Under the pieces are notes generated by a model, which worked only from the letters and a program-made list of their open reading frames with translations, made no database searches and was not told the DNA's origin. From assembly GCA_037893245.1 (NCBI GenBank), contig JBAIAA010000019.1, positions 62,001 to 126,000 on the forward strand: a stretch of 64,000 nucleotides of DNA. The letters are read 5' to 3'. This DNA comes from Crossaster papposus. Its lineage: Eukaryota; Echinodermata; Asteroidea; Velatida; Solasteridae. A program made the position numbers and the translations under genes. The first letter of the stretch is position 1. The number at the start of each line of letters is the position of its first letter. Of this stretch, positions 1 to 64,000 are shown piece by piece.

Positions 1-1397
1 GAATTTGAAAGTCGCCCTTTGTCTACGGGGGCGGCGTAGCCATTCAGACTATCGATGCTAACCAGATCGGCGGAGGCAGGATCTGAAGGACCAGCCCCCG
101 AGTTAGAATATCCGACATTTGCGAGTAGCGCGTTGCAGTTTGACACTGTATGTGGCCAGAGGGCGGATAGCCCTACATACCGAGGCATCAAAAGCCGAGA
201 GTTATTAGGGCGCAGAATACTACCTAATGAGCGACAGATCGAACCATCCGGCGCAATTGCGACCTTCAAGATATCTTAAACATAAATGTACATTTGCCAT
301 GCTCCACGGTGCCAAGGATCGTCAATGACGGGTATATTATTATGGGGTCTCGTGTCGTCACTCCTCGCTTAGAACTCCGCCTTCGCTTTCGGGAACATCC
401 CGATAGACTTGCAGACGCCAAACGAGCACGGGAAGAAAAATAGCGCGGAACTGGGAACTACGTCCTGAATGAACCTGCAAGACCGCCCCATACCTTTAAC
501 GGTGTTATCTAATTGATAAACTAATATTGCAGATGAGCTTCACAAGTCCGCAAATATGCGCAGAACAACAAAAAGGAGAAATGCTGCGTGTGGGACTTTT
601 CTCGACGCCGAATTGCATACATAAAGCGTCTCGTTTCCTCAAATGTCCCCCTGTGGGTCAATGCCTACCGCAACTGCGTATAGTTAATATCTATTTTATT
701 GTAATTATTGCCATTACCACTTGACTCAGGCACTTTTTCAAACACAACAGTTAACAATACGAAGAAAAGGTTGTTTCATTCTCGAGCAGGAAGACCATGT
801 GACGTTAAATTACTATAGGGATACAGGGCTACTGGCCCACAATGCCCATGTATGTTTGAATGGATTCATCTATACGTTGGAAACGGGCAGTTTTGCAGAA
901 CGGCTGCACCGATGGACAGTTGCTGACCCGTCGACACGCAATTTTCGCCAAGTTTAGCGGCGACCGTGGAAACAACAACATCGCTTTTCACCATGGAAAC
1001 GGTTCTTAGAATCTGTGAAGAAAAAATGTGACTTCGACCAATCATTAAACCTCATTTAGGAAACAGAAAGCAAAAATAAAGAACACCGTTAAAAATCGTG
1101 TATAAATTAGGCCAAACTGGCTATGGCAACTACTTGCCGCTATCTCTTTTTCTTATAATTCTTTTGAGGTCTTTAGGCAAAAGTTCCGATCCCAATTATA
1201 AGACTTCTAAGAAGTGGAGTAAAGATGACCACAACAATAAAAAATAGACAAGGATTGGCCGAAACTTGTTTATGTTATTAAGGACGCCCTGCTGGTACAA
1301 ACAAATACCATTTAAACATTTTAGGAAATATCCTTTAATCCATAGTTTGTTTGTTTTGGTTTTTGGGCTGGCTTTTTTTTTTTTTTTTTTTTTTTCT
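1..1397. other. Unannotated stretch, no gene recognised
   Basis: I see no convincing coding region or RNA gene here. The only open frames are under 80 codons and show no family motif. The stretch ends in a run of 23 T (1373-1395), just before the 88-bp satellite, which could be an old retroposed tail in reverse orientation. Confidence 0.5.
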
Positions 1398-2679
1398 CCT
1401 TTTCTTTTCGCAGAGGCTCGTCCTCTAATCTTAATCGGTTAGTTACATATCTAACACGCGTGGCCCGACCACTGCAGAACTTCTATTGTCACTCAAGCAG
1501 AGGTCCGCCCTCTGAACTTAATCAGTTACATTCAATTGTAACACGCAGGGCCTATCCACTGCGGAACTTCTATTTGTCTCAAATGCAGAGGCCCGTCCTC
1601 TGATCTTAATCATTTAAATTCAAAATTTAACACGCCGGGCCTATCCACTGCGAAACTTCTTTTGTCTCACATGCAAGGGCCCATCCTCTGATCTTAATTA
1701 GTCACATTCAAATTTAAAACGCAGGGCCTATCTACTGCGAAACTTCTTGTGTCTCTCATGCAGAGGCCCGTCCTCTGAACTTAATCAGTTAAATTCAAAA
1801 CTGTAAACGCAGGGCCTATCCACTGCGAAACTTCTTGTGTCTCTCATGCAGAGGCCCGTCCTCTGAACTTAATCAGTTAAATTCAAAACTGTAAACGCAG
1901 GGCCTATCCACTGCGAAACTTCTTGTGTCTCTCATGCAGAGGCCCGTCCTCTGAACTTAATCAGTTAAATTCAAAACTGTAAACGCAGGGCCTACCCACT
2001 GCGAAACTTCTTGTGTCTCTCATGCAGAGGCCCGTCCTCTGAACTTAATCAGTTAAATTCAAAACTGTAAACGCAGGGCCTATCCACTGCGAAACTTCTT
2101 TTGTCTCTCATGTAAGGGCCCATCCTCTGAACTTAATCAGTCACATTCAAATTTAAAACGCAGGGCCTATCTACTGCGAAACTTCCATTTGTCTCAAATG
2201 CAGAGGCCCGTCCTCTGATCTTAATCAGTTAAATTCAAAATTTAACACACGGGGCCTATCCACTGCGAAACCTCTTTTGTCTCTCATGCAAGGGCCCGTT
2301 CTCTGATTTTAATCAGTTACATTCAAATTTAAAACACAGGGCCTATCTACTGCAGAACTTCTGTTGTCTCCCATCCAAAGGCCCACCCTCTGATCTTAAT
2401 CAGATACATTCGAATTTAACACGCTGGGCCTATCCACTGCGGAACTTCTTTAGCCTGTCATGCAAAGGCCCACCAGTCTGATCTTAATCAGATACATTCG
2501 AATCTAACACGCAGGACCTAAGTACTGCCCAACTTCTTTTGCATGTCATGCAAAGGCCCACCAGTCTGATCTTAATCAGATACATTCGAATCTAACACGC
2601 AGGGCCTATCCACTGCGGCAACTCCTTTTGTCTCTCAAGCAGAGGCCCGTCCTCTGATTTTAACCAGCTACATGGAAAC
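1398..2679. repeat. 88-bp satellite array, left part
   Basis: Tandem array with a unit of 88 bp, read from the spacing of the motif GCAGAGGCCCGTCCTCTGAA (for example 1760 and 1848). Each unit carries two short GC-rich blocks, AGAGGCCCGTCCTCT and CGCAGGGCCTATCCACTGCG, which are each partly self-complementary, separated by AT-rich spacers. Units between about 1740 and 2130 are nearly identical; those on both sides are more diverged. This fits recent amplification from the middle of an older array. Confidence 0.9.
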
Positions 2680-3046
2680 TTAAGGGTAGGATACACCATT
2701 TACTCCGAAATATTAAGAAATATCTTACTCATCTGAAAGTAAATAAAGATTCTAGGCATCCAGCAAAATGATTGCGCTAGATATCCCAAAATTATTCTGA
2801 AAATTAAAATTCTATAAAGAAAAATATGCGACCGCCGGATGGCGATCGCGAAACAACACAAATAACACAAGAATAACCGCCCAACGCCGGTTGAAAACAA
2901 ACGCTGTATTCCGTGCTTTTTTCGGCATTTATGACTGTAAAACTTCGAACAGGCCAGTTAAATTATATTTACTATAAAATACAACCGTCTAAATTTGCCC
3001 ATTCATGATAATTTAAGCATATAACCATGGTGTATACTACCCTTAA
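2680..3046 (+). mobile_element. TTAA-flanked MITE (family 1) inside the satellite
   Basis: A 359-bp element (2684-3042) starts GGGTAGGATACACCATT and ends with the inverted form of the same motif. It is flanked on both sides by TTAA (2680-2683 and 3043-3046), so the target duplication is TTAA, as in piggyBac or Kolobok elements. It carries no transposase. The satellite resumes directly after it. The internal motif GGCATCCAGCAAAATGATTG recurs in related copies at about 19.5, 24.0, 34.2, 34.5 and 49.4 kb; the copy near 59.0 kb is shorter and shows only the terminal part. Confidence 0.85.
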
Positions 3047-3942
3047 CACGCAGGGCCTAATCCACTGCGGAACTTCTAATTGTCTCAAACGCAGAGGCCC
3101 GACCTCTGACCTTATTCAGTTACATTCAAATATAACACGCAGGGCCCTTCCACGCGGAATTGTTATTGTCTCTCACGCGGAGGCCCCACCTCTGATCTAA
3201 AAATAAACATGTTAGATTAAAAATTCAACACACAAGGCCTGTCCACTGCGTAACTCCTATTTTCTCTTATCCTCGGATGATAGGCCTATCTATGTAAGAT
3301 AAACATTCATCACCCAGGGCCCGTCCCCTGCGTAACTGTTATTCTCTCTTAAACTCTGATCTTAACAAAGCTATATTTAAATTCAACACGCAGGGCCTGA
3401 CCACTGCGGAATTTATATTCTCTCTTATCCTATGATCTTAACATTGTTAGATTTAAAGTCAACACACCGGGCCCGTGCACTGCGGAACTTATACTACCTT
3501 ATCCTATGATCTTAACATTGTTAGATTTCAATTCAGGGCCCATCCGGTGCGTAACTTATATTCTCTCTTATATCCTTTGATCTTAACATTGCTGGATTAA
3601 ATTTAACACGGGGCCCATCCACTGCTTAACTTCTATTTTCTCTGATCCATTGATCTTAACAGTGTTAGATCTAAATTCAAAACGCAGGGCCTGTGCACTG
3701 CAAAATTTATATTCTCTCTTATCCTTTTATCTTAACATTGTTAGATTTAAGTTCAACACACAGCGCCTGTCCACTGCCCAACTTATATTCTCTCTTATCG
3801 TCTGATCTTAACAATGTCAGACTCAAATTCAACACACAAGGCGCGTCTGCTGCGCAACTTATAACTATTTCCCATCCACTGAACTTAACTATATACTAGA
3901 TTAAAATCCAAAACGCAGGGCCCGTCCGCTGCTTAACTTATT
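3047..3942. repeat. 88-bp satellite array, right diverged part
   Basis: This continues the 88-bp family after the MITE. Units are recognised by the alternation of CGCAGGGCC...CACTGCG and TCTGATCTTAAC blocks. They are strongly diverged and often deleted to about 70-85 bp, so they are older than the units left of the MITE. Confidence 0.75.
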
Positions 3943-4303
3943 ATAATAATAATACTAATATCTTGGATTTATATAGCGCTTTTCACGCCCGAAGGGCAAC
4001 TCAAAGCGCGTCCAACATTATTACCCCTGATCACTGGGCAATTTTCAATCCTTAAACCCTCTCGACTCCCTGGGGAGTATACAGCCTGTGCTGCAATATA
4101 TGCGCTACTAGGCTAAATCAATCACAACAACCATCTCTGTCCTCACAGGTACACATTGTACCCCTGGGTGGAGAGAAGCAATTATAGTTAAGTGTCTTGT
4201 TCATGGGACACAAGTGTCACGACTGGGACTCGAACCCACACTCTGCTCAACAGAAACACCAGAGCTTGGGTTTGGTGTTCTTATCGACTAGGCCACGGCA
4301 CCC
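3943..4303 (-). mobile_element. tRNA-derived SINE, reverse orientation
   Basis: On the minus strand the head (about 4303 down to 4205) reads as a tRNA-like gene with an A box (GGCCTAGTCGATAAG) and a B box (GGTTCGAGTCCC), the two internal RNA polymerase III promoter elements. The body continues to an AT-rich simple tail (TTATAATAATAATACTAATA on the plus strand near 3940). The body motif is of a kind I associate with echinoderm SINEs; that link is from memory and was not searched. Confidence 0.75.
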
Positions 4304-4411
4304 TACTATCTTAACCATGTTAGATTACAATTTGAACCCACAGGACCCATTCACTGTTCTTTCTTAGGCACAGGCCCGCCCTCTGATCTTAACCAGACCG
4401 AGTCAACACCT

Positions 4412-4855
4412 TATCTCGGGGTAACAATGACCAAGAATATGAAATGGAATCAACACAACGACGTCATAACATCCAAGGCCAACAGAATACTAGGTCTTCT
4501 GCGTCGCAATCTGCAGTACACACCACAGTCAGTAAAGACCATTGCCCATCCGTCACTAGTTCGACCCCGTCTGGCATACTGCAGTGCACAGTAGTTCTAC
4601 ATACACATTTTCCAATCCCTAGCCACACAACTTCTAGAAGATCCTCGGCATACAGTTGCTTACCCTATCAAACCCGGATAGATGCATTCAGGTATTCATT
4701 AATGCCCAGCACAATCCCACTTTGGAATTCCATCCCAGTCACAGTACATGCATCACCCAGTCTTGAGCATTCAGGACTGGATTGCTCAATGTGGCTTTCT
4801 CAACAAAGTCCAGATTTCACTATAAATATATGCACCTACACCCACACTATGTAAA
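4412..4855 (+). pseudogene. CR1/L2-type reverse transcriptase C-terminal relic
   Basis: Translating from 4412 gives the typical post-catalytic part of a CR1/L2-type non-LTR reverse transcriptase: YLGVTMTKNMKWNQH, then a KANRILGLLRRNL segment, then SLVRPRLAYCSA. After a frame change come RYSLMPSTIPLWNSIP and a final SLEH..., the usual end of these ORFs. There is no catalytic YADD domain, so it is a 5'-truncated dead copy of about 0.44 kb. At least one frameshift separates the two halves. Confidence 0.8.
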
Positions 4856-4859
4856 TGAG

Positions 4860-7800
4860 TATTATCTACACTGGTCCGCACCGTGCACGACAAACAAATT
4901 GACGAGATATCCAGTTGGACGCACTGTCCATTATCAACGTAGAAGTAGAAGTACCCACGCTAGTCTAGCGTACAATTGTGCGTTTTAGCTAGCATTTTTA
5001 GTACAACTGCACAGACAGAAGTCGGTCACACCTTCTTGCATTATACGTGCCACCAAAAGGGTCAGCGACTGATAAACCTGATGCTAAACAACAATGCGCG
5101 TCATTTCCACGCGTAAATGCATTCAAAAGACTGCACTCATAAGCCAGCCAGCACTAAGAAACGTGCCGCGAAGCTGCCATTCGCCTAAGTAGTACACACG
5201 CCGCTCAAGGCGCTACGACTCATTTGAGGGTCCACTCCCCGTTTTGTTTGAATGTCAAGGCCCCCCCTTTGTTTAGGCTCGTCCTAAAACACGAATGCTG
5301 CCAACAAGAATGCATTATAGCTCTTCACTATGGACAATCATGATTAAATCTGATACGCCGAGCTAATAGGGCGCGATCGACCAACTGATATTTTGAAAAC
5401 CAATAACGCTACCAACATCTACGAGTCGTAACTCACTACAGCCCCCAAACCGAAAATGAGAATTTCAGATGGTACAGAACAAAACCCTCCGCGCTTAACA
5501 TATTGCGAGGTTAAAAACCTTTTCCTGGGGAAGGATCTTAAGGGTGCAAAACAATTACAGTTGTTTAAACCTGTGCTGGTGAGGGTAATATTGGACTTGT
5601 TGACATACTCAGACTATTTGCTTGGAATCCGGAGGCCTGACCGGAAATATGGAGCACTTACCAAGGGTTCTCCGACCACGTACCTGAATCGCTTTTCAAT
5701 TAAGTCGGAAAAACCGTACCTGGAACTATTAAAACCATCCTTACATGCAAACTCCCATTGTTTTTTATTCCGAACCACAGTGGGAGAAAAGCCTATTCAC
5801 TAAATGTTCATCTCGCTATAGCCCGAGCCGTCTGTTGTAGTGCCATGCCATTTTTTGAACTTAGATTGCCCCTCCGTCTTCAGCTTTGTCTCTTTTTTTT
5901 TTTCCCCTGGTATTCCTTCCATAACCGTCTTTGTCAATATACAGTATTAGTCAGGTGACTGTGATAAAACCCAAATAAGAACATTGTTACAATTTAAACT
6001 TTTTTTATTTTTTTACCACTGACCTTAAATTACTTTGACCTCAACACCTCACCTTTGACACAAACACCAAGGCTACAACACATACATGCCACATTAGATT
6101 GAAATCGGGACTCCAAGTTTTCAAATGAAAAAGGGTTTTAAACTCCGGCCCATTTAAAACTTGACCCCAGATGGCCTTCGACCTCAGAAGTTGAATTTGA
6201 AAACCACTCTCGTATAGTGAGATAGCAGTATTTCATCTTCGACCGAAACGAGATTGTAAATGAAAAGCAAGGCAATGACAGCCATAACTTATCGGGGTTG
6301 TATTATATATAACAGCGGTGACCAAACAGCAGCGGCCAAACTCTCAATCGATCAAATAATCAAATCAGCCCTGGACCTCAAAGAAGTTAATCGCCCACAA
6401 TAATTGTTATCTTTTATCGAAGATCCATAATAAGGCTAACAAATCCGGTACTAAGACGAATATTTCTATAGGGTGCTCACAAACTACACGGTTCATATCA
6501 TATACTGATCCGGGTACCCCGAGATGATCAAGAACCCTTTTAAATTGTACAATTTTTGCGGATTCCATATACATGTACTTGACTTAAATGGAGAACTACC
6601 TTGTAATTAGAACGTATGCCCAGAGCGGGCCTGATCGCTTTTACTATGCAAAATACGGGATCTTAGCACTGTCCTGGAACGGACCATGGCGATTACGCAT
6701 GCCGGCTTTTCCGTGTCTTAGGTCACAATAATATTGTGCGGAATGACCTGAAACAAACATGCCCCTTGGTTGTTTCTCCCAGGTTAAACCCCTATAAGCA
6801 AGGCTTGAATAAGTTTCTGCTTAAATAGCGCTTAAATTGGCTTCCTCCCCAAAATTTGAAAAAAGGTTGCATCGCATTATTATATACAAACATATTTTAC
6901 ACACGGGTTAAATTTTACATTTATGATTGAAACGGATCTGCCACCGTCGAAGGAGGCACTTATAGTCAGTGAAGACATGCTGACATAACCGGCAGTGTTC
7001 TTGGACTCTAATAAAACCAAAAGCTTCAATTTCAATCCGGATGTTTTTTTTGTTTTTTTTTGTTTGTTTGGTTTTGTTTTTTTTCTTTGTTGTTTTTTTT
7101 TTTTAATTTTGAACGACGATTGCTTGCAACAAAAGGGCTAAAAATACTAGTATCGTCTTATTGTTTAGAGAGACTTATCAAGTTTTCATCAACAGAGTTG
7201 AGCAGCATACTGAGCCGGCTTGGCGACAAGATATGTGATTTAGTTACCTATCTTCAAAATGTGTGGTTCTTTTTTAGTTACCTAAAACAATTAGGAACAC
7301 TCAAAATGTCGTCTAATCCGAAAGCAGGCTCACAAAAATAATGCCGCGCAAAAAGCACATAAATGCATCATTAAAAGTGTACTGACCTCAAAGGTTAAAA
7401 CGATCTAACACCCCGACCAAACCTGCGTTGCTGTACTAAACTCAAAGGCGAAACACATGTCAGAACCACTGCCCCATACCAGAGCAGAGCAAAGGCGCCC
7501 AACCAGAACATGTGGCACTCTGACTATCTAAAACAAACATCACATGCAAAACGTGAGCATAAAGCACAGTAATATAACAATAGGTACGAGTATGCATTAT
7601 AATTATATTGAAATTATAATATATATTTTTGTTAATATCCCGAAACAGTCAGAGTCACCATGTTGGCCCAACACCACTGCCAAAAGGAACATTACTATAC
7701 TGCGGGGCATTTTTGCGGCTGTGAGCCGTCAACCTGCTCAAGACATCACTGCGCACCTCATTATAAAGACTACGCTGCATTCTGACTGGCCATACGATGC

Positions 7801-8930
7801 GAGAGCACCCATCAGGCTCTACGATATTTCATTCCCATTGTATGAATTAGCACCGAAGTCCCAACATTTAGATAATACGGGCTTTCCTACAGATATGCAG
7901 CGGAAATATATTATTTCAACACAGACTTCTAATAAAACTCAACCTATAATTAGCTGGGTAGAGGTTTATAAAGGTCTCAATTAAACCAGAAAATCAGATC
8001 TGTAGAAAAACACACCCGAAATAGAGCAATCAACGAAGATTACACTGATTACACTAAGATACGACATTTGAATGCGGAGAACATGCGTGCGTGCTACAGG
8101 GCGGCTGCCTCTACACCAGCATATACTGCAATATACTATACACCTGATTTAATCGCACGGCGAATAGCATTATATGAATTCAACACAAAAAGTGAATTTT
8201 TAAATGCGATAAGAGATATACCTCTACTGGTGAACAATGTCTTCATCTGTCTTTTTTGTTGTTGAAAATTCATTGCTGAAAACGTATGCAAACATTAAGT
8301 AGCCTGAATAACATAACTTCATTTGGACACGATATTAAACCCTGCTTTCCTGGCCCTAATTGTTAAACAAATAGGCCAGCCCTTTGCATAGACCATTGTG
8401 GCGCTCTCACATTCCATTGTCACGCATCAGTGCAGCCACTCCCAACCGTGCAAAGGTTGTCTTCAGTACGAAGACTCTATACCGCTAAGCATAGCAAGCA
8501 TTCAAACCTATATGCTGGCGCACCCTGGAGACATTTTCTAAACTCTGCCGAAGCAAACGCAAAACGTGAGGTAAAACAAGAATACCTGCACTTCTATAAG
8601 AATACAATTGTCTCAGAGCACGGCTCCCTAAACCAAATCGACACGCCCCTTTTCAAGGGGGGCTCCTTCAGTTTTGAGCTGCACCAACAAAATAAATTAA
8701 AAAGTGGTTTGATCCTACCTCATTTCTCCATACAATTCAAGAAAGGGTCTTCAAACTAGCACAAATGTCCAAACTCGCAAACACAAGTGCGATTGACTTT
8801 TACTGGGATGGCAAAACCTTCCCAAAAATGACCCCTCTTGAATCCTAGGTTGCTGCCATGCCGCGGTGTAAAACACGGCCCGAGGCTGGCTATCGGCGCG
8901 GTCCGGCCGCGAAGACGAGCACGTCCGGCC
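4860..8930. other. Unannotated stretch, no gene recognised
   Basis: About 4 kb with AT-rich and homopolymer tracts (T runs near 5890 and 7040-7105). The longest open frames (5456-5803, 115 codons; 7544-7984, 146 codons) show no recognisable domain, no supporting splice signals and an amino-acid composition typical of chance frames. I do not call them genes. Confidence 0.5.
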
Positions 8931-8937
8931 ATGACGA

Positions 8938-9066
8938 AACCAGACTTAACACTGATAGTATCTTATCTTGCGCCCTCACTCGCCGCAATGCAAATAGTCA
9001 TTGGAACTGTTGTTCCCATTGGAATTACGTGCTGCGTCATACGTGCACGCAAACACGTCTGGTTTG
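8938..9066 (+). CDS. Possible short membrane-segment exon (uncertain)
   Basis: An open frame from ATG 8938 encodes a short neutral start, a hydrophobic stretch (about residues 19-38, including IVIGTVVPIGITCCVI) and then a basic RARKH motif. This is the same layout as exon 1-2 of the nearby NLR genes, and it lies about 3 kb upstream of one. The tandem copy near 10945 keeps the frame but puts a Lys in the hydrophobic core. It could be an alternative N-terminal exon, a relic, or chance. No clear donor site follows. Confidence 0.25.
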
Positions 9067-9905
9067 GTGTAATGTACGTTTGTTTATTTTGTGACGGCGA
9101 TCACGGGGTTGATAGAGGCAACACTAATTCATCGAACAATGTACTGGAATCGAAAAGCTGGAACTCATTATAGTTGCGCTCTGTACGTGGAAAATCGATT
9201 CTGGCGTAGATTTAGGCTGAGCAAGTATCGAGGGTATTTTTGGTTAAATCATTTTAGTCGTACACACGTTACCACCGCGACTATTAGCCAATTTCCCGTA
9301 CTCTATTTCAATACTTGATTTATTAGGGTAAAGTCCAGACCACATTGCACTTAAAAAAAAATATATAGCTTTGCGAATTTGCGACAATTATAGTCTGCTC
9401 GATGCTACGCAATGTTACTGCCGGTCAAAATACCTGATGATATTGACGTCTTTATAGGTTTGTTAGTTGCAATTCGATGCACCATCATTACAAATTATTG
9501 AAAATTTGCTACAAAATGAACGTTCGCGCTGCCGCCATTTTGTTTTGCCTGAGCTGGACAACTTCTCTTACGGCTACATGTTTGTGACGTTGTAGCGGTA
9601 GCTGTAGACGGCATTTTGGACAGCCTGATGCCTGTTGTGCTTAAGACACATTCAATCGATTGATATGAACCCACAAGTTAGACCTTTATTTAATTTTATG
9701 TATTTGCTTTCAGTGATTTCGGAATTCGGAAGCAAAGCCAAAGACGAAGCAATACGTTATGATGCAGCTGTGGCGAATGCATTGTGAATTGTTGACCATA
9801 AATACCGACTCCGTCGGTAAAAAGTATAGCGCATGCATTGTGAACGTTCAACCAATAAAACGATAAGGCACTCTGTATTTTATAGGAGTCCAAAGTTTAT
9901 ATGAC
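8977..9905. repeat. Tandem segmental repeat, copy 1 (~0.93 kb)
   Basis: This block matches 10936-11880 almost throughout. Landmarks in both are ATTGGAACTGTTGTTCCCAT, GTGACGGCGATCACGGGGTT and GCATGCATTGTGAACGTTCA (with changes). The offset is about 1.95 kb. A third, partial copy lies at 10470-10790. Confidence 0.85.
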
Positions 9906-10469
9906 ACTGGAAAAGTGTAGGCCCCTACATGTCTTTATCGAAGCCATTATGGCGTGGGGTCGGGGGCCCGCTTAAGGGCTCCTGGATCTTTGAGTTTATA
10001 GATGCTCTGTGGTGCAATCTGAGCGTTTAATTGACACTTTTACGCATTTGTAAATTGTAAAAGATTTTTCTAAATTTCGTTTTTTGGGACACTTTTGAAC
10101 AATGTTGTAATCATTTTTTATGCTGAAACTTCTTAAAAGATGACGGATTCCAAAATATCGCTGAATACCTATAATCCACGACTCGACCCAACTGTTAAGT
10201 AATAAGTATTTTATGTATTTTATGGTGACCTTTATGGTGTGTACAAGTGTTATTCCCATCATACGGGCTGCATTTTGATGTATTGAAGTTCAAAACATTC
10301 ACAATACCCCAGAGCTATTTTGTCATAAATTATTTAATGTCTCAATAAAGCACTCTTCAGCTGAATTGTACTCTGTAGTTATCTCACAATTTTGTTGAGT
10401 TTAACTGTACCCTGGATTTGGGTGAGACCCTGTATAGTTGGGTGCGTATACTTTACACGCGTGTACGTG

Positions 10470-10790
10470 GTACATATAGCTGAGTGCACACAAACGCGTC
10501 TGGTTTGATGTAGTATACCTTTGCCTATTTTGTGACGGCGATCCGTACAGACAGGGGTTGATAGAGGCAACAATATTCTCATCGAACATAGAACTGGAAT
10601 CGAAAGGCTTGAACTCATTATAGTTGCGCTCTGCGGGGAATCGATTCTAGCTTAGATTTCGGCTAATCCGTATCGAGGGTCGATATTATGTTTAAATCAT
10701 TTTAGTCGTACACACGTTACCACCGCGATACTTGATTTATCGAGGTGAAATTAATCTTGACCCACCATTGCACTTAACAACACAGTGTTG
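10470..10790. repeat. Partial third copy of the ~0.95 kb segmental repeat
   Basis: Shares the TTGTGACGGCGATC and GGAATCGAAA(A/G)GC(T/C)(G/T)GAA blocks with 9080-9170 and 11035-11120, with more divergence and a small insertion. It ends in GTGTTGCTAATTTCCCGGCA, a motif also present at 51251, just upstream of NLR copy 2. Confidence 0.7.
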
Positions 10791-10935
10791 CTAATTTCCC
10801 GGCATTATCTTCGATATCGATATCTATTCGATATCTATTGCCGATACGGAGGTTGACATATAAAGGTGAGATTGGGTTCAAAATTATTGTAAGACAAACG
10901 CATTCTTGTAGGTTTTAGTGATACTAAGTGTTACT

Positions 10936-11880
10936 TGCCACGCCTTGTCATTGGAACTGTTGTTCCCATTGGAATTAAGTGCTGCGTCATACGTGCACAC
11001 AAACACGTCTGGCTTGGTGTAGTGTACGCTTGTTTATTTTGTGACGGCGATCACGGGGTTGATAGAGTCAACACTAATTCACAGAACAATGTACTGGAAT
11101 CGAAAAGCTGGAACTCATTATAGTTGCGCTATGTACGTGGAGAATCGATTCTAGCGTAGATTTAGGCTGAGCAAGTATCGAGGGTATTTTTGGTTAAATC
11201 ATTTTAGTCGTACACACGTTACCACCGCGACTATATTAGCCAATTTCCTGTACTATATTTCAATACTTGATTTATTAGGGTAAAGTCCAGACCCACATTG
11301 CACTTTACAAAAAAATAGCTTTGCGAATTTGCAACAATTATCGTCTGCTCGATGTTACGCAATGTTTGTTTACTGCCGGTCAAAATACCTGATGATATTG
11401 ACGTCTTTAACGGTTTGTTAGTTGCAATTCGATGCACCATCATTACAAATTATTGAAAATTTGCTACAAAATGTACGTTAGTGCTGCCGCCATTTTGTTT
11501 TGCCTGAGCTGGACAACTTCTTTTACGGCTACATTTTCGTGACGTTGTAGCCGTAGCCGTAGCCGTAGCTGTAGCTCTAGACGGCATTTCGGACAGCCTG
11601 ACGCCTGTTGTGTTTCAGAAACATTCAATAGATTGATATGAACCCACAAGATAATAAATCTTTATTTAATTTTATGTATTTGCTTCTCAGTGATTTCGGA
11701 ATTCGAAGACGAAGCAAAGGTTTCAAAAATACGTTATGATGCAGCTGTGGCGAATGCGTTGTGAATTTGTTACCATAAATACCGACTCGGTAACAAGTAT
11801 AGCGCATGCGTTGTGAACGTTCAACCAATAAAACGATAAGGCACTCTGTATTTTATAGGAGTCCAAAGTTCATATGACAC
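10936..11880. repeat. Tandem segmental repeat, copy 2
   Basis: Second copy of the 8977-9905 block. It includes a short GTAGCC/GTAGCT hexamer tract (about 11548-11578) that is contracted in copy 1 (about 9593-9606). There is no convincing gene in it. Confidence 0.85.
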
Positions 11881-11989
11881 TGGAAAAGTGTTTAAGACCA
11901 GCCAGCCATGTCTTTATCATTCGTTTAATACCGGCCACGTGACGGGCTCTCAACCAATGGAAATGGGTAAACTGTCTTAGGTATTTATG

Positions 11990-12105
11990 AATAAAAATTA
12001 AACGAAATATGGGGTTTAAACAAAGAAAGGTATTGCTGACGATTCTTTACAGAGGGTAACAATAACACGTGAATACATTTATCGCAGTTTAGCACACTGT
12101 AAGCA
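11990..12105 (+). promoter_or_regulatory. Conserved 5' flank / 5' UTR of NLR copy 1
   Basis: About 60 bp from GGGGTTTAAACAA to ATTCTTTACAGA(G/A)GGT is shared with the matching position of copy 2 (51375-51430), although the sequence further upstream differs. It is therefore probably 5' UTR or core promoter. I cannot locate a TATA box or transcription start with confidence. A CCAAT motif lies near 11955. Confidence 0.35.
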
Positions 12106-12235
12106 ATGGCAGCATTAGCCAACATGACGACCGTTCCGGCTGCACCCACCGCCCCCAAGACTACACCTTCAGGAACGGGATTGACTGTTGGCATTGCCAT
12201 TGCCAGTGTCTTGGTCGTCCTGCTTATGGGATTGT
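12106..12235 (+). CDS. NLR copy 1, exon 1: sequon and membrane helix
   Basis: ATG at 12106, 43 codons plus one base, then donor GTGAGT at 12236. It encodes a Thr/Pro/Ala-rich start with one Lys, the sequon NMT, and the hydrophobic run LTVGIAIASVLVVLLMGL, which continues into exon 2. A second ATG (12124) would also keep the helix and is the one aligned with the start of copy 2. Confidence 0.7.
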
Positions 12236-15200
12236 GTGAGTATGATTGAATAGGACTTTTTTTGTCTGCTTGTTTGTTTGTTTGTAAACACCGTCGATCG
12301 TGGACGGGGGACAAAGGAATTTGTGGGGAAACAATGCTGTCCACGATCGACGCAAGGTCCACGATCTCGACTCGTGCGCAAATCCTATGGAGATCGTCCG
12401 AAAACGTTAGTGTACAAACAACAGAGGGATTACGGTCGGACAATGCCCCGTCCACTTGTGTGCGTGCTAGTGAGTTAGTCTTGTATACGCACTGTGGACC
12501 TCCGAACAATATAGGTCCACACGATGCGGGAAGAGGTTACGGTTTGAGGACTTGCCCAGGTCCACAATCCGTTTTTCAGTTTCCGAAAAAGAGCGCTAGA
12601 GGAAAAACGGGTTAGAGTTATATATAGAAAAGATAGAAGGAACAGCTGAGAGGCCCAGAATCAAAATTTGAGGGTAAATTTGTTTTGGGGAAGCGAGAAA
12701 AATGAGTATTTAGTCAACGTTTTTTAACTACACGAAGAATGTCCACAGTACGGTAAAGCTGGGTGAGTGTTTGTGTGAGTGTGTTTGATTGTTAGGGTGT
12801 TTTTTGTTGGCGTTTATTCTTTTGCTTGTTTGGGGTGTGTTTTGGTGGGCAGGTTTTATGGGTGCTTTTTATGTGAGTCTGTTTGTCCTAATTTGGGGTG
12901 CGTGTCAAGAAAGTGAGAGTAACTATCGACGCCATTGTCATCTTGCCTGAAACAAGTTCGGGTGCTTGGTGATGACGTCAGCTCACAAGATTCGTCTATG
13001 GCGAGCCGATTTAACATTTATTACTCTTGTTTTAGAGTTATTCAGAGATAAATATTTCTAAACGAATTTGAGATACCGGTAATTATTTTCTTATTTCTAT
13101 AATTAAATAAAGATATATTTAATTATTTGAAGACATTTCTAAGGGAAAAAATATGCGGTTGGCGGCTTTTAAGCTTACGTTTAAAACTGGCTCATGCGCC
13201 TGAAAGCGTTAATGCTTGAGCCGAAGTTAGGCTCGATTTGGTGTGTGAGAAATATCAAATTTGAAGAATTCAGATTAGGGTTATAGTAGAGCATTCATAG
13301 CATTATTGCTGGCGAAATGGTAAATTTGACCGACAACCTGTCAAAGAGTAGTTACTGAATAATATAATTTTCGTTCTATTTCAGTATCATTTTTATTCGG
13401 TACTAACGTCTTTGGTAGGTGCCGGGAGCGAAGGAGAGAAGGTATGCATTAGTTAATTACGACTACGCCCAACCACTGCCTGATAACCTGGGGCCAATTT
13501 CATAGAGCTGCTAAGCACAACAATTTGCTTAGCACTAACAAGTCTTGCTCATTAAAAACAGGTTACTAGCCAAAATTCTACGGGTTTTTCATGCTAAGCC
13601 AAAAACCAGCTGATTATTAATCGAAAACAATAAAGATCACGTGAAAATTTGGTCTGTAACCTTGTTTTTGCGAAGGACAAATTGTCATGCTAAGCAAATG
13701 TGTGTGCTTAGCAGCTCTATGAAATTGGCCCCTGTTTAATGTTTAAAACCGGGCTCATGTTTAATGCCAATACAAATCTGAATGCGATGTAAATGTGGTA
13801 TACACAAAGCATTCGCTGCAAAATTTCCCCCATTGACATGGGTTAAACTTTTCCGAATTCAAAGCGCGAACGCTCAGCCCTGACGTCATAGATTCGCGTT
13901 TTGAACTCGTGTGAAAATCGGACTCCTATTACCTATAAAATGGTTGAACCCTATCACGTGACCGGTCACGCTCCTAATTATCTTAACTTTAGACATGCGC
14001 AATGTTACCAATGAACCCGCAATTCTTAGAGTCTAAAAACATTTGGTTAACTGAATGGCGAATCTGTACGTCAGTGGTGATTTCTTGTCAACATTGGTGG
14101 AACGGGGAAACCAGCAATTTGGAATATTCGGAAGGGTGGAGAGGGGGTCGTTTGACTCTAGATGGCGCTGTTCCCATAATGTAGGTACATAATGTTACGC
14201 CCATTTCTATAATTTGTGTTTTATAAACTAATCAGTATTTCGAAGAAAAAAATCGGTATGAAAGAAGTGAAGTACATTTGAAAGAATTGATGCATGTACT
14301 GTGTAGTTATGCGGCTGGGGATTCCGGAAGGCCTAAAATAGGAGGGACATTCCAATTGCATGACTGGAAGGGACAAATCATCAACACAAAAGACTGTATA
14401 GGGACGCGGCTTGGCCACTCCGGTGTGCTATTTGTTCAGAAAAGCCCCAATCAAGTAATTTGAATGCGACCTAACTCTTGGATGTCACGTTTTATTCAGA
14501 ACGGACACGTCACCCAGCGAACCGGGGAGATGACATAGAACAAGGGACACCATTGACAACTATGCCTACTGATTCAGGAGGTAAATCCACACGCAGACAA
14601 ATGGACGCATAATTATGATTTAGGAATAATCCGTTGACGGCCTAGGTTAAAATGATCCTCGTAAAAAAAAATTTTTGGAAAACTCATGACTAAATACTTT
14701 ACTTTACACTCTACTTCTATTGACTTTGGACTTTTTTAATAAATTAATTACAGACGAAACGGAACTATGTCACTATGTTTTGACACGATTTTGTTGTTTT
14801 ACTCTTCACATCTGAAACGAGTCAGCCAGGATACAGTACGACAAGGGATACTATAGACTCGATATTCCAACTCAACTTGCTGCCGATAAGTGTGAGCTAA
14901 AATTAAAATACCCGATTAACATGGTTTGATTTCGATTTGTCCTTTTGTTACATTAGAAACGAGTCCGTCGAGTGAGAGGCGACAACGACCAGGATGCAGT
15001 ACGACGCGGAAGAGACGACTCGGGGATCCTAAACTTGCTGCTGATAAATGTGAGAAGACGCTAAAAGACATCTACACCAGCACAGGTAGCTATGTGCAGA
15101 TGCTTCCATGGGTGGATGATGATAAAATGCCCATCATGGACATCTACACAAAGCTACAATTGGTAAAAGGTGATAGGGATTTAAAGGGTAAGGTGAAATC

Positions 15201-17247
15201 GTATTGGGATATTTTCAAACTCAAAACAAGAGAGGGTCATCGAATTATACGGGCAATTTTAAGCGGAGGGGCTGGTCTAGGGAAAACGACTCTCCTTGAC
15301 AAAATAGCTTACGATTGGGCCTGTGGCACTGTTCCTGCACTGAAAAAGTACAAGCTTGTTTTTGTGTTGAAAATGCGTTCCCTGAAACAAACGTCGGATG
15401 TGATAGATGCACTGTTTGATCAGTTGTTAGATGAAGATACCATTAATAGGGAAGACTTGGAATCCTTCATTGCAGCCAACCCTGACGACGTGTTGTTTCT
15501 GTTAGATGGTTTTGATGAATTTAGGTCGACTGAGCTTTATGAGTCGGAGTTCGGTTCGATTCTTAAAATGCTCAATCGAAAGGGAAAGTACGCAAAATGC
15601 AATGTACTAGTAACAACCCGCCCCTCACACTATGACAAGCTGGTAAAAAACACTTTGATTCAGAGGCCGTTTGCTCGTGTTAATGTTTTAGGGTTTAGCG
15701 TGGACGATGTTAAGGAATATGTGCACAAATGTTATTCAGGAGAATCATCCAAAGCTGACGAACTTTTTGAGAGAATTGCATCCTCGAATGTTTTATTAGA
15801 TTTGGCCAAAAGTCCCATGCTGTTGTTATTGATGTGCTTGTTATGGAAAGAAAGTGCTACACTCCCTGACACCATGTTTCGACTTTATAATCAGGCACTG
15901 CGTTACATATTTAAACGTAAAACAAACATGTCAGAAGAAGAGATTTCAAGGCTAGTTACTGCTATTGGAAAGGTTGCTTTGCGTGGTCTACTTTCTTCTG
16001 ATCAAAAGTTATCATTCCAAGAGGGGGATTTTAAGCCGGATGTGCTTGAAAAGGCCTTACGAGCTGGCATCCTTACCAGCGAGCGAGTCTTGAAGGGGAT
16101 TGACACTTTCAAAACTGTTAATTTCATCCACAAAACGTTTCAAGAATTTTCGGCTGCCAAATACTACCAGAGTTTAACATCGGAAGAAGAAACGCGTGAA
16201 TTTGAAACGTTCTTTCGTCAAGTGTCTGATTTAGCAGGATTTGAATATCTTCTGCGTTTTTGCTGCGGTGACAGTGAGGGGCCACGAACAAATTCAATTT
16301 TGCAGATTTTATCGCATCAAGTCAAAAATAAAGGACATCTAGATGATAGCGCTATACAAATAGCCTTGCATTGTTACTTTGAAAGTCAGAGCCAGACATT
16401 GCCACCGTTGGAGTTAATTAATTCCGTCATTGATTCAAATCTAACTATTGGTCGTCTAGGGAGTGACCATTCGACATCGTTTATGTACTTCATAAACAAC
16501 GTTACTGATGACCAGAAAAAGAGTGGCGGAAATACTTGCCTCAAAAAGATACATAAATTAAGAATGGATCCTGACAGCTTTAGACAGTTGGGTACAGAAT
16601 ACGTTAATTATGTGAACAGAATGACAAATCTTCAAAGAATTGGAGTACGTAGTGAACAACAAGGATTACCAGGCACAATTGAAGACTGTACACCTTTCCT
16701 TTTGTCTCTACGTCTGAAGAAAATGACGCAGCTTCAGGCCGTGGCCTTCAATAATTGCTACCTAACAAGCAGTAACATGGAGCACATAGTTGGGCAACTG
16801 AGTATTCTGCCCAACCTTGTTGAATTGAATCTGTCTCACAATAGGACCCTTGGTGTATCAGGTCGGTCATGGTCTCACTTGAAGGAAATCAAAAGCCTCA
16901 ACAAACTAGACTTGGGTCGGTGCGCATTGAAAAGTGATGACTTGAAGCACATTGCCGTGGCGCTGGGTAATCTGCCCTACCTTGTTGAATTGTATCTGTC
17001 TGGCAATGAGACTCTTGGGGGATCAGGTCAGTCATGGTCTCACTTGAAGGAAATCAAAACACTCAACAAACTAGACTTGCGTGGCTGCAGATTGAGAAAT
17101 GATGACTTGAAGCACCTTGCGGCGGCGCTGAGTAATCTGCCCAACCTTGTTGAATTGAATCTGTCTTTCAGCTACACCCTTGCTGGATTATCAGGTAGGT
17201 CATGGTCTGTCCTGACAAAAATGAACCACCTGGGAAAGGTTTTTTAG
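12106..17247 (+). CDS. Membrane-anchored NACHT-LRR receptor, copy 1 (four-exon gene model)
   Basis: Predicted exons 12106-12235, 13385-13441, 14500-14580 and 14957-17247 are all joined by phase-1 introns with GT..AG ends, giving 852 residues. The order is: neutral N-terminus with sequon NMT (6-8), hydrophobic helix about 26-48, Arg-rich RCRERRRE, linker, NACHT ATPase (Walker A GGAGLGKTT from 193, Walker B LLDGFDE with Asp 273, sensor TTRPSH near 309, HKTFQEFSA near 481), then about three RI-type LRR units from about 672. NLR ATPases usually act as cytosolic danger sensors. Here a single membrane anchor replaces the usual Death, CARD or Pyrin adaptor domain. A one-base deletion near 17240 ends the frame early compared with copy 2. 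An AATAAA lies near 17620. Family assignment is firm; the membrane anchor is inferred from splice prediction. Confidence 0.8.
13385..13441 (+). CDS. NLR copy 1, exon 2: end of helix and basic stop-transfer
   Basis: A 57-nt exon between a pyrimidine-rich TTTCAG acceptor and a GTATGC donor, phase 1 at both ends. It encodes LSFLFGTNVFG followed by RCRERRRE. The basic cluster directly after the helix predicts that the C-terminal side is cytosolic (positive-inside rule). It is almost identical in copy 2. Confidence 0.75.
13490..13736. mobile_element. MITE in intron 2 of NLR copy 1
   Basis: About 245 bp with inverted termini starting GGGGCCAATTTCATAGAGCT and, inside that, GCTAAGCACA. It has no coding capacity. 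The matching intron of copy 2 (near 52725) lacks it, so it inserted after the duplication, or was lost there. The target duplication appears to be 2-3 bp (TG or CTG). Confidence 0.85.
14500..14580 (+). CDS. NLR copy 1, exon 3: hydrophilic linker
   Basis: An 81-nt exon, acceptor TTATTCAG, donor GTAAAT, phase 1 at both ends, open only in the frame set by exons 1-2. It encodes a charged then Thr-rich linker ending PLTTMPTDSGG. The matching exon in copy 2 has the same length and splice sites. Confidence 0.7.
14808..14897 (+). pseudogene. Degenerate duplicate of the start of NLR exon 4
   Basis: The sequence from GAAACGAGTCAGCCAGGATA to GATAAGTGTGAGC resembles the first ~90 bp of exon 4, 149 bp further on. 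The acceptor position reads CATCTG instead of CATTAG, so it is not splice-competent there. A donor-like GTGAGC remains at its 3' end. The same decoy exon is present and nearly unchanged before copy 2 (53783-53872), so it predates the duplication. Confidence 0.6.
14957..17247 (+). CDS. NLR copy 1, exon 4: NACHT and LRR domains
   Basis: Large terminal exon after acceptor TTACATTAG. The open frame reaches upstream to 14926 only through non-ATG codons, so it has no start of its own and must be joined to upstream exons. It carries the Walker A, Walker B, sensor and winged-helix/HD region motifs listed for the gene, then about three 55-residue LRR units with the patterns LPNLVELNLS and DDLKHIAVAL. 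It ends at TAG 17245-17247 because of a one-base loss relative to copy 2. Confidence 0.9.
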
Positions 17248-17332
17248 TGGGCTGTGATTTGACCGCTGACGATAGGGCAGAAATCACCGAAGCAGTGAGA
17301 CAAATGACCAGCCTGGAAGTGGTATATTAGTC
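17248..17332 (+). pseudogene. Out-of-frame LRR tail of NLR copy 1
   Basis: This continues the homology with copy 2 (56890-56962: LTADDKAEITEAVSQMTSLEV) but in another frame, because CTCGAAAAGCTTTCTTTG in copy 2 is one base shorter here (GGGAAAGGTTTTTTAGTG). Copy 1 thus lacks the last LRR cap of roughly 30 residues. Confidence 0.8.
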
Positions 17333-17339
17333 TCATCCA

Positions 17340-19455
17340 TAATGGGCTCCGTACATGCAGCATTATGAAAGTGCTTGGATCGTGCGCGTTTGCGCGTACA
17401 TAACTTCACCGCGGGATTGCGTTATACAACATTCTGCTGACTTGGTATATCGGCAGCTAATGTCAGAAATGACTTCCCCAAGACTTGATCATGAAAGTCT
17501 CTTTTCATAATTCTATTCAGTACACAGACGCGGTCTCAGGGAACAAAGGATTAGAACAACTTTGTTATAGTTTGTGATGAAACAACCGTTAAAACCCAAC
17601 GATTGCCAACTTTTTTAAAATAAATAAAAAACGGTTCCAGTTTTTGTCACCATCACTAACTTTTTCTCCGTCAACTTTAGGCCCCTCGTTAAACGACCAG
17701 TTCTTTATTACCTCATGCGTACCGCTTTTCACGAAGCAATTCTCTGTTTTTTTTAAACAAGCATATTTGTCTCACTTTATCCGCAAACAGATTAGGTTAT
17801 TTACATACAATAGTAGACCCTTGAATAAATAGGAAAAATATGTTTCCAGAAACCACATATTTTAAAAAAGTTAGGAGAAATCTAGAATTCGGATCCCTGC
17901 AGCACAATCAAAAGTACAGATTTAAAACCTGAGCTTACGGCCAAAAGGTTCGATCTTCATTGTGATTTCTGACCAGAGAAGTGAGATGTGTGGGTCTGGA
18001 GGGGCAGTGAACGAAAGCTGCGTTGTTGAAAAAAAATATGTCTGGCACAGATCTGACAAGATTATTGAGATATAAACCGAGACAAGATGACGTCATGGTT
18101 GGTTTACACTCGAAATATTCTGGTAAATTTTAACTTGCAAAAACATTCCCCAAACGTACCCTATAGCTAAATTCGGCTTTTGGAAGATGAACATCACACA
18201 AGCTAATAAACCACAGCCGACGTAAGCTTGGCATAAATACAGAGTCGATTGAAAATTGCCAAACCTACGAACCCTTGTTATACTTCTGATATTACCCGAG
18301 ATAACAATCCTGCTGGAATTCCCGCCAAGAATTGGATGACCCTCTTGTAAAATTGTAAATAAATACTGTGCTGTTGTCGATTTATATTCTGTATAATATA
18401 AGCTGCATGTGTTTTGTGTTTATCGCTGCGTGCATCGAACCAGTAACAGTGTCGTGCATGATGCAAAATGTGTGTAATGTAAAAGTTATGTATAAAATAA
18501 GACATTGTACAATAATGGGATTTTATTTGTGATTAATTGAACATCAGATGTTCCACTGTCAAGAAAGTTTGAAAGTGATGTTTACTTCAACATTTAATGT
18601 TCACCTGAGAGTGAAGCCAAGCGGTTTCATCTCGAGGCTTTATAGACTGGTGCATGTCCATCTGTTTGGAACTAGACTGGTCTCTTCAGTAGTCTGATGA
18701 CAGACTAGGGAGAGATGTTGACACAGTTGACTCAGTACTAAAGGCGTGTTGGACTGGTTCTTTCATATGCCAGTCTATTTTCTTGTGTTGCATGTTTTCA
18801 GTACCGTAAGTTTTGAGACTCTCATACACAGTATCGAGAGTCCCAAATGTCTGGACCAATGTTAACCTTTGACACCCTGGGTATGGCACGCAAAGTAGGC
18901 AAAGGAATGAATTTTGCCATGAAGAAGGACATGGGTGAACATGATGCACTTTAAAACAATGTGTTGTTTTGTTTAAGTGTGAATAGGTTGTTGTCGAAAT
19001 GCTATCATCATGGGGATAAAAGCATGATACATGTATCTTGGAAATTATCACGACTACAGTTTTAAATAATGCATCCCATAATCAGTTTATTGTGAAACAT
19101 TGATTGCAAAACAATGGGGAAAGTGGCTGGTTTAAATTATCTTAATGAAGCTTTTTGTAATAAGTTGTGTTATCAAATCAACATTACAAATGTATATGCT
19201 TGTACCTGAACTGTTATGTAATTTCACATATAACTGTTTTATATATGATTTACAGTTTTATTACATTTACAATTTTGTTGATCACACTCTCCAAGTTCAT
19301 GTAATAAATAACATCATAAATGACGTTATTTGATGGTTAAAATGCTTTTTCAAATATTCACGACTACAGTTTTAAAATCGTTTGCAACTGTGGTGATCAG
19401 ATAGTTATGTAAAATTGGTTAAGTTAGAGAAATTGGCTGGCTCAAATTCTCTTAA
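17340..19455. repeat. 3' flank of NLR copy 1, duplicated non-coding sequence
   Basis: Matches 57000-58740 in the same orientation with scattered substitutions and small indels. There is no open frame of note and none is conserved between the copies. AATAAA hexamers near 17620 (and 57267 in the other copy) are possible polyadenylation signals. Together with the upstream homology it shows that a block of about 8 kb was duplicated. Confidence 0.85.
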
Positions 19456-20131
19456 TTAAAGGTAGGATACACCATTTGCAGATTTCGAAAATATTTACTA
19501 CCGAATTATTAAGAAATATTATACTTATTTGGAAGTAAATAATGATTCTAGGCATCCAGCAAAATAATTTCGCTAGATATCCTCTAATTATTCAGAACAA
19601 TTTAATTTTATTAGCCGGACGGCGATCGCAAAAAAATATAAATCCAATCCAATCCAATCCAATCTGCATTTGTAAAGCGCCATCTATCTAGTTGCCTATT
19701 CCGAGGCGCTGCCAGGAACACCGGGGCAAAGCCCCTCCTCTAGCTTAGCGATAAGTGTTACTGGGTTCTTTTACGTGTATTACACAACACACGGGACCTC
19801 CAGCTTTACGTCCCATCCGAAGGACGAAGCAATAGTGGTTTAATTGCCTTGCTTAAGGACACACGTGTCGCGACGGCCGGGATTCGAACTCGCTCTGTGG
19901 AACAGAAAACACACGCTCTTAACCACTCGGCCACGACACTCCATAGATAAGATAAGAATAACTGCTCGACGCCGGTTGGAAACAATCGCTGTTTTTCGTG
20001 CTTTTCTCGGCATCCATGACTGTAAAACTTCGGACAGGTCAGTTAAACGATATTTACTATAAGATACAAACCCCCAAATCTACCCATTCATGATAATTCA
20101 AGCAATTACCAATGGTGTATCTTACCTTTAA
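19456..20131 (+). mobile_element. TTAA-flanked MITE (family 1) with nested SINE
   Basis: Left end AGGTAGGATACACCATTTGC from 19460, right end GGTGTATCTTACCT at 20127, TTAA on both sides (19456-19459, 20128-20131). A tRNA-derived SINE sits in the middle. The related copy at 2684 lacks the SINE, which confirms the nesting. Confidence 0.85.
19641..19945 (-). mobile_element. tRNA-derived SINE nested in MITE, reverse orientation
   Basis: On the minus strand it begins with a tRNA-like head: A box TGGCCGAGTGGTTAAG (Ser/Leu type) and B box GAGTTCGAATCCC. The body includes GTCCTTCGGATGGGACGT and the 3' end is a (GATTG)n tail, seen on the plus strand as repeated AATCC at 19641-19663. Confidence 0.85.
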
Positions 20132-22590
20132 GCTTTTTGTAATAGTGTTATCACAAACGTAAAAACATACATATCTGGAGCGTTTTAATGTCGGTTTTAC
20201 ATACATACAACTTTTTTTAAATGAAGTTTCACAGTTAAATTTGTACAGATGGACAGTTTACATGTATTTACAACTTTGTCGATCACTCTCTGTTGAGTAA
20301 TATATATGTACATCACAAATGCTTTTCAAACAGTGATGTGTAACTGTTTTTAACCTTTCAACCAAAATAAAATGACGTGTTCCAAAATCTTGTCAAAATG
20401 TGTATCTCTTTAAAGTTTTGCTCATTTCATCGTTCTGGAGCCAAAATTCGCTTTAGTTTGTTTGCGATGAAGTTATTGAAGTGAATGAAATATTTTCGTT
20501 TATATATCTAACTAATACGAATTATATATATTTAATTCTCTAAATTATCGTTGCGTAAGTAAAAACAAAAACAAAAAAAAGGGTTATATTGGCTCACCAT
20601 AGACGAATCTTGCGAGCTGACAAGATGACGTCATCGATGATCATGATGCTCCCTGGAAGATTATGACCGCGAAACGTTGCATATTCAGTGCGGTGCCGTA
20701 ACAAGGGGCAACATTGGCAGCCATTCTTTAGAGGAATTTGTGTGATATTTTTCACATAATCACAACAAAACTGCTGCTCCAACCCATTGCTGAACTGCAC
20801 GAATGAACCGTAACGGGGTTTCGAAAACGGCCTTGAAAGCGCGCGTCACCCAGTGTTTGTACTCTAGAGGGCGCTATAGCACTAGCGCAGGCACAGGATC
20901 AACCTCGTCCCTAGGGCTTACTTAATTTTCAACCACGTTTCCAATAGTAACCCAATGAACAGGAACTCCTTTCTCGTGCCCGGCTGCGTAATTTTTGTTT
21001 CCTAGGAGGGTTCAGTTAGGAGTAATTATCACCAATTATCACACTGAATAGAAGACACTTATAGTTCTCAGATCCTTACTTTCACTTAAATTAAACTCAC
21101 TTCAACATTAAAGTTGGAGACCAAAATATATAGTCAATGGAAAATAAGCAGAGACCGATTTCGAACACCAGTCGAACGATCTATAACCTAATCATCATCC
21201 ACTAATTGCTACCTTGAGAGGTTGACAGAAGCCGTTTTTCAAAGTGCTTTAATGTACCTCTGGGCTACGTGTAACTAGTTAAATGAGCAATAACAATGTA
21301 TGTATTAATCATCCGCCCATTTATGATAATTACACCTAACCCTCCTAGGAAAAACAATTAAGCATCCCGGGATAGTTGGAGAATGAAAAAACAAACAGTC
21401 GCGGCTTATGCATCAATTCAATATTCATATTATGTAGAGAAATTACGACCGTACAGTTGGTGTTTCCATTGTTTGTTGATAAAAGTTTGCAGGGCGTCTC
21501 GCCAAAAATGAAACTTTAGATTGTCTAACGTTATTAACGTGCATTCTCAAAAATGTCTGCAATGGCGACGCTAATTAGCCCGGCCCTCAAAAAGTAAAGC
21601 CGTCAAATCTGATACTTGCATATTGTGTTGCAAAAGCAACAGTCGTGTTTTTTTTAGGATACATGTATATGTTATTGCTGTACTAGATCGAAGCGCCGTA
21701 GAACAAAAATAGTGGTGTCCGTGTTTGGAATTATTTCGCCCTTTTTGTGCAGGTTGCACGGTCACGGTGTGGCTCATAGTTTTAACGGAGGAAATTCATT
21801 AATTGAGCCGCATTTATAGGGCTAGGATGAACCTAATGTATAGTCCTAGGACTAGTACCATACTACACTAGTAATATTAAACGCACCACAAAATACAATA
21901 ATTTTCAGACAAACGTCTAAGTTCTAATCAATTGGGTAGGGTTCCTTCTTATTCCTCCATGGTACGTAGGGCCTATGCATGGCTAGCCATTTAATGAAAG
22001 TGTAAACACTGGTTTATCAGAATTTGTCAGCTTTAAAAAAAATACTAATACACTTGGGATTTTCCGAGATTTGTTGAAGCATGGTTAATTTTTAGGGAAC
22101 ACTCATAGGCTCATCAGTCGATTTTGTGTGTGCCCAATTTCCGGACGCCACCGGTCATGCCGGTTTTTTTAAAGACAGTATTCTTTCTTCAGACTAGGTC
22201 GACTCGTCCTAAAACTAAGTACATGTACAAGAATTACCCCAACATGCCTTACGTATGTAACTGCTCAATAATTATGTGTTCGTTTTCTCAAAAATTCTTA
22301 CTTATACATCCACAATATTAGAGCGTGTACTAGAGTTGATCCATTGTTTTTGTTAGCATTCTGAGAACCATAAACTGCACGTAGTTTGCGCTCTTTTTTG
22401 CACGATCAAACTTGCCTATGCTGTGAATGGGACGAAGATATGACATTTTGGTATTGCCGCCAGACTACTACGCGTGCCCAGAATACACCAATCACAGGGA
22501 GCCAAATTTGTGCACGCGTGTCCAAAATTATCGCAGCTTTTGTGTCGGTGAGGGCGCTGCTTGACGACGTTGGGATTGGGAACGAGGTTG
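20132..22590. other. Intergenic stretch, no gene recognised
   Basis: The first ~300 bp still resemble the flank of NLR copy 2 (near 59240-59600). After that I see no conserved open frame, RNA gene or clear repeat. About 20590-20660 resembles the reverse complement of 12970-13010 (around GACGTCA...AAGATTCGTCTATGG). Confidence 0.45.
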
Positions 22591-22610
22591 GTCCAAGATG
22601 GCGCTGGGCA
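22590..22610 (+). promoter_or_regulatory. TISU-like initiator at start codon (CAAGATGGCG)
   Basis: The start ATG at 22598 sits in CCAAGATGGCGCTG. This closely matches the TISU/YY1 element (SAASATGGCGGC), which combines transcription initiation and translation start in genes with a very short 5' UTR and basal expression. It supports choosing this ATG as the first exon of the recombinase gene. Confidence 0.5.
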
Positions 22611-22636
22611 GCGCGGCGAAAAAGCTCGGGAAGTGG
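22598..22636 (+). CDS. Recombinase gene exon 1 (start)
   Basis: ATG plus 12 codons (ALGSAAKKLGKW), then donor GTAAGA in phase 0. The start is supported by the TISU-like context. Confidence 0.5.
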
Positions 22637-25600
22637 GTAAGAAATTGGTAGGAAAATAATGTGGAATTCCAGTGTAACCTTGACATACTGGCTATAATGA
22701 TTCCATAATTCAAATGTTATGTCGAGCCCCACCAGGAACTGGTAATTGACATACATACTTTTTAGCACAAGCTGTGGCTGCGTGCTAAGCTAAGGTCAGG
22801 TCAGGAGACGTCAATCGCTCAAGACAAGAGTCCAAGACCTGCGGAGATGGTGCACAATGCTTGTAATCGCGAGGAGTATGAACATGGAGGTAGGAAACAA
22901 TGCAAAATAATAACAATTAAATTATAATTATAATAATCATAATAACGAAACAATAATAATAATCTCGGTTAGGTTAAGTAAAATGGGAAATTATTATATG
23001 GTAAACAGGTCAATATATTACAATCTCGATACGTAATTCAAAATGGCAGTTACCATGGTTACCATTGAAAGCTGTACAGTCTTGTTCACGGGGCAAAAAG
23101 AACATGCGTTGCTAAACGCGCGCACATTTTAGAATGAACGCATGATGACTTGGAAGCGCAAACGTTTTCGATCGACGATGCATACACGAGCAACGCATGT
23201 AAATTCGCCCTGTGAACAAAATGGCGCATATTACCGTGAAACACCTTAAGTTAGCAAATTACAAATATTACTTTGTGAAAAGATGGAGATTTTTAATTGT
23301 TTTATTTCGCTTTGTTCATCAAGGCCGGTTTTGCAGGCAGGGGCCTAGCGAGGAAATTTGGGGGGTGGGGGGGGGGGGGGGGGGGGGGGAGGTGGAAGTA
23401 AATTTGCTGATTCGAGGCCGAGCGCAGCTTTACGGAATAGGGTCCGGAATTCTAGATGCTCTATCTGTGGTCCAATCCAAGGCATTTCCTGGCTATTTTC
23501 CTCTGACTCTTTCAATCAAATTTGCAAAAACATTCTTGGAATTTTTTATTGGGTGGCCCATTTTGTGGACTGAGTATCTTGCGACAAGTGCAGTTGCCGA
23601 CTGAGGCTCGAAAAAGTATTGTGTGGTGTGACACCCCCCCCCCCCACCAACAATTTCCCAGTGGCTACGCCCCTGTGAGCAAGTATTCTGTAGTACTGGC
23701 AAACTTGAAACCCATCTTTCAGTTGAAACCCAAACTTAACCCCAAGTTCATATTGTATGTGTTTATATGCAGGAGTTTGAAAGTGCCCCCGATTGGGACT
23801 CGTCCAGTCATTGCGATGAAGAAGAGGTAAATTTGGAACAATTATGGAACATTAAAAAAATAACACCAATACATAATGTCACTGATTCTCCCTTGGTAAA
23901 TGTAAATGAATGGGGGGGGGGGGGGGGGAAATGGGGAAACAAAAAAAATCACTGTGAGGGAGTGTGAGTTTTTATGTTGGCGATCGCGATTTTTTTCAAT
24001 TTGATTTTTCTGACAATTGCTGGATATCTATCGCAATAATTTTGCCGGATGCCTAGAATCATTATTTACTTTCAAAAAAGAAAGATATTTCTTAATAATT
24101 CAGTTAGTAATTTATTTTGATATCTGCAAATGGTGTATCCTACCTTTAATAATCCTTCAAAACTGAAAGAGAATTGAAGAGGTTTGAGGAAGGAGGATAA
24201 TAATCCTGAGTCTGTGGTTTTTCTGCAGGAGACAATCAGTAATACAGACTGGGAGGACTCATCAACCGATGAAGACGATGATGTAAATTATGACAATGGG
24301 GACAGTAAAAGAATATCAATACATAATGCAACAGAACAGAACGATTCAATTCCTCCCCTGGTCTACATGTTTGCTCGGTGATGTTAAAATAATCCTGGCG
24401 CGAACTGGTTAATGGTTTGACTAATGAGTGCCGCGTAACTTACAAATCTTCAATGAAATGACTAGGATGTACTTGGATATGTTTTATAACACCTCACTCA
24501 CAGATTCTGTGTCTTGATTGGCCGAGAGCGCGGCACGTGTCACTTGCTATTTTTACTATTTTTTACTTGTGCTATCCAAAAAGACTATACCACGCAAAAA
24601 GGACTATGCGCATAGCAACGAAAGCGTGACTGAAACCCAGACGTGTGTTTCGGTGCATTGCGTAAACATTGCTCTATCACCTTCGCACCCGTTCATCAAG
24701 GCAACAAAGTACACGTATGATCGAGAGACGTATAATTCGGAGATTTTTTGTCATTACTATACTTTCAGGAAGCTTAAATTGTGCAGAATCTGAGTGAGGT
24801 GTTATAAAACAAATATCGACTGCTTTATTTCGGTGATCCATGGAGCATTCTATTTTCCCTCGGCTTCGCCTCGGGAAAATAGAATGCTCCATGGATCACC
24901 TCGGGAGGCTAGTTTACTATACCACTCAAAGCAGTCAATATTTGTATAATATAATATACAAATAATGAATGTTTGCACGATGCTAAGATTAATATTATGA
25001 GGTGACAGATGGAATGTTTCCATTGCACAAGGCGGAGCCGAGAGGAATGGAACGTTACATCTGTCATCCGAATAAAATTATTATTTCCATCAAACGAACG
25101 TCCATGTTTTATACAACGCCTGAATGAATTCTCGCCATCTGATTGGTTATTGTGCAACCGTGCTATGTAAGTTCTATTCACTGTTAAAAAAAAACATTGG
25201 ATATATTGTTGGTGTGGCCGTGCGTTGGAACGAAAAATACAATGCACATGGTCATCGATCCACTAATCAGATGACGGGATTTATTTAGGTGTTGTATAAA
25301 CAAATATGTTTTTGTATTACTATTTCATACCTTTTATTTTGCAGGCCAGGCTGTCCATAACTAATTTGTTGGTTCACTTATTTACTTTTCTATTTAGAAC
25401 CAGTCCCCCGACCCGGCTCATGACGAAGAAGAAGTGCATGTACAAGTAGTACCTCCTAAGAAAAACAGAATCAGAACACCAGTAAGCTTACATAATTAGT
25501 GCATGACAGTGCATGCTAAAATGGTTACCAAAAAAACGTTAAACCACGTTTGAGGAGATTGTCCATCCACCTTCAACAATTTGAGAGACTTTGTGATAAT

Positions 25601-28600
25601 CTAGTGTTGATGTTTAGAAATAATCCTGACAAATGATAGGTGTGGCTAATTTGGATCTGGATTAAGATATAAATGGCCCATTAGAGATGGCATGTCCAAA
25701 ACTGGTTTGTCCACTGGAGCTTCTTACTTTATTTTCTGTCTTCAACACGTCTTCATTCACTTGGCCCAAATATGGTAAAATTGTGTATCTCTACAAAAGT
25801 TGTTATGGAAAAAATTATACGTTTTGAGTATTGTAATTTTGCATTAATTTAAAACCAATTTCATTCAAACTGTTTGTAATTTCTCCAATATTAATCCATT
25901 CTATTAATAGTTCCTTCAACATACTATTTTTTTATAAATGTGCCAATTATAGGATTATTTAAAGATACATCATTCCATTTTGGAACATGTCCCCGCAATT
26001 TAACATGCTAAAATGATGTATCTTTTTAAAAGCGAAAACATGCTACACATGATTTACGTCTATAAAACTATTAAATAAGCCAAATTATTTGTTTGAAGAA
26101 ATGATACATCTCACAAATATGGCAGATTAGGTTATTTTGGTATTTATGTATGCAGAAGATACAACTTTGGACTGCATTAGGAGAAGTTAATGCACTGCGA
26201 ATGATGACATGATGAAGACAGAAACTAAAGGTACATTCGTTCATCACATGTCATTACACATGTAGTATACCAGCCATTAAGAGTACACTCCTCTTTCTCA
26301 CAACAGGGAAACCGAGCCGAAAGAAGTTGCCCTCTTTGTCATGGGAGGTATAAATACCTATCCCAACACCTTCAGCGCACTCACCGTATTCGGAAATAAA
26401 TACAAGAGGCATGTTGAGCTCGGACGAGCCAAAGAAAGGTAACACACGGTTAAGAAAGGCGTGCCAGAGTCGTGCCGAGCCAAATGAGTGCATTCGGTCT
26501 GTCGCAAGTCCCATGTCTGAAATGATTAGGAGCGACTTGGCACGATACATAGGCGACAAATGATCAACTGTAAGGGTTGGTACATTGTAGATTGATACCA
26601 ACCTGAATTTCTATTAACAAAATTTATGTATATTGTTTGTGATTGATATTTAGCTGTCACTTGCTAAATACATAGCATAACAATCACATAAAATTTTGAC
26701 TTGTTACCCGTTTTTACTAAGCCAGGATTTTTGTGCTGATATGAGCAAATGCTTGGGCAAAAGCTTGGGCAAAAACTTGGGCAAAAGCTTGGGCAAAAGC
26801 TCTTTTAAAAATATATTACATGTATGTTATATTTTTATATCTCATGTCTTGCAATCAGGGAACCCATAAACCGGACAACAAAAACATCAAGACCAGGAGT
26901 GCAGCGGGCAACACACCGCTGCACATACAAAGAATACAAAAAATTGATATCCATTTGCGGGTTCAGCACAAAATGAAAGTATGTATGCACAGTTACTCTG
27001 TACAGTATGTTACCCAAATGTACTACATATAGGTTTCTTCACACTAGCTAGATGACCGTCTGCAGGTGTAGTGTGAAACTATCACGCAATAAACAAATAA
27101 AAATGATACAGATGTAGCACAAATGCTGGTGTTGTATGTAGTAGGAAGAACTAATAAAGAATTGAAATGTATTTAAATTGTAATAAGTATACACTGGTTG
27201 CACCCATATTAATTTTGACATGGATCGGACGGACGTACATAATGTGAAAATCTCTGTCTGTATGACACAGGGTACATTTGTGTTTCTGTCTGTAATTCGA
27301 TTATCTCCAGAACATGACTTTTGATTAAATCACACAGCTTAGATCTAGCGAGTATCGTCACTACTTGACGAAATCCAGAAACACTGGTAGTGGTAGATAC
27401 GGCACAACGTCTAAGACAGCAGAACCAGAGATACCAAACCTGGGCAAGGGTCCAAAAGGTGATTTATTAATTAACCCAAAAACCCCAAATCCGCTAACAT
27501 CAATTCTCACAATTGTTTTGATATTAGCAGACTTGGTCCAGAAGGCTCAAGGTAAAAATAGTGATAGATCATTTTGATAGACTTGGTGCAGGAGGCTCAA
27601 GGTAAGAATAGTGATAGATCATTTTGATAGACTTGGTGCAGGAGGCTCAAGGTAAGAATAGTGATAGATCATTTTGATAGACTTGGTGCAGGAGGCTCAA
27701 GGTAAGAATAGTGATAGATCATTTTGATAGACTTGGTGCAGGAGGCTCAAGGTAAGAATAGTGATAGATCATTTTGATAGACTTGGTGCAGGAGGCTCAA
27801 GTTAAGAATAGTGATATATCATTTTGATAGACTTGGTCCAGAAGGCTCAAGGTAAGAATAGTGATAGATCATTTTGATAGACTTGGTGCAGGAGGCCTGA
27901 AGCAGTGCTGGTGCAATTGATGAATTTTGCAGAGAATCCAGTACTTTTTATTTCCTTTTTATTGACTGCGTGATAACGTACCGTGTTGGGGGATTCGGTC
28001 CATTATCATTGGTCATCCCCAACCCAGTCCGTTATTACGCAGTAAGGACCAGGTCCTCACCCTGTTACTCCTTTAATAAATACCTTTTTAGTTAGGAAAT
28101 AAACAGTGAATTTGCTCCAATTCTTTTACAAAACAATGCCGCCCCCTTGATCTAGTCGACCAATCAGAAGCATTCTTCCTATGTTTTTTCCTTTCAAGCA
28201 GATATCTTACGACAATTCCATGATTTCGTCGAAGTTGAAAAAGGATCGACTAGATCCGCCAAAAACGGCGGCCAACACCGTTCGCCAACTGCTATTGATA
28301 GCAGAAAAAATTGGCCTGGCAATCAACAAGCTTGTTTCGCCAAAGGTACCGCAAAAGTAAGTTCACATGATGTATGATGTTCACAGAACAGAAATCCAAA
28401 TTGTAATGAGGTTACAAACTAATATAAAGCAAACAAGTTCGTTTCTCTAAAACTGTACATGTACATAGCGTTAACCTTGTGGGGTCCCAACATTTATGAC
28501 GAGGTGCTTGAATTGTGGGATAACAAGTAAGACCATAACTCCCTGTTTGTCATGTATACTTATTTTGATTTCTTTTGACGATAATATCTTGAAACAATCA

Positions 28601-31600
28601 AATTTTTGCTTTACTTTTTATGTCAGAGCAATTTGACCGACAATGACATTTTTAAGTTTCAATTTGAACCTGAATCATGCGACATTGAGCCGCCTTGATG
28701 TTAATACTATACTTGCATTTTGGACACAGAATTAATGACTATTTAATTAAACCATGAAAATTGTTTGGACCCAAAATATTAAACATCAGTCTAATTTATT
28801 CAAATAAACTTTCAAAACCATACTCAAACCCTCACCTAACGAAAACTGAGGGCTCACTCGCATTACTGTTGTCATTTCCTACTTGTAGATTAGTAACGCT
28901 GCTGAGGAATGAGCAGAAACAAGATCAGACCATATATAAGTACCTGCTGGCACTGAAGCGGTTTGTACAGTTCTTAGAACTGCAGGACGAGGCAGCATCG
29001 GCCTTTAAGATCCGGCCATACAAGATAAAGAAAGCCACAATGCTGCTTGACCACTTCATGAGAAGTGTTCGTCCTGGCATCCTAGCCCAGGGCGAACCAA
29101 AACATATGGAGTTCTATATCTGCCACCTCGCGCCGCGGATCTCGCGTCGCGGATCTCGCCCCGCGGGTCGCGGATCTCGCATCGCGGGTCGCGGATCTCG
29201 CATCTCGCGTCGCGGATCTCGCATCGCGGGTCGCGGATCTCGCATCGCGGGTCGCGGATCTCGCATCGCGGGTCGCGGATCTCGCATCGCGGGTCGCGGA
29301 TCTCGCATCGCGGGTCGCGGATCTCGCATCGCGGGTCGCGGATCTCGCATCGCGGGTCGCGGATCTCGCATCGCGGGTCGCGGATCTCGCATCGCGGGTC
29401 GCGGATCTCGCATCGCGGGTCGCGGATCTCGCATCGCGGGTCGCGGATCTCGCATCGCGGGTCGCGGATCTCGCATCGCGGGTCGCGGATCTCGCATCGC
29501 GGGTCGCGGATCTCGCATCTCGCGTCGCGGATCTCGCATCGCGGGTCGCGGATCTCGCATCGCGGGTCGCGGATCTCGCATCTCGCGTCGCGGATCTCGC
29601 GTCGCGGATCTCGCGTCGCGGATCTCGCGTCGCGGATCTCGCGTCGCGGATCTCGCGTCGCGGATCTCGCGTCGCGGATCTCGCGTCGCGGATCTCGCGT
29701 CGCGGATCTCGCGTCGCGGATCTCGCGTCGCGGATCTCGCGTCGCGGATCTCGCGTCGCGGATCTCGCGTCGCGGATCTCGCGTCGCGGATCTCGCGTCG
29801 CGGATCTCGCGTCGCGGATCTCGCGTCGCGGATCTCGCGTCGCGGATCTCGCGTCGCGGATCTCGCGTCGCGGATCTCGCGTCGCGGATCTCGCGTCGCG
29901 GATCTCGCGTCGCGGATCTCGCGTCGCGGATCTCGCGTCGCGGATCTCGCGTCGCGGATCTCGCGTCGCGGATCTCGCGTCGCGGATCTCGCGTCGCGGA
30001 TCTCGCGTCGCGGATCTCGCGTCGCGGATCTCGCGTCGCGGATCTCGCGTCGCGGATCTCGCGTCGCGGATCTCGCGTCGCGGATCTCGCGTCGCGGATC
30101 TCGCGTCGCGGATCTCGCATCTCGCATTTTATTTGCTGGGTAATGCGCATGCCCAATGACAATGTGTAATTTGAGAAGCATGGTCAGGGTGCGTTTCCTT
30201 TGCGTTTTGTTCTCGCCCATTGTAATGTATACATTAGCGCTGGACGATATCACGATAATATCGTCACGATACGATACTGAAGACGATATCGACAGTATCG
30301 ACTTTGGTTTTAAAAATATCGAAATATCGTGACCCAGACGATATTCGCAAGATATAGTCGATATTTAACAAAATGTATTAAAACTGCTTGCAAACAAACA
30401 AAAAACTTCACTGAAATCAGAACTTAATATGTGCCGCAAAAGTTATTGTAACTTACGCCTTCCCCTGAACGTACCCTTTGTCAACAAACCCAATTGCAGC
30501 CGATGCGCCGCTCACTACTTCCTCAGTGACAAGATCGTTATCCAATCCTAAAGTCCAGTTAAAAAATTCTTCGTTGCTATTTGGTGTTGACTTTCTTTTC
30601 TAGCTTTCCGCACAGACGTTCTCTCAACACAAAGGGCTACTCAAAGAATGTTGCCCTGGCCCCGCTTATCTCCAACAAAGATACATTGTATTTACTTACA
30701 CTAACCCTTGCCTGGCAGATACAGAATGTATTTAAAAGGCTTTGGCTGGTGTATTCCTCGAATTTATTTATCTCTTGGCCCAACCGATGGTCATTAAATT
30801 GGGTGTGAGTACTTTAAACAAACTTTGCCTACTCATTTGCAAAATGTATTAAGATGTAAAAATAAAAAGGGGTTAAAAAACCCTGAACCTGTTTATTTAC
30901 GAAACCCTAGTCGTAAAAAAAATATATTTCTAAGGTTAATTATGAAATTGTCCTTGTTTTATAGAAAAAAAGAAAAAGGGTACTTAAAGACTTATTTGTC
31001 TGATTTCCCAAAACATTTCCAACCAATTTCAGGGGTAAATAATAATACGATTTATTCTTGGTTTTTCCGGTATCTAACAAAATCGACATACACCTGACCA
31101 TTGAATTACGAGGCTAGCGAAATAAATTCCAGGTTTATATAATAATATTTATTTCTAGTTTTATTGTTTAAAAAAGAACAAAAAAGAAAACGGGACCTCA
31201 ACACTTAATATTTTGAGCTCCTCAACATTTTTCCAACAGATTTAAATGGGAAATTTAATACGATTTATTTTCCATTTTTCTTGTATTTGACAACAAAGAT
31301 CTATTTCGTGGCCCATAAATTACAAGGCTAGCTTTTAAAAACATTTACTAAACCTACACGAGCCAAGAATAAATAAGCAAGAATAAAATCGAGGTGGTAC
31401 AAAATCCCGATGGCGGACCCCAGGATAAACTGAGCCATGAATATTTGAAATACTTTAAATTAAGACCCAGAAATCAAGGCATGATTTTGAAACGGGTATT
31501 ATTTGTTGTCCTGCATTGTCCCTTAAAATGCACGAGCTGAGGTTTTATCCCAGCAAATTACTCCCGGAAGCATGTACTTCAATCTTAAAGTGAATTTCTA

Positions 31601-34600
31601 AACGTCCTAATAAGAAGTGGTTATTCAAATTTAATAAATAATTTGCTGGGTGTTATTTAATAAAACCATAATAGTTAATTTGTCCATAAAAAGATGTGGA
31701 AATTGTAAGAGCTTGTTACATTTTTCAATTTATAAGTGGTTCTGTGGTGTAGTTTTACATAATATTTAATAAACACCTTTATAGTGCACGAGGAATAAAA
31801 TAAAACCACGGGAGAATTATTCGGGAGTATTTTCCAAATATATTCCAAGTTGGAGCAAGCAACCCAGACAATGATTGACAGCTGACCTACAAAATGTATT
31901 ACATGAACATTGTAGCAAGTAGACCAACATGTGGCCGACCATTTCAATAGCTGGGAAAGTGGCCCATGTTGCTTTGAGTGCCGACAGTACCCGACCAGGC
32001 GGAATTCACAAAGTAAAAAAGGTATTACATTATTGTCAGATAAGCCTCCAACTGATCAGTCATGGACCAATAGGATTTGGCAGTTAGGTTTTGTTGAACC
32101 AGCGCCACAACCTTTCTTCCAAGGAGCGCCCAGTTCGTTGCCCTCTATGAAAATTGGCCAATCAGAATAATCTATCTTTGCGCAATAAAACCGCAAGTGC
32201 CCCCTCCGACTTGAACGGCGGCTGGATTTTTAGTGGAAGACGACGAAGCATTTTCACCGTCGCGTCTATTTTCAGCAACCATTCTGTTTATATAGTTTTC
32301 TTTTATAGACGTTCAGGAATCGCCACGATTCACACATGTCGTGTGACCGCGTTTAATTAACAGCTCGTTTGAGTTATTTTAACCGAGATCCGCGACGCGA
32401 GATCCGCGACGCGAGATCCGCGACGCGAGATCCGCGACGCGAGATCCGCGACGCGAGATCCGCGACGCGAGATCCGCGACGCGAGATCCGCGACGCGAGA
32501 TCCGCGACGCGAGATCCGCGACGCGAGATCCGCGACGCGAGATCCGCGACGCGAGATCCGCGACGCGAGATCCGCGACGCGAGATCCGCGACGCGAGATC
32601 CGCGACGCGAGATCCGCGACGCGAGATCCGCGACGCGAGATCCGCGACGCGAGATCCGCGACGCGAGATCCGCGACGCGAGATCCGCGACGCGAGATCCG
32701 CGACGCGAGATCCGCGACGCGAGATCCGCGACGCGAGATCCGCGACGCGAGATCCGCGACGCGAGATCCGCGACGCGAGATCCGCGACGCGAGATCCGCG
32801 ACGCGAGATCCGCGACGCGAGATCCGCGACGCGAGATCCGCGACGCGAGATCCGCGACGCGAGATCCGCGACGCGAGATCCGCGACGCGAGATCCGCGAC
32901 GCGAGATCCGCGACGCGAGATCCGCGACGCGAGATCCGCGACGCGAGATCCGCGACGCGAGATCCGCGACGCGAGATCCGCGACGCGAGATCCGCGACGC
33001 GAGATCCGCGACGCGAGATGCGAGATCCGCGACCCGCGATGCGAGATCCGCGACCCGCGATGCGAGATCCGCGACCCGCGATGCGAGATCCGCGACCCGC
33101 GATGCGAGATCCGCGACGCGAGATGCGAGATCCGCGACCCGCGATGCGAGATCCGCGACCCGCGATGCGAGATCCGCGACCCGCGATGCGAGATCCGCGA
33201 CCCGCGATGCGAGATCCGCGACCCGCGATGCGAGATCCGCGACGCGAGATCCGCGGCGCGAGGTGGCAGATATAGAACTCCATAAAAACAAACGAAAAAT
33301 TCAAGGTAAGAATGTTTTTCTCACATTTCAACCAAAAGACAAAGTTGCCGTTTCAAATAATTAAACGTGAAATGCATCATCCGTTTTAAATCATGGAAAA
33401 ACTTTACGTGTCCTCTGGCGAGAACTGGTTAAAGAAGTTATTGGGTTTAGAATTTATATTTTATTGTAAATGTTGTCATTCCAGGCATTGGAAATCTCAG
33501 CTTTTAGAACCAGTTCGCGTCGGATGACATATACACACAAAAACATAATTCTGAGATTCTAAACGAATGACGGATAAGCACGTAACGAACATATCTGTCA
33601 GCAACAGGTTCGCAGCGCTTGTGCTTGGTCAATGTAAAACATTTTTGTCATCTGTTTCCTTATTACAGAACACATTTTAATCCTACAAAGTTTTGTCTTT
33701 GCAGGCCTACTGGTCGACAGCCAACAAATATCAACATTCCGTGGACGGTCAAACCAGGAATTAAAGGCACTGGTGAACGGAAGTAAGTTTAAAACTGCAC
33801 ACATTACTCTCGTAAACGAACACAACTGTTTTTGAAAGATACTCAAATCCCCAATAAAGTTGTTTTAGAGTGACAAAACTTTGGCAGGTGTTGTAATCAA
33901 TCTCCGGTTGACGCAGGGTTGGACATTTTCCAGTGGAAAACACATCATGTTTTCAACCCTGCGTCAACTCCAAGATTTGTCCAGTGTAAAAAGGGCTTAA
34001 AATATGTAACATTTAAACCCCAACATGACCCAATATTACAAAATACTAATACATAGCAAGTAAACTGTAGCCTTGACCTAGCACAAAAAACAGCGTTTGT
34101 TTTCAACCGGCGTCGAGCAGTTATTCTTATGTTATTTGTGTTTTGTCGCGATCGCCGCCCGTTGATCGCGAATTTTTCTTTATAAAATTATATTTTTCAG
34201 AATAATTACAGGATATCTAGCGCAATCATTTTGCTGGATGCCTAGAATCAATATTTACTTTCAGATTAGCAAGATATTTCTTAATAATTCGGTAGTAAAT
34301 TTTTTCGATATCTGCAAATAGTATATATCCTACTTTTAAAGCTAAGTAAAAACGATTTGCAGATATCGAACAATTTTACTACCGAATTATTCGAAAATAT
34401 CTTACTTATTTGAAAGGAAATATTGATTGTAGGCATCCAGCAAAATGACTGCGCTAGATATCCTATAATTGTTCCGAAACATTATTTGAAAACAAATTTG
34501 GGATTGCCGGATGGCGATCGCAAAAAAACAAAAACAACATAAGAACAACTGCTCGACGCCAAATTGAAAACGAATATAGTTTGTTATTCCTTTCCCTGGC

Positions 34601-37600
34601 ATCCAGAATTGTAACACTTTGGACAGGTCAGTTAAACTATATTTACTATAAAAATACCATCCCCGAAATCTACACATTTGTTATAGTTCAAGCAATTACC
34701 AATGGTGTATCCTACCTTTGAAGACAAATGGGGATATTCATTAATGTTGGGCACCTGTGCAAAAGGGGCAGACCAACAGCTTCATTACGCCGTCACTAAA
34801 CTGGACATTTACAGGTGCATGTACATGTACATGTACATGCACATGTACATGTACATGTACATGTACATGTGCATGTACATGTGCATGTACATGTGCATGT
34901 ACATGTGCATGTACATGTGCATGTGCATGTACATGTGCATGTGCATGTACATGTGCATGTACATGTGCATGTACATGTACATGTGCATGTACATGTGCAT
35001 ACATTGTGCATGTACATGTACATGTACATGCACATGTACACGTACATGTACATGCAAATGTATTTGGATTTTTTTACTGCATGACAAATAATTTTTTTAT
35101 TAATCAAAATTGGGGGTGAGTGGGTGGGTCAACAAAATTTCCAAACATTGAATGGCCCCTAACTTACAATTCATTCTAAAATTCAATAAAAAAGTGTGCG
35201 ACAAAAATATATCCCAATAATAAAAGATCCTAGGTTGAATTTATGGAATGTCATTAAAATTCATAAAAAATGTCGTTAAAAGATTGGAGTACGCCAATAT
35301 ATTTCACATGAAAAGCTCATACATGTATCATGTTAATGCATTATAACCTTTAGGAACAGCCCTGACTACAGATACCTCTGCCCGAATGAGAAATCTACTC
35401 ATAATGGAAATTGTGTTGACACAAGCACCAAGGGCAGGGGTTGTTGACAACGCAACGTTGGGCGAATATAGGGCCCGCAAAAACTTAATTGCACCTGGGA
35501 CTTTTGAAGAGGTCACAATGTTTGAGGTTAGTAAGCATTAAAATTTGTTCATATTGTATGTAATTCCACTTCACTTTTTATTCCGTGGCCGCGCGGAAGC
35601 TTGCCTTCTCGTAATTCTATTCTATCGTGCGATCCCACTCGGATTTTCTTTTACTGCGACAGAATGTTTATTCACATTACGAAGCTGGCAAAATGTCACA
35701 CATTGATGGTGCTAATAACTTTTGAAAAAAAGAAAGAAAAAGGAAAAAATTATGTAGAAACAACCAAAACAGTAATTCTCAAATGGAAAACAATATTTTG
35801 ACTTTTCCACACACACGTAGTTGGCACAAAGCATTTTGTTTGTACCGATTTTTCACAAAGTGCAGAAAAGACTGGTGGACTGTTGACTAAATTTAAATCT
35901 GAAGGTATTTCTTATAACAGGCTTTCACTTTATTGTTTTTAATTTGTTGTGCATTGTGCAGGTTACAAGACACAAGACAGCCCGGCAAGGACCAGCCACG
36001 GTCTTTCTGAATGACGATCTAAAAATGTTTCTAGAACATTATGTGAGGTTTGGTCGGCCAGCATCTGGAAACAAGGGTGAGTTATGCCTAAATTTGCTTA
36101 TGATGTGTACAAATGTACAGTATATCGTTCCATATTATAAAACCACATTTTTTTTAAATCAAGCAAGCTTGAATCATCCAATGTGACTGACACTATGGTA
36201 TTACACGGCCTATATTTACTCCATTTCAGCTCCACGAATTGTGCAATAAAATTATACAAAACACAATGCTGCACAATACATTGAACATTCACAAGCTACA
36301 TTGTATGCGTTTGCATCACATGTGGATCGTTACACTCTGCAAACTGTTATTGATACGCGTGTGTGGCACATTCTGGTTTCGCGCTCAGCGCAGTCCGTGT
36401 TTCATCTTTACTGTGCGTCAAGTTTTCTTGAAGATAAATTTGTTACTCCAGTCCTTTCTCAATCCTGAAATAGTGGACGATTTTTGAATTACCTAATACT
36501 TCCAAATTCAGATGGGGCTACTATACAGTATGATGTACTTTACCATTAATTTTGTTCGAGTTGTATTAAATATGTATCAGGTTGTAATTAACCCACAATC
36601 CATTTAATTGATCCTTCACATAATCAACATCATGTGGATAAAGGGGTTACATGTATGACAGTAAAAACAAAAACTTCTTTGCAAAAATAGCTTTACGTGT
36701 ATATTCCCTCTTGTGAACAGATATTTTTCTGTAACGAAGACATAGTCTTATTTATTAGTACTCATTCAAGTACGCCGATGAAACTATTTACTTGTAAGGT
36801 ATTTAAATTAGGCATAACTTTCTTTTAATTTAGGGGTTGACATATTGGCAGATGAAAGCCCCTTGTTTTTAATGAGCAGTGGTCGGGCGGTAACCAAAGT
36901 GGCACAACAGATGCAAGCTACTTGGCGTTCTATGGGAATGTCCGGCTCTGTCAACCCCACCATCATTAGAAAAACAGTCGCAACCAAGGTACAACTTGTT
37001 TCAGTGTTTCTTGCTCTTATTCCCGTCCTTTAGTTATTTCATTGCATGACTACATATAGATACCCTCTAACAACTCTTGTGCTGATGATGAGCCCCTTAT
37101 AATATTAAAACAATCGAATGCTTTCTAGTCAGTGGCAGGTTATATTTCAGAGCACTTTTTGGAAGATTAACATTCAGGAATTTTTGTTCTCAAACATTTT
37201 GTCTGGTGACTTGCTTCGATAGACATGCCTCTGTAAGCTAATTTTAAGGAATCAAGACCAAATGCGAGTGCAGCAGATGACAGTACGTCAAAAAATTGGG
37301 TCATTACAAAAAAACTGGCTTCATCCTCATGATAAATTGTTGTATATTGATAAAAAATAGTGAAAAAGAGAATACAACTCATTTTTCTCACTCGTGGGGG
37401 ATATTAGATTTTTTGTACATGTCAAAGAGTTCCCCTGCGTGACAGCGATTCAACAAATTCCATTGCAATTACTTCTAGGTCAGGCCCTATTTTAATGTAA
37501 ATTGACCGGAATAAGACATGTATGAAACTGATGGCACATCCATAATGCTGTCAAATAGGGTTCCGAGGTACACATATTTTGGTATATGTATGGCTATTGT

Positions 37601-40600
37601 TTTAACAATTTAATATCAAATATAGGCTGTCAGAAATCTCGATGAAAGGTCAGCAGACAGTGTGGCGCAACTAATGGACCACGACCCCAGCACCCAACGG
37701 AGCTACTACGTAGCTACGCAAGTGATCGGGGATAAATTGCAGGCGTGGAAAAACATTTCCACCATCATGACAACAGTAAGAATTTAGTTTGTGTACAGTA
37801 TAAATTATGCCCCCTAAAAATTGCTTATGGTTAGCCAACCAACCTTATTTTGACAGCCCTGACCCTAATAGAGAGAATACAAACACCATAATTTACTGAT
37901 AGACATATCTACCATTATGATTTGCACAAACAAATGACTGGTCATTTATTCACTGGTATTCAAAATGCATCACCCCCGAGGGGACCCGGGTTTAGAATAG
38001 GTACCCTGCATCCTCCTTGCATTTCGTAAAAGGCGAAAAAATGGAGGCAACTCGTTTGCCGTGAGTTGCGACTCGTGTCGGTGGAAGACGGGATCCTGGG
38101 GGTTGAGGATTCTGGTGAGCCCTTATTTCATCTAGACGAGCGGTCTGAATGGCCCGTTCAGATCAATCGGCTGGTCGTGCCTAGCCCCATGTGCTCAGAT
38201 TATAATTTTGATGCTTCATATAACATTTGTACTTTCCAAGTACTTATTCTATTTGTTATTAATCAGATTAGTCTATCTTCTCTAATATTAGCCATAATAA
38301 GCGGCGGCTCATGGGTCAATCAAGTATGATCTAATCATGCTTGAGTATACCATCCCTGTATCTCTGGTGTACAACTACATCAATTTTGAGTAGCTCTGTG
38401 CATCCCCTTGTTGGGCTCCATGGTGGGTGGAGACCAGAGATGGTGAAATATAACTCAAACTAATATGGCATCCCACACAAACAAACGAAACCGTCCCGAC
38501 TCAGATTCAGATTCAGATAAATCAGATCCTCTGCAACAATCTTCAACTGATACAAAAGACACTTGGTACAGATTTTTTGAAATAATATCAACAGACGATA
38601 ACCATTCCATTGCAAAGCTTTCGCCCTTTGTTATCGATAAAGCGATTCAGGGTATGGTAGGCACTGTAAAATTAGTTAAAAAACTAAGAAAACCTCCTAC
38701 AGGCAGCCTCCTCATAGAGGTGGCAACACAAACCCAAAGCCAGAACATCATCAAAATGAAGCAGTTGGCTAATATACCGGTTACTGTTCAACCACACAAA
38801 ACGTTGAACAGCAGCAAAGGTGTAATAAAAACTCGTGAATTAGACGATCAAACAGAGGATGAAATTCTAAACTATCTAGCAACACAAAGCGTTACCACTG
38901 TTAAAAGGATAACTATCAGGAAAAATGATAACATCATTGCCACTGGCACATATATTCTGACCTTTGATACAACGATACTTCCAGAGTTCATCAAGCTGGG
39001 ATACCTCAGGATTAAAGTTGAGAAGTTTATTCCCAACCCACTGAGGTGCTTCCAATGTCAAAAGTTTGGTCATGGTCTACAGGCATGCAGAGGAAAACCC
39101 TGTTGCTTTCGCTGTGGTGAACCTGACCACAACGGACAAGACTGTCACAGAGATCCAAAATGCAAGAACTGTCAGGGTGACCATATGGCTTCTTCAAGAG
39201 ATTGTCCAGTGTGGAAAATAGAAAAACAAACTCAATATCTGAAAGCTACAAACAACATCGGCTATTTAGAAGCTAAGAAAATGGCTAAAACTCACACACC
39301 TGACAAACCTACATATGCAGCAGCAGCAGCAGCAGCAATAACAGCAACGACACGACTTAAAGAAACTCACAATATGGAGTGCCAAACAAAGCTCACCTGG
39401 ATTACAACTGAAAAGCCAGTAAATTACACACCAACCACAGAACAAAAACGACCTCCAACTAAATCAACTAGCTGCCAGACCGATCCAGTTAATCTGGAAA
39501 AACTCCAAACCAAAACACGCTCTACTACTGATAAGGCAACAAACCAACCAACTACCAGTAGTAACTCTAAGGAAAAACCGGAAAACCTCCAAACCAAAAC
39601 ACATCCTGCTACTGATAAGAAAACAAATCAACCATCTACCAGTAATAACTCAAAGGAAAAACCGGAAAACATCCAAACCAAAACACACCCTGCTACTAAT
39701 AAGTCAACAAATCAACCATCTTCCAGTAGTAACTCAAAGGAAAAACCATCAGGAAAAACCCCTAATAAGAAAACAAACCCTGAATCCAGTAACCGAACCA
39801 AAAAAGGCAACAAAAACCCAATTAATCAACCTAACAAATACAGTAGTCTAGATGATGAAGCCGAAGAGGACATGGATGTATACTATACAGAACTCCAGCA
39901 AGTATCTACTAAATCAAAGGATAGAACAAGAAGTAGATCTCCCAGATCTAATATTAAATAACATTTTCTCTTACATAACCAGCTACATTACCCACAACGT
40001 AAATGAACAAAACTAAAATTGTTCAGTGGAATTGTAGAGGTTTTAAAGCCAACTTTAATGAGATTCAACTTTTAGTTCAAACACACAACCCAGTTGTGTT
40101 TGCACTTCAAGAAACCCACCTTAAAGAAACCGATAACATCAACCTGAAATCATATCACATGTATAATACCTATGACCCTGAAGAACAACGAGCCAAAGGA
40201 GGCTCTTCATTATTAGTAAAACAAGGCATTATTCATAGCCATGTTCCTCTAAATACCAATCTACAGGCTGTTGCAGCCCGCATCACTCTGCATAGAGCAA
40301 TCACCATATGTTCCATTTATATACCACCCACCTTTAATTTAAAACATACTGATTTAGATAACCTTGTTAACCAACTCCCAACTCCATATATATTACTAGG
40401 AGATTTTAATGGACATAACCCCGTTTGGGGTTCAGATACATATAATACAAAAGGAAGACTACTCAAAAAATTTATCGCCGACCAAGCTCTGTGTTTTTTA
40501 AACGATGGGTCACATACCTACCTACATCCTGGTAGTGGCTCATACACATCAATAGACCTCACACTTACAGACCCTGAACTTGTAACAGACTTTACATGGG

Positions 40601-43600
40601 TTGTGTGGGATGACCTATGTGGAAGTGATCATTTCCCAATCATCCTCGAATATGACCAATCACTCACTGAAGAATACACTCCCAAATGGAACTTCAACAA
40701 AGCAGATTGGGAAACTTTCTCTAAGCACTGTGAGGAAAAATTAACTAATATCAACTTCGACAATGGAACTAACCCCATTAAGACTTATACAAACATTTTG
40801 ATTTCTATAGCCGATGATACTATACCCAAAACATCAACTCATTCATCTAAACCCCATCTACCATGGGATGACCAAGAATGCAAGGAAGTCAGGAAAGCTC
40901 GCAAAAAAGCTGAACGGAAATTTAACCTTAGACCTACTTCAGATAACTTAGCTCAAGTTAAAATTGCTAGAGCTAAAGCCCGTCAAATTATCAATTACAA
41001 AAAAAGAAACAGCTGGAAAACATATGTATCTAAACTTACGTCACGTACTCCTTTGGGTAAAGTCTGGAATATGGTTCAGAAAATGAACGGTCGAAAGGTC
41101 AAATCAGGAGTTAAACATTTACAAAAAAATAATGAAACCCTTACTACTAAGACAGATATAGTAGAGGAATTGGCAAATTCGTTCGAGAAAAATTCTTCTA
41201 CAGAAAATTACTCAGAAGAATTTCAAAAATTCAAATTACAAAATGAACAACACCATTTAAAATTTGCATCTAATAACACTGAAAACTACAACCAACCATT
41301 TTCACTTGAAGAACTCACCACAGCCATTTGGAAATCACATGATACAGCAATAGGCCCAGATCAAATACACTATCAACTATTAAAACATCTACCTGAGAAA
41401 TGTCTAATAACTCTGTTAAACATACTCAATGTCGTATGGGAAACTGGTGACATACCACCATCATGGAAAAACGCTATTATCATTCCTATACCAAAACCAG
41501 GCAAAGATCATACAAACCCATCCAACTACCGACCAATAGCATTCACTTCATGTTTATGTAAAACTATGGAAAGAATGGTAAACGACAGACTTGTCTGGTT
41601 ACTTGAAGCTAATGGCCTAATTAATAATTTCCAATGTGGTTTTAGAAAAGGCCGAAGTACCATAGACCACTTGGTTAGACTAGAATCCTTTGTTCGAGAT
41701 GCTTTTATTAAAAAAGAGCATGCTGTTGCTATATTCTTCGACCTAGAAAAAGCATATGATACAACATGGAAGTATGGCATCATGAAAGATCTTCATGAAA
41801 TGGGATTCAGAGGTAAACTTCCACTTTTTATTGCAAATTTTTTAATTGACAGACAATTTCAAGTTAAAGTAGGGTCAACCCTATCTGCCTCACGTGAGCA
41901 AGATATGGGTGTCCCCCAAGGAAGTATCCTTTCAGTTACCTTATTTAGTATCAAAATTAATAACATTGTTAAAACAATACAGAATGGGGTCTCTCCATCG
42001 CTGTATGTTGATGATTTATTGATCTGTTATAGAGGTAGTCGCATGCAAAATATTGAACGTCAACTCCAGTTAACTCTTAACAAATTACAGAAGTGGTCTA
42101 CTGAAAATGGTTTCAAATTCTCTAAACCTAAAACCGTTTGTATGCATTTCTGTCGACTCAGAAATGCACACTTCGACCCTGAGCTATATCTTGCAGGTGA
42201 CAAAATCAAAGTAGTTAACGAAACAAAATTTTTAGGAATAATCTTTGATACTAAGCTTACCTTTTTACCTCATATCAAAGCTCTTAAAATTAAATGTCTA
42301 AAAGCTATGAACATTATCAAAGCTGTAGCAAATAAAAACTGGGGAGCTGAATGTTTAGTTTTATTACAACTATATAGATCGCTTATCCGATCTAAATTAG
42401 ACTACGGAAGCATTGTTTACGGTTCTGCCCCCAAGTCCTATTTAAAACAACTCAATACTATTCACCATCAAGGTTTACGGCTGTCTTTTGGTGCCTTCAG
42501 AACATCACCAGTTGAGAGCCTGTATGTCACAGCTGATGAACCACCTCTTGAAAATAGACGTATTAAACTCTCCTTACAATACATTACCAAATTAGCAGCC
42601 AACCCCTCAAATCCAGCATATCAATGTGTTTTTCATCCTAAGTTTCAACATATATATGCTGCTAAACCAAAAACAATTAAACCACTTGGTCTTCGTTTAC
42701 AGCCACACATACATGCAGCTAAACTAGAATTAACAAATATAGCACGAACCGAGATTCCAGTTATACCACCCTGGGAAATTCACAAACCTCGGGTCTTTGT
42801 ACATATGACTAAGTACAAGAAATCAGAAACTGATGCATCACTATTCCATAACGATTACCATGAATTTAAAGCTATGTTTCCCAACCACATCTGCACCTAC
42901 ACAGATGGCTCTAAAGATGAAGACAAAGTTTCCTCAGCTGCCACATGTAATCAGTACACACGAAGTATTCGTCTTCCGAACCAAGCTTCAATCTATACAG
43001 CTGAAATCAAGGCTATCCTGCTAGCTCTAGAAATGATTGATTCCATTAAGAAAAAGAAGTTTATTATCTTTAGTGACTCTCTATCAAGTCTACAGGCCAT
43101 AAGTGGACGCAACATAAATCATCCCTATTTGATAAAAGTCTTAAATAAACTAACTCAATTCCACCTGAAACACTTTGACATCATTTTCTGCTGGATTCCA
43201 AGCCATGTCGGCATAGCAGGAAATGAAAAAGTGGACGCTCTAGCTAAACAAGCATTAGATTTACCAATAAATCCATGTACCATCCCTTATACAGACCTGA
43301 GGAATTCTATTCACTCCTACACCAAACAGTTATGGCAAGTATCTTGGGCAACTTTTACATCCAACAAACTTTTCTCTATTCAACCTCACCTTGGCTTCTG
43401 GCAACCCTATAGAAATCTATCTCGACAAGATCAGGTTGTCCTGACTAGATGCCGGATAGGCCACTCAACATTAACACACGCTTTCCTTCTCAAAGCAGAC
43501 CCACAACCACAGTGTATTTCATGTAATAGTCCTCTGACCATGAACCACCTTATTGTAGAATGTGTTGAAATAGCTGAAATCAGACAACGATACTTCTTTG

Positions 43601-46600
43601 CTGCTACGCTAAAAGATACTTTCAATATGCCTCTAAATACCATTATTGCATTCCTAAAATCATCAGAACTTTACCACATTTTGTGAATCCCCCACTTGCA
43701 TATTTTTTCATATAACAAATATTTTTTCTAGTTTGGGGCTCCTCCCAGGGTTTGCTCACCCAGGTGAGACGAGATGTTATTCTGCCCTTGGGATAAGTTT
43801 TCCAAATCATATACAAATATAATTTCCACACTTTCTTTACCGTATAAAGTTGTCTTTCTTTGGTCTGAGACTCATCTCAGGGTTTGCTCACCCTGGTGAG
43901 ACAAGATTTTGCTCTGCCCTTGAGATGAGTCTCACAAAATAAATCCAGACATTATTCATACACTTCCTATAAATTTTATCGACACAATTAATATATTATA
44001 ATTAACTGGACAGTTAAACAGGAGGCCCTACTAGTCCTGGGGGACTGGTCATGGGGGGTTGACCAGACACTCGGAGCCATTGTCCCCTCATCACCCGGAG
44101 GTATGTGGACCTGTGAAAATACCGGCGGGGCCCGGGCCCTTAAACTGCAAGGGAAACGGCCGGCCTTGCGGGACAAATTTAGACAGGGTGCCGTGTGTCT
44201 GGGGAATCCTCTGTGGCCCGCCTTCCACGGGATTCTCCTGGAAAACTGCCTAAAATCAGTCTATCGTTATTCTTCTATACAATGGTTTTTCATTCTTTTG
44301 ATAATTGTTCCTTCTGACTCCGAGTTCTTATATTCTCCACAGTTCACTTGATTGTTTTTTTGTTACTAACTATTGTCTTATATTTGTACACATTCCCGCC
44401 GTGAATATGGCCACTGATGCCGGTACGGCGTTAAACCCAAAACTCACTCACTCACTCAAAATGCATCAAAGTGCACCACACTTTTGTACCTGATGCAATG
44501 TGCTGCGTCTGGCAGGACTTTAAAGGGATTTTAAAAAGGACTAACTAAAACACACGAATAACATTATTGTTGTTGCAGTTCATGTTATGATGCAAGTTTG
44601 AAAATAGATGTGAACCCTGTTCCAACCGCAGTTTCTGAAAAATAGAGAACGCCCTACAACTTTTATTCAAAGGGCACTCATACATATCTAATCATTACCA
44701 GTGGCCCATGTGACATTTGTAATCTTACCACAAAAAAAACCCACTACAGTGTACAATAACACATATCTTTAAACTTATTTTGTAGCTCAGTACTAGAATA
44801 CTCAGAAACTGGCTCACTCTTGTTTATAAACATTGGCGATGCAGGCAGGGTATACTGTAGACACCTCCAGACGACAGATTTTCATGAAATTAATTCTAAG
44901 TGTGGAAGAAAATCTCTATGTTTCAACTTACCCTGTGTTCTAACTAAAACCCCTTCCCCAAGTTTTAACATCATTTCAGTATTAAGTCATGCCATCAGTC
45001 TGGCCATCAGGCAATCTTGTCATTCTGCATTGTCCCTTAAATTAAGCCATATTTTAGGGCGAGTGTAGGAATCGGGCATAACACAATTATACAAACATTT
45101 GTAAATTTGTAGAATTTTAAGTTGTAACATCATTTTTTGTTGGATATATTGTTCAGTTTAATCTAAATTACAATTGCACTCACAATGTTTAACATGTATT
45201 TCTCTGTCTAAATACCAACCAGTCTGAAGAGTCAGCACCCCCAGAACTACTGCTACCCTGTGATGACACCGATGCTCCGGGCCCCTCATCATGCCAGCAA
45301 CAGCAGCCGACAGTAAGATACACATTAATTTGATAATCACAATGTCGTAGCCAAACAATTAAATCTGCTTGTCATTGTTTCTGATCACATATCAATTGAA
45401 TTAAATCGGGCATAACACAATTATACAAACATTTGTAAATTTGTAGAATTTTAAGTTGTAACATCATTTTTTGTTTGATATATTGTTCAGTTTAATCTAA
45501 ATTACAATTGCACTCACAATGTTTAACATGTATTTCTCTGTCTGAATACCAACCAGTCTAAAGAGTCAGCACCCCCAGAACTACTGCTACCCTGTGATGA
45601 CACCGATGCTCCGGGCCCCTCATCATGCCAGCAACAGCAGCCAGTAAGATACACATTCATTTGATAATCACAATGTCATAGCCAAACAATTAAATCTGCT
45701 TGTCATTGTTTCGGATCACATATCAATTGAAAAATCAATGGTGGGTACCAGTAGGTACATGTCATGTATGTATTTTGTACGTATGTAGATATGTGTAATG
45801 TTGTGAGCTTGTCACTAGCACACGGATAGTAGTTGTTGCTTCGATGCTTGCTTTGTTTATTGTGGCTCAATACATCTCTGTACATCACATGAGGTTCTAT
45901 GCTTATCAAAGGGCTACATTGTTCTAGGGTGCAATCTGATCCAAGTTGGGGTTCATGCATTCAAATGTGGATGAGGTAATGTCTAGGTTTGGGTGTGTGG
46001 TTTCATATCACTAGGTGCCTAATATACACAGCTTTCATGCAAGGATACTACATCCCTCCTCACCTTAGAATGGAACTGGCTAATATACAGGAAGAATGCA
46101 ATGAATAATATAATGGTGATTTAAATCTAAATCTAATTTTGTTAAATATAGTTGATTAGTAGAGAAATGTTCATTGTTCAATGTTTAGAGTTCATGAACA
46201 TGATGAGGCAGTGGATCAATTAGTTAGACTGGTGTGAAGTTTAAACGAAAGTATATGATCATTGTACTGGGTAGACTTATAGAGATTCATCGCGGTACAT
46301 GTATATAGTTTAGTTCAGTTCAGTTGTTTCCGATGATCAGTGTCCAAAGTTAAAGTTCAGTCGTTTCCAATGATTTATTGGTGTTCTAGTTGTTTCCAAT
46401 GATTTATTGGTGTTCTAGTTGTGCTGCACTCTCTTTCCATTGTGGATGCAGATATTATTGATGGCCCACTTGGCCAGGCCAGAGTTGACGTTCGTTAGTC
46501 CATGGCTGCATCATGGTCAGAGTTGACGTTTGTTAGTTGGTTGGTGTTGTGATTTACACGCTCGTTTGTTCTTTGGTGTCGTTGCTTAACACGCTCGTTT

Positions 46601-49600
46601 GTTCTTTGGTGTTGTTGATAACACGCTTGGTGGTTGGCTGATATTGTTTTGTGCATATATAGTGGATGTAATAAAGTTGCAGTGAGAGCGTCATAAGCGA
46701 GCCAAAAGCGTACTGTAAGCTACTGTTAAGCTACCTATAGTGTCATGGATTTCGGCGATGTCATTACTGCGCTTTGATTTACAAAATTTCAAAGTCCGAG
46801 AGCACAAAGTGATAGCCAGCCGATCGCGGTAGGTGTGACTGGGGTAAAAACTTCAACTTACCTAACAACAAATCTTAAATTGCCTTCTACGGTACAACTG
46901 AAAAAACCAAAGGAAATTACAGCTCTAAACTAAAGGTGTACGCCTTGTCTGATGTCGCCAGCATGAACAAACTGTACAATGAGTACCAGAGAATGGCCCC
47001 TGGGAGAAATTATAGAGATGATGTAAGTGTTAACAACCGAGTCGATATATTTTGACGCTTAATATAAAGAAGAGGAAAGAACTATGCAATTGAAAAGATT
47101 GGAAATTACTTCACAGTCCAAACAAAACCAAGTAAAATAGACTTTACATGTATGAGGTGATCTTTTTGGAACAGATTGGATTAATACAGCACGCCCACAT
47201 AGCTTCTGCAAAAACAGTGTACGTACACAACAACATTCAATGTGGGAGGCCTTCTGAACAATATGTTCACATACTGTAAGAGTGTGTTGGGGGTGTGGTT
47301 GTAGATGTGTGTCCAGTACTAATCTAAATAATATTTCTTCAATGCAGGCAAGGTACATCAAAACCCAAATGCCAAATTTGAAAGGCTTCAGCGACAGGCA
47401 AATTGCTGATAAAATTCGTCACGGTAAAGACAGAGGTGAGTGTACTTTTACACATGTGCATTGTTAAACGTACATGTACACATGTACACGTATGTACTAT
47501 AGAGACCCTTAACCAGTTCCCACCGGAGGACGTACCGGTACCTAAACACGCAAAGTTTCCCTGATATCAAAAATGGATGACGCATAAACACGTCATAAGC
47601 AAGGCTGGAATTAAATGTCTGTCAACAGCGAGCAAGGTCGGAATGCATGGAACCCGCCTCGGATCTAGTTTCCTTAAAAATAATTTCGCGTCTAGGTTGG
47701 TGATGTTACCAAAAAACCAGCGCAAACTGGTTAATACAATTCCGCACACACCCTGTTTTACACAAACTTGTAATTTTTGTTGTTGTAGGATACCGGTAGC
47801 TGTGGATGCCCCTATAAACAACCAAAGGTAACTTAAGTTAATCCTTAAACCTAACTGCATATTATATTTTTTATACATAACCTGAGTCCTGCAAAGTCCT
47901 GAAATTCCAAATTGTTAAAACTCCATGTAATTACCTGAATCCTGAAAAATCCTCCAATATTTGTAACTGGTGGTGACCACTGCCTGGATCATGCAAAATC
48001 CTTCAGTGGGTTTACTATTCAGCTAAGTATAAAGCAGCCAAACATGGAACAAACAGCTGCTAATTAGTGCCCTATTACAACAAGGGTTGGCACACGTGAC
48101 CCTTGGTGTTTCCTATCCTTGATACATAACTTACACCTTGACTGAAGCTCTTTAGAGAATGTGCATAGCATGAGCAGTGTGAAAGTACAAAGTAACAAAT
48201 AATCTCACCCCTTTAAAATCCCAATTTAGATAAATACCCAAGTAACCTCAATACTGCAAAATCACCCAGCAGTAATTTAGGCCCGATTTAATTACCTCTG
48301 CATAATCCTCCAGTGGCAAAACCCTAAATGCCCTTAGTGTTCCTGCAAAATTCTCTGTTGCATCAACTTCCAAGTGACCTCAATCCTGCAAAATCCTGCA
48401 ATTTGCAAAGTGGATTTTTGAGGATTTTGGATGGCTAGGGTAAACAATATGTTCTCTACAACAGGTATGGATTACCTTACTTTAAAAAACAATACATGTA
48501 ATTTGTTAGATCATTTCTGAAAATTACAGAAAAAGATAATTTTGTAAATTTCCTTTAACCCATCAACAGTATATTACCTTTACCTGTTTTTGTTAACACC
48601 GGACTATTTACTCCTTTGTATCATACTTCATGTACATACATTGTACACAGTTTGTACATGTACATTTAATGAAAATACCTTACGTTTAAACATGTCAAAC
48701 AAGTTGAAAATAAAGATTTCAACAATTGTGTTCAGTACAATTCTACTTTGAATTTTGAAGAAAAAAACCTCCAGCTACTTTAATGGTATGATCAATTGGT
48801 ATGCTCAATGTCAAGCATGATCAGTCCTATACCCATAAACAACTCCTAATATGAACTTTGTCGCATGCGTCCCACGTACACTGCACTTTACCTCATATGA
48901 ATGCCTAGGACATTAGGGTTAATGTTAATTACAAGAAAGAAAGAAGGTGGGTAAATGTTAATGTTTTGCTAACAAATTACATATTTGTATTTTTTTTTTC
49001 CTAGATGCCTGAGTACGATAACCGTTGACTCAGTTAAATTCATTGTGCACAAGTACATGGTCCATTTTAGGGACATTGTCAATGAAAAGGTAAGGAGCCT
49101 GGTTTGGGGCAATTAACACATACATATAATGATGTATGACATTGTATGTGAACACACAAAGACAAGCGGGATGTTGACATTGCATTCATGTACATAATTG
49201 TGTGTGCATGTAAGGGGGGGGGGGATTGGTTTCAAAAGTCAGCATTTCTTGCATACATACTTCTTGGATAACCCTTTATCAATACCGCAGTGAACCATTG
49301 TTCCTTAGATTTTGGTTTATAGGTTTAAAAGTAGGATACACCATTTGCAAATCTCGACAAGCTTTACTACTGATTCATTAGGAAATGTCTAACTCATTTG
49401 AAAGTAAATAATATTTGAAGGCATCCAGCAAAATGATTGCGCAAGATATCCTATAATTGTCCCGAAAACATACTATTCTCATCACCTTTCACAACCATTC
49501 AGTATTCATTTGTGATTTGTCCTTTAAATTACAGGTCCCCTTCACAAAGAACCAAGAGTTCAAAGCAGGAGGATTGAGAAGAGGTAAAGCAAAAGAAATA

Positions 49601-50358
49601 CATAAAAGTTGCTTCAATTTTGTTGGTGCAGCTTTCTAAAAATTGTTTAATCCTAACCTCTTCTACACGTATGTAAAGCTGTCGAACGCAATCTTGAGTT
49701 TTGTGCAAACTTATTGTCCTCCCTTCGAAGTTCATTTTCTTTTAAATATTCATTTAAAGGAAAAAAATACCCGTGGAAAAGTACAATAAGTTTGCGAAAA
49801 TTCAAGATTGCGCTCAACAAAGCTGCAATTTTTACAAAAATGTATGGTTTCATTACCAGAACATAATAATAATACTATCTTAACCTTCATCCTGATAAAT
49901 GCAACAGAAAGCACCAGAGTTAACAGGTTGTTGCAAATTGTTACATTCACGCATAACAGGCAACAAGTCTCCTGATCAAGTGTATTCTGTTGCATTTGGC
50001 ATGGTTCTTAGAGACTCCAGGTACCTGTTTGGGTTAATGATAACAATATTATTAAAAATTGAACAAAACTTACCCGAGGTTATTAAAAGTCATTCAGCAC
50101 TACACCAAGCTCCACACCGCGGTACAACGACATCCGCATTCTGCAAATTCAAAATGTGGTCATTTATTGGCTGCATTTCGTTTTAACATAGTTGTGGAAA
50201 AGCATTTGTGTTTTTTTATTACCACCGGATCATTGAATTACTTGATTTGTGTTGTCCTTTCAGCAAAAATGCCTTGTCCCCTATTTGGGAAAATGACTGA
50301 GGAGATGACAGAAGTCGTGTTTGAAGAGCTTCTGCAGGAATTTAATACTGGCACAGAA
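22598..50358 (+). CDS. Crypton-like tyrosine recombinase host gene (about 20 exons)
   Basis: A chain of phase-compatible exons, listed separately, totals 2,091 nt or 697 codons. The N-terminus is acidic and repeated, followed by a PPKKNRIR possible nuclear signal. A core-binding helix domain (TIYKYLLALKRFVQFL) comes next, then a tyrosine recombinase domain: Arg in TQAPRAGVV, Lys in TRHKTARQG, PTIIRK in place of HxxR (Thr for the usual His), and LMDH followed eight residues later by SYY. The C-terminus has a SANT/homeodomain-like segment (FSDRQIADKIR). Such enzymes cut and rejoin DNA through a Tyr-DNA bond. Crypton-derived genes such as ZMYM2-4, QRICH1 and KIAA1958 are domesticated in vertebrates. 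The many introns suggest a host gene rather than a live Crypton. An insertion in exon 8 probably disables this allele. The 3' end is uncertain: after 50358 a strong acceptor at 50658 would add two codons and TAA. Confidence 0.65.
22800..22889 (+). CDS. Recombinase gene exon 2
   Basis: 30 codons, phase 0 at both ends, acceptor AGGTCAG, donor GTAGGA. It encodes a basic helix-prone segment (VRRRQSLKTRVQDLRRW). Two other AG acceptors lie within 5 bp, so the exact start could shift. Confidence 0.45.
23338..23675. mobile_element. MITE with CAGGGGC..TAGC ends and G/C-run subtermini
   Basis: Left end CAGGGGCCTAGC (23338) and right end GCTACGCCCCTG (23675) are inverted repeats with one mismatch. A long G run follows the left end (23360-23389) and a C run precedes the right end (23634-23645). 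CAGGGGCG ends are typical of hAT-like or Chapaev-like non-autonomous elements. It lies in an intron of the recombinase gene. Confidence 0.65.
23773..23826 (+). CDS. Recombinase gene exon 3, acidic repeat A
   Basis: 18 codons, phase 0 at both ends (ATATGCAG acceptor, GTAAAT donor). It encodes EFESAPDWDSSSHCDEEE. Length, phase, donor and pattern match exon 4, so the two arose by exon duplication. Confidence 0.6.
23977..24149 (-). mobile_element. TTAA MITE family 1, partial copy
   Basis: Reverse-oriented fragment. It ends GGTGTATCCTACCT followed by TTAA (24146-24149) and keeps the internal GGATGCCTAGAATCATTATT block. The other end is missing beyond GGCGATCGCGA. Confidence 0.75.
24229..24282 (+). 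CDS. Recombinase gene exon 4, acidic repeat B
   Basis: 18 codons, phase 0 at both ends, acceptor TTCTGCAG, donor GTAAAT. It encodes ETISNTDWEDSSTDEDDD, a paralogue of exon 3. Confidence 0.6.
24372..24412 (-). mobile_element. MITE family 2, solo terminus
   Basis: A single end of the TTAACCAGTTCGCGCCGG family in reverse orientation (complete copy at 58745-58986), including the adjoining GATTATTTTAACATC block. Confidence 0.7.
24481..24810. mobile_element. MITE with GTTTTATAACACCTCACTCA termini
   Basis: About 330 bp. Left end 24481-24511 and right end 24782-24810 are inverted repeats of roughly 28 bp with a 2-nt indel. There is no transposase. Its right end directly abuts the next hairpin element. 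Confidence 0.8.
24810..24944. mobile_element. Compact hairpin element with perfect 28-bp stem
   Basis: Outer inverted ends CAAATAT(C/T)GACTGCTTT (24810-24826 and 24928-24944) enclose a perfect 28-bp stem (24832-24859 with 24873-24900) around a 13-nt loop, TCGGCTTCGCCTC. It is non-coding. Confidence 0.85.
24990..25085. repeat. Second hairpin repeat with related loop
   Basis: Imperfect inverted repeat: ATGAGGTGACAGATGGAATG against CATCTGTCATCC with an AATGGAACGTT inner part. The centre reads GGCGGAGCCGAG, which is related to the loop of the hairpin at 24832-24900, so the two may belong to one family. Confidence 0.6.
25398..25481 (+). CDS. Recombinase gene exon 5, possible nuclear signal
   Basis: 28 codons, phase 0 at both ends, acceptor TATTTAG, donor GTAAGC. 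An acidic HDEEE stretch is followed by VVPPKKNRIRTP, a candidate nuclear localisation signal. Confidence 0.6.
26254..26601 (-). CDS. Hypothetical minus-strand terminal exon
   Basis: On the minus strand, after an acceptor-like GAAATTCAG, there is an open frame of about 115 codons ending in TAA. It contains SPMYRAKSLLIISDMG, SARLWHAFLNRVLPFF and VFISEYGECAEG. There is no ATG start of its own, which suits a last exon. Balanced composition and lack of stops suggest real or recently real coding sequence, perhaps from a mobile element in this intron. I do not recognise the family. Confidence 0.35.
   Translation of the reverse strand: MVSIYNVPTLTVDHLSPMYRAKSLLIISDMGLATDRMHSFGSARLWHAFLNRVLPFFGSSELNMPLVFISEYGECAEGVGIGIYTSHDKEGNFFRLGFPVVRKRSVLLMAGILHV
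26751..26798. repeat. 12-bp tandem repeat, four units
   Basis: Four copies of GCTTGGGCAAAA with one substitution. Short intronic minisatellite. Confidence 0.9.
26859..26978 (+). CDS. Recombinase gene exon 6
   Basis: 40 codons, phase 0 at both ends, acceptor GCAATCAG, donor GTATGT. It encodes a basic, hydrophilic segment (THKPDNKNIKTRSAAG then HIQRIQKIDIHLRVQHKMK). No known domain. Confidence 0.5.
27531..27896 (+). repeat. 50-bp minisatellite containing a 21-nt micro-exon-like unit
   Basis: Eight units at exact 50-bp spacing (27531, 27581, ... 27881). In most units a 21-nt core (ACTTGGTGCAGGAGGCTCAA plus G) is preceded by AG (TTAGCAG in the first, GATAG later) and followed by GTAAGA or GTAAAA. 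The core is open in phase 0 (TWSRRLK or TWCRRLK), which matches the phase-0 exons on either side. The sixth unit has lost its donor (GTTAAG) and the eighth is diverged after the core. Confidence 0.8.
27963..28045. repeat. Short hairpin repeat
   Basis: TGACTGCGTGATAACG pairs with CGTTATTACGCAGTAA across about 50 bp that also contains GGGGAT/ATCCCC. Probably a small foldback MITE in the intron. Confidence 0.55.
28202..28356 (+). CDS. Recombinase gene exon 7
   Basis: 51 codons plus two bases after acceptor TTTCAAGCAG, donor GTAAGT. It encodes a Lys-rich then helical segment (KTAANTVRQLLLIAEKIG), leading into the core-binding domain. Its phase-2 end matches the single leading base of exon 8. Confidence 0.65.
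28889..29104 (+). CDS. Recombinase gene exon 8, left part, core-binding domain
   Basis: Acceptor TACTTGTAG, one leading base, then an open frame with NEQKQDQTIYKYLLALKRFV and further helices (KIKKATMLLDHFM), typical of the SAM-like DNA-binding domain of tyrosine recombinases. At 29105 it runs directly into the left terminus of a 4.2-kb element. The natural exon continues at 33291-33305, then donor GTAAGA. Confidence 0.75.
29140..30125 (+). repeat. GC-rich satellite, left arm (21-bp then 14-bp units)
   Basis: From about 29160 to 29585 the unit is mainly 21 bp (GCGGATCTCGCATCGCGGGT plus C). From about 29585 to 30115 it is 14 bp (GCGGATCTCGCGTC). Because 14 nt is not a multiple of three, long stop-free frames exist on both strands and encode low-complexity Arg-rich repeats. 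I treat these as non-coding artefacts. Confidence 0.95.
30144..32380. other. Central spacer of the satellite-armed element
   Basis: AT-rich, no transposase-like frame. A cluster of ATATCG/CGATAT motifs near 30245-30365 makes locally palindromic sequence. Otherwise nothing recognised. Confidence 0.5.
32383..33262 (-). repeat. GC-rich satellite, right arm (14-bp then 21-bp units), inverted
   Basis: Mirror of the left arm: 14-bp units (about 32385-33018) next to the spacer, then mainly 21-bp units (about 33018-33240) next to the right terminus. The same order from the ends inward, 21-bp outside and 14-bp inside, holds in both arms. Confidence 0.95.
33291..33305 (+). CDS. Recombinase gene exon 8, right part
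   Basis: Fifteen bases between the right target duplication and donor GTAAGA at 33306. Joined to 29104 without the element, the exon ends in phase 2. Confidence 0.5.
33374..33432 (-). mobile_element. MITE family 2, partial copy
   Basis: Reverse-oriented end with GCATCATCCGTTTTAAAT..., finishing GAGAACTGGTTAA, as in the complete copies at 47509 and 58745. A second, forward end lies close by at about 33506-33540 (AACCAGTTCGCGTCGGATGA). Confidence 0.65.
33721..33782 (+). CDS. Recombinase gene exon 9
   Basis: Encodes QQISTFRGRSNQELKALVNG, followed by donor GTAAGT in phase 1, which fits exon 10. Starting after TCGACAG (33720) matches the phase of exon 8. The stronger-looking acceptor TTTGCAG at 33704 would leave the frame off by one with exon 8, so the start is uncertain. 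Confidence 0.45.
34091..34335 (-). mobile_element. TTAA MITE family 1, reverse copy (pair member 1)
   Basis: Reverse-oriented, diverged copy with GGATGCCTAGAATCAATATT and an end ATATATCCTACTTTTAAAG. It lies head-to-head with the next copy. Confidence 0.7.
34350..34722 (+). mobile_element. TTAA MITE family 1, forward copy (pair member 2)
   Basis: Forward copy from GATTTGCAGATATCGAACAA to AATGGTGTATCCTACCTTTG, with the internal GGCATCCAGCAAAATGACTG block. The extreme left end is degraded. With the copy at 34091-34335 it makes an inverted pair. Confidence 0.75.
34815..35058. repeat. ACATGT/GCATGT alternating microsatellite
   Basis: About 240 bp of tandem TGTACA and TGCATG/TGTGCA hexamers. Each hexamer is purine-pyrimidine alternating and self-complementary, so stop-free frames occur on both strands. 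Not coding. Confidence 0.95.
35354..35526 (+). CDS. Recombinase gene exon 10, first catalytic Arg
   Basis: Two leading bases plus 57 codons, acceptor CCTTTAG, donor GTTAGT, phase 0 at the end. TQAPRAGVVDNATLGEY fits the box I region of tyrosine recombinases, with the Arg of PRAG as the first catalytic residue. Confidence 0.75.
35962..36076 (+). CDS. Recombinase gene exon 11, catalytic Lys beta-hairpin
   Basis: 38 codons plus one base, acceptor TGTGCAG, donor GTGAGT. VTRHKTARQGPATVFL matches the beta-hairpin with the catalytic Lys (HKT), and LKMFLEHYV the following helix. Confidence 0.75.
36834..36988 (+). CDS. Recombinase gene exon 12, box II Arg
   Basis: Two leading bases plus 51 codons, acceptor AATTTAG, donor GTACAA. 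FLMSSGRAVTKVAQQMQ and NPTIIRKTVAT correspond to box II. The Arg is present, while the His of HxxR is replaced by Thr, a substitution I believe occurs in some Crypton-like proteins (from memory). Confidence 0.75.
37626..37775 (+). CDS. Recombinase gene exon 13, catalytic His and Tyr
   Basis: 50 codons, phase 0 at both ends, acceptor AAATATAG, donor GTAAGA. SVAQLMDHDPSTQRSYY carries the box II His and, eight residues later, a Tyr pair. This is the spacing of the GHxxxxTxxxY signature, so the nucleophile is retained. Confidence 0.8.
38465..39961 (+). CDS. Retrotransposon ORF1, gag-like zinc-knuckle protein
   Basis: 498 residues from ATG 38465. It binds the element RNA and probably helps nuclear entry and priming, as ORF1 proteins of this group do. 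Three CCHC knuckles lie at about residues 195-244 (CFQCQKFGHGLQAC, CFRCGEPDHNGQDC and a CX2CX3HX6C variant). The N-terminus is charged with an Asp/Ser repeat. After an Ala run (near 283) the C-terminal third is low-complexity, with three tandem repeats of about 35 residues containing NSKEKPEN and QTKTHPAT. It ends 41 bp before ORF2. Confidence 0.9.
   Translation: MASHTNKRNRPDSDSDSDKSDPLQQSSTDTKDTWYRFFEIISTDDNHSIAKLSPFVIDKAIQGMVGTVKLVKKLRKPPTGSLLIEVATQTQSQNIIKMKQLANIPVTVQPHKTLNSSKGVIKTRELDDQTEDEILNYLATQSVTTVKRITIRKNDNIIATGTYILTFDTTILPEFIKLGYLRIKVEKFIPNPLRCFQCQKFGHGLQACRGKPCCFRCGEPDHNGQDCHRDPKCKNCQGDHMASSRDCPVWKIEKQTQYLKATNNIGYLEAKKMAKTHTPDKPTYAAAAAAAITATTRLKETHNMECQTKLTWITTEKPVNYTPTTEQKRPPTKSTSCQTDPVNLEKLQTKTRSTTDKATNQPTTSSNSKEKPENLQTKTHPATDKKTNQPSTSNNSKEKPENIQTKTHPATNKSTNQPSSSSNSKEKPSGKTPNKKTNPESSNRTKKGNKNPINQPNKYSSLDDEAEEDMDVYYTELQQVSTKSKDRTRSRSPRSNIK
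40003..43686 (+). CDS. Retrotransposon ORF2: APE endonuclease, reverse transcriptase, RNase H
   Basis: 1,227 residues from ATG 40003, uninterrupted. An N-terminal APE-like endonuclease (about 1-225: VQWNCRG, LQETHL, LLGDFNGHNPVWGS, SDHFPIIL) nicks the target. The reverse transcriptase (about 480-760: PIPKPGKD...NYRPIA, FDLEKAYDT, GVPQGSILS, YVDD at 668-671) copies RNA at the nick. RNase H (about 965-1095: TYTDGSKD, AEIKAILLAL, FSDSLSSLQAI, WIPSHVGIAGNEKVD) follows, then a CISC...H...C zinc-like tail. The catalytic box is YVDD rather than the more common YADD; this variant is usually active. The length suits a complete I-clade ORF2. Confidence 0.95.
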   Translation: MNKTKIVQWNCRGFKANFNEIQLLVQTHNPVVFALQETHLKETDNINLKSYHMYNTYDPEEQRAKGGSSLLVKQGIIHSHVPLNTNLQAVAARITLHRAITICSIYIPPTFNLKHTDLDNLVNQLPTPYILLGDFNGHNPVWGSDTYNTKGRLLKKFIADQALCFLNDGSHTYLHPGSGSYTSIDLTLTDPELVTDFTWVVWDDLCGSDHFPIILEYDQSLTEEYTPKWNFNKADWETFSKHCEEKLTNINFDNGTNPIKTYTNILISIADDTIPKTSTHSSKPHLPWDDQECKEVRKARKKAERKFNLRPTSDNLAQVKIARAKARQIINYKKRNSWKTYVSKLTSRTPLGKVWNMVQKMNGRKVKSGVKHLQKNNETLTTKTDIVEELANSFEKNSSTENYSEEFQKFKLQNEQHHLKFASNNTENYNQPFSLEELTTAIWKSHDTAIGPDQIHYQLLKHLPEKCLITLLNILNVVWETGDIPPSWKNAIIIPIPKPGKDHTNPSNYRPIAFTSCLCKTMERMVNDRLVWLLEANGLINNFQCGFRKGRSTIDHLVRLESFVRDAFIKKEHAVAIFFDLEKAYDTTWKYGIMKDLHEMGFRGKLPLFIANFLIDRQFQVKVGSTLSASREQDMGVPQGSILSVTLFSIKINNIVKTIQNGVSPSLYVDDLLICYRGSRMQNIERQLQLTLNKLQKWSTENGFKFSKPKTVCMHFCRLRNAHFDPELYLAGDKIKVVNETKFLGIIFDTKLTFLPHIKALKIKCLKAMNIIKAVANKNWGAECLVLLQLYRSLIRSKLDYGSIVYGSAPKSYLKQLNTIHHQGLRLSFGAFRTSPVESLYVTADEPPLENRRIKLSLQYITKLAANPSNPAYQCVFHPKFQHIYAAKPKTIKPLGLRLQPHIHAAKLELTNIARTEIPVIPPWEIHKPRVFVHMTKYKKSETDASLFHNDYHEFKAMFPNHICTYTDGSKDEDKVSSAATCNQYTRSIRLPNQASIYTAEIKAILLALEMIDSIKKKKFIIFSDSLSSLQAISGRNINHPYLIKVLNKLTQFHLKHFDIIFCWIPSHVGIAGNEKVDALAKQALDLPINPCTIPYTDLRNSIHSYTKQLWQVSWATFTSNKLFSIQPHLGFWQPYRNLSRQDQVVLTRCRIGHSTLTHAFLLKADPQPQCISCNSPLTMNHLIVECVEIAEIRQRYFFAATLKDTFNMPLNTIIAFLKSSELYHIL
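43735..43933 (+). other. Paired 3' UTR hairpin repeats of the retrotransposon
   Basis: Two related ~70-bp units (43735-43800 and 43867-43933) each carry CAGGGTTTGCTCACC and GTGAGAC. In the second, GAGACTCATCTCA at 43867 pairs with TGAGATGAGTCTC at 43921-43933, making a strong stem. Likely structural RNA near the 3' end, possibly recognised by the reverse transcriptase. Confidence 0.6.
45223..45312 (+). CDS. Recombinase gene exon 14, copy a
   Basis: 30 codons, phase 0 at both ends, acceptor CAACCAG, donor GTAAGA. An acidic, Pro-rich segment (SEESAPPELLLPCDD) ends in a Gln run. No known fold; likely a flexible linker. Confidence 0.6.
45557..45643 (+). CDS. Recombinase gene exon 14, copy b
   Basis: 29 codons, same phase and splice sites as copy a, one codon shorter, Glu to Lys at position 2. 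Both, one or the other could be included without changing the frame. I counted only copy a in the 697-codon total. Confidence 0.55.
46310..46640. repeat. Short direct repeats in intron
   Basis: Includes GTTGTTTCCAATGATTTATT twice (about 46387-46437) and ACGCTCGTTTGTTCTTTGGT twice (46559-46606). Small tandem slippage products, no gene. Confidence 0.7.
46936..47022 (+). CDS. Recombinase gene exon 15
   Basis: 29 codons, phase 0 at both ends, acceptor AACTAAAG (weak), donor GTAAGT. It contains NKLYNEYQRMAPGRNYRDD. A better acceptor at 46961 would shift the frame relative to exon 14. Confidence 0.4.
47348..47435 (+). CDS. Recombinase gene exon 16, SANT/homeodomain-like helix
   Basis: 29 codons plus one base, acceptor AATGCAG, donor GTGAGT. 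ARYIKTQMPNLKGFSDRQIA followed by DKIRHGKDR resembles the C-terminal helix-turn-helix often found after eukaryotic tyrosine recombinase domains. Role inferred: DNA binding. Confidence 0.55.
47509..47734 (+). mobile_element. MITE family 2, complete copy
   Basis: 226 bp between TTAACCAGTTCCCACCGG and CCAGCGCAAACTGGTTAA, with an internal GGATGACGCATAAACACGTC block shared with the copy at 58745-58986. Confidence 0.8.
47800..47827 (+). CDS. Recombinase gene exon 17 (short, uncertain)
   Basis: 28 nt: two leading bases, eight codons (VDAPINNQ) and two trailing bases, acceptor CCGGTAG, donor GTAACT. The acceptor was chosen because the nearby one at 47788 gives a stop in the required frame. Confidence 0.3.
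47880..48430. repeat. Diffuse imperfect repeats of CCTCAATCCTGCAAAATCCT type
   Basis: About eight scattered, diverged copies of a motif like CCTGAATCCTGCAAAATCCT, spaced irregularly. An old decayed minisatellite in an intron. Confidence 0.5.
49005..49089 (+). CDS. Recombinase gene exon 18
   Basis: One leading base plus 28 codons, long T-rich tract and CTAG acceptor, donor GTAAGG. It encodes CLSTITVDSVKFIVHKYMVH then FRDIVNEK, an amphipathic segment of unknown fold. Confidence 0.5.
49329..49472 (+). mobile_element. TTAA MITE family 1, truncated copy
   Basis: Left half only: AAGTAGGATACACCATTTGC through GGCATCCAGCAAAATGATTG to ATCCTATAATTGTCCCGAAA. The right end is absent. Confidence 0.75.
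49535..49583 (+). CDS. Recombinase gene exon 19
   Basis: 16 codons plus one base, acceptor AAATTACAG, donor GTAAAG. It encodes VPFTKNQEFKAGGLRR. Confidence 0.45.
50264..50358 (+). CDS. Recombinase gene exon 20, last recognised
   Basis: Two leading bases plus 31 codons, acceptor CCTTTCAG, donor GTAAGT. It contains FGKMTEEMTEVVFEELLQEF, an acidic helix. A terminal exon should follow. The T-rich acceptor ending at 50658 would give two codons and TAA, but this is a guess. Confidence 0.5.
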
Positions 50359-50418
50359 GTAAGTAACCGATTTCAAAGTAACTATAGAATGTAAGGCCAC
50401 TCAACTTATCTCGGCTTT

Positions 50419-50518
50419 ATTTACCCTATAGGACATAGAATGGAGTAGCCCTGCATTCTATATGTACCACAATACCCATAGAATACAGAGCCATCCATTC
50501 TATGTCCTAGGGTAAATA
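50419..50518. repeat. Foldback repeat
   Basis: TTTACCCTATAGGACATAGA at the left pairs with TCTATGTCCTAGGGTAAA at the right. Direct repeats of GGCCACTCAACT...TCTCGGCTTTA lie at about 50396-50421 and 50579-50606. Small MITE-like structure. Confidence 0.65.
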
Positions 50519-50669
50519 ACGCAGAGACCCATAAACGTCCTGGAGAAATCTGGGTACAACTACTGTATAAAATGCAGGGCCACTCAACTACTCTCGGCTT
50601 TAAACGGTTACACGATTAACCGCCTGTTCAAACCGTTACACGGTGTAATTTTTTTCAGTTCAGTTAACC

Positions 50670-51374
50670 TTAATCTAATTTTTTTAAATTGACCCTTCCA
50701 TTTTAGTAGCATAGTAGTACACGGTAAAACAATACAAAGGTTTGTTTGTCGGTGTTGTATATAGGGGCAGGGGAATTTTGTTCACCTGTCTAAATATACA
50801 TGTACAGGGTGGTCCCAAAAAAACTATACCCAACTTTGGAGGCCATTTTCTCCTAGATGATAAAATATTTTAGTAATTTGGTTTGCATATTATTAAAGCA
50901 TATATCGTTGAGCATTATTGGTGAAAATAGGGAAGATATTACATTAATATTTTTGGGAATATTTCTATTTTTAGCGAGTATGTGTAAAAATGGCTTTTCC
51001 ACGGGAGCTGTCAATGCATCAACATGTTTGAATATGATATGACACAATAATGTAATGACGCGATAGTCCTTTGACAAATGTTTTTGCGAGAGCTTCTTTT
51101 ATTTATTTAGTTTCAGACACGCATATTACATTGTAATACGTCTAGAACACATTTGAAACACGTGTTTGGATATTTCATTTTACCTGGCCAAGCAAGACAC
51201 GCGTTTTGTCTTACTTGTTAACCCGTGTTTGAAACATAGTTTTGCCGACTGGGGTGTTGCTAATTTCCCGGCATTATCTTGTTTTTCTCATATTTTAGGT
51301 AGAACATTTGTCATCAGTTACATTTAGTCATGTTTTGCAATGCGTACAACCCTTTAATACAAACATTTTCAAAC
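50670..51374. other. Spacer between recombinase gene and NLR copy 2
   Basis: No gene seen. At 51251 it contains GTGTTGCTAATTTCCCGGCA, also found at 10785 upstream of NLR copy 1, which may mark an old duplication boundary. Homology to the 5' flank of copy 1 resumes at about 51375. Confidence 0.5.
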
Positions 51375-51478
51375 CTGGGGTTTAAACAAGGAACAGTATT
51401 GCCGACGATTCTTTACAGAAGGTCACAATAAAATGTCAACCTATTTGAATACATTACCCCCAGTTCAGTACTATAGAC

Positions 51479-51605
51479 ATGACGACCTTCAACGTGACAA
51501 CCGTTCTGACTGCATCCATCACCGCCCTCACGCCTACACCTGCAGTATCAGGATTGACTGCTGGACAGTGGGCACTCGGTGGTGCCTCCCTGATTCTGGC
51601 ATTGC
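51479..51605 (+). CDS. NLR copy 2, exon 1: sequon and membrane helix
   Basis: 42 codons plus one base, donor GTGAGT. Thr-rich start with sequon NVT and the hydrophobic stretch WALGGASLILAL. It is more diverged from copy 1 than any other exon, yet keeps the sequon, lack of charge and helix. Confidence 0.7.
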
Positions 51606-52622
51606 GTGAGTATGATTGGATATGCCTGATAAGCTCCGTTCATTATTTACCCCCTCCACGTCAAGAAAGTGAGTTAGGGAGTCACTAACGACGCCATCTT
51701 GCTTGGAGCAAGTTCGAGTGCCGCTGGTATTTTCTTCCAAAAAAACCAGTTCTGAGCTAATATCCCAGAAAGGAATTAGTTGTGAAATTTTTGTGAAATA
51801 ATTTTGGCTAACTCTTTAGTAAAACACTGTCTTGCAATTTTGTTTGTAACAACTGTGCTCCCCCCCCCCCCCCTCCCTGGACAAACCATTCGAAGGTCAA
51901 TGATGGATGGTTTAATATCCCAAGATGAGATTTACAAAGATTTGGTCGAGTATATTAAAAAAAATTAATAGAATATACAAACAAACATTTGTATATGGAA
52001 ATGTCTAAAATTGATGATTAATAGATTTGTTTCTTTATATTTTACGCGGTTCCGGTCACAATCCGGACTAATAATCCGAAGAGCGTTTTGAGCTAATATC
52101 CCCAGGTGGGTTTAGAGGAATGGTGACTAAATATATTGGCCTTTTTGCTGTTGGTAATAAACTCTATTTTGCAATTTTGTATTTTAGTAAGAAATTTTCT
52201 AGACAGATTTATATCCGGATAAATAATCCAAGAGACAAAAAGGACTACAATCCCGAATCGGGATAAATATACATGTATATATCAATTAGTTGTTTAATGT
52301 ACAAATCTGAATCCATGTTTTACCTTTTTGATTGCTATTTTATAGCTTCTTTCTATGTTACAATTTGATGAATTTCGTAAACTAACGAACCTCAATTAAT
52401 TGTATTAATTGAGGTTGTCTCAATATAATAAAACTGTTTATAATATTTAATTTGAAGGATTCCGGTTCGGGTTATAGTATAGCATTGATAGCATTATGTA
52501 AAAATAAAACCATCGTTTCTAATAGAAGTATTGTCACCTTATTTGCTGGCGAAACACAAATGGTACATTTGATTATAACCTGTTGATGAGTATTTACTGA
52601 ATAATGGAATTTTCTATTTCAG

Positions 52623-52679
52623 TGGCATTTTTATTTGGTACTGACGTCATTGGTAGGTGGCGGGAGCGAAGGAGAGAAG
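52623..52679 (+). CDS. NLR copy 2, exon 2: end of helix and basic stop-transfer
   Basis: 57 nt, acceptor TATTTCAG, donor GTATGC. LAFLFGTDVIG is followed by RWRERRRE; same length and phase as in copy 1. Confidence 0.75.
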
Positions 52680-53459
52680 GTATGCATTAGTTAATTACGA
52701 GTATGCCCAACCACTGCGTGGTAAACGGTTTAACGTTTAAAACCGGGCTCATGCTTAATGCCAATACAAATCTGAATGCGATGTAAATGTGGTATACACA
52801 AAGCATTCGCTGCAAAATTTGCCGCAGTTGACATGGGTTTAACTTTTCCGAATTTGCAGCACGAACGCTCAGCCCTGACGTCATAGATTCGCGTTTTGAG
52901 CTCGTGTGAAAATCGGACTCCTATTACCTATAAAATGGTTGAACCCTATCACGTGACCGGTCACGCTCCTAATTATCTTCACTTTAAACATGCGCAATGT
53001 TACCAATGAAGCCGCTTTTTTTTTTTGGAGTCTGACTTTTTTGTAAACTGAATGGCGAATCTCTACGTCAGTGGTGATTTCTTGTCAACATTCGTGGGAC
53101 GGGAAAACCAGCAACTTGGAATATTCGGAAGGGAGGGGGGGGGGAGGGTCGTTTGACTCTAGATGGCGCTGTTCTCATGTGTAGGTACATATTTTACGCC
53201 CATTTCTCTAATTTGTTTCTGAGAAAATAATGGTATGACAAAAGTGATGCATGTACTGTGTAGTTCGCGGCTAGGGATTCCGGAAGGCCTAAAATAGGAG
53301 GGACATTCCAATTGCGTGACTGGAAGAGACAAATCATCAACACAAAAGACTGTATAGGGACGCGGCTTGGCCACTCCCGTGTGCTATTTGTTCAGAAAAG
53401 CCCCAGCTAAGTATTTTGAATGCGACCTAACTCTTGAATGGATGTCCCGTTTTATTCAG

Positions 53460-53540
53460 AATGGAGGCGTCACTCAGGGAACCAGAGAGGTGACAACGAA
53501 CAAGAGACACCATTGACAACTATGCCTACCGATTCAGAAG
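53460..53540 (+). CDS. NLR copy 2, exon 3: linker
   Basis: 81 nt, acceptor TTATTCAG, donor GTAAAT, phase 1 at both ends. Charged start and PLTTMPTDSE end, as in copy 1. Confidence 0.7.
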
Positions 53541-53782
53541 GTAAATCCACATACAGAAAAATGGACACATAATTATGATTTAAGAAGTATCTGTTGACGG
53601 CCTGGGTTAAAATGATCCTCGTTAAAAAAAACACTTTGGAAAAATAATGACTAAATACTTTACCGATAGTTTCTCGAACACTACTTCTATTGATCTTGGA
53701 CTTTTTCAATAAATGAATTACAGACGAAATGGAACCTATTTTCATTATGATTTGACAGGATTTTGTTGTTTTACTCTTCACA

Positions 53783-53872
53783 TCTGAAACGAGTCAGCCA
53801 GGATGCAGTACGACAAGAGATACTATAGACTCGATATTCCAACTCAACTTGCTGCCGATAAGTGTGAGCTAA
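53783..53872 (+). pseudogene. Degenerate duplicate of NLR exon 4 start, copy 2
   Basis: Same decoy exon as at 14808-14897, with CATCTG in place of an AG acceptor and GTGAGC at the 3' end. Confidence 0.6.
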
Positions 53873-53928
53873 AATTAAAATACCCGATTAACATGATTTG
53901 ATTTCAATTTGTCTTTTTGTTACATTAG

Positions 53929-56900
53929 AAACGAGTCCGTCGAGTGGGATAGGACAAGGATGCAGTACGACACAGGAGACTCGACTCGATGATCCAACTC
54001 AACTTGCTGCTGATAAGTGCGAGAAGGCATTAAAAGACATCTACACCAGCACAGGTAGCTATGTGCAGATGCTTCCATGGGTGGATGATGACCAAAAACA
54101 CATCATGGACATCTACACAAAGCTACAATTGGTAAAAGGTGATATGGATTTGAAGGGAAAGGTGAAATCGTATTGGGATATTTTCAAACTCAAAACAAGA
54201 GAGGGCCATTCAATTATACGGGCAATTTTAAGCGGAGGGGCTGGTATAGGGAAAACGACTCTTATTGGCAAAATTGCCCACGATTGGGCCTGTGGTAATG
54301 TTGCTGCACTGAAAAAGTACAAGCTTGTTTTTGTGTTGAAAATGCGTTCTCTGAAACAAACGTCGGATGTGATAGATGCACTGTTTGATCAGTTGTTAGA
54401 TAAAGAGACCATAGACAGGAAAGACTTGGAATCCTTCATTGCAGCCAACCCTGACGACGTGTTGTTTCTGTTAGATGGTTTTGATGAATTCAGGTCGACT
54501 GAGCTTGATGAGTCGGAGTTCGGTTCGATTCTTAAAAGGCTTAATCGAAAGGGAAAGTACGCAAAATGCAATGTTCTTGTGACAACCCGCCCCTCACACT
54601 ATGACAAGCCGGTAAAGAACACTTTGATGCAGAGGCCGTTTGCTCGTGTGAATGTTTTAGGGTTTAGCGAGGACGATGTTAAGTAATATGTGCACAAATT
54701 TTATTCAGAAGAATCATCCAAAGCTGATGGACTTTTTAAGACAATTGTATCCTCGAAAGTTTTATTCGATTTGGCCAAAAGTCCCATGCTGTTGTTATTG
54801 ATGTGCCTGTTACGGAAAGACAGTGCTACACTCCCTGACACCATGTTTCGACTTTATAATCAGGCACTGCGTTATATATTTAAACGTAAAACAAACATGT
54901 CAATAGAAGAGATTTCAAGGCTGGTTACTGCTATTGGAAAGGTTGCTTTGGCCGGCCTACTTTCTTCTGATCAAAAGTTATCATTCCAAGAAGGGGATTT
55001 TGAGCCGGATGTGCTTGAAAAGGCCTTACGAGCTGGCATCCTCACCAGCGAGCAAGTCTTGAAGGGGATCGACACTTCCAAAACCGTTTATTTCATTCAC
55101 AAGACGTTTCAAGAATTTTCCGCTGCCATATACTACCAGAGTTTAACATCGGAAGAAGAAACACATAAATTTGAAACGTACTTTCGTCAAGTGTCTGATT
55201 TAGCAGGGTTTGAATATCTTCTGCGTTTTTGCTGCGGTGACAGTGATGGGCCACCGACAAATTCAATTCTGCAGATTTTATCGCATAAAGTCACAAATGC
55301 AGGATGTCTTTTTGATAAAGTTATACAACTAGCCTTGAAATGTTACTTTGAAAGTCAGAGCCACGTATTGCCACCGTTGGAGTTAATTAATTCCGTTATT
55401 GGTTCAGATCTAACATTGTTTTCTCTAGGGAGAGAGGATTCGACATTGTTTATGTACTTCCTAAACAACGTTACTGATGACCAGAAAAAGGGTGGCGGAA
55501 ATGCTTGCCTCGAAAGGATACACACATTATCAATGGATCCTGACAGCATTCGACAGTTGGGTACAGAATACGTAAACTATGTGAACAGAATGACAAATCT
55601 TCAAAGAATTCATGTGTATAAACAATAGATAGTAATGGGCTTATCACCATTCGATGAGAACTATTTCTTTTTGTCTCTACGTCTGAAAGAAATGACGCAG
55701 CTTCAGGCCGTGGTCTTCAATGATTGCAAACTAACAAGCAGTTGCATGGAGCACATTGTTGGGCAACTGAGTAATCTGCCCAACCTTGTTGAATTGAATC
55801 TGACTCACAATAACATTGGTGGATCAGGTCGGTCATGGTCTCAGTTGAAGGAAATCAAAACCCTCAACAAACTAAACTTGGATTTTTGCAGATTGAGAAG
55901 TGATGACTTGAAGCACATTGCCGTGGCGCTGAGTAATCTGCCCAACCTTGTTGAATTGAATCTGTCTCGCAATTGGAGACTTGCTGGATCAGGTCGGTCA
56001 TGGTCTCACTTGAAGGGAATCAAAACACTCAACAAACTACACTTGGGTATGTGCAAATTGAGAAGTGATGACTTGGAGCACATTGCCGTGGCGCTGGGTA
56101 ATCTGCCCGACCTTGTTGAATTGAATCTGTCTTGGAATCATACCCTTGCTGGATCAGGTCAGTCATGGTCTCACTTGAAGGAAATCAAAAAGCTCAACAA
56201 ACTAGACTTGGGTTGGTTCAGATACAGTTGGAGAAGTGATGACTTGGAGCATATTGCCGTGGCGCTGGGTAATCTGCCCAACCTTGTTGAATTGGATCTG
56301 TCTGGCAATGAGACCCTTGCTGGATCAGGTCAGTCATGGTCTCAAATGAAGGAAATCAAAACACTCAACAAACTAGACTTGCACTGCTGCGGATTGAGAA
56401 GTGATGACTTGAAGCACATTGCCGAGGCGCTGGGTAATCTGCCCAACTTTGTTGAATTGAATCTGTCTAGCAATAACCTTGCTGGATCAGTTGCTGGATC
56501 AGGTCGGTCATGGTCTCACTTGAAGGAAATCAAAAGCCTCAACAAACTAGACTTTGGTTCGTGCGGATTGAGAAGTGATGACTTGAAGCATATTGCCGTG
56601 GCGCTGAGTAATCTGCCCAACCTTGTTGAATTGAATCTGTCTGGCAATCATGACCTTGCTGAATCAGGTGGGTCATGGTCTCACTTGAAAGAAATCAAAA
56701 CGCTCAACAAACTAGACTTGGGTCGGTGCGGATTGAGAAGTAATGACTTGGAGCACATTGCCGAGGGGCTGGGTAATCTGCCCAACCTTGTTGAATTGAA
56801 TCTGTCTTACAATAAGACCCTTGGTGGATCAGGTCGGTCTTGGTCTGTCCTGACAAAAATGAACCACCTCGAAAAGCTTTCTTTGTGTGACTGTCGTTTG

Positions 56901-56996
56901 ACCGCTGACGATAAGGCAGAAATCACCGAAGCAGTGAGTCAAATGACCAGCCTGGAAGTGGAAATGATGACAAGTCTGGAAGATTATTATTATTAA
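53929..56996 (+). pseudogene. NLR copy 2, exon 4: NACHT and expanded LRRs with two stops
   Basis: Homologous to 14957-17247 over the NACHT part. Frame blocks 53929-54683, 54687-55625 and 55629-56996 are collinear in one frame. The LRR array has seven units (LPNLVELNLS pattern) against three in copy 1. It then keeps the terminal LTADDKAEITEAVSQMTSLE cap that copy 1 lost, and ends DYYY then TAA. Confidence 0.85.
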
Positions 56997-56999
56997 TAA

Positions 57000-58740
57000 T
57001 TATTATTATAAATAATGGGCTCCGTACATGCAGCATTTTTAAAGTGCTTGGATCGTGCGCGTTTGCGCGTACACAACTTCACTGCGGGATATCGTTATAC
57101 AATATTCTACTGACTTGGTATATGGACAGCTAAGATAATTGATCATGAAAGTCTCTTTTCATAATTCTATTCAGTACACAGTCCCGGTCTCGGAGAACAA
57201 AAGACTAGGGTGATAGTTTGTGATGAAACAACCGTTAAAACAATTGACAACTTTTCAAAAACAATAAAAACACGGTTCCAGTTTTTTCACCACCACTAAC
57301 TTTTTCTTCGTCAACTTTTGACCCCTTGTTAAACCACCAGTTCCTTATTACGTCATGCGGATCACTTTTCACGGAGCAATTCTCTGGTAATTTAAACATG
57401 CATATTCGTCTCACTTTATTTCCGAAAACAAATTAAAAGATACATACAATGTCAAGTAAGTAGACCCTTTAATAAATAGTAATAACATGCGTTTCAAGAA
57501 ATCACATATTTTAAAATATTTAGGAGAAATCTAAAATTCCGATCCCTGCAGCACAATCAAAAGTACAGATTTAAAACCTGAGCTTACGGCCAAAAGGTTC
57601 GATCTTCATTGTGATTTCTGACCAGAGAAGTGAGTTGTGTGAGTCTGGAGGGGCAGGGAACGAGAGCTGCGTTGTTGAAAAAACAAAAGTATGTCTGGCA
57701 CAGATCTGACAAGATTATTGAGAAATAAACCGAGACAAGATGACGTCATGGTTGGTTTACACTCGAAATATTCTGGTCAATTTTGACTTGCAAAAACAGT
57801 CCCCAAGCGTACCCTAGCTGAATTCGGCTTTTGGAAGATGAACATCACACAAGCTAATAAACCACAGCCGACGTAAGCTTGGCATAAATACACAGAGTCG
57901 ATTAAAAATTGCCAAACCTACGAACCCTTGTTATACTTCTGATATCACCCGAGATAACAATCCTGCTGGAATTCCCGCCAAGAATTGGATGACCCTCTTG
58001 TAAAATTGTAAATAAATACTGTGCTGTTGTCGATTTATATTCTGTATAATATAATTGCATGTGTTTTGTGTTTATCACTGCGTGCATCGAACCAGTAACA
58101 GTGTCATGCATGATGCAAAATGTGTGTAATGTATAAGTTATGTATAAAATAATACATTGTACATTAATGGGATTTTATTTGTGATGAATTGAACATCAGA
58201 TGTTCCACTGTCAAGACAGTTTTAAAGTGATGTTTACTTCAACATTTAATGTTCACCTGAGAGTGAAGCCAAGTGGTTTCATCTCGAGGCTTTATAGACT
58301 GGTGCATGTCCATCTGTTTGGAACTAGACTGGTCTCTTTTCAGTAGTCTGTTGACAGACTAGGGAGAGATTTTGGCACAGTTGACTCAGTACTAAAGGCG
58401 TGTCTATTTTCTTGTGTTGCATGTTTTCAGTACCGTAAGTTTTGAGACTCTCATACACAGTATCGAGAGTTCCACATTTCTGGACCAATGTTAACCTTTG
58501 ACACCCTGGGTATGGCACGCAAAGTAGGCAAAGGAATGAATTTTGCAATGAAGAACAACTTGGGTGAACTTATTACGTACTTAATTGAATGAAGTTTAAA
58601 ACAATGGGTTTTGTTGTTGATGAAAGCATAATATCTTAGAAATTATCACGACTACAGTTTTAAATGGTCCATCCCATTTCGGTGATCAGTTTATTGTAAA
58701 ACATTGATTACAAAACAATGGGGAAAGTGGTAGTTTAAAT
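57000..58740. repeat. 3' flank of NLR copy 2, duplicated non-coding sequence
   Basis: Same-orientation match to 17340-19140. AATAAA near 57267 is a possible polyadenylation signal. No conserved open frame. Confidence 0.85.
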
Positions 58741-58744
58741 TATC

Positions 58745-58986
58745 TTAACCAGTTCGCGCCGGGATTATTTTAACATCGCCGAGCCGACGGGCGGGATTAT
58801 TTTTAACGAAACTCGATCCGAAGCGTGTTAAGGCCGATAGTGCTGGGTAGCACACCCACGCATTTTCGGTCTTGCGCGCTGCTGACATACATTTCCGAAC
58901 TTGAACTTGGCGTGTTTATGCGTCATCCGTTTTGAATTTGGGGAAATGTTTGCGTTTATATACGTCATCCGGCGCGAACTGGTTAA
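58745..58986 (+). mobile_element. MITE family 2, complete copy
   Basis: 242 bp with ends TTAACCAGTTCGCGCCGG and CCGGCGCGAACTGGTTAA (perfect inverted 18-mers). Non-coding. It lies next to a family 1 fragment. Confidence 0.9.
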
Positions 58987-59060
58987 AGGGAGGATACACC
59001 ATTTGCAGATATCGAATTATTAAGAAATATCCTACTTATTTGAAAGTAAATAATAATTAA
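58987..59060 (+). mobile_element. TTAA MITE family 1, short fragment
   Basis: AGGATACACCATTTGCAGAT to TTGAAAGTAAATAATAATTA only; the rest of the element is missing. Confidence 0.65.
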
Positions 59061-59793
59061 CAGATATTTCCATTGTTGTTGATCGCTACTCTCTAAGTAC
59101 ATGTAATTATAACATCACAAATGACGTTATTTGCTGGTTAAAATGCTTTTCAAATATTCACGACTACAGTTTTTAAAATGTAGTTTGTCATGTACAATTA
59201 GTCACTCAACAATGGAGTAATTGGCTGGCTTAAATTATCTCAATTAAGCCTTTTATTATAGTGTTATCACACTAAAGGTACAAACATAAATATCTAGAGC
59301 GTTTAAATGTCGGTTTTACATACAACAATTATATATCTTTTTGTATGAAGTTTTACAGTTTTAACACAGAGACTAGTGCATATTGACAACTTTGTCGGTC
59401 ACTCTCTGTTGAGTAATATTATCACCACAAATGACGTTCATTTTCTGGTATTTAAAATGCTTTTTAAACGGTGACGTACGTGCAACTATAGTTATCTATG
59501 TGATCGCTTGGAGTTATAGCATAAAACCTATCGAAGATATTTGAAAGGAACCAAAATAAAAATGTCTTGTCAAAATTTGTATCTCTTTAAAGTTCTGCTC
59601 ATTCCATCGGTTTTCTCTGTCATTTCGTTTTGTTTCGTTTTTTTTGTTTAATCTCACCGTTCAGTTTAAAAGTTAACAATCTTCTTTGCTCATCAAAATA
59701 TAATACATGCGTGAAATATAGACTATTCATCAATACCTGGGACAATTTAGCCTTCTAACGCCGTGGCGTAGACAGGGGTGCATGGCCTGGGGC

Positions 59794-59828
<35 letters not shown>

Positions 59829-60159
59829 CACAGACTCCCGGTTCCCACTAGGTGCCCCTCACAACAAACTTGACCTCCCCGTTTTCTTCCAAACCAAACA
59901 GAGACTCAACAGACCATATAACCTAGTGCTATGTGCATTTTCTAAAGTTTAAATGGAATAAACATCTTTTCGCTTGCTGTAATTGTCCGAAATGGATGGA
60001 TTGGGGGCGGAGGGTATGTTATAGCAAATATTGTTACAGTGACTTTCTTTGGACGTTTTGGGTTCATAGATGCTGGACAAAAATCAACAAAAAAACAATC
60101 GTGTTCTTGTAGTCAGGTACCCTGACCCCACGATGAAACGGATGAATTTGCAGACGTTC
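59061..60159. other. Intergenic stretch with 31-base C run
   Basis: The part to about 59600 resembles 20130-20420 downstream of copy 1. A C31 run lies at 59795-59825, next to GGCGTAGACAGGGGTGCATG, a likely decayed transposon end. No gene seen. Confidence 0.5.
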
Positions 60160-60545
60160 GGGGGAATTGTAAGGTCTGAGAATCAGTTGTACATCTTCAC
60201 AGGTGTGTAATCAATTGCAAAGAAAATGTGGAATAACTAGATATGAACAATTAGAAGCAGTGTTTGAAAAAGTTGTTTTTTCCTCCAACGCTGGTCGGCC
60301 GACCAGCGTTGGAAATCGATACACAAATATCACTCTACCAGGAGCCATTGGGGGGGAATTGTAAGGTCTGAGAATCAGTTGTACATCTTCACAGGTGTGT
60401 AATCAATTGCAAAGAAAATGTGGAATAACTATATAGATATGAACAACTAGAAGCAGTATTTGAAAAAGTCATTTTTCCCTCCAACGCTGGTCGGCCGACC
60501 AGCTTTGGAAATCGATACACAAATATCACTCTACCAGGAGCCATG
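60160..60545. repeat. Tandem duplication (~195 bp) with perfect palindromes
   Basis: Two copies beginning GGGGAATTGTAAGGTCTGAG (60161 and 60353). Each contains a palindrome centred on GGTCGGCCGACC. At 60284-60313 it is a perfect 30-bp palindrome with no loop; at 60480-60509 it has one mismatch. No coding potential. Confidence 0.9.
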
Positions 60546-60896
60546 ATTTTACAGGATGCTTCAGACTGCCATTACCTAACAGTCCAGAGTAAAGTGTTTT
60601 GTGACCATTTAGTAATTTACTTTGTTTGATGCTTGCAAATGTTGCATATTCCCTTTAAAGTTATAGTCTACCATTTGTCAGTTGAGCATTTTTATCGTAT
60701 AAAACAGCAGAAGTTCTCGAAATCTAAAGAAAGGGGCTTGACGACTAATCTGACTTCAAAGCAGATTTGCCACAGCACTAACAAATCTCGTGATAATCAA
60801 GGACGCCCTCAATAAGCCCGTTTTTGGAGTATTGACGATTGATGAACTGCATAGACGGACAGCGCGCGAATTGTTTTTCCGTAGATGGGTGAGTTA

Positions 60897-61193
60897 ATAG
60901 TCAAGGAGCCTGAACATTTCTGTGGGATTTTTTGTATGAAAGCAAGCCACCCATCCAAATGTCTCAAGGGCATCCCAAAGAACAATAACAAATATGTTGG
61001 CAGTCTGAAATCCCTGGCAGATGAAAATTGTGAAGGAAAAACGGAAAACAACAAAATGTTACTTGGTAGACCTTTTTTATTTTCAGGGGTAGGTCAATGT
61101 TAGGATAGAGGGCACTTCCAAAAATAATATTTGTGTGAGGTGATGAACAACTAAGTGAAGAATCCAGAACAAGCATGTAATGTTTATTATAGA
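60897..61193 (-). repeat. Inverted repeat, left arm with a short conserved open frame
   Basis: Reverse complement of 62888-63157 (about 85-90% by eye). On the plus strand it reads KASHPSKCLKGIPKNN then VGSLKSLADENCEGKTENN. The same peptide, with conservative changes, is read on the minus strand in the other arm. Either a duplicated exon or the long termini of an element. I do not recognise the protein. Confidence 0.7.
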
Positions 61194-62316
61194 AATGTGT
61201 TTCTTTTCGGTCTTTTGTTAGAACAGAAACACTTTCCTTTCGCTTCGTAAGCAATTAGAATGGGGTATAACCTGCCTGGGAAACCAAGCGTTGCTCAGGC
61301 AGGTTATATAAGTGTTGTATTCTTGTGGTTTGTTATTCGGCTTCCTGACACACATACATGGCGTACACGCCGAGTTTACTTTACATTATTCTTCACAGGT
61401 TACATGTGTAGTAGGATTACAATAGTTTGAGTGACCTTGGCAGTTTGAGTCATGCCTACTCCCTGACTAGACACGTCCTCTCGAGTTTGTTTTTCCCCCA
61501 CAGGGTTGTTTTATCTGGGCAAGCGTAGGGGTTTCGTGCGTGCTGACTTTTTACAACTTGATACACAGGCCCGCTACGGGATTGGTAGCGGATGTGTCCG
61601 GTATTGGACCGATTACATGCGTGTTATGTTGTATAATTATTAATAATGAAAAATGGTTGGTCTTACCGTATCAATCAGAATGACTTACGGATTTCTGTAT
61701 TGGAGAAATGTTTAAAAAGACAAATAAAAGGAGTGACAATTGTGCTGTCAGGAACTGCTACTCCAAACATAATATATTGTTTGTTGCTAATTGCGGGATA
61801 TCAAAAAGAAACAAACTTTATGTGTGCTACTTTTCTAGGAACCATGCTAAGGCCGAAATGCCATATATGATATTCTCGAAGAGTTCCTCTGCAAGGCTAG
61901 GTAAAATATGTCAACATATCCTGTATCTGTATGTTATTGGGGCGCCCTTGAGATATTTGAAGGTATTTGAAATATACCTAAAGTCCCACGGGACTTTTCA
62001 AAGATATTGTTAATTTCAGTTGACTCGTCTACAAATTTATGATTTTATTTGTAACCAAGTCGCTTTGCTTTATAAACGCGGGCAATTCCAGATATTATCA
62101 TTACTGGTACCATACAACTACACCATTTTGTAACAAAACATCGCACATAAACATACCCAGGTTTCAACGGAGGTGTTTTAGCTTCATTCACTGGCCGGTA
62201 GTTTGTGTGTGTTTGAATACCTATAACAAGTAATTGTTTGCTAAAAGAGGTTGCCAAACACCCCCCCCCCCCCCCCCACCTTCCCCCCCCCCCCCCCCCC
62301 CCCCCCCACCTTCCCC

Positions 62317-62354
<38 letters not shown>

Positions 62355-62887
62355 ACTTGACAACTTTGGCATCACATACTTATTATTTTAGTTATCTACT
62401 ATCTTGCAAATATTAACAAGGTAATAATTATTTAAAGTTGCATTGGTTGGTTTGCTATTATATGATTACATTATTATTAGCTGAAATATGTTAAAATATC
62501 CTCTGTATATAATTATGTATCTACAAATGGTTTATCGTTAAAGCGATAATTTATAGTTTGGGTCAAATACTTTTAGGAACTAAAACTTATCAGTTATCGT
62601 TAAAACGAACAGTTATAATTCAATTATGTTTGAATGGTAGAAAATTATACAAACGGCTAAGAAACAGGGCTGTTTTAATTAAAAAGCAGTTGTTAACATA
62701 AGAAGGCGCCCTCAAGACACCTCAATCGTCAACCATATTTTGATCAAAAGATTGAATCATAGTGAATGTGATGTTTGGTAAATATTATTTGACCTACAAA
62801 ATGTATGGTTAATTTCCAAAAATGTTTTAGGATTTATTCATATTTTCTTATATTATGAACCGATTTCGACCAAATAGAGTGTGGTCT
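61194..62887. other. Spacer between the inverted arms
   Basis: Contains a foldback at 61266-61308 (TATAACCTGCCTG pairing with CAGGCAGGTTATA), a frame with CAVRNCYSKH near 61735, and a C-rich tract at 62261-62354 (about 90 nt, interrupted by two ACCTTCCCC blocks). No gene can be supported. Confidence 0.5.
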
Positions 62888-63157
62888 ATAATAAACATTA
62901 CATGCTTGTTCTTGGTTCTTCACTCAGTTGTTCATCACCTCAACAATATTATTTTGTGAAGTGCCCTCTATACCAACATGGACCTACCCTTAAAAATAAA
63001 AAAGGGCTACCAAGTAAAATGTTGTTGTTTTCCGTTTTTCCTTCACAATTTTTATCTGCTATGGATTTCAGACTGCCAACATGTTTTTTATTGTTCTTTG
63101 GGAAGCCCTTGAGACATTTAGATGGGTGGCTTGCTTTCATACAAAAAATCCCACGGT
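62888..63157 (+). repeat. Inverted repeat, right arm
   Basis: Partner of 60897-61193. The minus strand encodes KASHPSKCLKGFPKNNKKH then VGSLKSIADKNCEGKTENN, so the shared frame is kept in both arms. Confidence 0.7.
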
Positions 63158-63317
63158 ACTTTTTTTTCTGTGGAGATGCTCCCGGACTATAACATTCATG
63201 AATTATTTAGTAGTTGCATTGATCACTGTACAACACTTAGGTTCTAGGTCTCTTTTTTCCCTTAAATTAACAATACTCCAAAGATATCAAAACGAGGTGA
63301 CCTACAGCAGGATAAAA

Positions 63318-63395
63318 CGAGGTGACCTACAGCAGGATTCGAACCAGATCTTTGATCCATAGCCCATCCCACTATCCACTACACTACGTATAGCA
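63318..63395 (-). mobile_element. tRNA-like SINE head or tRNA pseudogene
   Basis: On the minus strand it has an A-box-like TAGTGTAGTGGATAGTGGGA and a B box GGTTCGAATCC, then GCTGTAGGTCACC. An adjacent 20-bp direct repeat (GAGGTGACCTACAGCAGGAT, 63295-63314 and 63319-63338) suggests slippage or a target duplication. There is no clear acceptor-stem pairing, so it is not a functional tRNA. Confidence 0.5.
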
Positions 63396-64000
63396 GCTCG
63401 ACAACAGCTGTTCTTTAAAGTGATTTAATCTAACTAGTTAACTAAATAACAACAATGCTGTGACGTCATGTTTTATTCCGATAAATAAACATAACTTCTC
63501 ATCCAAACTACTAAATAATTTATGATTTTTTGACTCGCCCACCTCCGGAAAAAAAATCGCGGACGGCGCGCCCGCAAGAAATGAACAACTCGGTATTGAA
63601 CAAGACTAGCCGCCTGCATGGAACAGTATTGTACCCACTAAAGTACACTGTTGGGCCGGCACGGGACCGATCCCAATATACGTACCGAGCCAGAATCATT
63701 ACTCAAATGGATCATTAATGACAAACTATATTGACCATGTTGCAAGTTGGTCCAGTACAGGAAATCAGAAGTGGGCCTATGCAACTACATATGTACTGGG
63801 CAGATATCGGACCAATATCTCAATGTTTGCTGGGTAGGGTTTTCCCACATTCAGCTTTTATATGAGTACAATCTGTTTGTTGGTGCTTGTAAGTTATAGT
63901 CGTGAAAATGATCTATTTATAACGTCAGTTTAAAGAGCATTGCGTGTCAAATGCGACAGCAGTAAGAAATCCAAAAATAGAAATTCAAAGATGACGTCAC
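63396..64000. other. Terminal stretch, nothing recognised
   Basis: No convincing gene, RNA or repeat. A TGACGTCA palindrome at the very end could be a CRE-like site but has no context. Confidence 0.4.

Follow-up and report, generated by a model that had tools for sequence, protein, structure and literature searches.

A starfish NLR family with a probable single-pass membrane anchor, and close paralogs in which Death-domain exons precede the same NACHT-LRR exon

Animal NLRs are mostly regarded as sensors in the cytosol that carry an adaptor at the N-terminus. The window analysed here, a 64 kb stretch of the Crossaster papposus genome, contains two NACHT-LRR copies and raises the question of what occupies the place of this adaptor. 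The large NACHT-LRR exon has no initiating ATG, as the sequence-only reading of the locus had noticed: its first Met is the internal one of the motif YVQMLPW, and no ATG lies ahead of it. That reading had joined to this exon three upstream exons through phase-1 GT..AG introns, adding about 90 residues. Our analysis confirmed this arrangement, with 89 residues contributed by the three small exons in copy 1 and 88 in copy 2, GT..AG borders in 6/6 introns and phase 1 at all joints of both copies. The features are as follows.

12015..12073, plus strand: conserved 5' leader (promoter/5'UTR region) of copy 1, from blastn and the leader alignment (L009 1016-1074)
12106..12235, plus strand: exon 1 of copy 1, with the start codon, a short N-terminus bearing the sequon NMT, and most of the putative TM helix
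13385..13441, plus strand: exon 2 of copy 1, with the end of the helix and the Arg-rich stop-transfer GRCRERRRE
14500..14580, plus strand: exon 3 of copy 1, a linker that is first basic, then Thr/Asp-containing
14855..14908, plus strand: relic second copy of the 5' end of the NACHT exon, within intron 3 of copy 1, with its 5' border at the breakpoint between TM and Death loci (L009 3856-3909)
14957..17247, plus strand: exon 4 of copy 1, NACHT and LRRs, ending early relative to copy 2
51381..51467, plus strand: conserved 5' leader of copy 2, from the leader alignment (L010 2382-2468)
51479..51605, plus strand: exon 1 of copy 2, N-terminus with the sequon NVT, and helix
52623..52679, plus strand: exon 2 of copy 2, helix end and Arg-rich stop-transfer
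53460..53540, plus strand: exon 3 of copy 2, linker
53827..53880, plus strand: relic second copy of the NACHT exon start, within intron 3 of copy 2 (L010 4828-4881)
53929..56996, plus strand: exon 4 of copy 2, NACHT-LRR with two in-frame stops, probable pseudogene

The N-terminal module had been described as a sequon, a hydrophobic helix, an Arg-rich stop-transfer and a linker, and we recovered this order in both copies, beginning with a short Thr/Pro/Ala-rich start that holds the sequon. In copy 1, an in-frame TAA lies 6 nt 5' of the ATG, the sequon is N6-M-T and the helix covers approximately residues 26-48. TM segments were called by a hydropathy scan (Kyte-Doolittle, 19-residue window), in which the best mean was 2.82 for copy 1 and 1.95 for copy 2. 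The scan found a single segment ahead of the NACHT domain in the window copies, preceded by 29 and 33 residues, and no array of 3-5 segments of the anemone type. The charges are distributed asymmetrically: within the 25 residues past the hydrophobic stretch there are 8 Arg in copy 1, vs 1 basic residue ahead of it, and 8 basic residues in copy 2, vs 0 ahead. With good support from this pattern, we infer a reverse signal anchor, with the N-terminus predicted to be outside or lumenal and the NACHT-LRR part in the cytosol.

Both components of an NLR, the NACHT domain and the C-terminal LRRs, were found downstream of this module. The NACHT domain (Pfam PF05729) was recognized with an E-value of 4.5e-28 in copy 1 and of 1e-27 in the part of copy 2 that precedes its first stop, and LRR_8 was barely over the cut-off in copy 1 (27.7 vs 27, Pfam). 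There was no Pfam match to a Death-fold adaptor in exon 1 or ahead of the NACHT domain, nor in the homologue P0001 described below; such an N-terminal adaptor is not needed for NLR membership. An Ig ectodomain was likewise without Pfam match in the N-terminus of the window copies and of P0001. Damage to the two bodies was absent from the earlier description: copy 2, probably a pseudogene, is interrupted by in-frame stops at 54684-54686 and 55626-55628, and the frames of the two copies part at a T-run near 17240, close to the C-terminus of copy 1, with a stop of copy 1 at 17245-17247.

The same N-terminal exons recur throughout the genome. From the best 100 of 422 candidate NACHT exons in this 1.02 Gb genome, we read the upstream regions of 20 picked by contig (five on C19, two of them the window copies, twelve on C362 and three on C697). 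Exon 1 was matched by tblastn, which imposes no frame condition, in 12/20 loci, both window copies included, and a script demanding an open frame, a length of 1 mod 3 and a GTGAGT donor retrieved the identical 12 loci. When the frame condition was dropped, the first GTGAGT at least 90 nt past each ATG still gave a length of 1 mod 3 in 12/12 cases. A thirteenth anchor locus, L012, has exons 2 and 3, with exon 1 absent from the stretch read. Exon 2, or its sequence with the preceding AG, was present in 13/13 anchor loci (L016, L019 and L028 among them), as was exon 3. The 5' leader was conserved in 13/13 loci with exon 1, namely the 12 and L029 on contig C195, where exon 1 lies at 116-242 and a divergent NACHT domain (1.9e-20), outside the listed 100, starts from about 6009. 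No comparable match to the leader was found in the stretches read of the seven Death loci described below.

Two exon-1 queries against the whole genome, with an E-value limit of 10, yielded 48 and 42 matches, which merged into 49 places; the weakest (E 8.9) is likely due to chance. Within 10 kb downstream of 37/49 places, on the same strand, there is one of the best 100 NACHT exons. For the first 45 places, 33 sit 1.6-8.8 kb upstream of a listed NACHT exon on the same strand, whereas 2000 random placements gave 4.9 on average and never more than 12; no place had a NACHT exon downstream on the opposite strand, and 1 had one upstream. The unpaired places may have their NACHT partners outside the best 100 of 422, as does the place on C195 (L029). 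Chance splicing of the small exons is ruled out by the paralogs, by the other starfish and by this genome-wide association between exon 1 and NACHT exons.

A Death-domain exon upstream of the window copies would speak against the sequence-only reading; five tblastn queries over the 64 kb window found none (best E 0.13). Elsewhere in the genome, however, Death exons do occupy this position. In 7/20 loci we found Death-domain exons in tandem, repeating about every 400 bp, with 3-7 hits per locus (tblastn, first 100 residues of P0072), one of these exons matching Pfam PF00531 at 1.7e-12. Complete exons, by a script demanding phase 1 at both ends, were recovered in 6 of these 7 loci and none in L025. 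The remaining fetched loci had no Death hit at E <=1e-4. Judged from the genomic sequence, paralogs in the same clusters join the same NACHT-LRR exon to Death exons: the main tblastn match to copy 1 is 81-93% identical in L010-L028, across both classes, and copy 1 and the Death locus L017_DD are 89% identical over 328 columns. The listed NACHT loci of contig C362, 12 in number, are an interleaved set of 6 TM and 6 Death loci.

To the best 100 NACHT exons we assigned modules from the exon-1 matches and the best 150 of 383 genome-wide Death-exon candidates, the upstream search stopping at the preceding listed NACHT exon. Among the listed matches, the 10 kb upstream contained exon 1 (TM) in 37 cases, Death in 29, both in 0 and neither in 34, and the 20 kb upstream contained them in 39, 34, 0 and 27 cases, respectively; the 'neither' class is an upper bound, and the '0 both' is valid among the listed matches. 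If the two modules were independent, about 10.7 exons would be expected to have both at the 10 kb rates (simple product), vs 0 seen.

The exchange can be placed within one intron. In the comparison of anchor and Death loci, which covered 6/13 anchor loci, the sequences stay 90-98% identical upstream of the NACHT exon as far as -101/-105 bp, where they diverge. Past this breakpoint, 7/7 Death loci match a stretch at about -1390 to -1566 of the anchor loci L021 and L027, which lies inside intron 1, about 75 bp 5' of exon 2 (-1339, -1315). The common breakpoint, about 105 bp 5' of the NACHT exon, corresponds to the 5' edge of the 54-nt relic in intron 3 (14855-14908 in copy 1). The Death loci thus look like anchor loci minus the segment bearing exons 2 and 3. 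Since Patiria and Acanthaster proteins with the same NACHT body bear the anchor, the TM anchor would be the older state in the clade and the Death array would have been brought in; the reverse order, with Death older than the anchor, could also apply. The within-genome NACHT tree exhibited 3 changes between TM and Death, of which starred branches force 1, and it resolves branches too weakly to decide whether TM and Death loci form separate clades.

Joined copy 1 has its best protein match in Patiria miniata (67% identical over 100% of the query). A hydrophobic stretch (mean at least 2.0) precedes the P-loop in 14 of the best 120 proteins (134 in total), and we retained the 11/14 that start like the window copies, excluding P0061, P0068 and P0110. 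The retained TM-NACHT models are P0001-P0003 of Patiria miniata, P0010 of Acanthaster, P0041, P0044, P0045, P0052, P0067 and P0086 of Asterias, and P0106 of the brittle star Amphiura; the N-terminus of P0001 reads MASPDNMTTVPAAPTVPKPTPAGSGLTAGDWAAIGTCIGIVGLSLTLIGVILTYYGRRRR. A search of echinoderm proteomes for the module fused to NACHT had been proposed as a check, and such fusions do exist in the Patiria, Acanthaster and Asterias models. Patiria and Acanthaster have a module closely like that of the window copies, the Asterias models resemble it more loosely, and P0067 and P0106 do so least. The models P0004 and P0005 probably start at an internal Met and so lose the anchor. An ancient asterozoan origin was considered and rejected: the first 110 residues of P0106 retrieve only P0106 among 278 candidates, and its similar start does not establish homology to the starfish module.

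Acanthaster P0121, which belongs to the same NACHT clade, begins with another hydrophobic segment, MLTASPEALAGNVVLVVAGCCLILLVWVFMLKRAR, and continues with a stretch that is Death-like by eye and has no Pfam Death match at E up to 0.1. Because this protein combines a TM start with a Death-like stretch, anchor and Death are not necessarily alternatives; they may coexist in one starfish protein, and the exclusivity seen in Crossaster may not be universal in starfish. The TM start probably arose more than once. In the cross-species NACHT tree (quick method, SH-aLRT only), the TM label requires 10 changes, all forced by starred branches, in a tree where many 'other' rows may be models without their first exons, long branches meet and P0121 is labelled 'other'. 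The sole use that we make of this tree is that, on its branches, the anchor is present on several NACHT lineages.

Taking the 11 database proteins and the two window copies together, all 13 have 24-33 residues ahead of the best hydrophobic stretch (hydropathy means 1.95-3.18), with 0-3 basic residues ahead of it and 5-15 past it, K+R being always more numerous after. A long hydrophobic segment followed by positive charges, the criterion for a reverse signal anchor, was thus found in 13/13 proteins. The sequon was present in 13/13 N-termini, when shuffles expect 5.1; it is kept in only 6/12 of the exon-1 peptides fetched from this genome (by eye). An AlphaFold2 model of P0001 (11 sequences, mean pLDDT 72.9) places a helix at residues 28-49, where pLDDT is <50, and has nothing confident ahead of residue 104, from which the NLR fold follows. 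Its best Foldseek matches were NLRC4, mouse cytoplasmic-lattice chains and NLRP9; the TM-scores of the first twelve lay at about 0.36-0.50, and no hidden Death fold was seen in this model.

Among paralogs, the median pairwise dN/dS was 1.51 for exon 1 (65/66 pairs usable), 1.21 for exon 2 (32/45) and 1.66 for exon 3 (44/55), and 0.49 for the first 1050 nt of the NACHT exon (153/153 pairs from 18 loci of both classes). No purifying selection on exons 1-3 is thus visible by dN/dS among the paralogs of this genome, in which the anchor module, by these values, is drifting or diversifying. With values above 1, dN/dS was discarded as a proof of coding, and the coding status of exons 1-3 follows instead from the frames, the splice sites, the leader and the other species.

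We conclude that Crossaster papposus probably has a large NLR family held in a membrane by a single-pass anchor, the product of exons 1-3. Anchored and Death forms would have a common sensor and oligomerisation repertoire. The anchored form would act as a membrane-tethered sensor or nucleator, in which perturbation of the LRRs or of the membrane leads to oligomerisation via NACHT, and it would recruit Death-NACHT-LRR paralogs through their closely similar NACHT domains, with cell death or NF-kB as output. NAIP and NLRC4 form a sensor-helper pair of this kind; recruitment of the Death paralogs by the anchored form is a tentative proposal that we consider worth pursuing rather than expected. Still more doubtful is a wider scheme in which one sensor repertoire would be deployed in two compartments by exchange of 5' cassettes at one intronic breakpoint, the anchored form sensing in the plane of the membrane and nucleating Death-form oligomers, and recombination among NACHT-LRR exons moving variants between compartments. 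Several observations count against the anchored architecture: the dN/dS above 1 of the small exons, the broken copy 2, the shortened copy 1, the 34/100 listed NACHT exons with neither module, the sequon kept in only half of the fetched exon-1 peptides, the low pLDDT around the modelled helix, and P0121.

Other explanations of the small exons were weighed against a membrane anchor. The hydrophobic exon is N-terminal and could encode a cleaved signal peptide or a mitochondrial presequence, the mature protein being secreted or mitochondrial, and a mitochondrial NLR, NLRX1, is indeed mentioned in the available text of PMC8699970. The charges, however, form the reverse of the pattern expected for such peptides in 13/13 proteins by the hydropathy scan, and the basic residues that an NLRX1-type targeting sequence would place ahead of the helix number 1 and 0 in the window copies by plain count, which makes this explanation very unlikely. 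It is also improbable, although less so, that the anchored copies are mostly non-functional relics with drifting N-terminal exons, the work being done by the Death-NACHT-LRR genes. The dN/dS above 1 in exons 1-3 would fit, as would the two stops of copy 2, the shortening of copy 1 and the stop in 2/48 exon-1 matches. Against this, exon 1 is open with a length of 1 mod 3 in 12/12 tblastn-matched loci, the leaders are conserved, a like module exists in other starfish genera, and copy 2 is the only one of the best 100 NACHT exons, a best-scoring set that favours intact exons, with a stop inside the matched stretch.

The helix itself could be the effector, NACHT oligomerisation packing helices into a pore or a membrane-disrupting bundle. 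No further effector domain was found by Pfam or in the P0001 model, and small-xxx-small pairs are enriched in 20 unique helices with hand-set bounds (44 vs 31.8 expected, p 0.0012), helices that are related and not independent. GxxxG alone, in contrast, was without enrichment in the same helices (11 vs 8.2 expected, p 0.17), so that a glycine zipper was rejected, and the Death paralogs offer a simpler output; we regard a helix effector as unlikely. Finally, the small exons could be an alternative 5' end of genes that also splice to Death exons further upstream, and either module can indeed join the same phase-1 acceptor, while in P0121 a Death-like stretch follows a TM start. Because of this protein, we hold this explanation slightly more likely than before, and the scheme of one repertoire in two compartments slightly less so. 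The alternative 5' end nevertheless seems highly improbable: the 64 kb window gave no Death hit, and, among the listed matches, 0/100 listed NACHT exons had both modules in the 20 kb upstream.

If the membrane-anchor reading is correct, a large starfish family seems to have swapped the adaptor for a membrane anchor next to neighbours whose closely similar bodies bear Death domains. Such natural matched pairs make the role of the NLR N-terminus testable, and the location and output of an immune receptor would be exchangeable at one intron. An automatic name like 'NLR family CARD domain-containing protein 4-like' conceals the anchor.

The membrane-fixed TM-NACHT-LRR class put forward by the sequence-only reading is thus sustained by sequence in having an anchor in place of an adaptor, given the gene family, the models of other starfish and the Death alternative. 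It cannot be maintained as unprecedented: as far as the available text of these papers goes, membrane-bound NLRs are already in print for anemones (PMC5094078), a sponge (PMC12909245) and a sea cucumber (PMC8699970, PMC13133943). AjNLRC4 of Apostichopus japonicus is, like the starfish proteins, an echinoderm NACHT protein, and is described in the available text of PMC8699970 at the cell membrane with its ectodomain outside and its NACHT inside. On the outside it carries Ig-like and Ig domains; two TM segments are predicted (483-503, 776-795) and LRRs are absent, whereas, compared by description, the starfish copies have approximately 30 residues ahead of the helix, one TM before NACHT, and LRRs. 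AjNLR-new likewise combines TM and NACHT in an echinoderm but, in the accessible part of PMC13133943, has two TM segments with NACHT outside and Ig inside, whereas the single starfish helix has charges that predict NACHT inside.

Actiniarian TMD-NLRs also have N-terminal TM segments and were proposed to be membrane-bound; according to the text available of PMC5094078, they have 3-5 such segments, in contrast to one in starfish, and the 15 reported form one clade. TM domains also occur in NLR architectures of the sponge Dysidea avara, for which the available portion of PMC12909245 describes no exchange of Death modules on a common exon. Of the 53 NLRs of the sea cucumber Chiridota heheva, 24 have death/DED domains and only one is reported to have LRRs, as given in the accessible text of PMC8913654; its Death-NACHT proteins have a similar body plan, with an N-terminal Death domain instead of the anchor. 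In Crossaster papposus, the Death-NACHT form uses the same NACHT-LRR exon as the anchored form. NACHT domain combinations in amphioxus are the subject of PMC2575513, as far as its available text goes. No paper on starfish TM-NLRs or on TM/Death exchange was found in the open-access literature searched. Membrane-bound NLRs as such are thus known, and what appears new, relative to the literature searched, is the single-pass, LRR-bearing form of starfish together with the exchange between TM and Death modules.

Anchor exons, which belong to the cassette encoding the sequon N-terminus, hydrophobic helix, Arg-rich stop-transfer and linker, were recovered outside the two NLR copies of the window. 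At one further locus of the same genome (L029, contig C195), an anchor exon and its leader were located 5' of a divergent NACHT exon.

L029:116-242, anchor exon (exon 1), preceded by its leader
L029:5679-7976, divergent NACHT exon

Judging by this arrangement, the cassette is therefore not confined to a single NACHT lineage. Another locus, L013, carried anchor exon 2 three times in tandem, every copy being flanked by AG and GT. An upstream ATG (ATGTCAACC) was present in 9 of the 13 leaders, including that of copy 2 (51433-51478), in which it was out of frame with exon 1, as counted by eye, and could correspond to a short upstream ORF.

Two minisatellites and a LINE-like element were also observed in the window, the latter in the interval that separates the NLR copies.

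29051-30183 and 32357-33364, minisatellites, both G+C-rich and oppositely oriented
38447-43686, + strand, LINE-like non-LTR element, motifs recognised by eye

The units of the two minisatellites were related, with several frames simultaneously open, one of them reading RDARSATRDPRREI. By eye, one ORF of the LINE-like element contained CCHC knuckles and another, of 1227 aa, motifs of endonuclease, reverse transcriptase and RNase H.

Among the database proteins matched by joined copy 1, the models of P0004 and P0005 do not begin until the Met inside the NACHT exon (MMPW, MLPW), so that their first exons were probably overlooked by annotation. Other starfish models exhibited different N-termini. 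In P0121 of Acanthaster planci, the TM start is of another kind and precedes a Death-like stretch and then NACHT-LRR, which would make it a TM-Death-NACHT-LRR model. The Patiria NLRs P0061 (with MGVSAVIGFLGVLGAIFLM) and P0068 carry a hydrophobic stretch of a different kind at the N-terminus, possibly a second, unrelated membrane form. Finally, in five Patiria proteins (P0020, P0039, P0069, P0073, and P0080) the NLR N-terminus was of yet another type, containing motifs such as GTISGSNNPNIVGSSGVNINYN that look similar to RHIM or to the amyloid signalling motifs of fungi.
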